64,000 nucleotides of DNA from Nitrospirota bacterium (lineage in GTDB: Bacteria > Nitrospirota > Thermodesulfovibrionia > Thermodesulfovibrionales > Dissulfurispiraceae). Each line of letters opens with the position of its first letter. Position 1 is the first letter of the stretch. Location of the stretch: assembly GCA_021791055.1 (NCBI GenBank), contig JAJYXI010000028.1, positions 1 to 64,000 on the forward strand, read 5' to 3'. Of the stretch, positions 1 to 64,000 are shown in pieces. A program made the position numbers and the translations under genes. The notes beneath the pieces are model-generated. The model saw only the letters and a list, made by a program, of their open reading frames with translations. It made no database searches and had not been told where the DNA came from.

Positions 1-443
1 ATAAAACCCTGAAGCTCCTTTGGCTCAAGCAGCCTGTCAGGCGGATTAGCATCTTGAAGCATACAGGCTTTGGTAATTTTTCTCAGAAGGTTAATAACAC
101 CGTAACTGATAATATCTTCAGGAAATGACTCGGGGGCATTTTCTATCAGCAAAAGCTCTCCATACCAGCTTTCTTTTGTGGGAGCGATTCCTGCACAGTC
201 ATCTCCTCGAATAGCCTTTGGAGTTGCTCCTTTTGATAGTGCCATATTCCTGATACCCATATTTACAAGTTGAAGCCCCCTCATGGCAGGATTTGAGCCA
301 AGACCATGCCTCCCCTTTGTAATGGGGAGGAAACGGAACAAATTAACGCCGGAACAATAGATGAATGTACCATCGCCTCTGCTTTTATCAGGCCTTATCA
401 CAAAATACATGAAATCGTTAATATACTGGTTTCCATACAACAT
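1..443 (-). CDS. Hypothetical protein, truncated by the window edge
   Basis: An open frame runs on the minus strand from an ATG at 443 off the left edge, giving 147 visible residues. It begins 8 nt after the glnS stop, with a purine-rich stretch (GGGGAAGAAG) just upstream, so it is probably co-transcribed with glnS. I do not recognise the family. The visible part is soluble, without a signal peptide or membrane segment, and includes the segments YFVIRPDKSRGDGTF and IRGDDCAGIAP. A palindromic CCTCCCC/GGGGAGG repeat lies in frame (protein LPITKGRHG). It is missing from the ORF track because its stop lies outside the window. Confidence 0.6.
   Translation of the reverse strand, partial: MLYGNQYINDFMYFVIRPDKSRGDGTFIYCSGVNLFRFLPITKGRHGLGSNPAMRGLQLVNMGIRNMALSKGATPKAIRGDDCAGIAPTKESWYGELLLIENAPESFPEDIISYGVINLLRKITKACMLQDANPPDRLLEPKELQGF
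309..330. repeat. Short C/G palindrome inside the edge gene
   Basis: CCTCCCC-N8-GGGGAGG forms a 7-bp perfect hairpin in frame in the partial gene. It looks like a short version of the C-run/G-run palindromes found at seven other places in the window. Confidence 0.5.
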
Positions 444-451
444 CTGTAGTC

Positions 452-2131
452 TTACTTCTTCCCCTTCTGAATCTTTGCCCATTCGTCCTTAAGCGTTACT
501 ATGCGGTTGAAGACGAGGCTGCCTGGTTTTGAGTCAACACTATCAACGCAGAAATAGCCCATTCTTTCGAACTGGAATCTGTCTCCGGGCTTTGCGTCTT
601 TCAATGAAGGCTCAAGACGGCATGATTTCAAAACTTCGAGGGATTTTGGGTTTATATAATCCGTGAAATCCTTTCCTTCTTCAACATCGTTTGGATCTTC
701 TTTTACAAAGAGGTAGTCATAAAGCCTGACTTCGGCTTCAATGGCATGAGGAGCAGAGACCCAATGGAGTGTTGCCTTGACCTTTCTGCCATCAGGCGCA
801 TCGCCGCCCCTTGTCGCTGGGTCGTATGTGCAGTGGAGTTCGACTATCTCTCCGTTTTCATCCTTAACAACACTTTCGCATTTAATGAAATAGGCATACC
901 TCAGCCTTACTTCACGTCCCGGAGCAAGACGAAAGAACTGTTTGGGCGGAGTTTCCATGAAATCGTCTTTTTCTATATAAAGCACCTTTGAGAATGGAAC
1001 CTTTCTTGTTCCTGCATTCGGGTCTTCAGGATTGTTTATTGCATCCAGCAATTCCTCCTGACCTTCAGGATAATTATCTATTACCACCTTAAGAGGACGA
1101 AGCACAGCCATCATCCTTGGAGCAACCTTGTTTAAATGCTCGCGCACGCAATACTCAAGGAGTCCCATATCCACAAGGCTTTCTTTTTTGGCAACGCCGA
1201 TGCGGTTGCAGAAATTCCTTATCGCCTCAGGCGTATAGCCTCGCCTTCTGATACCGGCAAGAGTCGGCATTCGCGGGTCATTCCATCCCGAAACATATCC
1301 TTCATTCACTAATCTGAGAAGTTTTCTTTTACTGACTACCGTATGGCTTAAATTAAGCCTTGCGAATTCTATCTGCTGCGGGTGATGAATACCGAGTTCG
1401 TCAAGATACCAGTCATACAAAGGCCTGTGGTCTTCATATTCCATCGTGCATATGGAATGCGTAATTCCTTCTATGGAATCGCTCTGCCCGTGGGCATAGT
1501 CATACATAGGATAAATGCACCATTTATTCCCTGTGCGGTGGTGATCCTCGTGCTTTATACGGTACATCACAGGGTCGCGCATGTTGATATTGCCTGATGC
1601 CATATCGATCTTTGCGCGCAGGGTTTTTGAGCCGTCAGGGAATTCCCCCTTTCTCATGCGCTCAAAGAGATCGAGGTTTTCATCAACAGAACGGTTCCGA
1701 TATGGGCTCTCCTTACCCGGCTTTGTCAAAGTTCCGCGATACTCGCGTATTTCTTCGGCGCTTAAATCACAGACATATGCCTTGCCCATTTTGATTAACT
1801 GCACTGCCCACTCGTACAGCTTATCAAAATAGTCCGATGCATAATAAAGCCTGTCTCCCCAGTCAAAGCCCAGCCATCGCACATCCTCTATAATGGAGTC
1901 AACATATTCCTGTTCCTCTTTGCTCGGATTTGTGTCGTCAAATCTGAGGTTGCAATATCCTCCGAATTCTGCAGCCAGGCCGAAATTAAGGCATATGGAT
2001 TTGGCGTGTCCTATATGCAGATAGCCATTTGGTTCAGGCGGGAATCTTGTAATGACCTTACCGCCGTGCTTACCTGCATTAACATCTTCTGCGACAATGG
2101 TACGAATAAAATTGGGAGTCGATATTTCCAT
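452..2131 (-). CDS. glnS: Glutaminyl-tRNA synthetase
   Basis: Class I aminoacyl-tRNA synthetase that charges tRNA-Gln in the cytoplasm. At 559 residues it has the usual bacterial GlnS length. The HIGH signature is HIGH itself at residues 39-42, within [15 protein letters not shown]. The KMSKS-like loop appears as VVSKRKLL in the second third, and the C-terminal half has the beta-barrel anticodon-binding domain expected of GlnS rather than the helical one of bacterial GltX. A dedicated GlnS suggests direct glutaminylation, although the GatCAB route could coexist elsewhere. The ATG at 2131 fits the family N-terminus. Confidence 0.95.
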
Positions 2132-2184
2132 AGCTTGAATATTTTAACACATCAGAATTATATAGTTGTGTTAAAATAGAACAA

Positions 2185-2268
2185 GCCGAAGTGGCGGAAT
2201 TGGCAGACGCGCCAGGTTCAGGGTCTGGTGGTCGAAAGGCCGTGCGGGTTCGACTCCCGCCTTCGGCA
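2185..2268 (+). tRNA. tRNA-Leu (anticodon CAG)
   Basis: The acceptor stem GCCGAAG (2185-2191) pairs with CTTCGGC (2261-2267), with discriminator A2268. The anticodon stem CCAGG/TCTGG encloses the loop TTCAGGG, giving anticodon CAG. The long variable arm is typical of class II tRNA-Leu, and the T arm GCGGGTTCGACTCCCGC is intact. CCA is not encoded. The gene is divergent from glnS. Confidence 0.95.
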
Positions 2269-2275
2269 TTACCCT

Positions 2276-2300
2276 CCTGAAAAGTCTTTGACTTTTCAGG
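2276..2300. repeat. Perfect hairpin just downstream of tRNA-Leu
   Basis: An 11-bp perfect stem (CCTGAAAAGTC / GACTTTTCAGG) around a TTT loop begins 8 nt after the tRNA. No T-tract follows, so it is not a clear intrinsic terminator; it could be a processing hairpin. Its core AAAGTCTTTGA recurs in a peripheral stem of the cobalamin riboswitch. Confidence 0.6.
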
Positions 2301-2320
2301 AATATTCTCATTTCCTAAAA

Positions 2321-2467
2321 ATGAAAAAGACAACCGTAAAATTAATCAAGAAGTCTTCCAGAGAAAAGATCCCTGTATCGTCCCTAAAAGGAAAGGTAGT
2401 GCCGTCCAAGAAGAGAAAACTTATGGAAAAGGCATTAAAAGAGGAAGATAAAACACTTCAAAGATGA
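2321..2467 (+). CDS. Small lysine-rich protein coupled to RNA ligase
   Basis: A 48-residue, strongly basic protein (begins MKKTTVKLIKK; about a third Lys or Arg) whose TGA stop overlaps the ATG of the RNA ligase gene (ATGA). The ORF track starts it at a GTG inside tRNA-Leu, which cannot be the real start. The ATG at 2321 is chosen because it is the first start outside the tRNA, although its ribosome-binding site is weak. The family is unknown. The coupling suggests an RNA-binding accessory of the ligase, but that is inference, and it could be a non-coding leader. Confidence 0.45.
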   Translation: MKKTTVKLIKKSSREKIPVSSLKGKVVPSKKRKLMEKALKEEDKTLQR

Positions 2468-3594
2468 GCACACTTTATCCGGACTTCTTAGAAAAGTATC
2501 TCACAGAAAAAGAAATAACAACACTTAAAGAAAGAGAATCCCTCCACACATACCAGTTTAATGAACTCACCTTCGTAAGGCTTTCTCAGGAATATAAAGA
2601 CTATCCGAGGGGTGCTGTTTTTTATGAAAAAGGCATTATCCCGGGCTATCCGAGGATTATGAGAATCCTTCATCTTGAAAACGGGATAAACCGCTATTTC
2701 AAAGACAGTTTCTATGTTGAGGAGAAGGTGGACGGCTACAATATAAGAATAGCTGTCATAAACGGGACTCCACTTGCATTCACAAGGGGAGGATTTATAT
2801 GCCCATTCACGACAGACAGAATCCCTGACCTTATTGACACAAACTTTTTTAAAGAATATCCAGAATACATAATCTGCGGAGAGGTCGTCGGTCCGGGCAG
2901 TCCGTATAATACAGAGGCTATCCCGTATGTTGACGAAGATGTTGTCTTCCTTGTCTTTGACATTTTAGATGAAGAGGGAATACGCCTCCACATAGAAGAA
3001 AGATACAAGATATTTGAACGCTTTAATATCCAGCAGATAAGAAGATGGGGGCCGTTTAATGTATCGGGCGGCACATCTGATATGGATGAAATAAAAAAGA
3101 TTATCCTTGAACTTGACAGGGACGGCAGGGAAGGAATAGTGATCAAGCCTGTTTCCGATGGCAAGTCTGTAAAGTATGTTACGCTCTCTTCATGCCTCAG
3201 GGATTTGGAGGCAACGGCACATCTCATAACAGAGCTTCCTGCAGGTTTCTTTACGCAGAGGATATTGAGGGCTGTGTTTTTCTGCCACGAATTCGGAATA
3301 CCACTCAGCAGCGAATACCTTATAAGCTCTGCAAAGGCATTGTATCTCATCCCTGAACAGACATTAAAAAAGGTTGCGGATGGCGAAAGCGTAAAGGAGT
3401 TTTTTGATGTCAGGGTGAGAAACAAAAATACGGTGGATGAACTCATACAGCACCTTAATCGTTCAGGAGTTCGAATACAGCTTGTATCTGTAGAAAAATC
3501 GGGTGATCATTACAGGGCAAAATTTTACAGGATTTATATCAAAGGCACGCGGGAACTCAGGCACAGGCTCATGGGCAAAGGATTTTTCGACTAA
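2464..3594 (+). CDS. ATP-dependent RNA ligase, archaeal Rnl3 (Pab1020) type
   Basis: A nucleotidyltransferase of the DNA/RNA ligase superfamily that seals RNA ends through a lysyl-AMP intermediate. Motif I is EEKVDGYNIRIA, with the nucleophile Lys at about residue 88 in KVDG. The segments ITRGGFICPFTTDRI-like (motif Ia region), ICGEVVGPGSPY (motif III), EGIVIKP (motif IV) and KYVT (motif V) follow in order. The 376-residue length and C-terminal helical domain match the homodimeric archaeal Pab1020/MthRnl family rather than T4 Rnl1 or Rnl2. The convergent neighbour encodes the PIN protein known as its usual partner. The physiological substrate is unknown. Confidence 0.88.
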   Translation: MSTLYPDFLEKYLTEKEITTLKERESLHTYQFNELTFVRLSQEYKDYPRGAVFYEKGIIPGYPRIMRILHLENGINRYFKDSFYVEEKVDGYNIRIAVINGTPLAFTRGGFICPFTTDRIPDLIDTNFFKEYPEYIICGEVVGPGSPYNTEAIPYVDEDVVFLVFDILDEEGIRLHIEERYKIFERFNIQQIRRWGPFNVSGGTSDMDEIKKIILELDRDGREGIVIKPVSDGKSVKYVTLSSCLRDLEATAHLITELPAGFFTQRILRAVFFCHEFGIPLSSEYLISSAKALYLIPEQTLKKVADGESVKEFFDVRVRNKNTVDELIQHLNRSGVRIQLVSVEKSGDHYRAKFYRIYIKGTRELRHRLMGKGFFD

Positions 3595-4328
3595 CCCTCT
3601 GCCTTCCCTGAAAGCAGCTCTGTCCTTTTTATGGCGCTCATCAGATAGTCCTTGAACTTTTCAGGGAAGAGCCACCTTATGCCCAGCTTTTCTGCCCATT
3701 TTACCAAACCCTGGTCTGCCGTAATCAGCAGGGCATCAAGCTCCATTGCGAGCAAAAGCAAGTCAACATCCTCCTTGCTGTCTATTATGCCCTCTCTCAA
3801 TGCCTCCCTGTATTTCCTCCTCATGTCCTGAATAATCTCATCTGCCTTCCTGCTTTCAGCGCTCCTTACAGCCTTCTCTGCAACCCTCAATCCCTTGTTC
3901 ACCCTTTCCCTTATGTCTTCAATCAATTCATACAAAAGGAATGCAGGGGTTTTCAGGTCATGCTTTTTCGGAGGCTTCTGGTGCAAGATCAGGAGGAGGT
4001 CTGCAGGTATTTTATCCCGCTCCACAAAATGCAAAAGCTCCTCAAATATGGATGGGGGCATATAAAACTCAAGTACATGTATCTGAGCTGCGAGGAAGAG
4101 GAATGTTTCCAATGCCTCTGTCGGCGTACTTCCAAGGCTCATCCTCACATCAGGGTTTACAAAGAGGCTTGTATCAAGAACAACCCTTAACGGCTGTGAT
4201 GGGTGATGGGTAATGAGTGATGGGTCTGCTTTTGAGCTTTTATTTTTTGTCTTTAAAGTTTTTTTGCCTTTTAACTCGTCACTCATCACTGATAACTCAT
4301 CACTATTCTTACGCTTTGCAGGTGCCAT
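3591..4328 (-). CDS. RNA ligase partner protein, PIN domain (MJ0950 family)
   Basis: A PIN-fold protein that occurs with Rnl3-type RNA ligases. The core begins RVVLDTSLFVNPDVR with the first acidic residue, continues with DSKEDVDLLLLAMELDA, and ends with the final acidic motif LITADQGLVKWAE. That pattern fits a metal-dependent ribonuclease or a related RNA-binding fold. Its stop shares three bases with the ligase stop (convergent). The track start at 4466 would overlap the upstream gene by over 150 nt; the ATG at 4328 gives 245 residues and a 20-nt overlap. The first 40 or so residues are repeat-derived (SDELSVMSDELK), so the native start may be even closer to the PIN core. Confidence 0.8.
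   Translation of the reverse strand: MAPAKRKNSDELSVMSDELKGKKTLKTKNKSSKADPSLITHHPSQPLRVVLDTSLFVNPDVRMSLGSTPTEALETFLFLAAQIHVLEFYMPPSIFEELLHFVERDKIPADLLLILHQKPPKKHDLKTPAFLLYELIEDIRERVNKGLRVAEKAVRSAESRKADEIIQDMRRKYREALREGIIDSKEDVDLLLLAMELDALLITADQGLVKWAEKLGIRWLFPEKFKDYLMSAIKRTELLSGKAEG
4196..4307. repeat. Degenerate tandem repeats at the 5' end of the PIN gene
   Basis: GTGATGGGTGATGGGTAATG-type repeats (4196-4225) and the complementary type ACTCGTCACTCATCACTG (4272-4307) flank a short unique stretch, forming imperfect inverted arrays. They are translated into the low-complexity N-terminus of the PIN protein. Confidence 0.7.
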
Positions 4329-5622
4329 ATACATCAAGGCGGTATGTATTCCATTCCATGCACTGAGGACATCTCCCTGACCAGTCCTCTGACCTGAAAC
4401 CGCAACTGGAGCAGCAGTACTGAATCCTGAAGGGCCGACGTATTCCGCATGCCTTTTTGAGCTCATCCAGTGCTCTCTGAATCTGGTTCCTCTTTATATA
4501 CAATTCACCCCGTAAGCTGAAAAGCTCTGGCACAGAGAAGACATTCGTATCTATGGAATTCAATAAATCCATTGCATCATCAACCATCTCAAGCCTGTAA
4601 TAAAGCTTCCCAAGGAGAAATCTCAGCCCGTTGTCCTGCGGGTTTTTCGCTATGGCATTCCTGTAAAATCTTATCAACCGTCCTGGCTCTCCGACATTTA
4701 TGAGCAGGTCTTCAAGCCTTGCGAGTATTATTATCGATTTAAGCTGTTCATATGCCTTCTCCAGAAAGTTTATCGCCTCCTCTGTCTCACCCTTGGTCAA
4801 AATAACCTCTGCCAGGCCGAGATATGCAGGGATAAAATTGTCATCCATCTTAATCATTGTCCTGAATGCCTTTTCTGCCTTCTCCAGTTCGCCGCTTTCG
4901 AGGCTTGAGCGTGCATATTCATATTTATAGCCGAGCAGTCTGTGTTCTTCCTGCTGTTTGTCGCTTTCGCTGTGCTCGAGCTTGATTATTGTCTTCTGCA
5001 GGGACAGGAGGTCATCCCACATGTCCTTCTTTTCGAGGATTGCACGCTTTCTGTAAAGGGCAGTAAGGTTTTCAGAGTCTATATCCAGTATCTCATCAAG
5101 GTATTTAAGGGCATCGTCATATCTCTGCATCCTTTCCATAACTATTTCTATGGAAAGGAGAGCCTGCAGGTTTTTGGGATTTATGTCCCTTGCCTTTTTG
5201 TAATGCTCAAATGATGCTTTGTAATCTTTATTGTTTAGAGATATGTCTCCAAGCCTTAAGAGGGCATCTATATGATCAGGCTCTTCCTTGAGTATCTCCC
5301 TTAAGGCCTCCTTTGCCTCTTCTTCTTTATCGCCGAGTATGGCATTCAAAACCTTTGAATATAATTCCTGTATCTTCGCCTCTTTCTTTTGTCTCTTCTG
5401 ATACTGAAGGTTGTCTATGACACGCTTTGTATCACGGATAAAAAAGACAATGAGTATTGCGAGCGCTCCCACCGTCGTTGAAAGGAGTATAAGGGCAATC
5501 TTCGGGATTTCATAAGCACTTCCAAAGGGGACCTTTACTGTCACCATATCCTTATTTTCTACTGCGAATAACCCGAGCACTGCAAGAAACACTAAAAATA
5601 CCAATATCGCTATCTTGCCCAT
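4309..5622 (-). CDS. LapA-LapB fusion (envelope TPR protein with zinc ribbon)
   Basis: The N-terminal ~85 residues have two membrane segments with the LapA (DUF1049) pattern (FAVENKDMVTVKVPFG between them). They are followed by a long array of TPR repeats (roughly residues 100-390) and a C-terminal rubredoxin-like metal site (CSSCGFRSEDWSGRCPQC) as in LapB/YciM. In E. coli lapA and lapB are separate genes, and LapB adjusts LpxC turnover and lipopolysaccharide synthesis; here one 437-residue polypeptide carries both. Its ATG overlaps the rlmH stop (TAATG). The role is inferred from the family; the fusion is read directly from the frame. Confidence 0.8.
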   Translation of the reverse strand: MGKIAILVFLVFLAVLGLFAVENKDMVTVKVPFGSAYEIPKIALILLSTTVGALAILIVFFIRDTKRVIDNLQYQKRQKKEAKIQELYSKVLNAILGDKEEEAKEALREILKEEPDHIDALLRLGDISLNNKDYKASFEHYKKARDINPKNLQALLSIEIVMERMQRYDDALKYLDEILDIDSENLTALYRKRAILEKKDMWDDLLSLQKTIIKLEHSESDKQQEEHRLLGYKYEYARSSLESGELEKAEKAFRTMIKMDDNFIPAYLGLAEVILTKGETEEAINFLEKAYEQLKSIIILARLEDLLINVGEPGRLIRFYRNAIAKNPQDNGLRFLLGKLYYRLEMVDDAMDLLNSIDTNVFSVPELFSLRGELYIKRNQIQRALDELKKACGIRRPFRIQYCCSSCGFRSEDWSGRCPQCMEWNTYRLDVYGTCKA

Positions 5623-6059
5623 TAGTGATGATACTCCTTGCCTTTTATAATTGTCATCGCCCTGTAAAGCTGTTCCAGAAATACCAACCTTGCCATTTCA
5701 TGAGTAAGGGTCATTTTTGAAAGGGCAATGGCGCCAACCGCCTTTTCTCTAACCTCCTCCGAAACGCCGTATGGACCGCCCATTACAAAATCAACACTGC
5801 CCTTATCCTCAAGGAATCCGGCAAAACCAGTTGAACTGAATTCCTTTCCCATCTCATCAAGCAAAACATAAGACCCTGTCTGTTTCAATACTTTTCTGCC
5901 CTCTTGGGAAAGCGCCTCATCCCTTGTCTTACCCTTTTCATCCTTTATTTCTATGATGGATACCTGCGCCATATGTTTTAACAAACTCAGATAACGATTA
6001 ATTCCTTCAATCAGATACCGCTCCTTTGTCTTCCCCACCCAGAATATCCTTATCTTCAC
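5622..6059 (-). CDS. rlmH: 23S rRNA pseudouridine1915 N3-methyltransferase RlmH
   Basis: A SPOUT-fold methyltransferase acting on helix 69 of 23S rRNA in assembled ribosomes. At 145 residues it is normal length. The trefoil-knot motifs FVMGGPYGVSEEV and LTHEMARLVFLEQLYRA and the invariant C-terminus KGKEYHH are present. It starts with GTG at 6059, and that codon overlaps the stop of the upstream rsfS (GTGA), so the two are translationally coupled. Confidence 0.95.
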   Translation of the reverse strand: MKIRIFWVGKTKERYLIEGINRYLSLLKHMAQVSIIEIKDEKGKTRDEALSQEGRKVLKQTGSYVLLDEMGKEFSSTGFAGFLEDKGSVDFVMGGPYGVSEEVREKAVGAIALSKMTLTHEMARLVFLEQLYRAMTIIKGKEYHH

Positions 6060-6433
6060 CTACCACTTCTCACTTCTAACTTCCCACTTCCTACTTCCAG
6101 AGGCACTCTCGGTGCATCAAGCCAGAATTTTTCGAGTTCATAATATGCCCGTGTCTCTTCTTCAAAGACATGGACGATAATATCGCCGTAGTCCATCAAG
6201 ACCCACCGGGCGGTGTTCAGTCCTTCGATGCCTGCGGGCTTTTGCCTGTGTTCCCTTAATTTCTTCTCTACATTTTCGACGATTGCCTTGACCTGTGTGG
6301 TGCTTTCGCCAGAGCAGACGACAAAATAATCTGCAATTATCGTAAGGTCTTTTAATTCGAGGACAACCGTGTCCTTTGCCTTTTTATCAAGTGCCGCCTG
6401 TGCAGCCTCTATTGCCTTAGCCTTGCTTTCTAT
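6056..6433 (-). CDS. rsfS: Ribosomal silencing factor RsfS, with apparent ATA start
   Basis: Not in the ORF track because it has no ATG, GTG or TTG start. The frame reads ...LKDLTIIADYFVVCSGES..., then ARWVLMDYGDIIVHVFEEE and YYELEKFWLDAPR, which are the conserved RsfS/Iojap motifs. RsfS binds ribosomal protein L14 and blocks subunit joining. Counting back, an ATA at 6431-6433 is the best start: it lies 10 nt after a strong AAAGGAG and gives an N-terminus beginning with the residues ESKAKAIEAA. The last ~12 residues (VGSGKLEVRSG) come from a tandem repeat. The stop overlaps the GTG of rlmH. Confidence 0.82.
   Translation of the reverse strand: MESKAKAIEAAQAALDKKAKDTVVLELKDLTIIADYFVVCSGESTTQVKAIVENVEKKLREHRQKPAGIEGLNTARWVLMDYGDIIVHVFEEETRAYYELEKFWLDAPRVPLEVGSGKLEVRSGR
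6060..6100. repeat. Tandem ACTTC-type repeat at the rsfS 3' end
   Basis: About five degenerate units of the form CACTTCTCACTTCTAACTTC; they encode the non-conserved tail of RsfS. Confidence 0.65.
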
Positions 6434-6492
6434 GTGCGTAGCGCTCCTTTCCGATTTTTGTGAATATTATAGCAGAATTCAGAGGCATTTTT

Positions 6493-7230
6493 TCAGGATT
6501 CAAGCAAAAACTGAACTAATGCCACCGATACAATTGCCGCTGTCTCTGCACGGAGAGTCCTTTTGCCAAGGGTTGTCCTGATAAAACCGTGATCTTCAGC
6601 CAGTTTAACTTCTTCAGATGTAAAACCACCTTCAGGGCCAACAAGAAGGTGAATGGGTGAATGGGTGAATGGGTGAATGGCTAATTTTGAAATTGCATCT
6701 TTCAAGGATAATCCGCCCTCTTCCCAGAAAATAAATCCATTCATTTGCTGTGAACAATGAACTGTGAACAGTAAACCAAACTCAACCGGCTCGTGAACAG
6801 TGGGAATTATCGTCCTACCACACTGCTCTGCAGCCTCCTCTGCTATCTTCTGCCACCGTTTTACCTTTCTCGTTTCCTTAACAACACACCTCTCGGTGAT
6901 AAGTGGAATTATCTCTTTAACGCCAAGCTCCGTGGCCTTTTGAACTACCATATCCATCTTTTCGCCCTTCGGTATTCCCTGACATAAGATAAGATTTAAT
7001 GCAGATTCGGTATCCAGCGCCGTTTCACTGAGTATGTTTATAAAGACATGCTTTTTTGAAATCTCAACAATCTCCGCCTCACATGCCTTCCCTTTGCCGT
7101 CAACTACCGAAATCCTGTCGCCCCTTTTGCATCTTAGGACAGAAGTGAGATAATGCGATTTGTCCGCATTAAGTTTAATGCCCTGTTGTTTTTCTATATC
7201 TTCAGGAGGGATATATATTCTCATATGCAT
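6493..7230 (-). CDS. rsmE: 16S rRNA m3U1498 methyltransferase RsmE, with repeat inserts
   Basis: A SPOUT methyltransferase that methylates U1498 of 16S rRNA. Family motifs are the N-terminal PUA-like domain, IPKGEKMDMVVQKATELGV, LLVGPEGGFTSEEV (SAM knot) and LGKRTLRAETA. Two stretches are not family sequence. FTVHCSQQMNG comes from a TGAACAATGAACTGTGAAC repeat, and AIHPFTHSPIH comes from a GGTGAATG repeat placed immediately before the SAM loop. The frame stays open through both. An alternative start is the ATG at 7224; neither start has a clear Shine-Dalgarno. Confidence 0.92.
   Translation of the reverse strand: MHMRIYIPPEDIEKQQGIKLNADKSHYLTSVLRCKRGDRISVVDGKGKACEAEIVEISKKHVFINILSETALDTESALNLILCQGIPKGEKMDMVVQKATELGVKEIIPLITERCVVKETRKVKRWQKIAEEAAEQCGRTIIPTVHEPVEFGLLFTVHCSQQMNGFIFWEEGGLSLKDAISKLAIHPFTHSPIHLLVGPEGGFTSEEVKLAEDHGFIRTTLGKRTLRAETAAIVSVALVQFLLES
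6647..6777. repeat. Two degenerate tandem repeats inside rsmE
   Basis: GGTGAATG repeated four times (6647-6680), and TGTGAACAATGAACTGTGAA (about 6747-6777). Both are in frame. Confidence 0.75.
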
Positions 7231-7374
7231 AAAGAATTATGCCATAACATATTGAAAACTTGACAGCCTATAGATGATTTGATATGTTTTTGATTGTGAA
7301 GGAGATACGGAAATCCGACTGTTCAGCCATATTCAAGTTATCTGCTCATAGCGGGCAGAAAAAGGAGGTTTGGC

Positions 7375-8232
7375 ATGTTTAACAATAAGCATATTATAGG
7401 GGTTTTATTTTTGTGCTTTGTAATAGTTGTAGGAAATTTTAGTGCGACTGTACAAGCACAACCATCTTCTACCGGAGGGAAATTGCTTACCAACGAGAGT
7501 ATTATCTCACTCGTGAAAACTGGTTTGAGTGACACAGCTATTATTTCCCTGATTCAAAAGTCGCCGACGCAATTCGATCTGAGTCCTGAATCTTTGGTCA
7601 GACTCAAGGGAGCAGGTGTCAGTAACTCAGTAATCGAAGCAATGATAGGAAGCCAATCTTTGCCAGCTAATAGCGAGAAGGCATCTCTAATTCCTACTGC
7701 TTATGGATTTTATGTGGTTGATGAAGGTCAGTTGCGGGAACTAAAACCATCACCCGTAATCACAAAGATAGGTTTGCAACCGGGTGGGCCGCGAAGTAGG
7801 CTTGCTGGTAGTGCTATGGACGGCTTTGCAGGTGAACCACCGTTTAGTATCGCAAGTCAGGCACCAATTTTTATCGTCTATCAGCAGAATGTGAATCCGA
7901 ACGACTTTCACCTCGCTAATCTTGTATATGTCAGCACAAAACAGGCAGGGCAATTCAATTATTTCGGAACAAACCCTATGTTTTTCCGTAACCTTTACGG
8001 TGTCAATGAGTCAGACATAATCAGGATAGACTTATGGCGACCGAAAGCCCAAATTCCACTCCGCATAGAACCAGTCGAGGGGAAGACTGGTATGTTCAGA
8101 TTGATTCCGAACTCACCACTCAAACCAGATAAATATACACTTTACCTTAAAGACGCTATCCATCTCGATGGAACAATTTTTATATCAGAGACTGATCGGC
8201 AAAGTTCAGCATTTTACTTTAAAGTTGAGTAG
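7375..8232 (+). CDS. Secreted protein of unknown function with helical N-terminal module
   Basis: 285 residues with a clear signal peptide (KHIIGVLFLCFVIVV..., cleavage likely after VQAQ). The module LTNESIISLVKTGLSDTAII...LKGAGVSNSVIEAMIG follows; this helical motif recurs in many secreted bacterial proteins of unknown role. The remaining ~190 residues look beta-rich. The start has an excellent Shine-Dalgarno (AGGAGGTTTGGC-ATG). The gene stands alone on the plus strand between two minus-strand operons. Confidence 0.75.
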   Translation: MFNNKHIIGVLFLCFVIVVGNFSATVQAQPSSTGGKLLTNESIISLVKTGLSDTAIISLIQKSPTQFDLSPESLVRLKGAGVSNSVIEAMIGSQSLPANSEKASLIPTAYGFYVVDEGQLRELKPSPVITKIGLQPGGPRSRLAGSAMDGFAGEPPFSIASQAPIFIVYQQNVNPNDFHLANLVYVSTKQAGQFNYFGTNPMFFRNLYGVNESDIIRIDLWRPKAQIPLRIEPVEGKTGMFRLIPNSPLKPDKYTLYLKDAIHLDGTIFISETDRQSSAFYFKVE

Positions 8233-8290
8233 ATTTAGAAATGAGGAGAAAGAACTGTTTCTGTTTATTGATTTGCCCGCAACTGAAGCA

Positions 8291-9412
8291 TTACACCGAA
8301 AATAAATCCTTCAGCTTGTTCTTAAATCCCTTTGATTCCTCGACATTCTCTTCGCTCAGACTTGCGAATTCTTCGAGGAGTTCTCTCTGCCGCGGGGTAA
8401 GTTTTTTCGGCACATCTATATAAACGCTTACTATCTGGTCTCCCCTCTGATGGCTTCCGAGCCTCGGCATGCCTTTGCCCTTTAGATGGAAGGATTTTCC
8501 TGAGGATGTGCCTGTAGGAATCTTGAGTTTAGCAGGCCCGTTCAATGTTGGGACTTCTATCTCGCCTCCGAAAACAGCCTTTGGAAAGGATAAAGGCACC
8601 TGACAGTAAATATCCATGCCGTCCCTTTTGAAGAAGGAATGCTCATCCACATTTACCACTACATACAAATCACCCGGAGGGCCGCCGTAACTTCCGAAGT
8701 CTCCTTCTCCGCTTAGTCTAAGGCGGGAGCCGTTATCAACGCCTGCAGGAATTTTTACGGATATTTCCCTCTGAACCCTGACCTTACCGTTCCCTTTGCA
8801 ACTCTTGCACGGGTTTGTGATTATCCTTCCTGTGCCATGACACTTTCCGCATGTCTTTGAAACACTGAAAAATCCCTGCTGGAATCTTATATGTCCTGTT
8901 CCTTTGCAATTGGGGCAGGTTTCAGGTGATGTGCCTGGTTCAGCGCCTATTCCATTGCAAACATCACAAGACTGCCACCTCGGGACCTTTATGGTATTTT
9001 CAGAGCCGAAGGCAGCATCTTCGAGTGTTATATTAAGGTTGTATCTTAAGTCTGCTCCCTTTGTAGGCTTTGCCTTTTTATATCCGCCAAATGTGCCGAA
9101 AAAGTCGTCGAATATATCCTCAAATATGTCGGTAAATCCACCGAATCCTGCGCCTGCCCCGAACCCTCCGAAACCGGCACCGGCTCCGGCGCCAACGCCC
9201 TCTGATGTGCCGTACCTGTCGTAATGGGCGCGCTTTTCAGCATCGCCGAGGCATGTATATGCCTCGTTTATCTCTTTGAATTTTTCTTCTGCCTCTTTGT
9301 CGCCCTGATTCCTGTCAGGATGGTATTTTAAGGCGAGTTGCCGGAATGCCTTTTTAATCTCATCCTGAGTGGCATTCCGGCTGACTCCAATAATTTTATA
9401 ATAATCTTTCAT
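8291..9412 (-). CDS. dnaJ: Chaperone DnaJ
   Basis: Hsp40 co-chaperone that stimulates DnaK ATPase. The J domain has HPD in YHPDRNQ (about residue 31). A Gly/Phe-rich linker (GAGAGFGGFGAG) and four CXXCXGXG zinc motifs (CDVCNGIG, CPNCKGTG, CGKCHGTG, CKSCKGNG) follow, then the C-terminal substrate-binding domains. It is the last gene of the hrcA-grpE-dnaK-dnaJ operon, controlled by CIRCE. Confidence 0.97.
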   Translation of the reverse strand: MKDYYKIIGVSRNATQDEIKKAFRQLALKYHPDRNQGDKEAEEKFKEINEAYTCLGDAEKRAHYDRYGTSEGVGAGAGAGFGGFGAGAGFGGFTDIFEDIFDDFFGTFGGYKKAKPTKGADLRYNLNITLEDAAFGSENTIKVPRWQSCDVCNGIGAEPGTSPETCPNCKGTGHIRFQQGFFSVSKTCGKCHGTGRIITNPCKSCKGNGKVRVQREISVKIPAGVDNGSRLRLSGEGDFGSYGGPPGDLYVVVNVDEHSFFKRDGMDIYCQVPLSFPKAVFGGEIEVPTLNGPAKLKIPTGTSSGKSFHLKGKGMPRLGSHQRGDQIVSVYIDVPKKLTPRQRELLEEFASLSEENVEESKGFKNKLKDLFSV

Positions 9413-9420
9413 TCTACCTA

Positions 9421-9450
9421 TCGCCTATTGCCCATTGCCTTTTGCCTGTC
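9421..9450. repeat. Short tandem repeat between dnaK and dnaJ
   Basis: Units of CCTATTGCC / CCATTGCC (TCGCCTATTGCCCATTGCC), intergenic, of the same degenerate class as the coding inserts. Confidence 0.5.
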
Positions 9451-11359
9451 ATTTATTTTTCTCCACATCCTCGAATTCTGCCTCAACAACTTCTTCCTCC
9501 GGAGACTTGGCCTTGGACTCTGTGCCTGCTCCTGCACCGGCTTGCTGTTCCTGTGCCGCTTTATAAACATGCTCGGCTATTTTATGCGATGCCTTTGTAA
9601 GCTCATCTATGGCTGTTTTGATTTCCGATGCATCGGTACTCGTTTCTTTTACCTTTTTGCACTTCTCAAGGGCAGCCTCTATATCTTTTTTCTCGTCCTC
9701 TGTAAGCTTATCACCATAATCTTTCAGGGATTTCTCAACAGAGTAGATAAGGGTATCGGCATTGTTCCTTGCCTCGGCAAGCTCTTTTTTCTTATGGTCT
9801 TCTGCTGCATGTGACTCTGCATCGCGCATCATCCTCTTTATCTCTTCCTCGGAAAGACCGCTGGATGCAGTAATCCTTATGGACTGCTCCTTTCCTGTGC
9901 CAAGGTCTTTTGCAGAGACATGGAGTATGCCGTTTGCGTCAATATCGAATGTGACTTCTATCTGGGGCAGACCCCTCGGTGCCGGTGGTATCCCAACAAG
10001 CTCGAATAATCCAAGGAGTTTGTTGTCTGAAGCCATCTCCCTTTCTCCCTGATGGACTTTAATCGTAACCGCTAGCTGATTGTCCGATGCAGTAGAGAAT
10101 GTCTGCGTCTTCTTTGTAGGAATGGTTGTATTCCTCTCTATCATCTTTGTGAATATGCCGCCGAGGGTCTCTATGCCGAGGGACAGGGGATTTACATCCA
10201 GAAGGAGGACTTCCTTCACCTCGCCCTTTAAAACAGCGGCCTGTATAGCAGCGCCAACTGCAACCACTTCGTCTGGATTGACACCCTTGTGAGGCTCTTT
10301 GCCAAAAAAGCCCTGCACAACCTGCTGCACCTTTGGCGCCCTTGTCTGTCCGCCGACAAGTATGACCTCATCTATATTGCCTGTAGAAAAACCTGCATCC
10401 GAAAGCGCCCTCTTACAAGGCTCTATGGTCTTCTGGACAAGGTCGTCTGTGAGCTGCTCGAACTTAGCGCGTGATAGTTTCATTAACAAATGCTTTGGCC
10501 CTGTTGCATCGGCAGTTACAAAAGGAAGGTTTATCTCTGTCTCTGATGCTGTGGAAAGCTCTATCTTTGCCCTTTCAGCAGCCTCCTTCAATCTCTGGAG
10601 CGCCATCTTGTCATGCTTGAGGTCTACTCCCTGTTCCTTTTTAAACTCATCAACCATCCAGTCTATAACCCTCAAATCAAAGTCGTCTCCGCCGAGATAT
10701 GTGTCGCCGTTTGTGGATTTGACCTCTATGACACCCTCGCCGATTTCGAGCACAGAAACATCAAAGGTTCCTCCGCCGAGGTCATAAACAGCAACCTTTT
10801 CTTCCTTCTTTTTCTCAAGACCGTATGCGAGGGCTGCGGCAGTAGGCTCATTTATGATTCTAAGAACATTCAGTCCTGCGATCTGTCCTGCGTCCTTTGT
10901 CGCCTGCCTCTGGCTGTCGTCAAAATATGCAGGAACGGTAATAACAGCCTCTGTAACAGTCTCGCCGAGATAGTCTTCTGCTGCCTGTTTCAGCTTCTGG
11001 AGTATCATTGCAGAAATCTCGGGCGGGGAATATTTCTTGCCCCTCGCCTCTACATGGGCATCTCCGTTTGGTGCCTCAACTATATGATAAGGAAGCCTCT
11101 TTTTCGCATGGTCAACCTGTGGGGAATTATACTTTCTTCCCATCAATCTCTTTATTGAAAATACGGTATTTTCAGGATTTGTGACAGACTGCCTCTTTGC
11201 TATCTGTCCTACAAGCCTTTCACCCTTTTCTGTGAATGCAACAACAGAGGGTGTTGTCCTGTTTCCCTCCTGATTGGGTATTACTACCGGTTCGCCGCCG
11301 ACTACAACTGCAACAACCGAGTTTGTAGTGCCGAGATCTATTCCTATTGCCTTTCCCAT
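9449..11359 (-). CDS. dnaK: Chaperone DnaK (Hsp70)
   Basis: 636-residue Hsp70. The ATPase domain begins [17 protein letters not shown] and contains [17 protein letters not shown] and [14 protein letters not shown]. The substrate-binding domain and helical lid follow, and the C-terminus [13 protein letters not shown] is typical of bacterial DnaK. It works with GrpE and DnaJ, which flank it. The start is preceded by AAGAAGGAGGAAGAG. Confidence 0.98.
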
Positions 11360-11407
11360 CTCTTCCTCCTTCTTTATTTTTAAGTTTCTTTTTATTCTTA
11401 CCGACTA

Positions 11408-11956
11408 CTAATTGCTGCTTTTCTTAGATACAACTACAAGCGACGGCCTTAAGACCTTTTCATTGTAAAGGTATCCCTTTCTAAATTCCTCTACCACTGT
11501 ATTATTCTCAACATCTTCCCTCTCAACCTGAGACATCGCATGATGATATGCAGGGTCAAAAGGTTTGCCGACTGCCTCAACAAACTTTACTCCAAATTTT
11601 TCGAGTATCCTATTCAGTTCCCTGAGGGTATTTTCCACGCCCTTTATCAGGGATTCGGAATTTTTCTCTGCCGAATGTTTTAATGCCATTTCAAGATTAT
11701 CCAGCGCCGGCAAAAGCTCATAAACCAAAGATTCATTGGAATACTTTATAAGCTCCTCCCTGTCCTTCTGCACCTTTTTCTTGTAATTTTCGAACTCGGC
11801 ATAGAGCCTAAGATATTTATCCTTTGTATCTGCGAGCTCTGCCTGTATCGACTCCACCGCCTCTGCAGTCTTATCCTCAATCTCAAGGGAGATGCCTATT
11901 TCTTCAGGCTTTTTAGATTCTTCATTTTTCTCTTCCACCATACCACCTCCAGCCAT
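11408..11956 (-). CDS. grpE: Nucleotide exchange factor GrpE
   Basis: A long N-terminal coiled coil (AELADTKDKYLRLYAEFENYKKK) and the C-terminal beta domain (FDPAYHHAMSQVE, RKGYLYNEKVLRPSLVVVS) are diagnostic. It dimerises and exchanges ADP on DnaK. The track start at 11980 overlaps hrcA deeply; the ATG at 11956 overlaps the hrcA stop (TAATG), which is typical coupling. A third option is the ATG at 11941, giving MVEEKNEE. Confidence 0.93.
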   Translation of the reverse strand: MAGGGMVEEKNEESKKPEEIGISLEIEDKTAEAVESIQAELADTKDKYLRLYAEFENYKKKVQKDREELIKYSNESLVYELLPALDNLEMALKHSAEKNSESLIKGVENTLRELNRILEKFGVKFVEAVGKPFDPAYHHAMSQVEREDVENNTVVEEFRKGYLYNEKVLRPSLVVVSKKSSN

Positions 11957-12990
11957 TAATCGAATGTCCTGCTTATGCACTTCGCAATGGTGTCCACCAT
12001 ATATATGGCCTTTGAATAGTCCATCCTCGTCGGACCTATCAATGCGACAACACCCATGGGTCTATCCTTCTCCTTGTATGTTGAGGCAACTACGCTCAGG
12101 CTTTTCAGTTCCTCAACAGGATTTTCATTGCCTATAACCACACTCACGCCTTCAGCATCCGAAAGCTCGTCGAGGAGCTTCAATATTGTATGCTTATCCT
12201 TTATGGCCTTTGATATTTCCCTAATCCTCGATATATCGGAAAAATCAGGGAGATTCATTACATCGTAAAGCCCTGATACAAAAATATCATTCTCAGCAAA
12301 GGATATTGCCTGTCCGTAAATCTTTATTGCCCTTGTTATAAGCTTGTCCCAGACAGCCTTTTCACGGTGCGCCTTTCTTACAAGTATGCCCTTTATCTCA
12401 TCTATAGTGTGCCCAGAGTACTCAGAATTAAGATAATCAGCAATCCTGTTAAGGTCTTCCTGTGTAAGTCTTGAGTCCACCGTAAATATTTTATTTTTAA
12501 TAACTCCTTCTTCTGTCAGTAAAATGGCTACCACCCTGTCGCCTTTATACCTGATGAAGTCTATTCTGTTAAATGTCGTCTTCTCGGGTTTTGGAGGCGT
12601 AATGACACCGATATAGTTTGACATCACGGAAAGGGCGTTTGTCACCTCTGAAAACATGCCGTTGATATCATTTCTTATACCCTCCAATTTCTCTGCAAAA
12701 TGACACAAAAACTCACCCATATCCACATTGCTGTCATTGGGTTCGTTGATGTCATGGAGGCAGTCAACATAAAATCTGTAGCCCTTGTCCGTAGGAACCC
12801 TGCCTGCAGAGGTATGCGGCTGGCTCAGGAAGCCGAGGTCTTCGAGATCAGCCATTATATTTCTTACAGTAGCAGGTGAAAAACCGAAGGAATATTTCTT
12901 GGTTACAAATCTTGAGCCGACAGGCTCCGGCTTGCTTATGTAGCTCTGAACAATCGCACAGAGAATTTGCTTGCTTCTGTCATCCAACAT
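11956..12990 (-). CDS. hrcA: Heat-inducible transcription repressor HrcA
   Basis: Winged-helix repressor of class I heat-shock genes that binds CIRCE and is kept active by GroEL. The N-terminal DNA-binding part has PVGSRFVTKKYSFGFSPATVRNIMADLEDLGFL and HTSAGRVPTDKGYRFYVD, both hallmarks. The C-terminus VALIGPTRMDYSKAIYMVD is the conserved GAF-like end. First gene of the operon, with CIRCE about 40 nt upstream, so it represses itself and dnaK/dnaJ. Confidence 0.97.
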   Translation of the reverse strand: MLDDRSKQILCAIVQSYISKPEPVGSRFVTKKYSFGFSPATVRNIMADLEDLGFLSQPHTSAGRVPTDKGYRFYVDCLHDINEPNDSNVDMGEFLCHFAEKLEGIRNDINGMFSEVTNALSVMSNYIGVITPPKPEKTTFNRIDFIRYKGDRVVAILLTEEGVIKNKIFTVDSRLTQEDLNRIADYLNSEYSGHTIDEIKGILVRKAHREKAVWDKLITRAIKIYGQAISFAENDIFVSGLYDVMNLPDFSDISRIREISKAIKDKHTILKLLDELSDAEGVSVVIGNENPVEELKSLSVVASTYKEKDRPMGVVALIGPTRMDYSKAIYMVDTIAKCISRTFD

Positions 12991-13030
12991 ATTCTATCAC
13001 CGTACTATTGGCACCATGTCGCATTCACTT

Positions 13031-13057
13031 TTAGCACTCTCAGCCTGAGAGTGCTAA
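13031..13057. promoter_or_regulatory. CIRCE operator (HrcA binding site)
   Basis: A perfect match to the consensus TTAGCACTC-N9-GAGTGCTAA, located upstream of hrcA. It predicts HrcA control of the hrcA-grpE-dnaK-dnaJ operon. Confidence 0.97.
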
Positions 13058-13093
13058 TAATTTAACAGGTAAGAAATAATCATGTCAAGAATA

Positions 13094-13930
13094 CTACCAC
13101 TGAAGTTTTCTTTGCATCAGCTTCTCATACATCTTAGGCGGTAAAAATGCCTGCTGGTGTATCTCGTCGCTGTAGTATCTTGTGTCAACCTTGAATTCCC
13201 TTCTCATCTGTCTCAAGTCATGTTTCTTTGATGCTGCAGAGAATGTCCACCAGTTTCCTGCATATGTGGCTATGGTAGCGGTGTAAAGGTCTACTATCGG
13301 GAATATGAGTTTCATTGCCTCCTGAACTTCTATCACAAGGTCTTTATGGAAGTGAAGGGATTCGGATAGTGTCACGAACATGCCGTCATCCGTAAGGGAG
13401 TCTTTGACAGACTTGAAGAACTCGACAGTAAAAAGGCTCTTTGCAAATCCTACAATATCCGTGGAGTCAACAATTACAGCATCAATATCGCCATCTCTGC
13501 CCTTCACAAATTCAGCGCCATCCATGCACTTTATCTCCACTCTCTTGTCGTCAACGCCGCATGCTACTGATGGGAAATACTTCTTTGACACATTAATAAC
13601 CTCTTCGTCTATCTCAATAAAATAGACCTTCTCCACAGAGTCATGTCTTAAAACCTCTCTGACGGTTCCCCCGTCTCCTCCTCCTATGACTATGACCTTC
13701 TTAGGATTCGGATGTGCATGCATGACAGGATGTACAAGCATCTCATGATAGAAAAGCTCATCCCTCTCTGTTATCTGCACAACGCCGTCAAGGATGAGCA
13801 TCTTGCCGAAGTGGGGATTCTCTATGACCATTATCTCCTGAAATTCGCTCCTGCTTTTATGAAGCACCTTTTCAACTTCATATACATACTGAATCGGGGC
13901 ATACGGGTCTTTTTCAAAAAACTTAATCAT
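13094..13930 (-). CDS. speE: Spermidine synthase (polyamine aminopropyltransferase)
   Basis: Transfers aminopropyl from decarboxylated SAM to putrescine. The SAM-type motif VIVIGGGDGGTVREVLRH and the active-site segment DAVIVDSTDIVG are present; the N-terminal lid (EVEKVLHKSRSEFQ, MLILDGVVQ) is normal. At 278 residues it is standard length. It lies downstream of the PLP decarboxylase that would make putrescine, forming a polyamine unit. No adenosylmethionine decarboxylase is visible in the window. Confidence 0.93.
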   Translation of the reverse strand: MIKFFEKDPYAPIQYVYEVEKVLHKSRSEFQEIMVIENPHFGKMLILDGVVQITERDELFYHEMLVHPVMHAHPNPKKVIVIGGGDGGTVREVLRHDSVEKVYFIEIDEEVINVSKKYFPSVACGVDDKRVEIKCMDGAEFVKGRDGDIDAVIVDSTDIVGFAKSLFTVEFFKSVKDSLTDDGMFVTLSESLHFHKDLVIEVQEAMKLIFPIVDLYTATIATYAGNWWTFSAASKKHDLRQMRREFKVDTRYYSDEIHQQAFLPPKMYEKLMQRKLQW

Positions 13931-13944
13931 TTTGTCCTCCTGTC

Positions 13945-14042
13945 AATGAGTAAAAGGGTAAATGAGTAAATGGGTAAAGACATATAAAATATGTTCACTT
14001 CCATCAACTCATTAACTCGTCCACTCATTCACTCATATACTC
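13945..14042. repeat. Tandem-repeat pair between speE and the decarboxylase
   Basis: AATGAGTAAAAGGGTAAATG-type units (13945-13980) and ACTCATTAACTCGTCCACTC-type units (14004-14042) are roughly complementary, so the intergenic transcript can fold into a long imperfect hairpin. Confidence 0.65.
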
Positions 14043-15174
14043 AAATCAATATCGTCTTCGGTATCGAAAAGCCGTTAAACTCCGATGCATACGAAATCGT
14101 GTATGCGCCGCTGGAAAGTATCAATATCCTGTTGCCCACCTCAGGCTCGGGAAGCTCAACCTCTTTATCTATAACATCAAAGCTGTCACAACTCGGACCG
14201 GCAATAGTCCATGCCTTCGGCTCATTCCTGCTTCCGACAACATAGGTATACTTAATGCCTCCGACACTCTCCATTAATCCATTAAAAACTCCCACATCTA
14301 TATAAAGCCAGTTCTCGTCTCCTCTGCTTGCCTTGCCGATAACTGTTGAAACAAAGATTCCTGCATCTCCTACAACCGCCCTTCCGGGCTCTATGAATAT
14401 CTCAATATCCTGCGGGAATTTCTGGTATATGACCTTATTAACCTTCTTCTCTATCGTCTCGACATCCACCACATTCTTTGTGTATCGAATTGGGTAGCCG
14501 CCGCCGATGTCGAGCATTCTCAGTTTTATCCCGTTCTGTTCGGCATTCTCCCAGAGATCCCTTGCCTTATCAACAGCCGTATTCCAGTTATAGACATTAT
14601 TGCACTGTGAGCCCACATGAAAGGTAATGCCTACGGGATTAAGTCCCTTTTCTTTTGCAGAAATGAGCAGCTCTGACGCCTCATCCAACTCGACGCCGAA
14701 TTTCTTGCTTAACGGCCATTCGCTCCCCTCATTTGGGACCGACAGCCTTACATAGACATTAGAGCCGGGAGCATATCTCGCGAGTTTTTCAACCTCCACC
14801 ATAGAGTCATAAGCAAAATAGTTCACTCCGTAATCCACTGCCTGTTCAAGGAATTTAAAGGTCTTCATGGGATTACTCGTTATAATTCTTTCGGGCTCAA
14901 CACCGAGCGAGGCCAGTATCTGCAATTCGCCCTCTGATGCTATTTCAAACCCTGTACCAAGGGTATTCAAAAACCTCAAGACCTCGACATCGGGGTTTGC
15001 CTTGACAGCATAAAAAACTTTTGAGTTCTTTATATTTTTGCCTATTACAGAGACCTTATCCCTGATAATCTCTTTGTCCACCAATAAATACGGAGGCAGC
15101 TCATCGCTGAGGGCAATATAATTAAGCACCTTGTTCCATGTTGACTTGTTGACAAAATCAGAAGGTATTTCCAT
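14041..15174 (-). CDS. Ornithine/lysine decarboxylase, PLP fold III
   Basis: Group IV decarboxylase (alanine racemase fold). The PLP lysine is in FYAVKANPD; HVGSQC, DIGGGYP, EPGRAVV and the inter-subunit Cys motif GPSCDSFDV are all present. At 377 residues it matches bacterial ornithine/lysine decarboxylases rather than LysA or arginine decarboxylase. The pairing with speE favours ornithine to putrescine. Its first 28 codons and upstream region are duplicated in tandem (164 bp), so a second, truncated start sits 164 bp upstream. Confidence 0.85.
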   Translation of the reverse strand: MEIPSDFVNKSTWNKVLNYIALSDELPPYLLVDKEIIRDKVSVIGKNIKNSKVFYAVKANPDVEVLRFLNTLGTGFEIASEGELQILASLGVEPERIITSNPMKTFKFLEQAVDYGVNYFAYDSMVEVEKLARYAPGSNVYVRLSVPNEGSEWPLSKKFGVELDEASELLISAKEKGLNPVGITFHVGSQCNNVYNWNTAVDKARDLWENAEQNGIKLRMLDIGGGYPIRYTKNVVDVETIEKKVNKVIYQKFPQDIEIFIEPGRAVVGDAGIFVSTVIGKASRGDENWLYIDVGVFNGLMESVGGIKYTYVVGSRNEPKAWTIAGPSCDSFDVIDKEVELPEPEVGNRILILSSGAYTISYASEFNGFSIPKTILI

Positions 15175-15417
15175 CGTTTACTCCATTGTGATGTTTAGTC
15201 GGTATAATGTTCATCAGGTAAGTCTGCTGAACAGTTTCCTTTTATTCTATGAAACGGAGGCAGCTCATCGCTGAGGGCAATATAATTAAGCACCTTGTTC
15301 CATGTTGACTTGTTGACAAAATCAGAAGGTATTTCCATCGTTTACTCCATTGTGATGTTTAGTCGGTATAATGTTCATCAGGTAAGTCTGCTGAACAGTT
15401 TCCTTTTATTCTATGAA
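15090..15417. repeat. Perfect 164-bp tandem duplication over the decarboxylase 5' end
   Basis: Unit 1 is 15090-15253 and unit 2 is 15254-15417; I see no mismatch. Each copy holds the first ~28 codons, the start codon and about 79 bp of upstream sequence. Copy 2 therefore encodes an orphan start (15338) that reads through into a ~50-codon dead-end frame. Confidence 0.92.
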
Positions 15418-15442
15418 TATGTATTATAGCAGTTTTTTCAGA

Positions 15443-16180
15443 TTATGCAGAGGTTTTTTTCATATAGATCAGGTGCTCTATATTCCCCTTTTGGCCGGGG
15501 ATTGGCGACTGTATCACCCCGATAGTTTGAAGGCCGAGGAGTTCGAGATTTTCCTTCACTCGATCCACAGCCTTTAACCGCTTTGCCTCATCTTTTACAA
15601 TGCCTCCCTTGCCCACCTCTCCTTTTCCGACCTCAAACTGCGGCTTTATAAGGGCTATAATCTCCCCGTCTTGTTTCAAAAACTCCAATACATTCGGAAT
15701 AACCTTTGCGAGGGAAATGAATGATACATCAATGGTTGCAATGTCTATCTCATCAGGAATTTTCTCCCTTTCGAGATAGCGTATATTCGTCCTCTCAATG
15801 AGCACAATCCTTGAGTCCTGCCTCAGCTTCCATGCAAGCTGTCCGTATCCAACATCAATGCAATAAACCCTTTTAGCCCCGTGCTGAAGCATGCAGTCTG
15901 TAAATCCTCCTGTGGATGAGCCCACATCCATTGCAATCTTATCTTTCATGGATATGCTGAAATGCTTAATGGCTGCTTCGAGTTTGAGACCGCCACGGCT
16001 GACATAAGGTATATCCTCACCCTTTAATTCAATATGGGCACCAACATTAACCATTGCTCCTGCCTTTGTAACAGTAATGCCGTCAACAAACGCCTTGCCT
16101 TCCATAATTAACGCTTGAGCCCTTTCGCGGCTCTGGACAAGGCCTTTGTCGACAAGGATTTTATCGAGACGGTTTTTCAT
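15443..16180 (-). CDS. tlyA: TlyA family rRNA 2'-O-methyltransferase (S4 domain)
   Basis: N-terminal S4 RNA-binding domain (RLDKILVDKGLVQSRERAQ), then an FtsJ-like SAM domain with DVGSSTGGFTDCML and the catalytic-type segments ALIKPQFEVGKGEVGKGG and DVSFISL. The 245-residue length fits TlyA, which methylates 16S and/or 23S rRNA ribose. Often annotated hemolysin, which is misleading. Last gene of the guaB-guaA-ispA-dxs-tlyA series. Confidence 0.92.
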   Translation of the reverse strand: MKNRLDKILVDKGLVQSRERAQALIMEGKAFVDGITVTKAGAMVNVGAHIELKGEDIPYVSRGGLKLEAAIKHFSISMKDKIAMDVGSSTGGFTDCMLQHGAKRVYCIDVGYGQLAWKLRQDSRIVLIERTNIRYLEREKIPDEIDIATIDVSFISLAKVIPNVLEFLKQDGEIIALIKPQFEVGKGEVGKGGIVKDEAKRLKAVDRVKENLELLGLQTIGVIQSPIPGQKGNIEHLIYMKKTSA

Positions 16181-16188
16181 TTGAACGT

Positions 16189-18120
16189 TTAAACGGTTTG
16201 AACAGTTCGAACTGTTTTCAGAAATGCCAGTGCAGTTTTATATATCCCATCTTCGTCAAGGCCGTATTTTTTCCTGAGAATGCTCTGGCTGCCGTGCTCA
16301 ACAAATTCGTCATCTACTCCAATTCTTTTGACCGCAACATCATTCATCCCTGCCTTATTCAGACATTCAAGCACTGCAGAGCCAAATCCGCCTGCAAGGA
16401 CATTCTCTTCTATAGTGATTATCCTCTTTATCCTCCCTGACAGGGATATTATGAGTTCCTCATCGAGGGGCTTGATGAATCGGGCATTTACAACGCAGGC
16501 ATTTATGCCGTCTCTCCTTAGCATCTCTGCTGCCTTCGATGAAGGAGACACTGCATTGCCCGCCGCAATAATAGCAATGTCATCGCCTTCCATCAAGACT
16601 TCAGCCTTCCCTATCTTTATTTCTGTGCTCTGTGTTCTGTCCTCTGGTTTCTGAACCTTTCCGCGAGGATACCTTATGGCAGATGGCCCGTTGTGTTGGA
16701 CGGCAAACTTCAGCATCGCCTTCAATTCATCCCCATCTTTGGGAGCCATGAACAGCAGATTTGGAATATGTCTTAAAAAGGATATGTCAAATAAGCCCTG
16801 ATGGGTTGCACCGTCTTCTCCCACTATGCCAGTCCTGTCTATGACAAATACAACAGGAAGGTTCTGGAGGCAGACATCATGAATAATCTCGTCATACGCC
16901 CTCTGGAGAAATGTGGAGTATATTGCTACAATGGGTTTTAATCCCTGAGTTGCAAGACCTGCTGCGAATGTTACGGCATGGGGCTCTGCAATGCCGACAT
17001 CATAAAACCTTTCAGGGAATTTTTCTGCAAATGCTGCAAGGCCTGTCCCTTCTTTCATTGCAGCAGTGATAGTCACAACCCTTTTATCCGATTCCGCAAT
17101 TTCCATAAGTGCATTGCCGAAAACCTCGCTGTATGTAATCGTGGAGTTTTGGAGTTTTGGAGTGATAGGGGGTTGTATTCCTGTATCCGTCTCAAAAGGC
17201 CCGACTCCATGATATATGCACGGATCATCCTCTGAAAACTTGTATCCCTTGCCTTTCTTGGTTACAACATGGATTAATGTCGGTTCATTCGCATCTTTAA
17301 TGCTGTTCAATGTTTCGATCAGTAATGGTATATCATGGCCGTCAATGGGACCTAAATAATTAAATCCCAAATCCTCAAACAATCCTCCCGGAAGGAAAAA
17401 TCCCTTCATACTGCCTTCTGCCTTCTGGGCAATCTTTGCAACTGTCTCTCCGATCTTTGGAATGCCTTCCAAAAATGCCTTTGTCTCCTTCTTGATTTTT
17501 TTGTAGAATGTGCCTGTCAAAACCTTATTAAGATAATTGGAAAGCGCACCAACATTTGGAGATATGGACATTTCATTGTCATTGAGAATTACGATAAGGT
17601 CTTTTTTGAGATGCCCTGTATGATTCAGACCTTCAAATGCCAACCCTGAGGTCAAAGCACCATCGCCTATGACCGCTATTACCTTAAACTTCTGACTTCT
17701 GACTTCTGACTTCTGACTTCTCAAATTTACATCCCTCGCCTCCAGTATTCCGAGGGCAGCAGATATGGATGTGGAGCTGTGGCCTGTGCCGAATACATCA
17801 TGGGGACTCTCTGCAATCTTTGGAAAACCTGATACTCCCTTGTACTTTCTGAGAGTATGAAAGTCTTTATATCTTCCTGTCAAAAGCTTATGGGAATACG
17901 ACTGATGCCCCACATCCCAGACAATCTTATCCACCGGGGAGTTAAAGACATAATGCAGGGCGATTGTCAATTCCACCACTCCTAAATTGGATGCAAGATG
18001 TCCGCCGTTAATGGAAACCCTTTCTATGATAAGGTTGCGCAACTCTTCGGCAAGGGCATTCAGGTCTTCTGTTTTGAGGGATTTTAAATCTTGCGGGGAC
18101 TTTATATTTTCTATAAGCAT
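16189..18120 (-). CDS. dxs: 1-deoxy-D-xylulose-5-phosphate synthase
   Basis: Thiamine-diphosphate enzyme for the first step of the MEP isoprenoid pathway. Motifs are WDVGHQSYSHKLLTGR, GDGALTSGLAFEGLNH (ThDP binding), DRTGIVGEDGATHQGLFD and the transketolase C-terminal domain. The track start at 18210 adds 30 hydrophobic residues encoded by the neighbouring inverted-repeat element; the ATG at 18120 gives the family N-terminus MLIENIKSPQDL. A GACTTCT tandem repeat is inserted in frame (RSQKSEVRSQKF) just before the ThDP GDG motif. Follows ispA on the same strand. Confidence 0.95.
   Translation of the reverse strand: MLIENIKSPQDLKSLKTEDLNALAEELRNLIIERVSINGGHLASNLGVVELTIALHYVFNSPVDKIVWDVGHQSYSHKLLTGRYKDFHTLRKYKGVSGFPKIAESPHDVFGTGHSSTSISAALGILEARDVNLRSQKSEVRSQKFKVIAVIGDGALTSGLAFEGLNHTGHLKKDLIVILNDNEMSISPNVGALSNYLNKVLTGTFYKKIKKETKAFLEGIPKIGETVAKIAQKAEGSMKGFFLPGGLFEDLGFNYLGPIDGHDIPLLIETLNSIKDANEPTLIHVVTKKGKGYKFSEDDPCIYHGVGPFETDTGIQPPITPKLQNSTITYSEVFGNALMEIAESDKRVVTITAAMKEGTGLAAFAEKFPERFYDVGIAEPHAVTFAAGLATQGLKPIVAIYSTFLQRAYDEIIHDVCLQNLPVVFVIDRTGIVGEDGATHQGLFDISFLRHIPNLLFMAPKDGDELKAMLKFAVQHNGPSAIRYPRGKVQKPEDRTQSTEIKIGKAEVLMEGDDIAIIAAGNAVSPSSKAAEMLRRDGINACVVNARFIKPLDEELIISLSGRIKRIITIEENVLAGGFGSAVLECLNKAGMNDVAVKRIGVDDEFVEHGSQSILRKKYGLDEDGIYKTALAFLKTVRTVQTV
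17690..17722. repeat. CTTCTGA tandem repeat inside dxs
   Basis: Four to five copies of CTTCTGA, in frame, encoding RSQKSEVRSQKF immediately N-terminal to the catalytic GDG motif. Confidence 0.8.
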
Positions 18121-18151
18121 CTTCTTAAAAAAAACAATTAAGTTAATAATA

Positions 18152-18304
18152 GCAGGTATGCATGCGGGAAAAAGATTTACAAGCACCACCGATGTAAGAC
18201 ATTTGTTCACCCATGAGACAATCGTTCTTTAGTGGATAAAGAACTGCATATTTATTAAAACCCAATCGTGCATTTGTAAAGCTTTTTACCGCATGCATAC
18301 CTGC
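18152..18304. repeat. 153-bp element with 32-bp terminal inverted repeats (MITE-like)
   Basis: Left arm 18152-18183 (GCAGGTATGCATGCGG...) and right arm 18273-18304 are inverted copies matching at 29 of 32 positions. The interior holds a second small hairpin (GTTCTTTA / TAAAGAAC) and no ORF. It occupies almost the whole ispA-dxs gap. No convincing target-site duplication is visible. Confidence 0.8.
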
Positions 18305-18312
18305 GCTGATCA

Positions 18313-19221
18313 CTAACTCTTCCTCTCAAGCATATACCTTGCGATAGACCTCAAGGGTTCTGCCTTTTCATCAAAGGTCTCCAGGGAATTGATTGCACCA
18401 TAAATCAATTCCCTTGCCTTTTCCCTGGATTTCTCTATGCCGTATAGTTTGGGATAAGTCATCTTCTTTTTCTTCTCATCAGAGCCTTTAGGTTTTCCGA
18501 TTACCTCTGTCTCTCCTTCTACATCAAGTATATCATCAATAACCTGAAATGCTAAGCCTATGTTCTCACCATATTTCGTAAGCTTGAATAATTCATCATC
18601 GCTGCAATTAGCCAGTATGCCGCCTGAACGGACAGAGACCGTTATCAATGCAGCAGTCTTATGGCTGTGAATAAAGGCAAGGGTTTTGGCATCGGGCTCT
18701 GCATTCTCAGACAAAAGATCCTGCGCCTGACCACCTACCATTCCATGTACCCCGGATGCCATGGCAATTTCACGGATAACCCTTAGTACGGCTGACGGCT
18801 GACGGCTGATGGTTGATGGCTTTTTTATATTATTTGAAAGCATATAAAATGCCTCTGTTAAAAGGGCATCTCCTGCAAGGATTGCCATACCCTCGCCGAA
18901 CACCTTATGGTTAGTGGGTTTGCCGCGCCTTAAATCATCATTATCCATAGCAGGAAGGTCGTCATGGACTAATGAGTATGTGTGTATGAACTCAAGCGAA
19001 GCGGCATAGGGGATTATGTCTTCAGCCTTAACTTTGTTGTCTTTGGCGCATGCCTCATACGATGCAAGACATAAAATGGGCCTTATCCTCTTTCCGCCTG
19101 CTGAAAGAGAATATATCATAGACTCCTGAAGAGTCTTAGGCGTAAGAGGTGCAGAAAAATATGATTCGAGGAATGAATCTATGAGTCCTTTTTTTTCTCT
19201 GAGGTAAGCCTTAATGTCCAT
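18313..19221 (-). CDS. ispA: Geranylgeranyl/farnesyl diphosphate synthase (IspA type)
   Basis: Trans-prenyltransferase making C15/C20 allylic diphosphates. First aspartate-rich motif DDLPAMDNDDLRRG, second VIDDILDVEG, plus GGKRIRPILCL. Length 302. An ACGGCTG repeat gives the odd segment STISRQPSAVLR between conserved helices. The gene abuts guaA and precedes dxs, with which it shares a pathway. Chain-length specificity cannot be settled by eye. Confidence 0.92.
   Translation of the reverse strand: MDIKAYLREKKGLIDSFLESYFSAPLTPKTLQESMIYSLSAGGKRIRPILCLASYEACAKDNKVKAEDIIPYAASLEFIHTYSLVHDDLPAMDNDDLRRGKPTNHKVFGEGMAILAGDALLTEAFYMLSNNIKKPSTISRQPSAVLRVIREIAMASGVHGMVGGQAQDLLSENAEPDAKTLAFIHSHKTAALITVSVRSGGILANCSDDELFKLTKYGENIGLAFQVIDDILDVEGETEVIGKPKGSDEKKKKMTYPKLYGIEKSREKARELIYGAINSLETFDEKAEPLRSIARYMLERKS
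18789..18820. repeat. CGGCTGA tandem repeat inside ispA
   Basis: About four degenerate copies of ACGGCTG/ATGGTTG in frame in the prenyltransferase gene. Confidence 0.75.
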
Positions 19222-22247
<3,026 letters not shown>

Positions 22248-22285
22248 TTATAACATGTTTCGAGCCCTTTTCAAAAGGGTTGTGG

Positions 22286-22951
22286 TTAAGAAATGAGATC
22301 CATATTTACCTTAAACTTCATCCTCTGTTTCACACCGTCAACATAAGACTTTATGGCAGCATTGCCCTTATCCGCTAAAATAGCCTGCTTAGCTTCATTA
22401 ATCTTTTTCTCGTCTCCTGATACTCCTCTTAAATCCAATGGATTCACATCAACAGCAGATGCGATAAGTCTTCTCATTTTTAGAAGCGTTAACTGTTGGC
22501 GCATTGAATTCTCAAACATCTCTGGTGTTAGTCTGTTGAGATCAAGTGTCCTGAAATATACATCCTTTCTGAAAATGCCGTCCCTCATGAATCGCGGATC
22601 ATTTACAATTGCATCCTGAAGCTCTTTATCTGTTACTTTTATCCCTAATTCCGCAGCAGAAATCAGAAGAACCCTTTCTTCAATAAGGCTGTTAAGAACT
22701 GTCTCTTTAAGCTTCAGACTTTTTTCCATTTCTGCATCAAACTTTTCTTTATAGATATCCCTGAACTGCTGCCTCACATTTTCGTACGCCCTCCAGTACT
22801 CTTCGACAGTAACCCTCTCCTTTCCTATCTCGGCGACGCTTACCGCAGTAGGCTTATCGAGCGTGCCAACCCCCCAGAATATGAAAGACAGGATTACAAT
22901 AAAAAACAGGAAATAAAAGAACTTTGCATGTTTTCTCATAGTCTTCAGCAT
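22286..22951 (-). CDS. SurA N-terminal domain membrane protein without PPIase domain
   Basis: A single N-terminal membrane anchor (FFYFLFFIVILSFIFWGVG) leads into a PpiD/SurA-N type chaperone domain (EEYWRAYENVRQQFRD, LNSLIEERVLLISAAELGI, DPRFMRDGIFRKDVY). The C-terminal NAAIKSYVDGVKQRMKFKVN resembles the end of PpiD. PpiD proteins are about 600 residues with a parvulin domain; this one has 221 and none. I read it as a compact periplasmic holdase; the function is inferred. Confidence 0.8.
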   Translation of the reverse strand: MLKTMRKHAKFFYFLFFIVILSFIFWGVGTLDKPTAVSVAEIGKERVTVEEYWRAYENVRQQFRDIYKEKFDAEMEKSLKLKETVLNSLIEERVLLISAAELGIKVTDKELQDAIVNDPRFMRDGIFRKDVYFRTLDLNRLTPEMFENSMRQQLTLLKMRRLIASAVDVNPLDLRGVSGDEKKINEAKQAILADKGNAAIKSYVDGVKQRMKFKVNMDLIS

Positions 22952-23016
22952 CGATTAATACCTCCCAAGGGATTTATAGGGTCTGCATGTCGTAATTTCT
23001 TTGCCAATCGAGAACA

Positions 23017-23256
23017 TTATCCATTGTCTTCAGGATTTTCAACTTTTATATCCACGCTCTTCTCAGGAACAATCGTAGATATTGCATGTTTGTAAATGAG
23101 CTGCTCGTTTGCCTCTTTGAGCAGGACAACAAAGCTGTCAAACCCTTTAACTATGCCCTTTAATCTGACACCGTTTGTAAGATAGACCACCACCGGAATC
23201 TTTTCCTTTCTCAACTGATTTAAAAAGCTGTCCTGAAGATTCTGCTTACTCCCCAT
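23017..23256 (-). CDS. hfq: RNA chaperone Hfq
   Basis: Sm-like hexameric RNA chaperone. Sm1 motif [25 protein letters not shown] and Sm2 [10 protein letters not shown] (family form YKHAISTVVP) are plain. 79 residues, with a short acidic tail. Good Shine-Dalgarno (AGGAGGA). Indicates sRNA-based regulation in this organism. Confidence 0.97.
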
Positions 23257-23381
23257 AAATTGTCCTCCTGAATACAGTAATTGTTATTGTTATTTTTATT
23301 ACCATAAAGGATTTTTCTTAATAATTCAAGCACTATGTTATACTATGAAAGCAGTCAGCAGATAGTGAGAGGAGATTTGAA

Positions 23382-23585
23382 ATGCCGATATACGAATATA
23401 GATGCAGCAAATGCGGACATGAATTTGAAAGGCTCGTTTTCGGAGACCAAAATGTAAAATGTCCGAAATGCGATTCAAAAAATGTAAAAAAGAAATTTTC
23501 GGTATTCGGGATGAGCGGGGTCGAAAATCCTACATCTTCGGGATGTTCTTCCTGCAGTTCCGGCTCCTGCAGTTCGTGTAAATAA
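23382..23585 (+). CDS. FmdB-type zinc ribbon protein
   Basis: 67 residues starting [19 protein letters not shown], then CPKCDS, the typical FmdB regulatory zinc ribbon, ending in a Ser/Cys-rich tail ([14 protein letters not shown]) that could bind more metal. Function unproven in the family. The gene is 11 nt upstream of aat on the same strand and is probably co-transcribed. Confidence 0.9.
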
Positions 23586-23596
23586 GAAATACCTTT

Positions 23597-24274
23597 ATGC
23601 CTGTCTTTCGATTGTCAGAAGACCTCATCTTCCCTCCGCCTGAATTCTCAGAACATGATGGACTTTTGGCTGTGGGAGGAGACCTGAGCGAAGAGCGCCT
23701 TTTGCTCGCATACTCTATGGGTATATTCCCCTGGTATTCAGAAGGCTCTCCAATCCTATGGTGGTCTCCGGACCCACGCCTTGTATTGATACCAAAGGAG
23801 CTTAAAATATCGAGGAGTTTAAGACAGATTATCAATAAAAATACATATCGAATAACAATCGACAGCTCCTTTGATGAGATTATCAGAAACTGCTCGGATG
23901 TGCATAAGAAAAAACATGGAGGCACATGGATTACAGATGAGATGGCAGATGCATATATCAGACTTCATAAGTCAGGATTCGCCCATTCGGTCGAAAGCTG
24001 GCATGAAGGCGACTTGGTTGGCGGTCTGTATGGAGTATCGCTTGGCGGGGCATTTTTCGGGGAATCCATGTTCAGCAAAGAACCCAATGCCTCAAAGGTT
24101 GCATTTGTAAGGCTCGTACAGCAGTTGATGGAATGGGGTTTTAAATTAATCGATTGTCAGGTGACAACAGAGCATCTTATGAGTTTCGGTGCAAAGGAAA
24201 TCCCCCGCTCTGAATTCATGAAAATGTTAAAACAGTCGCTGAAAATGCCAACGAAAAAAGGAAAGTGGATTTAA
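23597..24274 (+). CDS. aat: Leucyl/phenylalanyl-tRNA-protein transferase
   Basis: Adds Leu/Phe to proteins with N-terminal Lys/Arg for the N-end rule (ClpS/ClpAP). Motifs [44 protein letters not shown], and [31 protein letters not shown] are family-defining. 225 residues. Confidence 0.96.
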
Positions 24275-24283
24275 ACTCAAATC

Positions 24284-24706
24284 TTATTCAGGATACTTGA
24301 ATGGATTTGCCCTCAATATATTATCCACCTTAAGCGGTCTGCCCTTCAAAACAAACACCGCCATTCCTCTTTCTTCGGTTTTTCTACCGCCTTTCTGCCA
24401 TGTGCCTTTCCATGAAATATTGAGATGAACAACACTATCCTCTATTTCAACCCATACCGGACTAAAGGTCAGGTCGACAGAATCAAAGCTCCTCAGAGCA
24501 CTGCTGATTGTCCTGAAGCCCTCCCTTGTTGCATTTTTTTCGATAACAGCCATGTCCCTCTTTGCATATGCTTCCCTTATCTTTTCAGCAAGGGAAAATG
24601 CCTCTGTAGCTATCTTTGAATCCTCGGATACTTTTTTAACTTCTCCTTTACCGCATGAAGCCACGAAAACAAATATTATAAAGGCTACGATCAAAAATCT
24701 CTTCAT
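24284..24706 (-). CDS. Putative lipoprotein
   Basis: 140 residues with a lipoprotein signal (FLIVAFIIFVFVASCGKGE; lipobox VASC). The mature part is about 120 residues, alpha+beta, resembling NTF2-like or nuclear-transport-like small secreted domains (FRTISSALRSFDSVDLTF), but I do not recognise a named family. It is convergent with aat and divergent from smpB. Confidence 0.7.
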   Translation of the reverse strand: MKRFLIVAFIIFVFVASCGKGEVKKVSEDSKIATEAFSLAEKIREAYAKRDMAVIEKNATREGFRTISSALRSFDSVDLTFSPVWVEIEDSVVHLNISWKGTWQKGGRKTEERGMAVFVLKGRPLKVDNILRANPFKYPE

Positions 24707-24793
24707 AAAACCTCCTCTCCCGTTTTAACTGAACTGAATTATATACGATTTGCGTTCTTTTATTAAAGCCTATAATACTGCTATCATAATAGT

Positions 24794-25237
24794 ATGAAAA
24801 TAGTATGCCAGAATAGAAAAGCGTATCATGACTACAGCATTGAAGAGACCGTCGAGGCCGGAATCCAGCTTTTGGGCACTGAGGTCAAATCTCTAAGGGA
24901 CGGCAAGGCCAACCTTAAAGACAGCTATGTGCTGATTAAAGACTCAGAGGTCATTCTGCTCAACTGCCACATAAGCCCTTATTCTCACGGAAATATCATG
25001 AACCACGACCCGCTTAGGACAAGAAAGCTTTTACTCCACAGAAAAGAGATAGAGAGATTAAGGGGCAAGATGCAGCAGAAAGGTTACACATTAATCCCGC
25101 TTAAGATATATTTCAAGGGCCCTTATGCAAAGGTGGAGATAGGCCTTGCAAAAGGCAAGAGACAATACGAAAAACGGGAGACGGTAAAAGAGAGGGAGGC
25201 AAAAAGGGCAATAGAGAAGGCGATGAAAAACAGGTAA
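24794..25237 (+). CDS. smpB: SsrA-binding protein SmpB
   Basis: The tmRNA partner for ribosome rescue. Core motifs [38 protein letters not shown] and the basic tail [23 protein letters not shown]. 147 residues. It lies directly upstream of the tmRNA gene, a natural functional pair. Confidence 0.97.
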
Positions 25238-25265
25238 TTATGCTATAATAAGTATAGCTTCAGCC

Positions 25266-25612
25266 GGGGGCGATAGGGCTCGACGGGGGTTATGAGGCTC
25301 AAGTGGCATGCGGTGGCTCCATCACCACCTAAAAAGATGGAAAAAAACACAAACGCCAACAACGAACTGGCACTCGCTGCTTAACCAATAGCAGCACGCT
25401 CCTTTAAAGTTGCCTGTGCTTTAGAGAAAGCGTCGATCAGCAGGCTGCCGTCAGATGATACCCTTAATTCTGGTGGGAGATTCAAGGGATAGGATATTGG
25501 AAGGCCTGCCTGTTGGCAAGACAATATCCGAGAATGAAATAAGCAGGATAAGCATGTAGAAGCTTGAGAGTAGTACTTTCGGACGCGGGTTCGATTCCCG
25601 CCGCCTCCACCA
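25266..25612 (+). ncRNA. ssrA: tmRNA (ssrA)
   Basis: The tRNA-like ends pair perfectly: GGGGGCG (25266) with CGCCTCC before ACCA (25602-25612). The T arm GACGCGGGTTCGATTCCCGC and the 5' D-like segment AGGGCTCGACGGG are canonical. The tag frame ends NTNANNELALAA then TAA, which fits the ALAA proteolysis signal. A pseudoknot-rich segment follows. CCA is encoded. Confidence 0.96.
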
Positions 25613-25691
25613 AAGAGGGTATTTTCATAAACTAAAGCCCTTCATTTTTTACCCGATAACTAAAGCAAGAAAGGATTCGAAGGAGTTTGCC

Positions 25692-25817
25692 ATGGAACGG
25701 CAGAAAATCAGAGAGCTTGTATCCATCCTTATGGAAAGTTCCTTATACTTTGATTACCCCTTAAAGCAGCGGATGGAAATTATCCGTGGGCTGCTATCGA
25801 AAGTTAACTGGTGTTAA
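25692..25817 (+). CDS. Small ORF (41 aa) between tmRNA and the B12 riboswitch
   Basis: Too short for the track. ATG at 25692 has a strong AGGAG 7 nt upstream. The peptide MERQKIRELVSILMES... SLYFDYPLKQRMEIIRGLL is amphipathic helical with a real-protein composition. No family recognised; conservation would decide whether it is genuine. Confidence 0.45.
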   Translation: MERQKIRELVSILMESSLYFDYPLKQRMEIIRGLLSKVNWC

Positions 25818-25907
25818 TGCCCCTTGTTTAAGTAGACCCGTGAATTTTGCCTCAATCAGGACATGTCATGCGATGTTTATTGCGGATTATGTTAAGGCAT
25901 TATTACC

Positions 25908-25938
25908 TTGACTTTTACATCCAGTGTTTAGATAAAAT
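25908..25938 (+). promoter_or_regulatory. Candidate promoter of the cobalamin operon
   Basis: TTGACT (25908-25913) and TAAAAT (25933-25938) with a 19-bp spacer, immediately before the riboswitch aptamer. The spacer is longer than optimal. Confidence 0.45.
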
Positions 25939-25947
25939 ATATTGTTT

Positions 25948-26151
25948 AGGTGCCGAAAGGCTTAATAGGGAATCCCGTGAGGAAAATATTGACCAATTCG
26001 GGAGCGGTCCCGCCGCTGTAACCGGGGACAAAAGCCGATATGCCACTGGAGTTTAGCTCCGGGAAGGCTGGCGAGTAGGAAGAGCCCCCAAAAAAGTCTT
26101 TGATTTTTTGGGGGTGTCGTTGATGAACCGGGAGCCAGAAGACCTGCCTGA
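25948..26151 (+). ncRNA. Cobalamin riboswitch aptamer
   Basis: Contains the conserved blocks GGGAATCCCGTGAGGAAAA, GGTCCCGCCGCTGTAACCG and the B12 box GAGCCAGAAGACCTGCCT, in the correct order and spacing. A peripheral stem is extended by a perfect hairpin (CCCCCAAAAAA / TTTTTTGGGGG, 26085-26114). It lies upstream of the cobU-to-thiC-like operon, so adenosylcobalamin should repress the whole 20-kb unit. Confidence 0.95.
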
Positions 26152-26250
26152 AAAAGACTTGGATTTAGAATATTCCCGCGGAGGAAGCGCTGCCTCCCAA
26201 AAGATTTGTCTTTTAGGGCAGTGGTGAGGATGAAGTAAAACAGGGTGCAG

Positions 26251-26286
26251 TCCTCATGGCATTTTGCCATGAGGATTTTTTATTTT
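26251..26286 (+). terminator. Riboswitch-controlled intrinsic terminator
   Basis: Stem TCCTCATGGCA / TGCCATGAGGA with a TTTT loop and then TTTTTTATTTT, ending 12 nt before cobU. The upstream GTGAGGA (26224-26230) can pair with TCCTCAT of the stem, offering an antiterminator; that switch is inference. Confidence 0.88.
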
Positions 26287-26298
26287 AGGGGTGCTTAG

Positions 26299-26847
26299 TT
26301 GATAACATTAGTCTTAGGCGGAGCGAGAAGCGGTAAAAGCAGATTTGCTTTAGAGCTTGCAAATAATTTCATCTTTTCTAAAGAGGGGGTTCGTGGGGGA
26401 GACAGAGTCTCCCCCACTCTCAAGAAGGCGTATGTAGCTACTGCTCAGGCACTGGATGAGGAGATGAAAGAACGCATCGAAAAACATAAAAAAGAACGTT
26501 CAGGCGAGTGGGCAACCTTCGAAGAGCCGATGAACATCTCGACACTGATATCGGACATCAATAGAAGCTATGATGTAATTCTTGTTGACTGCCTGACACT
26601 ATGGCTTTCGAATCTGTTGCTTAATAACAAGAATGTTGAAGCAGAAATAGAGTCTTTTATTTCTTCCTTATCCACTATTCACTGTTCACTATTCACTGTC
26701 TCTAACGAGGTCGGACTTGGAATCGTCCCTGATAATGCCTTGTCAAGAAGGTTCAGAGACTTATCAGGCTATTTAAATCAGAAAATTGCATCAGTAGCAG
26801 ACGAGGTATATCTTGTGACTGCAGGAATCCCGATGAAAATACGATAG
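26299..26847 (+). CDS. cobU: Adenosylcobinamide kinase / phosphate guanylyltransferase
   Basis: Phosphorylates and guanylylates adenosylcobinamide for the nucleotide loop. P-loop [17 protein letters not shown] at the N-terminus, then [18 protein letters not shown] and [24 protein letters not shown] start with AGGGG upstream. An ACTATTCACTGTTC repeat inserts STIHCSLFT just before the VSNEVG motif, and a G-rich stretch encodes an extra loop ([11 protein letters not shown]). First gene after the riboswitch. Confidence 0.95.
26670..26700. repeat. ATTCACTGTTCACT tandem repeat inside cobU
   Basis: Four degenerate units (CCACTATTCACTGTTCACTA...) in frame. Confidence 0.78.
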
Positions 26848-26857
26848 GAGAGCCAAA

Positions 26858-27919
26858 ATGGATTTGTTAAACAAGGCATTAAAAAATATCAAAACAGTAA
26901 ATGAAGAGTGGTATGTCTTGGCCCAGAAACATCTTGACAATCTCACAAAGCCGCTCGAAAGTCTCGGAAGGCTCGAGGAGTTTGCAAAAAGGCTCGTTGC
27001 CATTGCCGAAAATAAAAGCCCGATACTGGATAAAAAGGTTATCTTTACATTTGCAGGGGATCACGGCGTTACAGAAGAAGGCGTATCAGCCTATCCCAAA
27101 GAGGTTACACAGCAGATGGTCTTTAATTTTATAAGAGGCGGTGCAGGCATAAATGTCCTTGCAAGGCATGCAGGCGCAGAGGTCATTGTCGTGGATATTG
27201 GCGTTGATCATGATTTTGATGAGATTGAAGGCCTTGTGAAAATGAAGGTGATAAGAGGAACTGAAAACTTTACAAAGGCTCCTGCAATGACAAGAGACGA
27301 AGCTATAAGATGCCTTGAAGTTGGGATTGAGCTTGCAAACGGATATGCAAAAAAGGGCTGTAAGATATTCGGCACAGGAGAGATGGGAATAGGGAATACA
27401 ACACCATCAAGCGCAATTGCATCGGTGCTGACAGGCAAGGCTGTTTCGGAGGTCACAGGCAAAGGCACAGGCATAACAGACGAGTCATTGAAAAGAAAGG
27501 TCATAGTGATAGAGGAAGGTATAAAATTGAACAAGCCGAATCCTGATGATGCCATTGATGTGCTTTCAAAGGTCGGCGGCGCAGAGATCGGAGGCATTGC
27601 AGGGTTGGTTTTGGGTGCAGCAGCAAACAGGATTCCGGTTGTCATTGACGGATTCATATCCACAGCAGGCGCCCTTATCGCTTATTGCATCAAACCAGCG
27701 GTTAAAGATTATATGTTCGCCGCACACAACTCTGTTGAGATAGGCCATAAGGCAATGCTCGATAGAATGGGATTAGAGCCGATTCTCGACCTTGATTTAA
27801 GGCTTGGAGAGGGCACAGGCGCTGCACTGGCAATGCTCGTGATAGAGGCAGGACTGAAGATATATAAAGAAATGGCAACCTTTGGCGAGGCCGGGGTATC
27901 AAGTGAGATTATGAATTAA
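26858..27919 (+). CDS. cobT: Nicotinate-nucleotide-dimethylbenzimidazole phosphoribosyltransferase
   Basis: Activates the lower-ligand base to its alpha-ribotide. Conserved [51 protein letters not shown], and [10 protein letters not shown]. Catalytic Glu near the C-terminus is in RLGEGTGA. 353 residues, normal. Which base it receives depends on whether the ThiC paralog at the end of this operon makes 5-hydroxybenzimidazole. Confidence 0.97.
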
Positions 27920-27920
27920 A

Positions 27921-28733
27921 ATGAGACAGTTGCTTCTTGCATTCCAGTTCCTCACCATCATGCCTATAAGGGTTAAAGGCGATATCTCTGAGAAAGAGAT
28001 AGCACAATCAGCCGCATTCTTTCCTCTTGCAGGTGCGTTTCAGGGGTTAATAGCCATTTTATCAGCATTTCTGCTTCTTCAGATATTTCCTCCTGAAATT
28101 ACTTCAGGGCTGATTATTCTGATACTGATAATCAGTAATGGAGGCTTTCACCTCGATGGCCTTGCAGACACCTTTGATGCGATAGCTGTAAAATCAACAG
28201 GAGACAGAGAAACAGACATGGAGAGAAGGCTCTCTGTCATGAAAGACAGCACAGCAGGGGCGATCGGAGTAACGGCTCTGGTTGTCACAATCCTGATGAA
28301 ATATCTGCTTATCAGCAGCATGCTTCACAACTATTCGCTCTTTACCGTTTACTGCCTGCTGTTTCTGATGCCTGTATTCTCAAAGTGGACAATGATTATT
28401 GCCATGTACCACGGCACATCCGCAAGGCAGGATGGCCTCGGCAAGATATTCCTTAATAATGTAAGAATAAATACAGTCATATTTTCATCATTATTAATAA
28501 CTGTCTTGTATATATCAGTCGCCGAGCTGCATCTGCTAAAGGTTTATGGTGCTAACAGCACGGCAGTATTTGTCGTCCTCTCTGTCCTTTTATATATATT
28601 CAGCCTTGCATCCGCAAGGTTCTGTATAAAAAAATTCGGTGGACTCACCGGAGACAATCTTGGCGCAATAAGCGAAATTTCAGAGATATTGTTTTTGATG
28701 GTGGCAACGGTATGGTTACAACACTATATTTAA
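27921..28733 (+). CDS. cobS: Adenosylcobinamide-GDP ribazoletransferase (cobalamin synthase)
   Basis: Polytopic membrane enzyme joining AdoCbi-GDP and alpha-ribazole. N-terminal AFQFLTIMPIRV, GGFHLDGLADTFDAI and the conserved DSTAGAIGV-type segment. About seven membrane spans over 270 residues. The 3' end overlaps cobC by 22 nt. Confidence 0.95.
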   Translation: MRQLLLAFQFLTIMPIRVKGDISEKEIAQSAAFFPLAGAFQGLIAILSAFLLLQIFPPEITSGLIILILIISNGGFHLDGLADTFDAIAVKSTGDRETDMERRLSVMKDSTAGAIGVTALVVTILMKYLLISSMLHNYSLFTVYCLLFLMPVFSKWTMIIAMYHGTSARQDGLGKIFLNNVRINTVIFSSLLITVLYISVAELHLLKVYGANSTAVFVVLSVLLYIFSLASARFCIKKFGGLTGDNLGAISEISEILFLMVATVWLQHYI

Positions 28734-29314
28734 TAAGGCACGGCGAGACCGAAGGCAGTGAAGTAAAACGATATAAAGGGAGCATTGATGTGCCTCTGTC
28801 TGAAAAGGGCATCAGGCAGATTAAAAGGGCGTCGGATTTTATAAAAGATAAGCTAACTGCCGTTTATTGTTCGCCTTTGAGCAGAGCTTTAAAAAGCGCA
28901 GAAATAATCTCAGAGCCTCACGGCTTAAAGCCCGTTGTAATACATGGCATCCGGGAGAGGAGTTTCGGCATCTGGGAAGGGATGAGCTTTGACGAAATCA
29001 AAGAGAAATATCCGGAGGAATTCGAGGCATGGGCAGGCAATCCACTTAAATACAGTCCCGTGGAAGGAGAAAGCACCATTGAGGTAAGGGATAGGGTGAT
29101 CAGGGCGTTAGATATGATATTAAACAATCACAATGACGAACATATAGCAATAATTGCGCATGGAGGGGTAAATAGGATTATCCTCTGCCATATCATGGGG
29201 ATACCGCTCGAAAATATCTTCAGGATAGAACAGGACTTCGCCGCTGTGAACATCATCGAGTTCTGGGAGAAATATCAGGTGGTTAAACTTTTAAACGGGG
29301 TTTCCATTGGCTAA
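28712..29314 (+). CDS. cobC: Alpha-ribazole phosphatase (histidine phosphatase)
   Basis: Histidine phosphatase superfamily: catalytic LYLIRHGETEG at the N-terminus, then SPLSRALKSAEII and IIAHGGVNRIIL. In this operon it most likely dephosphorylates alpha-ribazole phosphate or adenosylcobalamin phosphate. 200 residues. It overlaps cobS upstream and cobQ downstream. Confidence 0.9.
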   Translation: MVTTLYLIRHGETEGSEVKRYKGSIDVPLSEKGIRQIKRASDFIKDKLTAVYCSPLSRALKSAEIISEPHGLKPVVIHGIRERSFGIWEGMSFDEIKEKYPEEFEAWAGNPLKYSPVEGESTIEVRDRVIRALDMILNNHNDEHIAIIAHGGVNRIILCHIMGIPLENIFRIEQDFAAVNIIEFWEKYQVVKLLNGVSIG

Positions 29315-30875
29315 GGCATTGATGATACAGGGTACCGGCTCAGGTGCCGGCAAAAGCCTGATTGCAGCAGCGCTCTGCAGGATTTTCAGGAACATGGGCA
29401 TAGATGTGGCTCCATTCAAGGCGCAGAACATGGCTTTAAATTCATACATAACTGCCGAAGGCGGAGAGATAGGCAGGGCTCAGGCATTACAGGCAGAGGC
29501 AGCGAGAATAGCGCCGACATCGGACATGAATCCCATATTGCTTAAGGCATCAGGGGATATGGGCTCGCAGGTGATTATTCAGGGAAAAGTCCATTCCACA
29601 ATGAAGGCACAGGAATATTACTCATTTAAAAAAAATGCATGGAATGCTGCAAAAGAGTCATTTGACAGGCTTTCGCAAAAATACAATCTTATAATTATGG
29701 AGGGGGCAGGAAGCCCTGCAGAGATAAATCTCATGGATGTGGATATTGTAAACATGTCGATTGCAAAACATGCAAAGGCGCCTGTGATTTTAGTGGGGGA
29801 TATAGACAAGGGAGGAGTTTTTGCATCCCTGTATGGAACCATTAAATTACTTGGGCGGGATAGCAGGCATATCAAGGCATTTATCATAAACAAATTTCGT
29901 GGAGATTTGGAAATACTAAGGCCCGGACTTGAAATGATAAAGGATAAAACAGGAAAACCGGTGATAGGGGTATTGCCGTATATAAAAGACATGGGTTTAC
30001 CGGAGGAGGATGGCCTTGCCCTATGTCACGGTTCACGGTTCACGGTTCACGGTTCACGGGGAATTAAAATCGTTATTGTAAGGCTTCGGTATATATCTAA
30101 CTTCACAGACTTTGACCCGTTTCTATATGAGCCTGATGTGGAGCTTATATATTCAAACAATCCCGCGGATATAGAAAATGCGGATATTGTAATAATCCCT
30201 GGAACAAAGAATACTGTAAAAGACCTTTTGTTCTTAAAAGATGAGCGTCTCGATGAAAGCATTAAACGGGCTTATTCAAAGGGTATACAGATTATCGGCA
30301 TGTGCGGCGGATACCAGATGCTGGGTAAAAAGATATACGACCCTCATGAAGTGGAAAGCAATCATAAAGAGATTGACGGCATAGGGCTTCTGGACATAGA
30401 AACGACCTTTGAGAAAAACAAGACCACATGCCAGACAGAGGCAGAAATGGTCAATAGCTTATGGCTCATAGCTCATAGCAATAAAAATAATCCTTACAAC
30501 CATGAGCTATCAGCTATGAGCTATCAGCCACTAAAAGGCTATGAAATACATATGGGAGTCAGCAAGGGTGATATAGGCTTATTCAGGATAAAAAGGCTTT
30601 CAGTTCTCCATTCACCCATTCACCCATTCACCCATTCACCGGTTCTTGACGGCTCAATAAACGGCAACTGCTGGGGAACCTATATCCACGGGATTTTTGA
30701 AAATGATTTATTCAGAAGGACAATCATAAATCATGCAAGAAAGCGGAAGAATTTATCACTTATTGATTCTGCTGTGAGATATTCTGAAATCAAGGACAGA
30801 GCTATTGATAACCTCGCACATATTGTGAGAGAAAACATTGATATGGATTTCATAAAAGGGATCACCGGCATATGA
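29307..30875 (+). CDS. cobQ: Cobyric acid synthase, with repeat inserts
   Basis: Amidates four side chains of adenosylcobyrinic diamide. Dethiobiotin-synthetase-like ATPase domain (IQGTGSGAGKSLIAAALCRI, NPILLKASGDMGSQVI, GDIDKGGVFASLYGT) and GATase domain with Cys in GMCGGYQMLG. TTG start. Three separate tandem-repeat blocks are translated: CHGSRFTVHGSRG, NSLWLIAHSNKN/ELSAMSYQ, and SPIHPFTHSPV. 522 residues, versus a usual ~485-500. Confidence 0.96.
   Translation: MAKALMIQGTGSGAGKSLIAAALCRIFRNMGIDVAPFKAQNMALNSYITAEGGEIGRAQALQAEAARIAPTSDMNPILLKASGDMGSQVIIQGKVHSTMKAQEYYSFKKNAWNAAKESFDRLSQKYNLIIMEGAGSPAEINLMDVDIVNMSIAKHAKAPVILVGDIDKGGVFASLYGTIKLLGRDSRHIKAFIINKFRGDLEILRPGLEMIKDKTGKPVIGVLPYIKDMGLPEEDGLALCHGSRFTVHGSRGIKIVIVRLRYISNFTDFDPFLYEPDVELIYSNNPADIENADIVIIPGTKNTVKDLLFLKDERLDESIKRAYSKGIQIIGMCGGYQMLGKKIYDPHEVESNHKEIDGIGLLDIETTFEKNKTTCQTEAEMVNSLWLIAHSNKNNPYNHELSAMSYQPLKGYEIHMGVSKGDIGLFRIKRLSVLHSPIHPFTHSPVLDGSINGNCWGTYIHGIFENDLFRRTIINHARKRKNLSLIDSAVRYSEIKDRAIDNLAHIVRENIDMDFIKGITGI
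30025..30643. repeat. Three tandem-repeat blocks inside cobQ
   Basis: TTCACGG units at 30025-30060; AGCTCATAGCTCATAG and GAGCTATCAGCTATGAG, partly complementary, at 30451-30480 and 30501-30530; TTCACCCA units at 30607-30643. All are in frame. Confidence 0.85.
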
Positions 30876-31918
30876 CAGATTTCCTTCGATACTTAACTTT
30901 TGACCTTCAGCCTTCAGCCTTCAGCCTTTCGCCTGTGGTGCTGCTTCTGGCATTCCTGCTCGACCTTGCCATCGGCGATCCGGGATGGCTGCCCCATCCT
31001 GTGAGGATTATGGGAAACGCTATAAGCAAAACAGAAGCATTTCTGAGAAAGTGGGAAGTGGAAAGTGGAAAGTGGAAACTAATAGAAAAACTCAAAGGCA
31101 TTATTCTTGTAATTACAATTGTCCTTCCCATCTTTTTTATCACATGGTTTATAGTTCATATCTCAACAAATTATTTTAAATCCCACTTCTTACTTCTTAC
31201 TTCTTACTTCTTACTTATATATCTCACATCCACTACAATCGCCATCCGTGAATTAATCAGTTCTGCAAGGCTTGTGATCGAATCCGCAAAGAATAAAGAT
31301 ATGGAATCCGCGAGGAGCAATCTTGGCATGATTGTAGGCCGCGACACCCAAAACCTTTCTGAGAAGGGAATACTAAAGGCAACCATAGAGACATCGTCAG
31401 AAAACCTTTCGGATGGGGTTATCGCTCCTTTATTTTATCTCGCAATCGGAGGACTTCCCCTTGCAATGGCATATAAGGCAATAAACACTCTGGATTCCAT
31501 GGTTGGATATAAGAACGATAAATACAAAAATTTCGGATGGGCAGCAGCACGGCTTGATGACTTAGCTAACTATATACCTGCAAGAATTACCGGACTACTC
31601 ATTGCCATCTCGTCATCTTTTATTTTCCATTCGCTATTCACTGTTCGCTATTCGCTGAAAACCATGCTCCGTGACGGAAGGAATCATCCAAGTCCAAACG
31701 CAGGCATTCCGGAAGCTGCAATTGCAGGCGCATTAGGCGTAAGACTCGGAGGGCCCTCAACATACAACGGCATCGAGATACAAAAGCCTTACATTGGAGC
31801 AGAAGAAACTGAGAACTATTTATCGGCTTCCGAAAAAGCAACTGATATAATCAAAGTGTCATCGCTGATTGGAACGGGCGTCGCTACAATTATTCTATAT
31901 GCAAGGAATATTCCATGA
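30872..31918 (+). CDS. cbiB: Adenosylcobinamide-phosphate synthase CbiB
   Basis: Membrane enzyme attaching the aminopropanol arm. AFLLDLAIGDPGWLPHPVRIMG, GRDTQNLSEKGILKATIETSSEN and DGRNHPSPNAGIPEAAIAGALGVRLGG are diagnostic. It has four to five membrane spans. Repeats encode the N-terminal QPSAFSLSP, an EVESGKWK segment, SHFLLLTSYFLLIYL (which falls in a hydrophobic span) and HSLFTVRYSL. The ATG overlaps the cobQ stop (ATGA). Confidence 0.95.
   Translation: MTDFLRYLTFDLQPSAFSLSPVVLLLAFLLDLAIGDPGWLPHPVRIMGNAISKTEAFLRKWEVESGKWKLIEKLKGIILVITIVLPIFFITWFIVHISTNYFKSHFLLLTSYFLLIYLTSTTIAIRELISSARLVIESAKNKDMESARSNLGMIVGRDTQNLSEKGILKATIETSSENLSDGVIAPLFYLAIGGLPLAMAYKAINTLDSMVGYKNDKYKNFGWAAARLDDLANYIPARITGLLIAISSSFIFHSLFTVRYSLKTMLRDGRNHPSPNAGIPEAAIAGALGVRLGGPSTYNGIEIQKPYIGAEETENYLSASEKATDIIKVSSLIGTGVATIILYARNIP
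30905..31658. repeat. Four tandem-repeat blocks inside cbiB
   Basis: TTCAGCC units (30905-30933), GTGGAAA units (31050-31080), ACTTCTT units (31181-31217) and ATTCGCT/ATTCACT units (31626-31658), all read in frame. Confidence 0.82.
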
Positions 31919-33051
31919 ATGAGCATGAAAGAAATTTAGAGCCGCACGGCGGGAATATATACAGGTTCATGGAGGAGTTCGGTATTAAGAAAGACGAAAT
32001 AATCGATTTCAGCGCGTCCATAAATCCCCTCGGCGTACCCAAGAGTGTGGCATCAGAGATTAAGGACAACATCAAATACCTGTGCAATTATCCCGATCCT
32101 GATGCAAAGCATCTCACACAGGCGATTGCAAGACATTCAGGCGTAGACCCGCAGCATATCCTGTGCGGAAATGGCAGCACAGAGCTTATATATCTTACTG
32201 TTCGGGCATTAAAACCCGAGAAGGTTCTTATACCCATGCCGACATTCTCGGAATATGAGCAGGCATTTAAAAACATGCATCCTGAAGGGGGCATCAAGGA
32301 AAAAATCTCATACTTTGTCATGTGGGAGAAAAATTCGTTCGAAATAAATCCGGAAAAGTTTATTGCTGCGATGTCAGGAAATGATTCATCAGCGACATAC
32401 AAATCATCGCTCGCAACATCGGTGGACATGGCATTCCTGTGCAATCCGAACAATCCGACAAGCGGACTGCTGGGAAAAGAGGATGTGCTGAAGATCGCAG
32501 AAGCTGCCAAGAACCTCAAATGTTATCTCGTTGTTGATGAGGCGTTCATAGATTTTGTCCCGGAAGAATCGGTGGCAAAAGAGGTTCGGAACAATCCCTA
32601 TCTCATTGTGCTGAGGTCACTGACAAAATTCTATGCCCTTTCGGGAATGAGAATCGGTTACGGAGTATTCCCCTCGTCCGTTCTGGACACTATTAATAGA
32701 CACAAAGAGCCATGGACAGTAAATACAATCGCACAATTGGCAGGAATCGCTGCGCTTAATGACATCTCTTACAGAAACCAGACATTCAAGGTTATACGGA
32801 ATGAAAAAAGGGTTTTGGAGGACGGCTTTAAACTGCTTGGAATCACTTATTTCCAGTCTCCGGTCAACTTTTATTTGACAAAACATGAGAATGCTCCAAA
32901 AATACTTGCATCGCTCAGGAGCAAAGGGATACTGGTAAGGGACTGCTCCAATTTCATGGGTCTTGATGGCTCATATATGAGAGTTGCGGTAAAATCAAAT
33001 AGAGATAATATGAGATTGCTTAAGGAGCTTGCGCATCTATGTCGGCAGTAG
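31915..33051 (+). CDS. cobD: Threonine-phosphate decarboxylase (HisC-like)
   Basis: PLP aminotransferase-fold enzyme supplying (R)-1-amino-2-propanol phosphate. Starts with the CobD-type EPHGGNIYRF and DFSASINPLGVPKSV; PLP Lys in RSLTKFYALSGMRIGYG; NPNNPTSG. 378 residues, no repeat insert. HisC is the alternative family, but the HGGN motif and context favour CobD. Overlaps cbiB and cbiA. Confidence 0.93.
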   Translation: MNEHERNLEPHGGNIYRFMEEFGIKKDEIIDFSASINPLGVPKSVASEIKDNIKYLCNYPDPDAKHLTQAIARHSGVDPQHILCGNGSTELIYLTVRALKPEKVLIPMPTFSEYEQAFKNMHPEGGIKEKISYFVMWEKNSFEINPEKFIAAMSGNDSSATYKSSLATSVDMAFLCNPNNPTSGLLGKEDVLKIAEAAKNLKCYLVVDEAFIDFVPEESVAKEVRNNPYLIVLRSLTKFYALSGMRIGYGVFPSSVLDTINRHKEPWTVNTIAQLAGIAALNDISYRNQTFKVIRNEKRVLEDGFKLLGITYFQSPVNFYLTKHENAPKILASLRSKGILVRDCSNFMGLDGSYMRVAVKSNRDNMRLLKELAHLCRQ

Positions 33052-34436
33052 TGATAGCAGGCACTCACAGCGGCTGCGGCAAGACGACTGCAACCTTGGG
33101 CATGCTTGCTGCATTGAAGAAAAAGGGATTGGAAGTCCAGCCATTCAAGGCAGGGCCTGATTTCATAGACACAGGACTTCACAGGATTATTACGGGCAAG
33201 CCGTCAAGAAACCTCGACTTATGGATGTGCGGTAAGGATTATATCCGGGATTGCTTCCATAAGTATTCTCAGGATGCGGATATATCCATTATAGAGGGAG
33301 TTATGGGTTTGTATGACGGAGATTTCAATACGGCAAAACTGGCAGATGTGCTTAATTTGCCTATTATCTTGGTTGTCGATGCCTATGGCATGGCAGAGAG
33401 CGCGGGCGCCGTGGTAAAAGGCTTTATGGAATACAAAAACCCAAGTTTAATCGCAGGCATAATCTTTAATCGGGTAGCATCGGAGAAGCATTACAGAAGG
33501 CTTAGAAACAGTATCCATGATATTGAGGTTTTAGGCTATCTCCCGAGGAATTTGGATTTTGAGATTCCTCACAGACATTTAGGACTGACCATTGCTGAAG
33601 AAAACCCTCTCACGGAAAAAAATATAGAAAGGCTTGCAGAGACGGTATTGGAACATGTGGATGTTGATGCAATATTGCATCAAGGGGCAAGGGTCAAGAT
33701 GTTGAACGACTTAAACGATTTGAACGATTTGAATGTTCAAGCAGTTCAAAAAGTTCAAATTGCCCCCTGCCCCCTGCCCCTTGCCCCTTCTGTAAGAATC
33801 GCCGTTGCTTATGACAGGGCATTCTGTTTTTATTATGAAGATAATTTGGACTTATTAAGAGATGCCGGAGCAGAAATAGTAACATTCAGTCCCATTTCCG
33901 ATACCAAAATCCCTGAAAATGCAGATGCCTTATATATCGGAGGTGGTTATCCGGAGCTTCATGCAAGGGATTTATCCCAGAATACATTCATGCTTGAATC
34001 TATCTATAACTGGGCAGATTCAGGAAAGCCGGTTTATGCCGAATGCGGCGGCCTGATGTATCTGTCACAGGGAATTCATGACTTTGAAGGGAATTTTTTC
34101 AAAATGATAGGCGTCTTCCCATTCGAGACAGTTATGAGAAAAGGCAGGCCGCACCTTGGTTATCGGGAAGTCCAACTAAAGGATAGCTGCATCATCGGGA
34201 AAGAGGGAGCTACGATAAAAGGGCACGAGTTTCACTATTCAGAGATAAAGGACAGAATCCAGAACACAGAATACAGAATACAGAAAAAAATTTATTCAGT
34301 AAAGGATAGTAATGGTCAGGATGTTCGGGATGAAGGTTACAGAGTTAAAAACACGATTGGAAGTTACATACACATCCATTTCGGCAGCAACCCTGACATC
34401 GCAGGGAATTTTATAGATCTTATAAAGGAGCATTAA
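33039..34436 (+). CDS. cbiA: Cobyrinic acid a,c-diamide synthase
   Basis: Amidates side chains a and c. N-terminal AGTHSGCGKTTATLGML, FKAGPDFIDTGLH; GATase nucleophile in AECGGLMYLS; C-terminal KGHEFHYSEI. A segment between the two domains is repeat-derived (LNDLNDLNDLNVQAVQKVQ, then APCPLPLAPS), as is IQNTEYRIQKK near the C-terminus. 465 residues. This is the B12 copy; a second CbiA-type gene (dsrN) lies in the dsr locus. Confidence 0.96.
   Translation: MSAVVIAGTHSGCGKTTATLGMLAALKKKGLEVQPFKAGPDFIDTGLHRIITGKPSRNLDLWMCGKDYIRDCFHKYSQDADISIIEGVMGLYDGDFNTAKLADVLNLPIILVVDAYGMAESAGAVVKGFMEYKNPSLIAGIIFNRVASEKHYRRLRNSIHDIEVLGYLPRNLDFEIPHRHLGLTIAEENPLTEKNIERLAETVLEHVDVDAILHQGARVKMLNDLNDLNDLNVQAVQKVQIAPCPLPLAPSVRIAVAYDRAFCFYYEDNLDLLRDAGAEIVTFSPISDTKIPENADALYIGGGYPELHARDLSQNTFMLESIYNWADSGKPVYAECGGLMYLSQGIHDFEGNFFKMIGVFPFETVMRKGRPHLGYREVQLKDSCIIGKEGATIKGHEFHYSEIKDRIQNTEYRIQKKIYSVKDSNGQDVRDEGYRVKNTIGSYIHIHFGSNPDIAGNFIDLIKEH
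33699..34286. repeat. Tandem-repeat blocks inside cbiA
   Basis: TTGAACGA units followed by complementary GTTCAAA units (33699-33759), CCCCTGC units (33761-33790) and AGAATAC units (34253-34286), in frame. Confidence 0.82.
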
Positions 34437-35464
34437 TGGAAAACATAATATTGATAGGGCACGGCAGTCCTAAGAAAGACGCCAACAACATCGAGCTTGC
34501 AGGCAGGCTTCTGCATACCGCAATACATCCCAACTGCACAAACAACTGCGTAAAGGTGGCATATCTCCAGTTTGCAGAGCCTGAGATTGCAGATGCAATA
34601 AAGGAGTGCGTCCATGGCGGAGTAAAAAGGATAATCATACATCCCTATTTCTTGAGCAGCGGAATGCATGTCACGAAGGATATCCCTGAGATAATAAAAG
34701 AGGCAGAGGAGATGTATCCTGATACGGAATTTATTTACACAGAGCCTCTCGGCATCCACGAAAAATTAGTGCATGTGGTGATGGAAAGGATATATGCGGC
34801 AAATGGCTTGCCTCCTCAGGATATTGAAAAGAGGAGCTTTGAGATAATATCAGAGGAGCTTGATTTCAGTGATATACCGCCGGAGCAGCTGCCCATTATA
34901 AAAAGAGTAATACATTCCACTGCCGACTTTGAATTCAAGAATACGCTCATGTTCCATCCCGATGCTATAAAGACAGGGATGGATGCGATAAAGTCAGGCA
35001 GAGACATACTCACAGATATTGAAATGGTGAAGACAGGAATAAACAAGAAGCTCCTCGAAAAGTGGGGAGGAAAGGTCATCTGCAATATACAGAACACAGA
35101 GCACAGAACACAGAGCACAGACAATAAAACAAGAGCAGAGATGGGAATAGAAAAAGCGTTAAAGGAAAACAGCAATATCGGCATCATAGCTATCGGAAAT
35201 GCGCCCACTGCATTATTGAAAGTTATTGAAATTTTTACCCCCCCTACTCCCCCCTTTAGTAAGGGGGGGACAGGGGGGGTGTTCACCGATTCACCGATTC
35301 TTGTGGTTGGCGTGCCTGTTGGATTCGTTAAGGCATTGGAATCAAAGGCGCTGCTTGCAGCACAGAAATTTCCATTTATAACCAATTTGAGCAGGAAAGG
35401 CGGCACGCCTGTAGCCGTAGCAATCGTAAATGCATTATTAAAAATGTCAGAGGAGGAAAAATGA
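34436..35464 (+). CDS. CbiX-CbiC fusion: sirohydrochlorin cobaltochelatase and precorrin-8X methylmutase
   Basis: Residues 1-125 form a small CbiX (IILIGHGSPKKDANNI with the catalytic His; IIIHPYFLSSGMHV) for cobalt insertion. From about 130 the CbiC/CobH methylmutase follows (VIHSTADFEFKNTLMFHPDAI, GRDILTDIEMVKTGI, AIGNAPTALLKV, VGVPVGFVKALESK). The first chelation step and a late 1,5-methyl shift are thus on one chain. Two repeat inserts interrupt the CbiC part: NIQNTEHRTQSTDN, and a C/G palindrome giving TPPTPPFSKGGTGGV right before ILVVGVPVGF. Confidence 0.92.
   Translation: MENIILIGHGSPKKDANNIELAGRLLHTAIHPNCTNNCVKVAYLQFAEPEIADAIKECVHGGVKRIIIHPYFLSSGMHVTKDIPEIIKEAEEMYPDTEFIYTEPLGIHEKLVHVVMERIYAANGLPPQDIEKRSFEIISEELDFSDIPPEQLPIIKRVIHSTADFEFKNTLMFHPDAIKTGMDAIKSGRDILTDIEMVKTGINKKLLEKWGGKVICNIQNTEHRTQSTDNKTRAEMGIEKALKENSNIGIIAIGNAPTALLKVIEIFTPPTPPFSKGGTGGVFTDSPILVVGVPVGFVKALESKALLAAQKFPFITNLSRKGGTPVAVAIVNALLKMSEEEK
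35085..35121. repeat. AGAACAC/AGAGCAC tandem repeat in cbiXC
   Basis: Five degenerate units (ACAGAACACAGAGCACAG...) encoding QNTEHRTQSTD. Confidence 0.82.
35238..35300. repeat. C-run/G-run palindrome plus TTCACCGA repeat in cbiXC
   Basis: C7-TACT-C6-TTTAGTAA-G7-ACA-G7 (35238-35279), immediately followed by TTCACCGATTCACCGATTC. In-frame translation TPPTPPFSKGGTGG. Confidence 0.88.
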
Positions 35465-36273
35465 AAAGACAGAACACAGAACACAGAACACAGAAGTCAG
35501 AAAGCAAAGTTAAAAACTATGGAATGTTATCGTTAATTGCTTTTTTACTGTTCACTGTTCACTATTCACTATTCGCTGTCTCTGAGGCTTATGCCATGCA
35601 CATTTCAGAGGGCATACTTCCTTTTAATTGGGCAGCGCTGTGGTTTGTGGTTGCACTGCCATTTGTTGCTTACGGGCTGTATAAGCTAAAAAAACTTTCT
35701 GCCGTTGACCTGTCATTTAAACCCCTTGTTGGACTGATGGCAGCAGTTGTCTTCATCATCTCATGCATGCCAATACCCGTGCCGACAGCAGGCACATGCT
35801 CCCACCCATGCGGGACAGGAATATCAGGGATACTTGTCGGCCCCGCTATCAGCATACTGATTACAGCAGTGGCATTGCTTATTCAGGCACTCTTTCTCGC
35901 CCACGGAGGGTTAAGCACATGGGGCGCAGATATAGTATCTATGGGAATAATGGGCTCCTTCGCAGGTTTCTTAACCTTTAAAATATTGCGCTCGATGAAA
36001 ATAAACATGGCAGTCTCAGGATTCCTGGCAGGACTCTTTGCAGACTGGGCAACATACATTACCACATCAGTTGAACTTGCATCGGGCATAAAAGGAGACT
36101 CTCCATTTGTACCACTTTTTACGAAGATACTTATAGCCTTTATACCTACCCAGCTTCCTCTTGGAATTCTTGAGGGAGCAATGACAGCAGGCATGGTTGT
36201 CCTGCTTTACAAGAAGCGCCCCGACCTTCTTGTAAAAATGCGTGTCTTAAAACCGGAGGAGGTGACAGCATGA
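35461..36273 (+). CDS. cbiM: Cobalt ECF transporter substrate-binding component CbiM
   Basis: Integral-membrane cobalt-capture subunit. After a signal sequence the mature N-terminus MHISEGILPFNWAALW carries the Met-His pair that coordinates cobalt; PTAGTCSHPCGTGISGILVGP and GGLSTWGADIVSMGIMGS are conserved. The first 20 residues (RQNTEHRTQKSESK) and the signal region HYSLFAVS are repeat-encoded, so the repeats extend the signal peptide. Overlaps the cbiXC stop by 4 nt. Confidence 0.96.
   Translation: MKRQNTEHRTQKSESKVKNYGMLSLIAFLLFTVHYSLFAVSEAYAMHISEGILPFNWAALWFVVALPFVAYGLYKLKKLSAVDLSFKPLVGLMAAVVFIISCMPIPVPTAGTCSHPCGTGISGILVGPAISILITAVALLIQALFLAHGGLSTWGADIVSMGIMGSFAGFLTFKILRSMKINMAVSGFLAGLFADWATYITTSVELASGIKGDSPFVPLFTKILIAFIPTQLPLGILEGAMTAGMVVLLYKKRPDLLVKMRVLKPEEVTA
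35469..35580. repeat. Tandem repeats in the cbiM signal region
   Basis: AGAACAC units (35469-35502) and TTCACTA/TTCACTG units (35547-35580) at the 5' end of cbiM. Confidence 0.8.
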
Positions 36274-36614
36274 AGTTCGGAGTTCAGAGTTTAGAGTTTA
36301 GAGTTAAAATAAAAACACTATTGCTCTTTTGCACTGCTGCACTATTGCTCATCTTCTTCAGCCTTCAGCCTTTTGCCTTCGGTGCTGAGAAATGGCCTGG
36401 TGTTGACGAATCCGTGGTCGAAAAATTTGCAAAGGAGCACGGCAGAGAGGCAAGGGAGCCGCTTATTAATACAGACCAGGGAGACCTGCTGCTCTTTGTA
36501 TTTCTGGTCGCAGGCACAGCCGGAGGGTTTGCAGCAGGATATTACTGGAGAACCCTGACAGAGGTCAGAAGCAGGAAATCAGAAGTCAGAATACAGACTA
36601 CAGAAGACAGATAG
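36270..36614 (+). CDS. cbiN: Cobalt transport protein CbiN
   Basis: Small accessory of the CbiMNQO transporter: two membrane spans (about residues 15-38 and 75-95) around the periplasmic segment EKWPGVDESVVEKFAKEHGREA, as in the family. Both ends (FGVQSLEFRVK; VRSRKSEVRIQTTEDR) are repeat-encoded, and the repeat supplies the stop region. Confidence 0.9.
   Translation: MKFGVQSLEFRVKIKTLLLFCTAALLLIFFSLQPFAFGAEKWPGVDESVVEKFAKEHGREAREPLINTDQGDLLLFVFLVAGTAGGFAAGYYWRTLTEVRSRKSEVRIQTTEDR
36274..36612. repeat. Tandem repeats at both ends of cbiN
   Basis: GAGTTTA units (36274-36308) and TCAGAAG/ACAGACT units (about 36563-36612). Confidence 0.72.
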
Positions 36615-36620
36615 AGAGAC

Positions 36621-37388
36621 ATGGAACTATTTTCTGAATATTTTAAGAAAGACCACATCCTTTCAAGGATTGATGCAAGGGTAAAGCTCCTTGTTGCTCT
36701 GACCATTCTTATCATGGTCTTAAGCTATAAGGGGTTTGTCCTTCCAGCGCTGGTGACCTTGTTTTGCCTGTTTTTATGCATTACAATGAAAGTGCCTTTA
36801 AGGGTCTTTATGCTAAGGTTCTCAGAGCCTGTCTTTATCGCATCCATAATACTCTTTTTAAAACTGTTTTTTTCAGGAAAGGATGTCCTTTTCTCCATCT
36901 CACTTCCTGCTTCTCACTTCTCACTTTTTACTTTAACAGGATATAAAGACGGACTTATGGACGGGCTGATGATTGCAATCAGAATTTTAGGCGCCGTATC
37001 GATAGTTGCTGTAATGGGACTTTCCACGCCGTTTACAGAATTCATTGCAGGCCTTTCGTGGCTAAGGGTTCCAAAGGGGTTCATAGAGGTATTGATGTTT
37101 GCGTACAGATATATTTTTGTGCTCTTTGAGGATGCAATGGTCATTTATAATGCACAGAAAAACCGCCTCGGCTACTCAAACATAAGACGGGGATTGGGTT
37201 CATTCAGCGCTCTAACAGGCTCTCTTATTCTCAAGGCATTTGAACACAGTCATAATATCACAACAGCAATGATACAAAGGGGTTATGACGGCAATATGCC
37301 TATGCTGAAACATAAGCCGTTTAAATTGTCAGAGGTTGTCGTCTCGGTACTATTTATAACCGTAATGGGATTTGTATGGAAGATATAA
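36621..37388 (+). CDS. cbiQ: Cobalt ECF transporter transmembrane component CbiQ
   Basis: ECF T-component. N-terminal HILSRIDARVKLLVALTILI and the coupling motifs with Ala-Arg-Gly-type residues late in the protein (SLILKAFEHSHNITTAMIQRGYDG). Five to six membrane spans, 255 residues. A TTCTCAC repeat encodes PASHFSLFTL between spans. The 3' end overlaps cbiO by 13 nt. Confidence 0.94.
   Translation: MELFSEYFKKDHILSRIDARVKLLVALTILIMVLSYKGFVLPALVTLFCLFLCITMKVPLRVFMLRFSEPVFIASIILFLKLFFSGKDVLFSISLPASHFSLFTLTGYKDGLMDGLMIAIRILGAVSIVAVMGLSTPFTEFIAGLSWLRVPKGFIEVLMFAYRYIFVLFEDAMVIYNAQKNRLGYSNIRRGLGSFSALTGSLILKAFEHSHNITTAMIQRGYDGNMPMLKHKPFKLSEVVVSVLFITVMGFVWKI
36901..36930. repeat. CACTTCTC tandem repeat inside cbiQ
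   Basis: Three to four degenerate units, in frame. Confidence 0.65.
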
Positions 37389-38257
37389 AAACAAGACAGA
37401 ACACAGAAGACAGAACGCAGATAAAGGGCATTCGCATATCAGTGAAAATAGATTCCTTCAAATATCCTGACGGGACGACTGCCCTGTATGATATAAGCCT
37501 CGAGATAAAAAGAGGCGAATTCATCGGCATACTCGGTTCGAATGGTTCAGGAAAAACAACCCTGTTAAAGGTAATAGACGGACTGATGAAGGACTTTGAA
37601 GGCAACATTCTTCTTGATGGAGCTAATATTAAAAAACTTTCTCCGAAGGAGATTTATAAAAAGGTCGGTCTTGTTTTTCAAAATCCAGACGACCAGCTCT
37701 TTGCCACAACCGTATTTGAAGATGTGGCATTCGGGCCGATAAATATGGGATTCCCTGAAGATGAGGTTATAAGCCGTGTAACCACTGCCCTTAAAGATGT
37801 TGATATGAACGGCCATGCAAAAAAATCCATTCACAACCTCAGCTTCGGACAGAAGAAAAGGGTATGTATTGCAGGACTTCTTGCGATGGGACATGAGATG
37901 CTTCTCCTTGATGAGCCGACTGCCGGATTAGACCCGATGGGAGAGTATAAAATGATGAACCTTCTGAAGAAGCTCAATAAGGAAAACGGAGTGACTATTG
38001 TCATGGCTACGCACAGCGTTGACCTCGTTCCATTATTCCTCAACAGGCTTTATATTTTAAGCAAGGGGCATATTATCAGAGGCGGCATACCGGAGGATGT
38101 ATTTACAGCTCCGGAGGATATGTCAAATGTAAAACTGAGGCTTCCGCAGATTGCAGAGCTGATTTACAAACTAAAGCATGAGGATAATATCCCTTTCGAA
38201 AAAATCCCGCTCACTATTGGCGAGGCAAGAAGGGAGATTGTGAGGTTATATGCGTAG
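37376..38257 (+). CDS. cbiO: Cobalt ECF transporter ATPase CbiO
   Basis: ABC ATPase driving cobalt uptake. Walker A GILGSNGSGKTTLLKV, Q-loop LVFQNPDDQLF, signature NLSFGQKKRVCIAG, Walker B MLLLDEPTAGLDPMG, switch His in MATHSVD. The first ~15 residues (KTRQNTEDRTQ) are repeat-encoded. 293 residues. Confidence 0.97.
   Translation: MEDIKTRQNTEDRTQIKGIRISVKIDSFKYPDGTTALYDISLEIKRGEFIGILGSNGSGKTTLLKVIDGLMKDFEGNILLDGANIKKLSPKEIYKKVGLVFQNPDDQLFATTVFEDVAFGPINMGFPEDEVISRVTTALKDVDMNGHAKKSIHNLSFGQKKRVCIAGLLAMGHEMLLLDEPTAGLDPMGEYKMMNLLKKLNKENGVTIVMATHSVDLVPLFLNRLYILSKGHIIRGGIPEDVFTAPEDMSNVKLRLPQIAELIYKLKHEDNIPFEKIPLTIGEARREIVRLYA
37391..37420. repeat. AGAACAC/AGAAGAC repeat at the cbiO start
   Basis: Four degenerate units encoding RQNTEDRTQ at the N-terminus. 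Confidence 0.75.
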
Positions 38258-38768
38258 AGGATATATACAAGTATATACAGGTAACAGCAAAGGCAAAACC
38301 ACAGCAGCCCTTGGTCTCGCATTGAGGGCAGCAGGCGCAGGACTTAAAATATTCATTGCCCAGTTTATTAAAAAAAGGAGATGCAGCGAACATAAGGCGC
38401 TCGAAAGGTTTAAAGACCTGATTACTATCAATCAATACGGAACCGGCTTCTTAAAAGGCGAAAAACCGACAAAGTCAGAAATTGATGCTGCCAGAAAAGG
38501 ACTTGAAGAGGTGAAAAACATAATTTCATCTAAAACCTATGACATGGTGGTGCTGGATGAGATAAATGTTGCAGTTCACCACAAACTCCTGAATGTCGAA
38601 GACATTGTGGATCTGTTAAATTCCAGGCCTTTAAACACGGAGGTTGTTCTTACAGGAAGATATGCCGATGAGAAAATTATAGAAATGGCAGACCTTGTCA
38701 CAGAAATGAAGGAAATAAAGCATTACTACAAAAAAGGCGTAAAAGCGAGAAGGGGCATTGAACACTAA
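38250..38768 (+). CDS. cobO: Cob(I)yrinic acid a,c-diamide adenosyltransferase
   Basis: CobA/CobO/BtuR family: P-loop VYTGNSKGKTTAALGLALRAAGAG at residues 6-29, then VVLDEINVAVHHKLL and VVLTGRYADEKIIEMADLVTEM. Transfers adenosyl to Co(I). 172 residues. Overlaps cbiO by 8 nt. Confidence 0.96.
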   Translation: MRRGYIQVYTGNSKGKTTAALGLALRAAGAGLKIFIAQFIKKRRCSEHKALERFKDLITINQYGTGFLKGEKPTKSEIDAARKGLEEVKNIISSKTYDMVVLDEINVAVHHKLLNVEDIVDLLNSRPLNTEVVLTGRYADEKIIEMADLVTEMKEIKHYYKKGVKARRGIEH

Positions 38769-38795
38769 CAAATAGACTGACAAAAAGGGGATAAA

Positions 38796-39575
38796 ATGAA
38801 AAAAATATATCTTATCGGCATAGGTACTGGCAATCCTGAACACCTCACGATTCAGGCTATAAATACATTTAAAAAGGTGAATGTCTTTTTTATTCTTGAG
38901 AAGGAGTCTGAAAAAAACGAAGACCTTGTTAAACTCAGGAAGGAGATATTACAAAGGTATCTGCCCGATGGAAGATATAGGGTTATGACAGTAAAGATTC
39001 CTGAAAGAAAAAAAGGAGGCAGGGAATTAGAGGTCTATAAAGAAAGGGTCGCCTCATGGAGAAAACAAAAGGCAGAGATTATATCTAACTTAATAAAACA
39101 GGAGATAGCTGATGGTGAAACAGGCGCCATTCTTATCTGGGGCGATCCTGCCCTTTATGACGGCCATATAGAGATACTCAATTATATCCTTAAAGAAGGA
39201 TGGGTAGATTTCGAATTTGAAGTTATACCGGGAATAACAAGCATGCAGGTATTGACAGCAAGGCATAAGATTCCCCTGAATTTCATTGGCGAGAGTATCC
39301 TTATCACTACTGGCAGGAGACTGAAAGAGATTCATCCTGATGATGTTAAAAATAGTGTGGTGCTGCTGGATAATTATCTAACTTACAGAAACTTTACGGA
39401 TGCAGACCTCAATATTTACTGGGGTGGTTATCTCGGAACAGAAGAAGAGATTCTCATTTCTGGCAGATTAAAGGAAGTCCTCGATGAGATTATAAGGACA
39501 AGGAATGAGGCAAAAAAGAATAACGGCTGGATAATGGAGACATATATTTTGAGGGCCCGGGACAATAATGAGTAA
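38796..39575 (+). CDS. cobF: CobF-type precorrin-6A synthase (C1 methyltransferase)
   Basis: Tetrapyrrole methylase fold (LIGIGTGNPEHLTIQAI; WGDPALYDGHIEIL; EVIPGITSMQVLTARHKIPL). The features VFFILEKESEKNEDLVKLRKEIL, PERKKGG and the long C-terminal NNGWIMETYI match CobF, the aerobic-pathway enzyme that methylates C1 and removes the acetyl group, rather than CbiF, CbiL or CbiH. Every other ring enzyme here is of the cobalt-early route and no cbiD is seen, so CobF probably does the C1 methylation normally done by CbiD. Identity is by motif memory; an alignment would settle it. Confidence 0.8.
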   Translation: MKKIYLIGIGTGNPEHLTIQAINTFKKVNVFFILEKESEKNEDLVKLRKEILQRYLPDGRYRVMTVKIPERKKGGRELEVYKERVASWRKQKAEIISNLIKQEIADGETGAILIWGDPALYDGHIEILNYILKEGWVDFEFEVIPGITSMQVLTARHKIPLNFIGESILITTGRRLKEIHPDDVKNSVVLLDNYLTYRNFTDADLNIYWGGYLGTEEEILISGRLKEVLDEIIRTRNEAKKNNGWIMETYILRARDNNE

Positions 39576-40899
39576 TAAACTCTATGTAATAGGCATTGGC
39601 TATAAGCCACTTGATAAGAAAGCACGGGAGATTATTTCTCGTGCAGGCGTCATCCTTGCATCAAAGAGGCTATCTGAGGTCTTTAAAGGCTACGATGAAT
39701 TTGAGGCAGTTAAAGATAAAATCAAGGTGATCAATAACGTCGATGAAACAATTAACTTCATAAAGGCGATAGTTGAAGATACCCCCCCTACTCCCCCCCT
39801 TACCAAGGGGGGGAAGGGGGGGGTTATTCCCCTTATCAAGGGTGGGGTTGTCCTCCTTGCCTCTGGAGATCCCATGTTCTTCGGAATTGGAAGAAGGGCA
39901 GTAAAAGAATTCGGGAAAGACATGGTTGAGATACTGCCTGATTTATCAAGCATCCAGATGGCATTTTCACGGATAAAAGAGCCATGGGATAACGCATTTT
40001 TAATGAGCCTCCATGGAGGACCTGATCCTGAAAAAAGAAGGAGGCTGCCTTATGAGATAAAGGATATTCCGCTCTTGCTTCAGAGGCATAATAAAATTGC
40101 CATCCTTACTGATAAAGAAAACAACCCATCTGTTATTGCTAAAGGAATTGCCATCAGCCATCAGCCATCAGCCATAAGGATATATGTCTGTGAAAGGCTT
40201 GGCTATGCTGATGAGAAAATCACGGAAGGAACTCCGGAAGAGATTGCGGCAATGTCCTTTTCAGAGCCAAATATAGTCATAATTCAGCAGTTAGCCGTCA
40301 GCGGTCAGCCGTCAATAGTCACCTTCGGACTGAAAGAGAATGAAATCTCACATTCAAAGGGACTCATAACAAAGGACGAAGTCAGAGCCGTAACAATTCA
40401 TAAACTAAGGCTTCCCCAAAAGGGAGTATTTTGGGACATCGGCGCAGGCTCTGGTTCAGTATCAATAGAGACCGCAAGATTATATCCGGAATTAAAAGTG
40501 TTTGCTGTCGAAAAAGACGAAGAACAGATTAATCATATCAGAGAAAACAAGAAGAGATTTAATGCACCGAATATCGAAATAATAAAGGGAGAAGCCCCTG
40601 ATGCCTTGATAAACCTCCCACCCGCTGACAGGGCCTTCATTGGAGGCAGCAGCGGGAGGCTCGAAAAAATAATAGGCTTTATCGCTAAAATGTCGGTTAA
40701 AATTATTGTTATAAATGCAACTACAATAGAAACATTGAATGAGGCAATTCTGCATCTCAAAAATAATGGATTCGATGCGGAGATATCTGAAGTCTCTGTG
40801 TCAAGATCAAAAACCATCTCGGGCAGAAGGCACTTGAGTGCATTAAATCCAGTATTCATAATAGGCGGAGATACTATGTCTTCCTTGAAAGAGGATTAA
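39568..40899 (+). CDS. cobL: CbiE-CbiT fusion (CobL-like) C5/C15 methyltransferase and decarboxylase
   Basis: The N-terminal half is a CbiE methylase (LYVIGIGYKPLDKKAREII; LASGDPMFFGIGRRAV; SLHGGPDP). The C-terminal half from about residue 275 is the CbiT class I SAM fold (GVFWDIGAGSGSVSIETARLYP). Together they methylate C5 and C15 and decarboxylate the C12 acetate. Inserts: a C/G palindrome plus partial copy (TPPTPPLTKGGKGGVIPLIKGG) sits before the LLASGDPMFFG motif; ISHQPSAIRI and QQLAVSGQPSIV come from TCAGCCA-type repeats. Confidence 0.94.
   Translation: MSNKLYVIGIGYKPLDKKAREIISRAGVILASKRLSEVFKGYDEFEAVKDKIKVINNVDETINFIKAIVEDTPPTPPLTKGGKGGVIPLIKGGVVLLASGDPMFFGIGRRAVKEFGKDMVEILPDLSSIQMAFSRIKEPWDNAFLMSLHGGPDPEKRRRLPYEIKDIPLLLQRHNKIAILTDKENNPSVIAKGIAISHQPSAIRIYVCERLGYADEKITEGTPEEIAAMSFSEPNIVIIQQLAVSGQPSIVTFGLKENEISHSKGLITKDEVRAVTIHKLRLPQKGVFWDIGAGSGSVSIETARLYPELKVFAVEKDEEQINHIRENKKRFNAPNIEIIKGEAPDALINLPPADRAFIGGSSGRLEKIIGFIAKMSVKIIVINATTIETLNEAILHLKNNGFDAEISEVSVSRSKTISGRRHLSALNPVFIIGGDTMSSLKED
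39782..39847. repeat. C-run/G-run palindrome with a partial second copy in cbiET
   Basis: C7-TACT-C7-TTACCAA-G7-AA-G8, then ATTCCCCTTATCAAGGGTGG, in frame. Confidence 0.88.
40150..40316. repeat. TCAGCCA and GTCAGCC tandem repeats in cbiET
   Basis: Units at 40150-40176 and 40286-40316, in frame. Confidence 0.75.
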
Positions 40900-41616
40900 A
40901 TGACAGGAAAACTTTATGTCATAGGGGTCGGCCCAGGAGACCCTGAGTTGCTGACACTAAAGGCAGTGCGTATACTCAAAGATATATCCTGTATCTGTGT
41001 CCCGAAAGGGAGGGAAGAGGGGAGCAGCCTCGCATTGTCCATTGTTGAGAAAGCTGTCAATATTAATGCCAAGGAGATAATAGAAGCCCATTTCCCCATG
41101 AGAAAGACAAAAGTTGTCGAACATGGTTGCGAATTGGATGCCAAGTGGCAGGAGACCATCGAGACCGTTTACAGCAGATTGAATAAAGGCACTGATACGG
41201 CATTCATCACCATCGGAGATCCAACAATCTACAGCACATTCTTCTATTTATACGACAAGCTCCTCGAACTCAATCCTGAACTCGATATCGAAATAATTCC
41301 AGGCGTGTCATCTATAAATACCGCAGCAGCAAGGGCAAATCTGTCCTTAAGCCTTGCGGATGAAAAGATCGCCATCCTCCCTGCAACCTACACTGATAAT
41401 ATAAAAGAGACGCTGAAGAGGTTTGATACTGTCGTTCTCATGAAGGTTCACAGGGTATTTGATAAAGTCCTGAAAATACTTGATGGGATGAATCTTACAG
41501 ATAATGCTGTTTATATCTCACGGGCAGGAATGGATGACGAAAAGATATTCAAAAACATAAGGGATATTAAAGAAAGCGACCTTAATTACTTTTCGGTGGT
41601 GATAATCAAGAAATGA
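40900..41616 (+). CDS. cbiL: Precorrin-2/cobalt-factor II C20-methyltransferase
   Basis: SAM tetrapyrrole methylase: LYVIGVGPGDPELLTLKAVRIL, ITIGDPTIYSTFFYLYDKL, EIIPGVSSINTAAARANLSL. The YSTF motif and 238-residue length fit CbiL/CobI. Introduces the C20 methyl that is later lost in ring contraction. Overlaps cbiF by 4 nt. No repeat insert. Confidence 0.94.
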   Translation: MTGKLYVIGVGPGDPELLTLKAVRILKDISCICVPKGREEGSSLALSIVEKAVNINAKEIIEAHFPMRKTKVVEHGCELDAKWQETIETVYSRLNKGTDTAFITIGDPTIYSTFFYLYDKLLELNPELDIEIIPGVSSINTAAARANLSLSLADEKIAILPATYTDNIKETLKRFDTVVLMKVHRVFDKVLKILDGMNLTDNAVYISRAGMDDEKIFKNIRDIKESDLNYFSVVIIKK

Positions 41617-42368
41617 GCAAGGTCTATTTCATAGGCGCAGGGCCCGGCGATCCGGAATTGATAACCATTAAAGGCAGGAAATTGCTTGATAACGCTGATG
41701 TCGTAATCTACGCGGGAAGCCTTGTTAATCCGGCGCTGTTAAAAGGTATTAAGGCAGCAATATATGATTCAGCAAAAATGACCCTCAATGAAATAATCGA
41801 GGTTGTTGAGAACTCCATAAACAAGGGGGGAACAGTTGTTAGGCTGCACACAGGTGATACATCTTTCTACAGTGCCATATCAGAGCAGATAGAAAAACTT
41901 CGTGCATTGGATATTGAATACGAGGTTGTTCCCGGCGTTTCTTCTGCAATGGCTGGCGCAGCAATTCTCGGCCAAGAGCTCACCATACCTGAGATCAGCC
42001 AGACGGTTATATTCACAAGGCTTGAAGGAAGAACGCCTGTGCCCGAAACAGAAAGGCTCAGCGATTTGGCAAAACATAAAGCAACAATGGTAATTTTTTT
42101 GAGTGTTGGCATGATTGAAAAAGTGAGGGATGAGCTTTTGCAGGGCTATTCAGGGGATACCCCAGTTGTAGTTATCGAAAAGGCATCATGGCCCGAGCAG
42201 AGGATTGTGAAAGGGATACTGAAGAATATTGCCGAAATGGTAAAAGATGCCGGCATCAAAAAGACCGCATTGATCTATGTAGGCGAATCATTAAAGGCCT
42301 CAGAGGTGTCTCTCGGCAAAGAATCAAAACTTTATGACAAGGATTTCGAGCATGAATACAGAAAATAA
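41613..42368 (+). CDS. cbiF: Cobalt-precorrin-4 C11-methyltransferase
   Basis: VYFIGAGPGDPELITIKGRKLL, DVVIYAGSLVNPALL, RLHTGDTSFYSAISEQIEKL and VPGVSSAMAGAAILGQELTIPEISQTVI are CbiF/CobM signatures. 251 residues, no repeat insert. Methylates C11 before CbiG opens the lactone. Confidence 0.96.
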   Translation: MSKVYFIGAGPGDPELITIKGRKLLDNADVVIYAGSLVNPALLKGIKAAIYDSAKMTLNEIIEVVENSINKGGTVVRLHTGDTSFYSAISEQIEKLRALDIEYEVVPGVSSAMAGAAILGQELTIPEISQTVIFTRLEGRTPVPETERLSDLAKHKATMVIFLSVGMIEKVRDELLQGYSGDTPVVVIEKASWPEQRIVKGILKNIAEMVKDAGIKKTALIYVGESLKASEVSLGKESKLYDKDFEHEYRK

Positions 42369-44295
42369 TACAGCAATTCTTTACATAACAGACAATGGCC
42401 GTAATCTTGCTGAAAGGCTTGGAAGGCTTTATCCCGATGCCCGGATTGTAAAATTTAAATCAGAAGTTCTTCCTGAAATATGGAATGGAAGCAGAAATCT
42501 CATTTTTATTATGGCGACAGGCATCGTGGTAAGGACTATTGCGCCGCTTATAAAAGACAAAAAGACAGACCCTGCAGTGATAGTGCTGGATGAGAAAGGC
42601 AATTTCGCTATCAGCCTTTTAAGCGGACATCTTGGCGGCGCAAATGAAATTGCAAAAGAAATAGCGAATTTCTTAAATTCACACAATTCTCCCTCACGCA
42701 CAGAGGCCGTTATAACAACAGCATCCGATGTAAATAACCGGACTTCCGTAGATTTATGGGCAAAGGAGAATAATCTCGTCATTGAAGATTGGGAACTCGT
42801 TCCACAAATAGGCACAAGGCTTCTCAATAATGGCGCATTGAGGATATATTTGGAGAAGTCAGAAGTTAAATTACCAGAGGATTTCTTAAGAGTGTCAGAG
42901 CCGAGGTTTGGGGATGTGCTCATTACAAACAAGAAGGATGTCTATATTTCCCGTTCCTCATGTACATATGCTTCAGGGGAGCAGTGCTCCACAAGCTCAT
43001 GCCGCGTAAAAGGCCAGCTCTATCTCCGCCCGAAAAATCTTGTCATCGGAATTGGCTGTAACAGCGGGACATCAGCCGAAGAGATAGAGGTCTCTGTAAA
43101 AAGAGTGCTCGATGGACATAATTTATCATTTCTATCCGTAAAATCCATTGCTACCATTGACATAAAAGGCAATGAGCCAGGATTACTTTCATTTGCAGGA
43201 AAATATAATTTTCACATTGATACCTTTACACCTGATGGACTCAACGTAGTAGCCCAGAAAGCTGAAAACATAGAAAAATCGGATGTAGTATTTAATGCAA
43301 CAGGGGCATATGCAGTAGCTGAACCAGCAACACTCCTTGCATCGGGCTCAAATGAACTCCTTGTGCAAAAACAAAAGACAGGCAATGTAACAATAGCAGT
43401 AGCAGAAAAGAAGTCAGAAGTCAGAAGTCAGAAGTTACCCCCCCATCCCCCCCTTGCCAAGGGGGGGCTAAAGGGGGGTGGCAAAATCTATATCGTCGGC
43501 ACAGGTCCGGGAAGTATCGAACATATAATCCCCTATGCGCAGGATGCCATAAGAAAATCTGATGTTATTGTGGGATACGGAACATATCTCGATTTGATAC
43601 ACGAGTTGGTTAAAGATAAAGAGGTTGTATCCACAGGCATGACACAGGAAATTGACAGATGCCAAAAGGCAATAGAGCTTGCGCTGTCTGGAAAAACCGT
43701 TTCTGTCATAAGCGGCGGAGACCCGGGAATATATGCCATGGCAGGACTGGTGTTTGAGATACTCAGAGCACAGAATACAGAGCACAGAATACAGACTACA
43801 AATGAAAAAAATCTGACTTCTGACTTCTGTCTTCTGTCTTCTGAAATTCATGTTGAGGTCATCCCCGGCATTTCTGCCCTGAATGCGTGTGCAGCAAGGC
43901 TCGGCGCTCCGCTCATGCATGACTTTGCAGCAATAAGCCTTTCAGACAGGCTGACGCCGTGGGAACTCATAGAGAAAAGGCTTGCAGCAGCAGCAATGTC
44001 AGATTTTGTAACTGTCCTCTACAATCCCAAAAGCATGGGACGGCCTGAACACATCAACAAGGCACGGGCAATATTCCTCAGGCACCGGAGCACCGAAACA
44101 CCTGTCGGCATTGTAAAAGGCGCCATGAGAGAAAATGAACGGATTATTATCACAAATCTGAGGGACATGTTCAATTACGATATTGATATGCAGACAACGG
44201 TGATTATCGGCAACTCGCAGACATTTACATGGAATGACTATATGATTACACCGAGGGGATATGAAAAAAAGTGGAGTAATGGAGTGGTGGAGTAA
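42352..44295 (+). CDS. CbiG-CbiH fusion: lactone hydrolase and C17-methyltransferase/ring contraction
   Basis: Residues 1-~345 are CbiG (IFIMATGIVVRTIAPLI, LLSGHLGGANEIA, LVIGIGCNSGTSAEEIE, NVVAQKAENI). From ~375 CbiH follows (IYIVGTGPGSIEHIIPYAQDAI, VISGGDPGIYAMAGLVFEIL, VEVIPGISALNACAARLGAPL). A Cys cluster (CTYASGEQCSTSSC) lies in mid-CbiG and is unexpected. The CbiG-CbiH linker carries a GTCAGAA repeat plus a C/G palindrome (PPHPPLAKGGLKGGG); a second repeat block is in CbiH. ATG at 42352 (AAGGA, 8 nt upstream) is preferred to 42334. Confidence 0.95.
   Translation: MNTENNTAILYITDNGRNLAERLGRLYPDARIVKFKSEVLPEIWNGSRNLIFIMATGIVVRTIAPLIKDKKTDPAVIVLDEKGNFAISLLSGHLGGANEIAKEIANFLNSHNSPSRTEAVITTASDVNNRTSVDLWAKENNLVIEDWELVPQIGTRLLNNGALRIYLEKSEVKLPEDFLRVSEPRFGDVLITNKKDVYISRSSCTYASGEQCSTSSCRVKGQLYLRPKNLVIGIGCNSGTSAEEIEVSVKRVLDGHNLSFLSVKSIATIDIKGNEPGLLSFAGKYNFHIDTFTPDGLNVVAQKAENIEKSDVVFNATGAYAVAEPATLLASGSNELLVQKQKTGNVTIAVAEKKSEVRSQKLPPHPPLAKGGLKGGGKIYIVGTGPGSIEHIIPYAQDAIRKSDVIVGYGTYLDLIHELVKDKEVVSTGMTQEIDRCQKAIELALSGKTVSVISGGDPGIYAMAGLVFEILRAQNTEHRIQTTNEKNLTSDFCLLSSEIHVEVIPGISALNACAARLGAPLMHDFAAISLSDRLTPWELIEKRLAAAAMSDFVTVLYNPKSMGRPEHINKARAIFLRHRSTETPVGIVKGAMRENERIIITNLRDMFNYDIDMQTTVIIGNSQTFTWNDYMITPRGYEKKWSNGVVE
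43408..43480. repeat. GTCAGAA repeat plus C-run/G-run palindrome at the CbiG-CbiH junction
   Basis: GAAGTCAGAAGTCAGAAGT (43408-43435), then C7-AT-C7-TTGCCAA-G7-CTAAA-G6 (43438-43480). It exactly separates the two enzyme domains. Confidence 0.88.
43762..43842. repeat. AGAATAC and complementary CTTCTGA repeats in CbiH part
   Basis: AGAGCACAGAATACAGAG-type units (43762-43800) and CTTCTGACTTCTGTCTTCTG (43813-43842), forming an imperfect inverted pair, in frame. Confidence 0.8.
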
Positions 44296-45593
44296 TGGGA
44301 AATAAAACGGTTGCTTTTCTTTGGGACGAATCGTTTCTATGGGGATTAATGGCATATAATGCCCTAAAAGCAACAGGTCTACCTTTTGAACTTGTTCGCT
44401 CAGACGATATAAAAAATGGAAAGCTCAAAGATTACAGAATGCTCTTTGTGCCCGGCGGATGGGCATCGAATAAGATGAAAACCCTCGGTGAAAAGGGCAT
44501 CAGCGAAATAAAGAAATTTGTGAATAGTGGAGGCAACTATCTCGGATTCTGCGGTGGGGCAGGTTTTGCAACACTTGATGGCATCGGTCTCTTAAATATA
44601 AAAAGGATACCCACAAAGCAGAGAGTGCCGAGCTTCAGCGGAAAAATTTGTCTGAACATAAACGAACACCATATTTGGAAAAGAATAGGCAAACATTCGC
44701 ATGAAGTCACCGATTCACCGATTCACCCATTCACCCATTCACCTATCTTCCATGCCTGGTGGCCTTCACAATTTCTAATTAATGACAAGAGCATAAAAAT
44801 ACTCGCCACTTATGGGAATGCCCTTCCTGATTCTTTTAGCTCTGATTTGAATGTGGGAGATGTGGAAGCTAATGGCGGCTGGTCAGAAATGGAAGAGATT
44901 TACAAGATCAATCTCAATCCCACCCGGTTAAAAAATGAACCTGCTGTGGTGGAAGGCTCTTCCGGAAAAGGAAAAATGATATTATCGCTTATACATTTCG
45001 ACACGATAGATGATGCAAATGGAGCAATAGTATTAAGCAATCTATGGGAATATCTCTCTGGTCAGAAGTCAGAAGAAACCCCAAAACTTAACTCATCACT
45101 CCATCACTCCATTATTCCATCCATTCTTGCCGACCTTGAATCAGAAGTCGATGAATTAATCTCTCTCGGTATCAGAAATTTCCTCTGGTTCTGGAAAAAT
45201 CCAATGCTTTTGCAGTGGCGGAGGGGTGTAAGGGGGCTTGAATACTGCACCCTTTATGTAATGATAAAGGAAATTGCAGAAATACTCAAAAAACAGCAGT
45301 CAGCAGTCAGCAGTCAGTTAGATTTAGAGAAGATTAAAGAGTTGTTAATAATGTTTACAGAAAAAGCTAAACAGCTTTTGATTTTAGAAAGATATGCAAT
45401 GCAGAATGGGCATATAACCCCCCTTAGCCCCCCCTTATCAAGGGAGGGATGGGGGGGTGAGAATATCCCTGAAATACACGAAATGCGGACAGAGCTTTTC
45501 GGAAATTCAAAAAGTCATGGAGGATTGTTTAAAAAGCTTATAGATGAAGTGGATAATGTTTTATATGCATTAATAAAAAATAAGGAGGCGTGA
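44295..45593 (+). CDS. GATase-like (BPL_N type) protein of unknown role in the B12 operon
   Basis: 432 residues. The N-terminal ~250 form a class I glutamine-amidotransferase-like fold of the kind found at the N-terminus of eukaryotic biotin-protein ligases: KTVAFLWDESFLWGLMAYN, MLFVPGGWASNK, and a nucleophile elbow GNYLGFCGGAGFAT with Cys. The C-terminal ~150 residues are helical and unknown. Repeat inserts: SPIHPFTHSPI, SSLHHSIIPS, QQSAVSSQ and a C/G palindrome (TPLSPPLSREGWGG). Start overlaps the cbiGH stop (TAATG) and its stop overlaps the next ATG (TGATG). Function in corrinoid metabolism is not known to me. Confidence 0.7.
   Translation: MGNKTVAFLWDESFLWGLMAYNALKATGLPFELVRSDDIKNGKLKDYRMLFVPGGWASNKMKTLGEKGISEIKKFVNSGGNYLGFCGGAGFATLDGIGLLNIKRIPTKQRVPSFSGKICLNINEHHIWKRIGKHSHEVTDSPIHPFTHSPIFHAWWPSQFLINDKSIKILATYGNALPDSFSSDLNVGDVEANGGWSEMEEIYKINLNPTRLKNEPAVVEGSSGKGKMILSLIHFDTIDDANGAIVLSNLWEYLSGQKSEETPKLNSSLHHSIIPSILADLESEVDELISLGIRNFLWFWKNPMLLQWRRGVRGLEYCTLYVMIKEIAEILKKQQSAVSSQLDLEKIKELLIMFTEKAKQLLILERYAMQNGHITPLSPPLSREGWGGENIPEIHEMRTELFGNSKSHGGLFKKLIDEVDNVLYALIKNKEA
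44708..45318. repeat. Tandem-repeat blocks inside the GATase-like gene
   Basis: TTCACCGA/TTCACCCA units (44708-44744), CATCACTC units (45088-45122) and CAGCAGT units (45294-45318), in frame. Confidence 0.8.
45418..45457. repeat. C-run/G-run palindrome inside the GATase-like gene
   Basis: C6-TTAG-C7-TTATCAA-GGGAGGGAT-G7, in frame; slightly degenerate copy. Confidence 0.82.
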
Positions 45594-46894
45594 TGACACA
45601 GCTTGAAAAGGCAGTAAGAGGAGAAATTACAGAAGAGGTGAAGAGAGTTGCATCCGATGAAGGTCTCGACCCCGAGATTGTAAAATCAAGGGTTGCATCA
45701 GGAAAGATTGTAATACCTGCAAATAAAAACAGAAAAAATAAGATCGTGGGTATCGGCAAAGGCTTAAGGACAAAGATAAATGCATCCATCGGCACATCAA
45801 CAGACATTGCGGACATCCTAATGGAGGTGGAAAAGGCAAAGGTCGCAGAGCAGTACGGTGCGGATACATTGATGGATTTAAGCGTGGGCGGTGATGTGCG
45901 TGGAATAAGAAGGGCTGTAATGGAGGCTATAAATTTGCCAATCGGAACAGTTCCGCTTTACGAGGCATTTGCCATTGCAATCGAAAAATACGGCGGTGCC
46001 GTGAACATGCCTGAGGAATTGCTCTGGGATGTGCTCGAAATGCAGTGCGAAGAAGGGGTAGCATTCATGGCAATCCACTGCGGCATAAACCTTATGACAA
46101 TTGAACGCTTGAAAAAGCAGGGCTACCGCTATGGTGGACTCGTATCAAAGGGCGGCTCGTATCTCACAGCATGGATGCTTCACAACAATAAAGAAAACCC
46201 ATTGTACGAGAAATTCGACAGGGTTGCTGAAATACTGAAAAAACATGATGTTGTATTGAGCCTCGGAAACGGCTTCAGGGCAGGCGCAATACATGACTCC
46301 ACAGACAGGGTGCAGATTCAGGAGTTGATAATCAACTGCGAGCTTGCAGAAACAGGGAGGAACATGGGATGCCAGACAATGGTCGAGGGCCCGGGGCATA
46401 TACCAATAGACGAAATAGAGGCGAATGTGCTCCTCGAAAAGAAGATGAGCGGGGAATCGCCATTTTACATGTTAGGCCCGATAACTACCGACATTGCCCC
46501 CGGATACGACCACATAACATCAGCAATCGGCGCAGCGCTTTCATCTGCCTATGGCGCTGATTTCATATGCTATGTAACCCCTGCAGAGCATTTAGGATTG
46601 CCGTTTCCTGAGGATGTGAGGCAGGGAGTAATTACAGCAAAAATTGCAGCATATATCGGTGATATGGTCAAGCTCAAAAAACGCGACAGGGATAAGGAGA
46701 TGTCAATTGCAAGAAGAGACCTCGACTGGCAGAAGCAGTTTGAACTCGCAATTGCAAAGGATGAGGCAATAAGGATCAGAAGCGAAAGGCAGCCTTCAGC
46801 CGAAGACTCATGCACCATGTGCGGACAGTTCTGCGCATCGAGGATTTTGAAGGGAATGTTTGATAATGAAATAAGAAGCGGTGGAAAGTGTTGA
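45593..46894 (+). CDS. ThiC paralog, candidate 5-hydroxybenzimidazole synthase (BzaF-like)
   Basis: Radical-SAM ThiC fold: TQLEKAVRGEITEEVKRVA, MDLSVGGDVRGIR, GLVSKGGSYLTAWMLH, LGNGFRAGAIHDSTDRVQ, VEGPGHIPIDEIEAN, LGPITTDIAPGYDHITSAIGAA and LCYVTP-like CYVTPAEHLGLP. The C-terminal cluster motif is CTMCGQFC, i.e. CX2CX3C, one residue shorter than the CX2CX4C of ThiC. With its position at the end of the B12 operon, this points to the BzaF branch, which makes the lower-ligand precursor from aminoimidazole ribotide. Plain thiC under B12 control is the alternative. ATG at 45593 has AGGAGG. Confidence 0.85.
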   Translation: MTQLEKAVRGEITEEVKRVASDEGLDPEIVKSRVASGKIVIPANKNRKNKIVGIGKGLRTKINASIGTSTDIADILMEVEKAKVAEQYGADTLMDLSVGGDVRGIRRAVMEAINLPIGTVPLYEAFAIAIEKYGGAVNMPEELLWDVLEMQCEEGVAFMAIHCGINLMTIERLKKQGYRYGGLVSKGGSYLTAWMLHNNKENPLYEKFDRVAEILKKHDVVLSLGNGFRAGAIHDSTDRVQIQELIINCELAETGRNMGCQTMVEGPGHIPIDEIEANVLLEKKMSGESPFYMLGPITTDIAPGYDHITSAIGAALSSAYGADFICYVTPAEHLGLPFPEDVRQGVITAKIAAYIGDMVKLKKRDRDKEMSIARRDLDWQKQFELAIAKDEAIRIRSERQPSAEDSCTMCGQFCASRILKGMFDNEIRSGGKC

Positions 46895-47098
46895 TGCTGG
46901 CATATTTCTGCGTCCGGCATAGAATTTTGTCTCAAAAGTCATATAGTTTTTTAATTGCTGAATTGGCGGATTTTTTTATTGACAAGTATAGCTTATAATT
47001 GGTATAAAGTTATACCTATAATGCTTCCTTATAAGTATTTATTCGGCAAATACGGTCTGCATGCCAGACTTTTAAATTCATAAACAGGAGGTGTGAGG
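46895..47098. promoter_or_regulatory. Intergenic region between the B12 and dsrH/E/F-like operons, with promoter
   Basis: A candidate sigma-70 promoter TTGACA (46979-46984), 18 bp, TATAAA (47003-47008). A palindrome GGTATAA-AG-TTATACC (47001-47016) covers the -10 and looks like an operator. A weak hairpin just after the ThiC-like stop (ATGCTGG/CCGGCAT) lacks a T-tract, so I see no convincing terminator for the B12 operon. Confidence 0.55.
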
Positions 47099-47395
47099 AT
47101 GAAACTTGGTGTTTTATTAAGTGATCACAAAACTGACTCCGATGTCCTTGGGAGGCTAACTGCGGAAAAGCTCGGCATCATCCTTGTCGGCAACGGAACC
47201 TATCTCGCAACCATTAAGGAAAATGGCAAAGCCTCTCCTATTCTCGACAAGACTTCCAATCTGTATGTCCTTGTCGAAGACTTGGAAAGCCGCGGATTAA
47301 GCGCTGCAAATGTCGACAGCCGCGTAAAGCCTGTAACTTACAGCGATGTGGTTGATCTCATATTCAATGATTACGAAAAAATAATCTGGCTATAA
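47099..47395 (+). CDS. DsrH/TusB-like sulfur relay protein
   Basis: 98 residues. The fold pattern LGVLLSDHKTDSD...IILVGNGTYLAT and the C-terminal VTYSDVVDLIFNDYEKIIWL fit the DsrH/TusB branch (terminal Trp-Leu). The conserved Cys of DsrH is not obvious. The ATG at 47099 is preferred to GTG 47093 because AGGAGG lies 7 nt upstream. First of four genes with DsrE-, DsrF- and TusA-like products. Confidence 0.75.
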   Translation: MKLGVLLSDHKTDSDVLGRLTAEKLGIILVGNGTYLATIKENGKASPILDKTSNLYVLVEDLESRGLSAANVDSRVKPVTYSDVVDLIFNDYEKIIWL

Positions 47396-47413
47396 AATAG
47401 AAAGGAGGCAATC

Positions 47414-47776
47414 ATGGGGAAATTGACTATAGGCTGTTTTTCATCTCTCGTAGGCTCGCTATCCCTCGACTTTGCAGTTAAGCTCTCAGAAGCTGCTGTA
47501 AAAAAGGGACATGATGTGGATTTATGGGTATCAAGCAATGCAACAATGCTCTCAAAGAAGGGCCAGAAGCCTTTTAAAGACTATTCACACCTTGCTAAAA
47601 CACTGACAGAACTCTTTGCATCCGGCAAATTCAAGGCAGTCGCATGTGAGGCGTGTGCTGAGGCAAGGGGCTATCATAAGGATGACACCATGGAGGGCTG
47701 GGGCAGACGCAGCATGGACTGGTACCTTGCAAGCGCCTTCAGCGCGGACAGAGTACTTCTCATAGGAGGTGATTAA
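47414..47776 (+). CDS. DsrE/TusD-like sulfur carrier protein
   Basis: 120 residues. Rossmann-like DsrE fold (LTIGCFSSLVGSLSLDFAVKLSEAAVKKGHDVDLW) with the Cys-containing motif ACEACAEARGYHKDD at the position of the persulfide-carrying Cys of DsrE/TusD. Strong Shine-Dalgarno (AAAGGAGG). In sulfur oxidisers DsrE passes sulfane sulfur from TusA to DsrC; here the direction is unknown because the cell is otherwise a reducer. Confidence 0.8.
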   Translation: MGKLTIGCFSSLVGSLSLDFAVKLSEAAVKKGHDVDLWVSSNATMLSKKGQKPFKDYSHLAKTLTELFASGKFKAVACEACAEARGYHKDDTMEGWGRRSMDWYLASAFSADRVLLIGGD

Positions 47777-47777
47777 T

Positions 47778-48191
47778 ATGGCTATTACAAAACTCGCATT
47801 TATAGTAAGGTCGCTTCCATATAAAACTGAGGCATCAAGGCTTGCACTTACACATGCAATAGCAAGCCAGACGGTTGAGATATATTTAGAGGACGGAGAC
47901 AATGTCGAGCCGGTATTATGCTATATTGGCGACGGCGTACTGAACTGCCTTAAAAACCAGCAGGCTGGCAAACATTACGGAATCACAAGCCTTGAACAAC
48001 ATGCGAAGAACAGTCTGCTTCTTGACCTGAAGGTCATGATATGCAAAGAGGATGTTGACAAGTTTGGCCTCAAAGAGGATCAACTGGTCATGGACGCTGA
48101 GGACATCGGCGGAGAGACAAACGCGCAGTTGGTTCCGTACAGCGAAATTCAAAAAGTGATGGAAGAAGTTGACCATCTGCAATTCTTTTAA
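47778..48191 (+). CDS. DsrF/TusC-like protein
   Basis: 137 residues, LAFIVRSLPYKTEASRLALTHAIASQTVEIYL and LCYIGDGVLNCLKNQQ match DsrE/F-family proteins of the TusC type. Track start GTG 47769 is replaced by ATG 47778, which has AGGAGG at ideal spacing. It overlaps no neighbour but follows dsrE-like by 1 nt. It has an extended C-terminus relative to TusC. Confidence 0.75.
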   Translation: MAITKLAFIVRSLPYKTEASRLALTHAIASQTVEIYLEDGDNVEPVLCYIGDGVLNCLKNQQAGKHYGITSLEQHAKNSLLLDLKVMICKEDVDKFGLKEDQLVMDAEDIGGETNAQLVPYSEIQKVMEEVDHLQFF

Positions 48192-48210
48192 AATAAGGAG
48201 GATGTAAAAA

Positions 48211-48462
48211 ATGGCAGATTTGAAGTCACAGACACCAACAGAAACCCTTGATGTTTTAGGCAGGGTGTGCCCTTACCCGCTGGTCTTAACAAAAAAGGCG
48301 CTGGAAAAGTTACCCGGCGGCTCTCTTCTGAAGATTATTTGCGATGCACCGGCATCTGCAGAGGATTCAATTCCACGGTATGCAGAAAAACAGGGTTATG
48401 AGTTCGAATCCGTAAAACTCGAGGACAAAGGCTACTGGGAACTCTACATCAAGAAAAGCTGA
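48211..48462 (+). CDS. tusA: TusA-family sulfur carrier protein
   Basis: 83 residues with the hallmark RVCPYPLVLTKKALEKL (CPxP; Cys carries a persulfide). Ends at the bidirectional terminator. Its place with DsrE/F/H-like genes and near dsrC suggests a trafficking route TusA-DsrEFH-DsrC. Confidence 0.9.
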   Translation: MADLKSQTPTETLDVLGRVCPYPLVLTKKALEKLPGGSLLKIICDAPASAEDSIPRYAEKQGYEFESVKLEDKGYWELYIKKS

Positions 48463-48473
48463 TCAGGACAAAT

Positions 48474-48517
48474 AAAAAAAGGGGCGCTGAGAATTCTCAG
48501 CGCCCCTTTTTTTATTT
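48474..48517. terminator. Bidirectional intrinsic terminator
   Basis: AAAAAAA-GGGGCGCTGAG-AATT-CTCAGCGCCCC-TTTTTTT: an 11-bp perfect stem with A- and T-tracts on either side. It ends both the plus-strand tusA operon and the minus-strand ferredoxin unit. Confidence 0.95.
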
Positions 48518-48524
48518 TGATCTC

Positions 48525-48710
48525 TTACATCTCAGTTATGGTAATTGCATTTGGTGCACATACCTGCAAACATGTTTCGCAGAAAACACATTCGGATGAC
48601 TGATAAGGATCGGACTTTCCATCCACCATCCTGAATACAGCCTGTGGACAGTTATTGACGCACTCCTCGCATCCTTCGCACTTTCCTGCATCAACTGCTA
48701 CGATGTACAT
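48525..48710 (-). CDS. 2[4Fe-4S] ferredoxin next to dsrP
   Basis: 61 residues with two complete clusters: CEGCEECVNNCP and CVFCETCLQVCAP. It is read after dsrP, about 68 nt downstream, and its start has AGGAGGTG. It is a plausible electron donor or acceptor for DsrK/DsrAB; the pairing is inferred from position. Confidence 0.93.
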   Translation of the reverse strand: MYIVAVDAGKCEGCEECVNNCPQAVFRMVDGKSDPYQSSECVFCETCLQVCAPNAITITEM

Positions 48711-48778
48711 TTAATCACCTCCTGCTCAAATAGTCTTTTTAATTTAAAAGATTCAACTTATAAATGTCCAATCTTCTA

Positions 48779-49960
48779 TCAGTGCTCTAATTCCACTCCT
48801 GCAGTCTCTTCCCTTACAGAAACCGCCACTTTATAAAGTATGGTGAGCACCAGAAAGCCTACTCCCCATACTCCGATAGTAATCAAGGCCTCTGGAGCTG
48901 TAGGCCAGTATTCCGTTACCTTTTCGAACATGTTTGGCACAAAACCGCCGATAATCAAACCAAATCCCTTGTCTATCCATAAGGACACGAATAATGCTAT
49001 GCAGGCAAGGGCCAGCATGCTCTCGTTCCTCCTTATGGCCGGGAATATTAAGAGCACAAGGGAAACTATTGCAAGGATGGATGATGTCCACATCAAAGGA
49101 ACAAGCCTTGCATGTCCTTCAAGCCCGAAATACAGATATTTGAACGGATGTGTATGACCCGGTATGGTGCTGTAAGCAGCGGTAAAGATTTCGAGCACAA
49201 GGAAAAACACATTGGCAATCATCGCATATGTTACAATCTTGCTTATCGCCTGAATCGCCTCCTTGCCCGGATCAAACTTTGTGAACTTCCTGACAATCAA
49301 TGCAAGGATTATAAGAAGTGCAGGGCCTCCTGCAAATGCAGATGCAAGGAATCGTGCTGCCATGATTGCGCTCAGCCAGAAATGCCTTCCGGGAAGTCCT
49401 GCATACAGAAATGCCGTAACAGTATGGATGCTGACAGCCCAGGGTATGGAGAGATATATGAGAGGCTTTACCCATGCGGCCGGTTTTACTCCCTTTTTAT
49501 CTGCATGCAGCGTTGCCCATCCTATGATGATATTGAGGCCTAAATATCCGCCCAGAACAACGCTGTCCCAGAACATGATAGAGTTGGGTGTTGGATGAAG
49601 CACAACATTCATTATCCTCATCGGCTGTCCCATGTCCACAAAAATAAAGAGGATACACATTGTGACTGCAGAGACAGCAAGAAACTCTCCCAGGATTACG
49701 ATCTTGCTGAATTTCTTGAAATCATGCAGGTAATACGGGATGACCAGCATAACTGCCGATGCGGCCACACCGACAAGGAATGTGAACTGACCTATGTACA
49801 GTCCCCATGAAACATCCCTGCTCAGCCCTGTAATCCCCAAACCCATTTTAAACTGCTGAAGATATGTAATAAAGCCTATGCCCACAACGGCAAGCAAGAA
49901 GAATATCCATGTCCAGTATCTTTTACTGCCGACTAACGCCTTCTCAAGCATTGCTGTCAC
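48779..49960 (-). CDS. dsrP: DsrP, NrfD-like membrane subunit
   Basis: 393 residues with about ten membrane spans (NrfD/PsrC family). It exchanges electrons with the quinone pool as part of DsrMKJOP. Typical segments: GLSRDVSWGLYIGQFTFLVGVAASAVMLVIPYYLHDF, and PGRHFWLSAIMAARFLASAF. It overlaps the dsrO 3' end. Confidence 0.93.
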   Translation of the reverse strand: MTAMLEKALVGSKRYWTWIFFLLAVVGIGFITYLQQFKMGLGITGLSRDVSWGLYIGQFTFLVGVAASAVMLVIPYYLHDFKKFSKIVILGEFLAVSAVTMCILFIFVDMGQPMRIMNVVLHPTPNSIMFWDSVVLGGYLGLNIIIGWATLHADKKGVKPAAWVKPLIYLSIPWAVSIHTVTAFLYAGLPGRHFWLSAIMAARFLASAFAGGPALLIILALIVRKFTKFDPGKEAIQAISKIVTYAMIANVFFLVLEIFTAAYSTIPGHTHPFKYLYFGLEGHARLVPLMWTSSILAIVSLVLLIFPAIRRNESMLALACIALFVSLWIDKGFGLIIGGFVPNMFEKVTEYWPTAPEALITIGVWGVGFLVLTILYKVAVSVREETAGVELEH

Positions 49961-50771
49961 CTCCCGATATATCTGAAGTTGGTATCTCTAATATGTAATA
50001 AACACTGGGGCGTGTTCCGAGTTCTGCCTTTCTCCTGATGGTATAATTGGTCTCAAGGATTTTCCTGATCTCGGACTTGGGGTCTGCAATATCTCCGAAA
50101 ACCAATGCGCCGTTGGATGCCTCCACGCATGCAGGCATTTGGCCTTTGGCAAGCCTTTCTTCGCAGAATGTGCATTTTTCCACAACACCTATCATTCTCG
50201 ATGGATATTCAGGATTCGGCTCTTTAATAAATGGTCTTGGATCCCTGTAATTAAAACTCCTTGCTCCGAAAGGACATGCTGCCATGCAGTATCTGCATCC
50301 GATGCATCTGTGGAGGTCCTGCATTGTGATTCCGTCTTTCCTCTTGAATGTAGCCTTTGTGGGGCATACCCTTACGCATGGAGGGTTTTCGCAGTGATTG
50401 CATAGGAGCACAAAGGGCTTGTGTTTCATCTGTTCGGGCATAAATTCATTTTCCTGCCCCGGAAATGCATGCTTGTAGGTATCTGTCCATATCCACTTAA
50501 CCTCATCCTTTGGATTGTCAAAGTTCGGGACATTATGGATACGGTGGCATGCATCAACTACCTTTTTATAATCTTCCTCTGTCTTGAACTTCCTCGTATC
50601 AACAACCATTGCCCATTGCTTTGCATTCAGGAGTTCCTTTGTCTGTGAAAATTGAGAAGCCTCTAAAAAATCTCCCGGCTTGCTGAGTATCCATCCTGCG
50701 CCTATCCCAATGGTTGCCAAAAAAGTTGAAGATCCGGCTATCTTTAAAAATTGTCTTCTATCCATGCTCAT
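49944..50771 (-). CDS. dsrO: DsrO, periplasmic iron-sulfur subunit
   Basis: Tat signal DRRQFLKIAGSSTFLATIGIG at the N-terminus and four cysteine-rich [4Fe-4S] sites (LLCNHCENPPCVRVCPTKA; DLHRCIGCRYCMAACPFGA; KCTFCEERL). ATG at 50771 (MSMDRRQ) chosen over the track start because it overlaps the dsrJ stop (ATGA) and places the Tat motif at the N-terminus. Partner of DsrP and DsrJ outside the membrane. Confidence 0.94.
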   Translation of the reverse strand: MSMDRRQFLKIAGSSTFLATIGIGAGWILSKPGDFLEASQFSQTKELLNAKQWAMVVDTRKFKTEEDYKKVVDACHRIHNVPNFDNPKDEVKWIWTDTYKHAFPGQENEFMPEQMKHKPFVLLCNHCENPPCVRVCPTKATFKRKDGITMQDLHRCIGCRYCMAACPFGARSFNYRDPRPFIKEPNPEYPSRMIGVVEKCTFCEERLAKGQMPACVEASNGALVFGDIADPKSEIRKILETNYTIRRKAELGTRPSVYYILEIPTSDISGGDSNA

Positions 50772-51166
50772 GACTTTTTCTCCTTTGGCTCGATATGACA
50801 GGTCCAGCAGTAAGGTTTTACTGCTGCATAATTGTGGCACTTATCGCAGAACTCTTTCTTGTTGGAATGGCAGTTCATGCAGGTATTCTGAAGACTTATC
50901 CTGAACTCCTTGCCCTCTGAATTTACATATATCCTCTTGCCTTCGCGGATGGCAGAATCCCTCCAGTCATTCAAGAGCTGCATATGCTCTGCCTTCATGA
51001 ACTCCTTTGACTCTACGCACTTCTTTTCAGCCAATTGCTGAATAACAGGGGTATCCAATTTTGGCTCCGGTTTGGCGCTGACCTTCCCGATATTGTTGTA
51101 AAAAGGGAATGCCGCAAAAAGCACAAAGACAATTATCCCTAAGAGAATCTTGCCGCCATTATACAT
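50768..51166 (-). CDS. dsrJ: DsrJ, triheme cytochrome c
   Basis: Membrane-anchored by one N-terminal segment (GGKILLGIIVFVLFAAFPF). Three CXXCH heme sites: CMNCH, CDKCH, CWTCH, matching DsrJ. The Cys in EKKCVESKEFM is where the family has an unusual axial Cys ligand. Start ATG 51166 (MYNGGK) overlaps dsrK by 8 nt; the track start at 51211 adds an unlikely basic extension. Confidence 0.93.
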   Translation of the reverse strand: MYNGGKILLGIIVFVLFAAFPFYNNIGKVSAKPEPKLDTPVIQQLAEKKCVESKEFMKAEHMQLLNDWRDSAIREGKRIYVNSEGKEFRISLQNTCMNCHSNKKEFCDKCHNYAAVKPYCWTCHIEPKEKKS

Positions 51167-52790
51167 TTTCAGCGCCCTCCTTTTCACCGGATTTTTGGGG
51201 AAGTGGTTCAAGCCTTAGATCTTGAGTTCTCTCCTTTTCTCCCTTCATCACAAGGGCATTGGCTACAAGCTCAGAAATTCCGGCCACTCCCACCCCTGGA
51301 ACCCAATAGTCCATTGAGGCTGAAAGAGTTGCCCTGTCAATAGCACAGATATTTGCAAGCATGTTCACACCGTGCTGCTCATGTACATATCTAACGGCAT
51401 TTGCCCTCGGGAAGCCGCCCCTCATTCTCAATTCCATATTTTCAGAGGCATTCAAACCGGTACCGCTTCCGCAGCAGAAGGTCTTTTCCCTTATTGTATT
51501 TTCGGGCATTTCATAGAAATGGTTGCAGACATTTTTGATGACATACCTCGGCTCCTCGAACATTCCCATTCCCCTCGAGGTATTGCAGGAGTCGTGGAAG
51601 GTGACCTTCAAGTGGTCGTTCCTGCCCGGGTCGAGCTTAAGCTTGCCGTGTCTGATCAAGTCAGCAGTAAATTCCGATATGTGGGTCATCTTTGTTGACT
51701 TTGCGTTATCGAACACTGTTCCTGTTATCGGAGACTTGGGCACCTCGAGAAAATCTGCAGGACCGTTCCATGTATCCATATACTGATGGAGAACCCTCCA
51801 CATATGGCCGCACTCGCCGCCCAGTATCCACTTTACACCCAATCTCTTGGCCTCGGCGTAAATCTTTGAATTGAGCCTTTTCGCCATCTCGTTTGATGTG
51901 AAGAATCCGAAGTTTCCTCCTTCAGACGCGTATGTACTCCATGTATAGTCGAGTCCTAACTCGTGGAAGAGCATCAGGTAACCCATTGCAGTATAGACGC
52001 CAGGTACGCCGAAGAGGTCTCCTGAAGGGGTGACAAACAATATCTCGGCGCCCTTTCTATTAAATGTAGGGTTGATTCTTATGCCTGTGAGGGTCTCTAT
52101 GTCATCGAGCATGAACTCGATATTGCTTTTGATGGTATGCGGCTCAAGACCGAGGTGGTTGCCCTTCATGTAACAGTTTGCGACAGGTCCTGCAATCCAG
52201 CCGAGCTGTAAGCCGAGGAGATTGGTAAGCTCCCTGCCTATCATTGTAATCTCTGCCTGGTCAATGCCGTAAGGACAGAACACAGAGCAGCGGCGGCATT
52301 CGGTGCATTGGTAGTAGTAATACCAGATCTCTTTCAATACATCCTCTGTCAGCTCCCTCGCACCAGCCGTCTTTCCGAATATTTTTCCTCCGGTGGTGAA
52401 ATATTTCCTGTACACCGACCTCAGAAGCTCTGCCCTGAGAACAGGCATATTTTTGGGATCGCCGGTGCCTAAATAGAAATGGCATTTATCTGCACATGCG
52501 CCGCACCTAACGCATATATCCATAAAGACATGGAATGAGCGGTATTTCTGGAGCCTTTCTTTTATGCCATTTATGACTGTCTCTTTCCAGTTTTCTGGGA
52601 GGTTCCAATTCTCATCGACCGGTTTCCATTCGTGGATATTCGGAAAGCCTACGGTCTCGAGATCCTTTGCCTTTGAAGGATGGCAATACATATGCTCCCT
52701 GATTTCAACTGGGGTATCCATCCAATCTGTCTTTGGTGTTTTAAAGTCAATTTTTAACAGTTCAGCAGGTTTTGCAGTAAACTTTGCCAT
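51159..52790 (-). CDS. dsrK: DsrK, HdrD-like iron-sulfur subunit
   Basis: 543 residues. Two N-terminal [4Fe-4S] sites (CVRCGACADKCHFYLG; CTECRRCSVFCPYGI), then two CCG domains: GGECGHMWRV region, and CNTSRGMGMFEEPRY... EKTFCCGSGTGLNASE, which bind the noncubane-type cluster as in HdrB/D. It is thought to reduce the DsrC trisulfide. Cytoplasmic partner of DsrM; starts 2 nt after the dsrM stop. Confidence 0.96.
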   Translation of the reverse strand: MAKFTAKPAELLKIDFKTPKTDWMDTPVEIREHMYCHPSKAKDLETVGFPNIHEWKPVDENWNLPENWKETVINGIKERLQKYRSFHVFMDICVRCGACADKCHFYLGTGDPKNMPVLRAELLRSVYRKYFTTGGKIFGKTAGARELTEDVLKEIWYYYYQCTECRRCSVFCPYGIDQAEITMIGRELTNLLGLQLGWIAGPVANCYMKGNHLGLEPHTIKSNIEFMLDDIETLTGIRINPTFNRKGAEILFVTPSGDLFGVPGVYTAMGYLMLFHELGLDYTWSTYASEGGNFGFFTSNEMAKRLNSKIYAEAKRLGVKWILGGECGHMWRVLHQYMDTWNGPADFLEVPKSPITGTVFDNAKSTKMTHISEFTADLIRHGKLKLDPGRNDHLKVTFHDSCNTSRGMGMFEEPRYVIKNVCNHFYEMPENTIREKTFCCGSGTGLNASENMELRMRGGFPRANAVRYVHEQHGVNMLANICAIDRATLSASMDYWVPGVGVAGISELVANALVMKGEKERTQDLRLEPLPQKSGEKEGAENV

Positions 52791-52792
52791 AC

Positions 52793-53785
52793 TTACTCCT
52801 TTTCTACCGGTATTTCAGCCATTTTCATTTTATCCCTAAAATCTTCCTCGTACTCCTCGTATGTATGCACCTTTACAGGGTAATTCCATGGATTGACATG
52901 CCTGAACTCACGGCTGTTTCCGAGAAGGTTTCTCGTGGGGCTTAGGAAGACGCCACCCATGTGAACCAGTTTACTAAACGGGAAATATGCGAATAATGTG
53001 CTCACAAAGAGCAGATGAATATAGAATATAACACCTAACCCTTTTGGAATAACAGGATTAAAGCTCACCAACCCCATGGCAAGCTCCTTTACCCCCACAA
53101 TATCGGTTTTTAAGAAATATCTCATCAGCATCCCTGTGGTAGCAATCCCTATAATCAGGAAAAGCGGGAAATAGTCGGCTGATAGAGAGATATATCGCAC
53201 CTGCGGGATATATATCCTCCTCAGGAAGAGGAATGTTACGGCAGATAGAAGCACTACGCCGGTCATAAAAAACCTCGGCACGCCTATCTGCAGAAAGCCG
53301 TCAAAGGTCTCCAACAGATGCAGAAAAAACGGTGTTGGCTCTGCAAAAAGCCTTATATGTCTTAGTAAGACAATCAGGAAAGAGTAGTGAAATGCGATGC
53401 CAGCCAGCCAGAGCCATTTATCAGAGCCATAAACGAGTCTGGAGCTGTCTTTCATCTCGCCTTTCAGGTTTCGGAACAATGACCTGAATAAAAACACTTC
53501 CATGGCCATTCTGCCTACGACATGCAGTGTGCTTGACGGATTTTCGAGTTTATTCTGCTTGATCCACGGAAGAGATTTCTGCTGTCCGCATGTAGTTGTT
53601 ATGCAGAAGGGTACCGGCGACTTGGCCCATTTTAAAACACGGTATATAACCCCTATGATAAAGATAAAGACAGCAGCATAAGGGATGATGACTCCGAAAA
53701 GGAAGTGCAGACTTCCTCCGCTTACACCCACCATGGCAAGCAGGACAAGCGCTATTACTGCAACAAATGGAAACAAGATCTTCAT
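52793..53785 (-). CDS. dsrM: DsrM, NarI-like cytochrome b subunit
   Basis: 330 residues with an N-terminal pair of spans and a NarI-type helical bundle (GIAFHYSFLIVLLRHIRLF; YIHLLFVSTLFAYFPFSKLVHMGGVFLSPTRNLL), His residues positioned for b hemes. It passes electrons between the menaquinone pool and DsrK. Starts directly at the end of the RsbRD-N gene. Confidence 0.95.
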   Translation of the reverse strand: MKILFPFVAVIALVLLAMVGVSGGSLHFLFGVIIPYAAVFIFIIGVIYRVLKWAKSPVPFCITTTCGQQKSLPWIKQNKLENPSSTLHVVGRMAMEVFLFRSLFRNLKGEMKDSSRLVYGSDKWLWLAGIAFHYSFLIVLLRHIRLFAEPTPFFLHLLETFDGFLQIGVPRFFMTGVVLLSAVTFLFLRRIYIPQVRYISLSADYFPLFLIIGIATTGMLMRYFLKTDIVGVKELAMGLVSFNPVIPKGLGVIFYIHLLFVSTLFAYFPFSKLVHMGGVFLSPTRNLLGNSREFRHVNPWNYPVKVHTYEEYEEDFRDKMKMAEIPVEKE

Positions 53786-54352
53786 CTACTCACCTCTTTC
53801 TAATTTATTGCCTTGTAAAACTTCTTCAAGGTCAATCTTGCGATACTGTGCCTCAAATATAAGGTTTGCCCTTTCCAACAGCTTGGAAGTCATATTCCTG
53901 AGCTCATTAGCCTTAAGGTCATAAATCTTTTCCCTGCATTTCATATATATATCGAAGGACAATAACATGAGATCATCCGCCCTGCGCTCAAATGCAAGCA
54001 GCTCATCAGCGAATTGAGATTCTTTGTTCTCGTTTATCAACTCTTCTCTGACAACTCTTTTTAGCTGGATAACAAAGGCAAGAGCCTGCGAAGGTGTGAA
54101 ATCCTGAATTGCCCTTATCCTGATAATATTATCAAGAAATGTTGATATTTTATCTGTATCGCCGCCGTTTAAAAGCTCTTCAAGGAGAGAATCCATTCCA
54201 TTGTAAATGGTGCTGCCTACCGGATTGGCAAATTGGTCTTTTTGTCTTTTTAGAAAGTTAGCAGTGTCTTGGGGATAAGTTTCCAGCACTGAATCAAACC
54301 ACTTTTTCAAGATGGTCTGTCTCTTTTTTAACAGGAGTTCATTCAGGTTCAT
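53786..54352 (-). CDS. RsbRD N-terminal domain protein, dsrM-coupled
   Basis: 188 all-helical residues (LLLKKRQTILKKWFDSVLETYP..., LAFVIQLKRVVREELI) matching the RsbRD_N globin-like sensor domain. Its stop lies next to the dsrM ATG with no gap, so it is the promoter-proximal gene of the dsrMKJOP unit. The same arrangement occurs in other sulfate reducers; its role (sensing, or scaffold) is unproven. Confidence 0.85.
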   Translation of the reverse strand: MNLNELLLKKRQTILKKWFDSVLETYPQDTANFLKRQKDQFANPVGSTIYNGMDSLLEELLNGGDTDKISTFLDNIIRIRAIQDFTPSQALAFVIQLKRVVREELINENKESQFADELLAFERRADDLMLLSFDIYMKCREKIYDLKANELRNMTSKLLERANLIFEAQYRKIDLEEVLQGNKLERGE

Positions 54353-54508
54353 ATTCTGTAAGACGCCCCTCCTCCGCCTTCGAATAGATTATTTTTCTGC
54401 TGTACATCTGTCTGAATAGTTCAAGGCCTGAATTATTCAAGGCTGGTACCCCAAATGAATTTATTTTATTATCCATGGGGGGCACCAAACCTTAAACATT
54501 ATTTGTGA
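54353..54508 (-). promoter_or_regulatory. dsrMKJOP leader: tandem 16-bp repeats and hairpin
   Basis: Two adjacent 16-bp direct repeats, CTGAATAGTTCAAGGC (54412-54427) and CTGAATTATTCAAGGC (54428-54443), each holding a TGAAT/ATTCA palindrome, abut a hairpin at 54445-54486 (GGTACC...GGCACC, with a G-run/C-run). They lie between dsrC and the RsbRD-N gene. Operator or processing site is inference. Confidence 0.55.
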
Positions 54509-54844
54509 CTACACGCAACCTGTTGGTTTTGGAAGTCCTGCATATCTACATGCCTGTTTTGCAGGTCCGTCTGGGAAGAGCTCATAAAGGTATTTTGTGT
54601 TGCCTTTCTCCGGGCCCATTACCTTGGCGATCTCTTTTACGAGAATCTTTATCATTGGAGCGATCTGGTACTTTGCATAGTAGTCCCTCAGGAAGTTGAT
54701 GACCTCCCAATGGGCCTCTGTGAGATCCAGCCCATCTCCCTTTGCCATCTGCTCTCCGAGATCCTTTGTCCAGTCATCAAGGTTTACAAGATACCCATCC
54801 TCGTCCACCTCAATCTGTTTTCCCTGAAAATCAACTGTTGGCAT
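54509..54844 (-). CDS. dsrC: DsrC, sulfite reductase-associated sulfur carrier
   Basis: 111 residues ending QACRYAGLPKPTGCV. The two C-terminal Cys, 11 residues apart with the last penultimate, define true DsrC (trisulfide-forming) rather than TusE. It takes the sulfite-derived sulfur from DsrAB and delivers it to DsrK. It has its own upstream region with a motif shared with dsrA. Confidence 0.97.
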   Translation of the reverse strand: MPTVDFQGKQIEVDEDGYLVNLDDWTKDLGEQMAKGDGLDLTEAHWEVINFLRDYYAKYQIAPMIKILVKEIAKVMGPEKGNTKYLYELFPDGPAKQACRYAGLPKPTGCV

Positions 54845-54930
54845 TGTGCTACCTCCTTTCTCTGTTTTAATTTTGTTGAAGATTATACTACTATCGATGG
54901 TTTTTATTCAAAACAAAAGTGGTAAGAAAA

Positions 54931-54960
54931 TAATATAGACTTATAAGCCAGGTCAAATAA
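54931..54960 (-). promoter_or_regulatory. Promoter-like motif upstream of dsrC, shared with dsrA
   Basis: On the minus strand: TTATTTGACC-N13-TATATTA (54931-54960), 87 nt before the dsrC start. The same words with the same 13-bp spacing lie upstream of dsrA. The 13-bp spacing is too short for a standard sigma-70 promoter. Confidence 0.5.
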
Positions 54961-54988
54961 AATAATATTATATATATATTTACTATTT

Positions 54989-56071
54989 TTATTTATTCTG
55001 TTTATTAACTATCTTATTTATTGCTTCTTTAACTATTTCGCTAACCGTCTTCTTTATCAGCTCTCCATCATGATAAAAATTTATTGTGCTGGCATCGTTT
55101 ACAAGGCTGCTTATATCCTCCGAAAGGCTCTTCTCTCCCAGGATTCCGACAACCCATGCGGTATGTCCCCTGACAGAAGGATTGCTGTCCTTTATCATTA
55201 GCTGCAAATCTTTTAATATAAATTTAACAAGGTCCGGCCTGACAGAAGCTATCCGCCCCATTGCCCATATTACGCCAGCCCTGAACATCTCTTCATCACG
55301 GAAAGACCATACTATGGGAATAATATCGCTGAATTCATCGGGATTGTTTCTGATTATCTCACCCAGCATCTCTGCAGCGCTCCAGCCGATACCGCCTGAC
55401 TCCTCTCCCATAGACCATAACAGCCTTCTTATCGTATCCCTGATAACATCGATTCTGCCTCTGGCCTGCCCAATGGAAAATTCGCCTGCCACTACCCCCA
55501 TAGCCTCTATAGCCCTCCAGCTTATGACATCATCTTTGTCATATGCCAGAGAGATAATGCGCCTTATCACGCCTTTATCATTCTTTGCTATCTCTGCAAT
55601 TTCATTATACGAGCGGGTCTTCAGAAGATCCCCGATTCTGCCCTTCAAATCACCCTTTTTATTCGTCTGCCCTGTCTCTACAGCTATTTTTGAATTCATG
55701 TCATTATAAGCCTTTGTCTCAATGCCCTGAGATTGTATCATAGCAGGCCCCTCGAGCTTTACGAAAACAAGCCTTCCCCCCGCTTCACCCATGCCTGTTG
55801 AATAAAGCCTCATATGGTTTTTAAAGTCATACTCCATATCCTCGGCCTGATAATCCACACCTTCTCCGATAAGGTCTATATCCCAGTCTCCCTTTGCCAT
55901 TGCGAGTGCCTCCATGTAAGCCTCGCCGGTGTTATGACCTGTAGGGTCGCACACATAAACTGCACCGCAGTCGCATTTCCCGCTTAGCACTTCACCAAAC
56001 TCCGTCCTCGTTTCCTCTGGACGGGCAACATAACGCCCGCAAAACGGACATTCAGGCGGATACTTGTTCAT
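54989..56071 (-). CDS. Zinc-ribbon/HEAT-repeat protein in the dsr locus
   Basis: 360 residues. An N-terminal Cys site (CPFCGRYV...GKCDCGAVYVCDP) is followed by about 80 residues (GEAYMEALAMAKGDWDIDL), then HEAT repeats from residue ~150 to the end (VISWRAIEAMGVV, GIGWSAAEMLGEII, MFRAGVIWAMGRIA, SVRGHTAWVVGILG). It starts 1 nt after dsrN. The fold suggests a protein-protein scaffold, perhaps for DsrAB or siroheme maturation; no named family recalled. Confidence 0.72.
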   Translation of the reverse strand: MNKYPPECPFCGRYVARPEETRTEFGEVLSGKCDCGAVYVCDPTGHNTGEAYMEALAMAKGDWDIDLIGEGVDYQAEDMEYDFKNHMRLYSTGMGEAGGRLVFVKLEGPAMIQSQGIETKAYNDMNSKIAVETGQTNKKGDLKGRIGDLLKTRSYNEIAEIAKNDKGVIRRIISLAYDKDDVISWRAIEAMGVVAGEFSIGQARGRIDVIRDTIRRLLWSMGEESGGIGWSAAEMLGEIIRNNPDEFSDIIPIVWSFRDEEMFRAGVIWAMGRIASVRPDLVKFILKDLQLMIKDSNPSVRGHTAWVVGILGEKSLSEDISSLVNDASTINFYHDGELIKKTVSEIVKEAINKIVNKQNK

Positions 56072-56072
56072 T

Positions 56073-57476
56073 TTATTTTCTAAACTCCTTTGCCTTATTT
56101 ATGAGCCCTCTCACCCATTCTTCTGCACCGAGAGCATGGATGTGTGTATATGTGGCAAAAACATTTTTATAACAAATTCCATCCGTCTTATCCTTTATTC
56201 CATGTCCCCTCTTCATTCTAAAGGCTGTATAAACCTCCCCTTGCCCCCCCTTGATAAGGGGAGAAGGAGGGGGAGTGGCAACAGCCGAATAATGAAATTC
56301 ATGACCGTGAAGCACGGTTCCAACGGGATAAAAGGGATTCTCACGCTCGACCTCGACAATGGTATATCCGTGGGCCTGGGGCTTGCTTTTCATCTCAAAT
56401 ATGATGGGGAAAATACCCACCATGGGATATTTCTTGTCATCGACTATAATGGAGTCACCCAGGAACATGAGCCCTCCGCATTCAGCATAAATGGGGAGTC
56501 CGTTTCCCGCTGCACTGCGCACTGAATCTCTGAAGCTCATATTCTCTGCAAGCCTTAATGCATTTGTCTCAGGAAAGCCACCTCCTATGTAAAGGGCATC
56601 AATATCGGGCAGGCTGCTGTCTGAAAGGGCATTTATCTCCACAATCTCAGCACCGTTCTTTTCCAGTTCCTCAATGTTTTCAGGATAATAAAACTGGAAT
56701 GCCGAATCCCTGATGACGCCGATCCTTACAGTAATCCCCCCATTCCCCCCTTTAATAAAGGGGGGTAAGGGGGGATTTAATGGCTCTGCCTGCATTGCGA
56801 TATTCAGGATTTTGTCAAGGTCGAGGTATTTCCTTGCAATCTCTTCCACGAATGAGATTGCATTTTCTGTATCATGATGCTCATGGTATGGTGTTAAGCC
56901 CATATGGCGCTCCGGGAATTCGCCCGAATGCAATCTCGGTATGGCGCCGAGCACAGGCAACGAGCAATATTTTTCTATGGATGCACGCACCACCGATTCA
57001 TGGCGACTGCCCGCCACCTGATTCAAAACAACTCCCTTTATATTCACATCCTTGTCGAGATTCATGCAGCCCAGTACTACGGCTGCGGATGTCCTTGTCA
57101 TCTTTGTACAGTCAACAATCAGTATGACAGGTGATTTTAAGAGTTTTGCGAGCTCTGCAGTGCTGTATGAGCCTTCTATATCCATACCGTCATACAGACC
57201 CCTGTTGCCCTCTATAATTGCTATATCGCCTCTAAAATGGGAAATAAAGGAATCCAGCACCTTTTCCTTTGAGATAAGGAAGGGGTCGAGGTTGTAACAT
57301 GGATTTTTAGCAGCAATGGACATCCATCCTGCGTCTATGAAGTCAGGCCCCTTTTTAAATGGAATGACCTTCAGCCCTTTCTGTGACCTTAATGCTGCAA
57401 TTACGCCGAGGGAGAGGGTTGTTTTTCCGCTTCCGCCCCTGACGCCGGCAATAACCAATCGGGGGTAATTATTCAT
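56073..57476 (-). CDS. dsrN: DsrN, CbiA-like siroheme amidase
   Basis: 467-residue CbiA homolog: VRGGSGKTTLSLGVIAAL, FKKGPDFIDAGWMSIA, YGGG-like DALYIGGGFPETNA, GATase Cys in AECGGLMFLG, and HGHEFHYSAV. In the dsr locus it most likely amidates siroheme for DsrAB; the true B12 cbiA is at 33 kb. Two C/G palindromes are inserted in frame: NPPLPPFIKGGNGGI (between the ATPase and GATase domains) and TPPPSPLIKGGQGEV. Confidence 0.9.
   Translation of the reverse strand: MNNYPRLVIAGVRGGSGKTTLSLGVIAALRSQKGLKVIPFKKGPDFIDAGWMSIAAKNPCYNLDPFLISKEKVLDSFISHFRGDIAIIEGNRGLYDGMDIEGSYSTAELAKLLKSPVILIVDCTKMTRTSAAVVLGCMNLDKDVNIKGVVLNQVAGSRHESVVRASIEKYCSLPVLGAIPRLHSGEFPERHMGLTPYHEHHDTENAISFVEEIARKYLDLDKILNIAMQAEPLNPPLPPFIKGGNGGITVRIGVIRDSAFQFYYPENIEELEKNGAEIVEINALSDSSLPDIDALYIGGGFPETNALRLAENMSFRDSVRSAAGNGLPIYAECGGLMFLGDSIIVDDKKYPMVGIFPIIFEMKSKPQAHGYTIVEVERENPFYPVGTVLHGHEFHYSAVATPPPSPLIKGGQGEVYTAFRMKRGHGIKDKTDGICYKNVFATYTHIHALGAEEWVRGLINKAKEFRK
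56234..56273. repeat. C-run/G-run palindrome in the dsrN 3' part
   Basis: CCTCCCCTTGC7-TTGATAAGGGGAGAAGGAGGGGG, in frame; degenerate copy. Confidence 0.8.
56736..56774. repeat. C-run/G-run palindrome in mid dsrN
   Basis: C6-ATT-C6-TTTAATAAA-G6-TAA-G6; in frame at the junction between the ATPase and GATase domains. Confidence 0.85.
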
Positions 57477-57548
57477 AAGTTTTTTTATTATACTCTATAA
57501 GACTTAAAATTAAGTATCGTTTGCTGCGAAACAACTAATCTGTAAAAA

Positions 57549-57590
57549 TAAAAAGGCAGCTCCCACTTTTTTGTGGACTGCCTTTAAAAT
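57549..57590 (-). terminator. Intrinsic terminator after dsrABD
   Basis: On the minus strand: GGCAGTCCAC-AAAAAA-GTGGGAGCTGCC then TTTTTATTTTT. The stem has a small bulge. It separates dsrABD from dsrN. Confidence 0.85.
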
Positions 57591-57609
57591 TGAAATAATA
57601 AGTAATCTA

Positions 57610-57825
57610 TTATTTGGGGGGGATCTCTACAAAACTGCCGCCAAAGTATGTATAAATAAGCTTGCCTTCGTCTATTAAATCTCTTAACGCATCCTTCACC
57701 TCATCCCTTGAAATGCCTGCTTCGGCAGAGATTGTCTTCTGAATATCGCTTGATTTGAGTTTCTTTTTCCCCGTGGACTTTTCTACCAATTCGTAAATCT
57801 TTTTCTTTACTTCTTCCTTTTCCAT
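57610..57825 (-). CDS. dsrD: DsrD, allosteric activator of sulfite reductase
   Basis: 71-residue winged-helix protein: KKKIYELVEKSTGKKKLKSSDIQKTI, AGISRDEVKDALRDLIDEGKLIYTYFGGSFVEIP. Direct match to DsrD in length and the terminal beta segment. DsrD marks the reductive direction of Dsr and increases DsrAB turnover. It lies downstream of dsrB. Confidence 0.96.
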   Translation of the reverse strand: MEKEEVKKKIYELVEKSTGKKKLKSSDIQKTISAEAGISRDEVKDALRDLIDEGKLIYTYFGGSFVEIPPK

Positions 57826-57837
57826 CTTGCACCCCTT

Positions 57838-57906
57838 TCAGTGATTGGTGTCAGTGATTAGTGTCAGTCTGTTTTTTCACTGACACCGTTCACTGACACT
57901 GTCACT
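57838..57906. repeat. Repeat array between dsrD and dsrB
   Basis: GTGATTGGTGTCAGTGATTA then TTCACTGACACCGTTCACTG: complementary arrays making a long imperfect hairpin in the dsrB-dsrD spacer. It could tune the DsrB:DsrD ratio; inference. Confidence 0.75.
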
Positions 57907-57915
57907 ATTAAATTT

Positions 57916-58986
57916 TTACCACTTAAATGTTGCTGCTGTTCTGAACGTCTCCCTTGCAATAACAAAGTCATCAATGTGCTGGAAGGTGAACGGCAATCCT
58001 GTAACCTTGAAGAACTTCTCCCAGCCTATCCTCTCGATCCATTCGCCGACCCTTTCATGCTTCTTGGCGTCTGCAACATAGGCGTCAAGGATCTTCCTCA
58101 CTGCTGCAGTAACCTCAGGCCATCTTGGAGGGTTGTTCTTGATAAAAGGAATGGCCAGCTTTGAGAACTTGGGATTGCTTCTGAGGTTTCCTACCTTACC
58201 GCCTACCACAATTGCAACACCGTCATACTCGGGGTCGTGAATTTCAATCGGAGGGCACACGGTAAAGCAGTTACCGCAGTACATACATTTATCCGCATTG
58301 ATCTTCACGCTCTTCTTTGAAGGCTCAGGGCTTATTGCGCCTGTAGGACATGCGCCTATTGTTGAAGGGACTTCGCACATGTTCTTAACCTTGTCATGAT
58401 CAATTGTCGGAACCTTCCTGTGGATGGCAACAACGGCAATATCGGAGCAATGAACGGCACCGCACATATTAACGCAGCATGCAACAGCCATTCTTACCTT
58501 ATTCGGCAAGGTTTTTGTGGTGAAGTAGTCGGCAAACTCATCCATCAATACCTTGACAATGCCCGATGCGTCGGACGCTGCTGAATGGCAGTGAATCCAT
58601 CCCTGTGTGTGAACGATATTGCTTATCATGTTGCCGATACCGCCAACCATGTATTTTTTATCTTTGAGCTCTTTCTGTAACGGCTCAAGATTCTTCTCAT
58701 CGGAGACAAGAAACTCCACATTGTTCCTTGTTGTGAATCTGATATAGCCTCCGCAGTATTTCTCGGCAATGGCAGACATATCCCTTATGGTATCTGTGCT
58801 GAGGAGTCTTGGAGATGCTACTCTCACAGACCAAATCTTATCACCGCTGTTTGATACATGCACCATAACGCCGGGATTGATGATCTCATGATATTTCCAG
58901 TTTCCATAGTTTTTCTGGATTACCGGAGGTAAAAAATCCTTATAATGAGGCGGGCCTATATCTGTTTTTCTCTGTGGTAATGCCAT
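57916..58986 (-). CDS. dsrB: Dissimilatory sulfite reductase beta subunit
   Basis: 356 residues. [38 protein letters not shown], the siroheme-[4Fe-4S] Cys set [19 protein letters not shown], and a ferredoxin domain [20 protein letters not shown]. Partner of DsrA. It starts 33 nt after dsrA. Motifs are those of bacterial reductive-type DsrB. Confidence 0.97.
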
Positions 58987-59019
58987 AACTTTCCTCCTTA
59001 TATTTAATGTTTTTAATGT

Positions 59020-60204
59020 TTATTTCTGCAAATCTGCTTCTGTCCAGAAGAAGAATGGGTCTCTTCTCGGCTCTTTTATCTGCTGAGGCTGAGGCTCAAC
59101 ACCGATAAACTCGAGGAACTCCCTCATTCCCTTTCTGATAATAAGCTCGCCGATCCTCTCCCTGTTCTTTCCGTACTCATCCCAGAACTCCCACATCTTC
59201 CTGATAAGGTCTTTAAACTCATCATATGGCGGCTCCATCTTTATGAATGGGACGATTACCCATGAGAGTGTTGCACCGATAACAAACGGCGCCTTGCTGC
59301 CGATAAGGATTGTTGCGCCCTTCTCGCCGGTCGGCTTCAATGCCTTTGTCATCTTTGCGATACAGTGCATACACCTTATGCAGTCGGCATCATTAATCTT
59401 TAATTCCTTTCCGTCATAGCTCATGCACTTGCTGGGGCACATATTCACAATCTCTTCCTGAATATTCATGCCCTTCTTTGCATAATTTGCAACCTCTGCC
59501 TGATCGACTGCTATATTGCCTTTCCATGTGCCTATAATTGAGCAGTCTGCACGGGCGATGGATGCGATACAGTCAACTGCGCATCCTGCTGTCTTGAATT
59601 TAAACTTATACGGGAATGCAGGCCTGTGCATCTCGTCCTGCCACTCCTGTGTTATGCTGTATGTAATATCGAGAGTATCTATATTTGCCCATTCACACCT
59701 TGCAGGGCCGACGCAGCAGCTTGGCGTCCTCAAAGCAGAGCCTGAACCTCCAAGGTCCCAGCCGCGTGATGAGAACTCTGCAAATATCGGCTCAAGATTT
59801 TCGGTGTTTGTTCCGAGGAGAACAAGGTCTCCGGTAGAGCCGTGAAGGTTTGTAAGACCGCTTCCATATTTATCCCAGATATCGCACATCTCATTAAGGA
59901 ACTTGGATGTGTAGAAAAAACCTGAGATGGAGTTGATTCTCACAGTATGGAAATTTGCAACATTGGGGAATTCATCAGGAAGGGATGAATACCTTCCTAT
60001 AACACCTGAACCATAACCGCGAACACCGACTATACCGCCATGCTTCCAGTAACCGCGCTTGTCCCTGTAAGACTTCTCAAGCTGTCCAAGCTCGTCGGCA
60101 GCCATATCGCTTCTTGCAGCCGCTTTCTTGATTTCTGTTACAAAACTTGGGAATGGACCTTTTTCCAGCTCGTCCAACAGCGGAGTCTCATACTTCTTTG
60201 GCAT
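59020..60204 (-). CDS. dsrA: Dissimilatory sulfite reductase alpha subunit
   Basis: 394 residues with start ATG 60204 (MPKKYETPLLDELEKG, the family N-terminus, with GAGGAGG upstream); the track start at 60252 adds 16 residues. CCVGPARCEWANIDT and CAVDC carry the siroheme-cluster Cys; KINDADCIRCMHCIAKM is the inserted ferredoxin domain. Reduces sulfite with six electrons together with DsrB, releasing sulfur to DsrC. Confidence 0.97.
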   Translation of the reverse strand: MPKKYETPLLDELEKGPFPSFVTEIKKAAARSDMAADELGQLEKSYRDKRGYWKHGGIVGVRGYGSGVIGRYSSLPDEFPNVANFHTVRINSISGFFYTSKFLNEMCDIWDKYGSGLTNLHGSTGDLVLLGTNTENLEPIFAEFSSRGWDLGGSGSALRTPSCCVGPARCEWANIDTLDITYSITQEWQDEMHRPAFPYKFKFKTAGCAVDCIASIARADCSIIGTWKGNIAVDQAEVANYAKKGMNIQEEIVNMCPSKCMSYDGKELKINDADCIRCMHCIAKMTKALKPTGEKGATILIGSKAPFVIGATLSWVIVPFIKMEPPYDEFKDLIRKMWEFWDEYGKNRERIGELIIRKGMREFLEFIGVEPQPQQIKEPRRDPFFFWTEADLQK

Positions 60205-60265
60205 AAAATCCTCCTCTTTATTTGATTTTGAAAGGCTTAAAAGATTCACCAAAAAGGCAATACAG

Positions 60266-60320
60266 GCTAATATAGAAATATAAAAATCGTCAAATAAAAA
60301 AATCTTATTACTATATTAGC
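60266..60320 (-). promoter_or_regulatory. dsrA upstream region with inverted repeat and shared motif
   Basis: The arms GCTAATATAG (60266-60275) and CTATATTAGC (60311-60320) form a 10-bp perfect inverted repeat. Inside, on the minus strand, TTATTTGACG-N13-TATATTA overlaps the left arm and matches the motif before dsrC. The region separates dsrA from the divergent smc; no ORF is present in it. Confidence 0.55.
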
Positions 60321-60378
60321 TTTATTTTAAACTTTAGCTTGACCGTTTTGATGTCTCCTGCGTAAAATGAAGGGTATT

Positions 60379-63300
60379 ATGAAAATCAAACAGATCGAGC
60401 TTATCGGATTCAAATCCTTTGCTGACAAGACCTTATTTCCTCTCCACAGCGGCATTACATGCATCGTAGGCCCTAACGGCTGCGGAAAGAGCAATGTAGT
60501 TGATGCATTCAGGTGGGTGCTCGGAGAGCAGAGCGCAAAGAGCCTGCGCGGCGAGAAGATGGAAGAGGTCATATTCCAGGGGTCTGCAACAAAGAAACAA
60601 AAGGGGATGGCCGAAGTAACGCTTATTTTCTCGCAGTCAAGCCAGACAACGCCAAAGAGCGATACAGGCAATGGAAACGGCTCATCCGAAGAAGGCATAT
60701 CCGATGAAATCTATGTATCGAGAAGGCTGTACAGGTCGGGAGAGAGCGAATACCTGTTAAACAAAAAACAGTGCAGGCTGAAGGATATTAAGGATATATT
60801 TCTCGATACGGGTCTCGATGTAAAAAGCTATTCCATACTTGATCAGGGCAGGATATCAGAAATAATAAATACAAAACCGATTGACAGAAGATTCCTAATA
60901 GAAGAAGTTGCCGGCGTAATGAAATACAAGGTAAGAAAGGCAGAGGCCCTGTCAAAGCTCGAATCATCAAAACAAAATCTCCAGAGAATAAACGATATCG
61001 TATATGAGGTTAAGCGCCAGATAAACAGTCTCGACAGGCAGGTTAAAAAGGCTGAGAGGTATAAACGACTGATAGGGGAATTGAAAGATGTTGAGCTCAG
61101 AACAGCCAAAAGAGGGCATACAGGGCTCAGCGGTGTTTTAAGCGAGCTTTTATCAGAGATAGAAGAACTGAGGGGAACAGATGCCGCGCAGAGGAGTGAA
61201 CTTTCAACATTAGAGAACTTCATAGAGACAAAGAGGCTTGAGCTTGCAGAAAAAGAAAAGGCCCTCACAGAGCTCGAAAACAGCCTGCACGAAAAAGAGA
61301 GGGCAATATCCGACTCCGAAAAACAAATACTCCTGTTAAAAACTAACATAGAAAACAAAAAGGCGGATATAACCCGGCTTACAAACCAGCAGGAGGAGAT
61401 AAAAACCAAAAAAGAAGATCTGTCAGGAAAGATTTCAGAACTCGACGATGCCGAAAATGCCCTATTATCCAGCATGGAAAACATATCTATGGAATTGAAT
61501 GAAAAGAAAGACTGGGTAGCAGATATCGAAATGAAAATCTCAGACAAAGAATCAGAGATCGAAAACAAAAGAAAAGAGCTGTTCAGGGCATCCGAAAACC
61601 TCAGTAATAAAAAGAATGAACTGCACAAGCTCCAGTCTTCTCAAGAGACATTGAAATACAGGGAGTCCGTTTCCATAAAGGATATAGAGACCATAAAAAC
61701 AGGAATCGAGGAATTAGAAAAGGCCGTTAGAGATGCTGAAGAGTCAATAAAAATCAAAACAGACGAACATCTGAAACTCAAATCTGAAAAAGAAACCATG
61801 GCCTCGGAGATAGTACAATTAAAGGAAGATATTGAAAACAAAAAGGCACTTCTTTCCAAAGAAAGAGAAGACCTTGCCTCAAATATATCGAGACTTAACT
61901 CTTTAAAAGAGATGATAGTAGACAGGTCTCTCATGGATTTTCTGTCTGGAGAGCATGGATATAGGGTTCTGTCTGATATCATAAATGCAGATAAAGACTT
62001 CGAAATAGCCATTGAGGCTGTCCTTTCAGAAAAGATCAATTCCATAGTAGTAGACAAGATTGAAGATATAATGTCAGTAGTAAAAATTGTTAAAGAGAAA
62101 AATATCGGCAGGACGGCAATACTTTATACAGGATTCGGTTATCAGGGGTCACCCCCCCAGCCCCCCCTTAATAAGGGGGGGATTGAAGGGGGGGTATCCG
62201 AGCTCCAAACTCTGAACTCCGAACTCATTTTAGGGAAGGCATCTAACTTCATAACCCTTGAAAATGGCGAAGCGCAAAAGATAGCAGGCACTATGCTTGA
62301 GAACACATACATTGTGAAAGATTTGCAAAGTGCCATCGAGATTCTAAACTCATCACCCGTCACTCATAACTCTTCAATGATTTTGGTTACCCTCGAGGGT
62401 GAGGTTATAAACAGCGATGGATGGCTGTTTGCAGGGCACGGGAAAGATATCCTGAAAAGAAAAAGGGAGATAAAAGAACTCCAGAGGACAATTGATGAAC
62501 AGCAGTCCGGGATAAAAGAGATAGAGGATGGACTGAATTCCGACAATAATGTTTTAACAAACAAAAAAGAGTCTCTAAAAAATATCGAAGACTCCATTAT
62601 AGAAATAGAAAAGAAAATATCCCTCGACAATCACTCCTTGAAAAATCATTGCGACGAACTCGAAAGAAATACGAGACGGCTCACCTTCTTAAGCACAGAG
62701 ATATCTGCCATCTCTCAGGAAATAGAGTCCCTCGAAGGTCTCCTGAAGTCAAAAATAGAAGAAATAAACGATTTGGAAAAGGAGAGGAATGAGATAAATG
62801 ACGGCATAACCGCAATACAGGAATCGCTCTCGACAATAAAGGAAAAGTACGAGGAGGCAAGGTCAAACCTTACAGATATGAAGCTCTCCATGGCCTCATA
62901 CAGGGAGAAGATAGATGCCCTGAGAAAGGAAAGGGATAACATCAACGATACAATTGCAGAGCTTGAAAACAAAAAGGAACAGGCAATAAAAGAGATTCTG
63001 GAGGCAGATGGAAAAATAAAGGAGTCCTTTGAAGAGCTACAAAGACTTGAAGAAGAAATAAAATTAATAGTCATAGAGGCTGAAAGAATACAGACAGAGA
63101 GGACAATCTTAAAGGATACTATTAGTTCAGAGCATCAGGGACTCATCTCAAAGGGCAATGTACTCAGAAATATCAGGGCACAGATAGATGAAATATCCCA
63201 ACAGCTTTCAGGGCTTAATTCAAAGGCTGTAGAGAACAGGCTCAGGATAGAGAATATAGAAAACTCGATATCGCAAAAATACGGGCTTGATATAAAAGCC

Positions 63301-63990
63301 GAGGCAATCGAAGTAGAAGGATTCGATGCCTCTGAAGACGAAAATAAAATCGATGACTTAAACAGCAAGATACGGGATCTCGGGCCCGTAAATCTCGGCA
63401 CAATCGAGGAATACGAAGAGCTCAAAACCCGCTATGACTTCCTGACAAAACAGCAGCAGGACTTGACCATGTCTATCGCCGAACTGGAAGAGGCAATAAG
63501 CAGGATAAACACTACAACGAGAAGAAAGCTCCGCGAGGCATATGATGCGCTCAGAACAAAATTCTCAGAGGTCTTTACAATGCTTTTCGGAGGAGGAAAG
63601 GCCGATATTATTCTTACTGATGAAGAAAATATATTAGATTCAGGCTTGGACATAATAGCCCAGCCCCCAGGCAAAAAACTCCAGAACATAAATCTCCTCT
63701 CAGGCGGAGAAAAGGCGCTTACATCCCTCGCCCTTTTGTTTTCCGGCTTCTTAATAAAGCCAAGCCCACTCTGCATCCTCGACGAGGCAGACGCCCCTCT
63801 TGATGAATCAAACACAGTAAGATTTGCCAATATGCTAAAAGGACTCTCAAGAGAAACTCAATTCATAGTAATTACGCACAACAGGACAACTATGGAGGTT
63901 GCAGACTATCTCTACGGCATTACCATGGAAGAGCCGGGGGTATCAAAGGCAATCTCACTGCAATTTGCCGAGGTCGGGAATATCAGTTAA
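60379..63990 (+). CDS. smc: Chromosome segregation protein SMC
   Basis: 1203 residues. Walker A CIVGPNGCGKSNVVDAFRWVLGEQ at the N-terminus, two long coiled coils (about 170-500 and 690-1020), a hinge (about 525-680), and C-terminal signature NLLSGGEKALTSLALLFS with Walker B PSPLCILDEADAPLDESN. ATG at 60379 (MKIKQIELIGFKSFADKT) matches the family N-terminus. The hinge region contains a C/G palindrome insert (SPPQPPLNKGGIEGGV) and two tandem-repeat segments (LQTLNSEL; SSPVTHNSS). Condenses and segregates the chromosome with ScpAB. Confidence 0.96.
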   Translation: MKIKQIELIGFKSFADKTLFPLHSGITCIVGPNGCGKSNVVDAFRWVLGEQSAKSLRGEKMEEVIFQGSATKKQKGMAEVTLIFSQSSQTTPKSDTGNGNGSSEEGISDEIYVSRRLYRSGESEYLLNKKQCRLKDIKDIFLDTGLDVKSYSILDQGRISEIINTKPIDRRFLIEEVAGVMKYKVRKAEALSKLESSKQNLQRINDIVYEVKRQINSLDRQVKKAERYKRLIGELKDVELRTAKRGHTGLSGVLSELLSEIEELRGTDAAQRSELSTLENFIETKRLELAEKEKALTELENSLHEKERAISDSEKQILLLKTNIENKKADITRLTNQQEEIKTKKEDLSGKISELDDAENALLSSMENISMELNEKKDWVADIEMKISDKESEIENKRKELFRASENLSNKKNELHKLQSSQETLKYRESVSIKDIETIKTGIEELEKAVRDAEESIKIKTDEHLKLKSEKETMASEIVQLKEDIENKKALLSKEREDLASNISRLNSLKEMIVDRSLMDFLSGEHGYRVLSDIINADKDFEIAIEAVLSEKINSIVVDKIEDIMSVVKIVKEKNIGRTAILYTGFGYQGSPPQPPLNKGGIEGGVSELQTLNSELILGKASNFITLENGEAQKIAGTMLENTYIVKDLQSAIEILNSSPVTHNSSMILVTLEGEVINSDGWLFAGHGKDILKRKREIKELQRTIDEQQSGIKEIEDGLNSDNNVLTNKKESLKNIEDSIIEIEKKISLDNHSLKNHCDELERNTRRLTFLSTEISAISQEIESLEGLLKSKIEEINDLEKERNEINDGITAIQESLSTIKEKYEEARSNLTDMKLSMASYREKIDALRKERDNINDTIAELENKKEQAIKEILEADGKIKESFEELQRLEEEIKLIVIEAERIQTERTILKDTISSEHQGLISKGNVLRNIRAQIDEISQQLSGLNSKAVENRLRIENIENSISQKYGLDIKAEAIEVEGFDASEDENKIDDLNSKIRDLGPVNLGTIEEYEELKTRYDFLTKQQQDLTMSIAELEEAISRINTTTRRKLREAYDALRTKFSEVFTMLFGGGKADIILTDEENILDSGLDIIAQPPGKKLQNINLLSGGEKALTSLALLFSGFLIKPSPLCILDEADAPLDESNTVRFANMLKGLSRETQFIVITHNRTTMEVADYLYGITMEEPGVSKAISLQFAEVGNIS
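62152..62226. repeat. C-run/G-run palindrome and CTCCAAACTCTGAACTC repeat in the smc hinge
   Basis: C7-AG-C7-TTAATAA-G7-ATTGAA-G7 (62152-62194), followed by three CTCTGAACTCCGAACTC-like units to 62226. A third block, CATCACCCGTCACTCATAAC, is at 62350-62374. All in frame. Confidence 0.87.
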
Positions 63991-64000
63991 GTCGCATCCT

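Follow-up and report, generated by a model that had tools for sequence, protein, structure and literature searches.

HARP (homolog of Aquifex RNase P) proteins cut the 5' leaders of pre-tRNAs and are active solely as higher oligomers. Cleavage of the HARP type leaves a 5'-phosphate and a 3'-hydroxyl, and it is established for the two families that such ends are joined by Rnl3-type RNA ligases. The pairing of HARP and Rnl3 genes was published in 2025 by Seshadri and Gopalan (mBio, PMC12153264), and Thermodesulfovibrionales is named there among the HARP orders. It was also already known that RNA-based RNase P is missing from some Nitrospirae (PMC6380272; PMC8266387). A passage of PMC12153264 cites four purified bacterial HARPs that gave no pre-tRNA cleavage in vitro. 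The question at stake is why RNase P is maintained in nature in two forms that are unrelated, and why an RNA ligase should accompany the one made of protein.

We analysed a stretch of 64,000 nucleotides of a Nitrospirota genome (the window) together with 177 genomes of its order, in which the relatives that carry names are Thermodesulfovibrionales. The order is a good place for this question because close relatives carry HARP only, the RNA-based form only, or both, and each HARP state occurs with and without the ligase. Most of what is described here is known biology, as the enzyme HARP was known and its ligase link has been published. The refinements that we add are a near-exclusive distribution of HARP and RNA-based RNase P across one order, a low share of ligases among HARP genomes, a likely co-transfer of the pair in one family (f11), and the rejection of a small open reading frame (ORF) as a component of the pair. 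Judged from sequence, the locus probably consists of HARP as the RNase P that matures tRNAs, Rnl3 as an accessory enzyme that seals or circularises RNA, and a 48-residue protein gene that is a bystander to both.

Layout of the locus and identity of its nuclease

The forward-strand run of the locus starts with a gene for tRNA-Leu (anticodon CAG; 2185–2268, +), found by ARAGORN, Rfam and synteny, which keeps its position in several relatives whether the ligase is present or not. It is followed by an ORF, identified by ORF calling, for a lysine-rich protein of 48 residues and pI 10.6 (2321–2467, +), and by the gene for an ATP-dependent RNA ligase of the Rnl3 (Pab1020) family with 376 residues (2464–3594, +), the stop of the former and the start of the latter overlapping as ATGA (2464–2467). 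On the opposite strand lie the gene for a PIN protein of 245 residues (3591–4328, −) and, directly upstream of it, a gene for a LapB-like TPR protein with a zinc ribbon (4309–5622, −; ORF call and profile matches), whose end overlaps the start of the PIN gene by 20 nt; RlmH and RsmE genes come next in that upstream order. The tRNA, the small ORF with its overlap of the ligase start, the ligase and the PIN gene had all been reported in the first-pass annotation and were confirmed, as was the convergence of ligase and PIN genes with an overlap at their stops, although the bases common to both stops number four (3591–3594) and not three. As the two genes are convergent, a single operon is impossible and co-expression is not implied. 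Elsewhere in the window, Rfam searches placed a tmRNA gene at 25266–25612 followed by a cobalamin riboswitch at 25931–26165.

By its sequence the PIN protein is HARP, of the protein-only RNase P family, because it matches PF08745 (PIN_5; 203 bits, cut-off 27) and TIGR03875 (206 bits, cut-off 95.3), because its best structural relatives were all deposited under the name 'RNA-free ribonuclease P' (PbHARP, PDB 7e8k, E 2.4e-67), and because its catalytic aspartates align with those of PbHARP. TIGR03875 is itself named 'RNA ligase partner' protein in NCBIfam. The aspartates are at residues 52, 183, 187 and 205, and in an ungapped alignment to 7e8k, with the chain numbering in the file taken as five ahead of that in PMC9051087, D183, D187 and D205 fall on PbHARP D151, D155 and D173, which were shown to be catalytic (PMC9051087). 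The basic helix region is likewise present, with the motif RRKYREALREGI at 170. The earlier suggestion of a nuclease-like partner of the ligase was thus right as to the gene and its link, and wrong in treating it as an uncharacterised nuclease, as HARP is an experimentally studied RNase P family.

The window protein shares the PIN metallonuclease core and the conserved catalytic aspartates with Aquifex RNase P (Aq_880) and PbHARP, and differs from them in an N-terminal extension of roughly 46 residues that overlaps the upstream TPR gene, is partly a short repeat, and varies in length among relatives. At the DNA level, 7-bp repeats of the TGATGAG/TGATGGG type lie within this extension (4196–4304). 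A variation at the other end of the protein was seen in a single genome (L179, G005:C118), where two CBS domains (PF00571) follow HARP (PF08745) at its C-terminus as an in-frame fusion, which suggests that an RNase P is under the control of nucleotides in that genome.

The gene for the LapB-like TPR protein with a zinc ribbon is the most constant neighbour of HARP, more so than the ligase, being directly upstream in 94 of 102 HARP genomes and often overlapping. It occurs in 158 of the 177 genomes, with or without HARP, and a role of its product as a HARP-specific partner was rejected since genomes without HARP have the gene too. An apparent TPR-HARP fusion in G076 proved to be a frame artefact in GC-rich DNA.

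Two forms of RNase P across one order

Searches of 60 relatives, in which HARP was present in 46, yielded 10 detections each of rnpB (RF00010) and RnpA (PF00825) outside the window's family, and 8–10 control genomes scored over the cut-off. Neither was detected in any of the 31 genomes of the window's family, including that of the window (G000), an absence that rests on draft genomes (G000 is 99.75% complete, in 87 contigs) and on an RNA model for type-A rnpB only. The window genome resembles Aquifex in that no RNA-based RNase P was found in it either. HARP is therefore most likely responsible for all tRNA 5'-end cutting in this bacterium, of which it is apparently, and probably, the sole RNase P.

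The same division extends through the order. Of its 177 genomes, 102 have HARP, 75 have RnpA and 75 have rnpB, and the RNA-based form of RNase P (RNP) as a whole is present in 80. HARP without the RNA-based form was found in 89 genomes, the RNA-based form without HARP in 67, and neither of them in 8. The two occur together in 13, where chance would give 46 (P 3e-26 in a hypergeometric test that ignores relatedness). These counts clearly indicate that HARP and RNA-based RNase P replace one another across the order, and RnpA changes state four times on the HARP tree. HARP is the only RNase P detected in most of the HARP genomes, which sets the pair in this order apart from the one described in PMC12153264. 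The eight genomes in which neither HARP nor rnpA/rnpB was detected are drafts (G006, G007, G013, G030, G057, G081, G098 and G160); one of them, G081, is listed as 100% complete, and their state may reflect assembly gaps or something else.

Rnl3 and its dependence on HARP

The identification of the ligase as a Pab1020-like Rnl3, proposed in the first-pass annotation, was borne out by a full-length match to TIGR01209 (327 bits, cut-off 136.9), matches to the Pfam domains RNA_ligase (PF09414) and Lig_C (PF18330), and an intact catalytic-lysine motif EEKVDG (residues 86–91), with the motifs EGIVIK and VKYV also present. Its likeness to the archaeal Pab1020 and MthRnl enzymes extends over the full length of the solved Pab1020 structure (PAB1020, PDB 2vug, E 4e-77), including the C-terminal Lig_C domain, whereas it differs from them in being encoded beside HARP in a bacterial host that lacks C/D-box machinery. 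The further statement that Rnl3 ligases have no known physiological role no longer holds, since an in vivo role in archaea, the circularisation of C/D-box RNAs, has been reported (PMC12153264).

The link between ligase and PIN gene is real and extends well beyond the window. HARP is present in all 26 genomes of the order that have the ligase, which never occurs without it, and in 24 of these the two genes lie side by side and converge; in the other two, HARP is near a contig end. The window pair, adjacent on opposite strands of one genome, thus has the same two families in the same arrangement as the pair of Seshadri and Gopalan (PMC12153264). The share of HARP genomes with the ligase is far lower here, 26 of 102 compared with 89% in the set of that study. 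The 76 HARP genomes without ligase indicate that the two enzymes need not be direct working partners, and the 74 among them that have HARP as their only form of RNase P indicate that the ligase is not needed for tRNA maturation. Rnl3 is evolutionarily dependent on HARP and HARP is not dependent on Rnl3, the ligase having been lost or gained repeatedly, with at least 10 changes of state on the HARP tree. Most likely, HARP would leave the tRNA with a 5'-phosphate and the leader with a 3'-hydroxyl, Rnl3 would join ends of this kind as its archaeal relatives do, and the ligase would serve as an accessory enzyme for resealing RNAs, or closing them into circles, after cleavage by HARP or other breakage.

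One alternative is that HARP-Rnl3 is a transferable module, of a cut-and-seal or toxin-antitoxin-like kind, that was later domesticated, with HARP replacing RNP and the ligase then often being lost. This possibility is raised by two genomes of family f11 (G106 and G110), in which the pair sits away from the TPR site. They are the only genomes of f11 without RNP (both rnpA and rnpB are missing), the rest of the family having the RNA-based form. In the HARP tree and in the ligase tree alike, the copies of these two genomes group with those of families f1 and f8 (support of 81 for the HARP group; 100/99 in the case of the ligase clade). The trees suggest that the pair was co-transferred into f11. 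The ligase is also found in 11 of the 13 genomes with both forms of RNase P compared with 15 of the 89 with HARP only. However, this contrast is confounded by kinship and is not supported when independent pairs are tested, so that we do not claim that the ligase is kept where both forms coexist. In addition, knockout of the ligase in Thermococcus is harmless according to the authors of PMC12153264, which argues against the toxin-antitoxin version, and we regard the domesticated-module explanation as a whole as somewhat unlikely. More speculatively still, the pair might travel as a cut-and-seal module able to displace RNP, f11 having gained the pair and lost RNP, after which the ligase would tend to dispensability, with bacterial targets other than C/D-box guides; we consider this unlikely.

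A second alternative is that the pair acts on a particular set of small RNAs, which HARP would cut and Rnl3 would close into circles. In bacteria this needs a different RNA target, since to our knowledge C/D-box guides are not known there. As for the machinery that goes with such guides, fibrillarin (PF01269) was detected in none of the 26 ligase genomes and was detected in the control archaea, and this is a further difference from the published pair. The proposal that Seshadri and Gopalan made for archaeal C/D-box guide RNAs thus does not carry over here and, as no ligase-bearing bacterium in our set has fibrillarin, cannot be the general explanation. It is a published hypothesis with archaeal support for its ligase step (PMC12153264), yet for these bacteria we consider small-RNA circularisation unlikely. 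We find it equally improbable that the neighbourhood is accidental and that selection for RNA robustness keeps each gene independently. The convergent orientation, with no co-transcription, and the dispensability of the ligase in most HARP genomes are what one would expect of such an accident, but the nesting of all 26 ligases in HARP genomes, the adjacency in 24 of them and the agreement between the HARP and ligase trees are not. An accessory sealing enzyme beside an RNase P remains our preferred reading.

The 48-residue gene at the tRNA-Leu site

The 48-residue ORF is a real coding gene and not a chance ORF, because its dN/dS within the genus (0.10–0.21) is near that of the ligase (0.11–0.16) and clear homologues exist in 15 of the 177 genomes. 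Its distribution is narrow, as all 11 carriers in a sample of 296 genomes of the phylum are members of this order. When GTDB genomes were scanned with a pattern, nine loci came up, each under a title that is of Nitrospirae type or unclassified, and the named relatives that carry the ORF are mostly Nitrospirae or Thermodesulfovibrionales MAGs. No match to the protein was found in Pfam, NCBIfam or PHROGs, and an AlphaFold model of low confidence (pLDDT 71, pTM 0.35) consists of two helices.

The first-pass annotation was correct that this ORF is a gene and was largely refuted in its proposal that the small basic protein is a third component, so that its interpretation of the locus is partly supported overall. 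When conservation upstream of Rnl3 genes was examined, the ORF adjoined the ligase in only four of the 26 ligase genomes (G000, G001, G003 and G012) and was absent beside the other 22, including that of G002, from the same genus, and the ligases inspected in other families. Conversely, it occurs directly after tRNA-Leu(CAG) in three genomes that have no ligase (G015, G024 and G028), and in f11 genomes without HARP an ORF of this type overlaps the start of a nitroreductase gene, again by ATGA (L102:5037–5180 and L104:5267–5413). On this distribution a complex in which the small basic protein joins ligase and nuclease is highly improbable, even though three species of the genus have the stop of the ORF overlapping the ligase start and a fourth genome has the two closely spaced. 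The ligase-less carriers at tRNA-Leu and the nitroreductase overlap indicate instead that the ORF is a small gene in its own right, inherited independently, that belongs to the tRNA-Leu site and is not a ligase subunit. It is probably coupled translationally to whatever gene comes next.

Two minor observations concern the ORF and its surroundings. G037 has two copies of the 48-residue type of ORF on one contig. Between tRNA-Leu and the ORF of the window there is a strong hairpin of 12 pairs with no T-run (2275–2301, +), which is kept in G003 through compensatory changes, CCTGAAAAGTC to CCCTAAAAAGTC and its complement.

Follow-up and report, generated by a model that had tools for sequence, protein, structure and literature searches.

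A CobF-family protein in the operon position of CbiD in anaerobic cobalamin biosynthesis of Nitrospirota: a putative in situ replacement

The closest described counterparts of the gene presented here are CobF of the oxygen-dependent pathway, the deacetylating precorrin-6A synthase (structures 3ND1 and 2NPN), and CbiD (PF01888), the cobalt-precorrin-5B C1-methyltransferase. Several surveys take the presence of CobF to indicate oxygen-dependent B12 synthesis (PMC4303638, PMC6593275, PMC545781), and for the anaerobic pathway the removal of the two-carbon unit by CbiG is established (PMC7242693). In a passage of PMC3621897 that cites Streptomyces work, CbiD is suggested as CobF replacement in aerobic pathways. 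The same enzyme pair appears to be exchanged in our case but in the opposite direction, with CobF entering the anaerobic pathway. A survey of gut genomes applied the rule "(CobF or CbiD)" in both routes, and none of the genomes it surveyed contained CobF (PMC4403557). This rule likewise treats the two proteins as alternatives in a pathway with CbiK/X plus CbiG, but it is bookkeeping and the hybrid is not described there. In the literature searched, which was thin on subscription journals and on the classic comparative genomics of B12, no CbiG pathway with CobF is described, and it is well supported that known parts occur here in a new combination.

Here, we analyzed a window of 64,000 nucleotides from a Nitrospirota bacterium (genome G000; 2.55 Mb, 87 contigs, 99.75% complete). 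The closest named relatives are metagenome-assembled genomes (MAGs) of Thermodesulfovibrionales. The features concerned are:

25931..26165, + strand: cobalamin riboswitch, heading the operon just upstream (RF00174, 109 bits, E 9.2e-27)
26299..46894, + strand: whole cobalt-early B12 cluster of 21 collinear ORFs
34436..35464, + strand: cbiX-cbiC fusion, early cobalt chelatase and methylmutase (NF004057 169 bits, NF033198 82 bits, both under the curated cut-offs, yet both halves are covered)
38250..38768, + strand: btuR/cobA adenosyltransferase, upstream neighbour of cobF and slot marker (TIGR00708, 190 bits)
38796..39575, + strand: cobF, anaerobic subfamily, proposed cobalt-precorrin-5B C1-methyltransferase replacing CbiD (TIGR02434, AlphaFold2 model, dN/dS)
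39568..40899, + strand: cbiE-cbiT fusion, downstream neighbour of cobF and slot marker (TIGR02467 and TIGR02469)
40900..41616, + strand: cbiL, C20-methyltransferase (TIGR01467, 250 bits)
41613..42368, + strand: cbiF, C11-methyltransferase (TIGR01465, 339 bits)
42334..44295, + strand: cbiG-cbiH fusion, cobalt-precorrin-5A hydrolase and C17-methyltransferase (PF11760, PF01890, TIGR01466)
44295..45593, + strand: P0002, uncharacterised protein of 432 aa with BPL_N/GATase-like N-terminus, after cbiG-H (PF09825, 41 bits)

The complete order is cobU, cobT, cobS, cobC, cbiP, cbiB, cobD, cbiA, cbiX-C, cbiM, a small ORF, cbiQ, cbiO, btuR, cobF (the 15th of the 21 ORFs), cbiE-T, cbiL, cbiF, cbiG-H, P0002 and a thiC-like gene. 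Besides the cobalt-early enzymes the cluster thus codes for cobalt uptake (CbiMQO) and late B12 steps. Profile matches bear out the sequence-only reading, in which CobF stood amid CbiX, CbiL, CbiF, CbiG and CbiH in an operon of 21 genes: the anaerobic set of CbiX/K, CbiL, CbiH, CbiF and CbiG is present, and from the pathway's members CbiD and CbiJ are absent from the whole genome. The ThiC-family protein that ends the operon (45590-46894) scores above the ThiC cut-offs and under the BzaB cut-off, which lends no support to a lower-ligand role. Short inserts, PPTPPLTKGGKGG and FTPPTPPFSKGGTGG among them, occur in two of the operon proteins (34436-35464 and 39568-40899). They are probably repeat elements inserted in frame, and they lower the identity between relatives.

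The ORF at 38796-39575 encodes 259 aa and reaches 308.6 bits against TIGR02434, the NCBIfam equivalog model for CobF (curated cut-off 195.8 bits), with profile positions 1-249 of 250 aligned. The second-best family, cobI_cbiL, follows with 72.7 bits; there is also a match to TP_methylase. In contrast with its proposed role, the protein shows no homology to CbiD (PF01888) and belongs to an unrelated family (TIGR02434/TP_methylase). The AlphaFold2 model (pLDDT 90.5) has the CobF structures 3ND1 (TM 0.88) and 2NPN (TM 0.84) as nearest solved structures and the best CbiL at TM 0.69; the protein is therefore predicted to have the CobF fold and to be nearer to CobF than to CbiL, CbiF or SUMT. As phylogeny also places it inside CobF, the original assignment of this ORF holds. 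The dN/dS values of CobF are 0.09-0.14, and purifying selection acts on the gene.

With the oxygen-pathway enzyme this CobF shares family, fold, length and the logic of C1-methylation, but it is found beside CbiG and CbiX and without CobG, and it belongs to a separate phylogenetic group. A branch with 100/99 support splits 20 CobFs of the anaerobic group from 29-35 others that originate mostly from oxygen-pathway bacteria. Since the outgroup branches are long, the rooted reconstructions have to be read with care: the anaerobic group was paraphyletic in one of them and a clade in another, where the AU test did not reject the alternative (p-AU 0.476). Residue 89 is arginine in anaerobic CobFs and mostly histidine or asparagine in aerobic ones. 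Directly after the GDPxLYD motif, which is common to both groups, positions 121-126 read YDGHxE in the anaerobic proteins and mostly YD[SQ]TxR in the aerobic ones. The window protein carries R89, G123-H124 and E126 in place of the oxygen-pathway residues. As it passes TIGR02434, these residues mark a subfamily and not an exclusion from CobF; they may reflect a lost deacetylation or the acceptance of a cobalt-bound substrate. Three purple sulfur bacteria (Halochromatium, Chromatium okenii and Thiobaca; G109-G111) possess CobF of the oxygen clade together with CobK; CbiD is absent there and no CobG scores above the cut-off.

For CobG (TIGR02435) no match was found in the window genome and none above the cut-off in the 20 genomes with anaerobic-type CobF, hence nothing points to the oxygen route. 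The possibility that CobF serves an aerobic side branch was rejected for this lack of CobG.

A profile search with PF01888, positive in six control genomes, gave zero matches for CbiD in the window genome. The lack of cbiD, at first noticed for the operon only, thus extends to the genome, and no copy resides elsewhere. CbiD is absent also from the CobF-bearing relatives, among them G002 (one contig, 100% complete). In a phylum-wide sample of 296 Nitrospirota genomes CobF occurs in 13 and CbiD in 106; among 100 relatives CobF (above cut-off) occurs in 12 and CbiD in 54; no genome in either sample has both. If only the 70 CbiG-bearing genomes among the first 100 are considered, 12 have CobF, 53 CbiD, none both and five neither (Fisher p 5.8e-10, a value that overstates the evidence for exclusion because the genomes are related and not independent; the samples are phylogenetically clustered). 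A stronger argument is the occurrence of both states within single genera (see below). Most of the genomes are MAGs, so any one absence might be due to a gap in the assembly. In four of the five genomes with neither gene a contig ends at or near the slot, and one of the five (G075) retains the C-terminal end of CbiD at a contig start; G011 is the one that contig ends do not explain. The same state in the single contig of G002 means that the pattern of CobF without CbiD is not an assembly artefact. Outside this group the exclusion has an exception, as CobF and CbiD occur together in one aerobic, CobG-bearing Pseudomonas, and the two are therefore not incompatible everywhere. In Pseudomonas chlororaphis (G112, C20:193732-197184) CobG lies near CbiD, with CobF elsewhere in the genome.

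In close relatives the two genes share a slot, btuR-[cobF or cbiD]-cbiE-T, with flanking gene order otherwise much alike, and operons with cobF are continuous across it. Both states are found inside genus g1 (G003 versus G000-G002), genus g13 (G024 and G028 versus G015) and genus g29 (G043 and G072 versus G054). The DNA of the window was compared in 60-base steps with G015, a member of another genus (g13). Identity amounts to 87-100% over cobF from 38801 to the gene end, 48-87% just upstream and 75-80% at the start of cbiE-T just downstream, and protein identities are 95% for CobF, 77% for BtuR and 71% for CbiE-T. A peak confined to cobF is the pattern expected for single-gene exchange, and it looks as if cobF had moved alone.

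CobF and CbiG occur together also in MAGs that carry the label Deltaproteobacteria or Desulfobacteraceae (L073, L075, L076) or only "bacterium" (L077, L078). In the related anaerobe MAG L073, with a different operon arrangement, an intact cobF (5528-6310) is directly preceded by two broken genes in 5070-5527, namely a 5' remnant of cbiD (TIGR00312 positions 1-52, E 1.9e-11) and, between it and cobF, a weakly matching 3' remnant of cbiL (TIGR01467 positions 162-230, E 9.4e-5). A second, intact cbiL lies upstream. The simplest reading of this scar is that a donor stretch with the end of cbiL and cobF landed in cbiD and removed its remainder. Operons of relatives show further peculiarities. Radical SAM/SPASM-like proteins lie in or beside the B12 operon at L052 6772-8109, L072 17349-18725 and L077 248-1700, the last being CbpB (TIGR04163); the window operon showed no such protein. 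In a CobF operon of G080 (L059 3573-4652) a CobN/Mg-chelatase C-terminal end (PF02514) is located immediately 5' of cbiQ.

We consider it probable (about 0.83) that CobF replaced CbiD in situ as C1-methyltransferase acting on cobalt-precorrin-5B. A non-orthologous replacement of this kind had been proposed from the operon alone, and mutual exclusion, shared slot and the L073 remnant speak in its favour. Cobalt would be inserted by CbiX and the ring methylated and contracted by CbiL, CbiH and CbiF, before CbiG would open the delta-lactone, the two-carbon fragment leaving as acetaldehyde to yield cobalt-precorrin-5B. SAM-dependent CobF would then methylate C1 and form cobalt-precorrin-6A, the step normally performed by CbiD, with which it would share the reaction as it shares the exact operon position. 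Because CbiG already removes the two-carbon unit, CobF would need only to methylate C1, and deacetylation as in aerobic CobF would be superfluous. This substrate and reaction we infer, and CobF within an otherwise anaerobic cobalt-early pathway is consistent with the hybrid pathway anticipated at the outset. What counts against the replacement is the substrate of known CobF, which is cobalt-free precorrin-5 with the acetyl group still attached.

CobF might instead retain its aerobic-style activity and both remove acetate and methylate C1 on cobalt-precorrin-5A or its opened form, with CbiG bypassed or restricted to lactone opening. Removal of the two-carbon unit with C1-methylation is known CobF chemistry (PMC7242693) and the modelled fold is shared with aerobic CobF, but CbiG is kept in all 12 CobF genomes among the 100 relatives, which favours C1-methylation only, and the anaerobic proteins differ at conserved positions beside GDPxLYD; we regard this activity as unlikely. 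Less probable still is a passenger role of CobF, in which either an unrecognised enzyme methylates C1 or the position stays unmethylated and 1-desmethyl cobamides result. Engineered E. coli without CbiD makes 1-desmethylcobyrinic acid (Roessner 2005, as cited in PMC7242693), but a passenger is at odds with the exact replacement in the slot, the complementary distribution, the purifying selection on cobF and its gene-specific transfer. That cbiD is hidden by an assembly gap or contamination, as 87 contigs and the many MAGs among the relatives might suggest, is largely refuted and has a negligible chance given the completeness of the window genome, the single contig of G002, 13 concordant genomes and operons unbroken over the slot.

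The second missing enzyme has a different distribution. CbiJ (PF02571) gave no match in the window genome, with positive controls, so its reported lack in the operon stands for the genome as well. It does not belong to the CobF replacement; a connection of the two was rejected since CbiJ is missing in all sampled family members, including those with CbiD. It is absent from all 21 anaerobic CobF genomes examined and from most CbiD genomes of the order. Such a gap was noted earlier in delta-proteobacteria (PMC545781) and also in haloarchaea, there along with one at the CbiD/CobF step (PMC3403918). Strong matches to P0002 occur in 52 of the 70 CbiG genomes; the 14 CbiJ-bearing ones have none. Its distribution is complementary to that of CbiJ, which may reflect operon inheritance since L066, the only CbiJ operon that was read completely, is differently arranged. 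The N-terminus of P0002 resembles GATase/BPL_N and no obvious reductase, and structure prediction from an alignment of four sequences reached pLDDT 46, too low for a useful fold comparison. P0002 is a candidate only for a connection with the missing cobalt-precorrin-6A reductase. Two consecutive non-standard steps, C1-methylation by a CobF subfamily with altered active site followed by C18-C19 reduction (normally by CbiJ) by or with P0002, are conceivable but rather doubtful.

CobF serving the anaerobic route would break the rule by which it marks the oxygen-dependent one, and two unrelated C1-methyltransferases are suggested to be interchangeable. The pairs of near-identical operons represent a natural test of the substrate tolerance of CobF (cobalt-bound versus cobalt-free, deacetylated versus acetylated), and the long-known CbiJ gap is sharpened by the candidate gene P0002. 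CobF seems to have taken the place of CbiD in certain bacteria that avoid oxygen, and the two B12 routes of the textbooks may thus be less distinct than taught.
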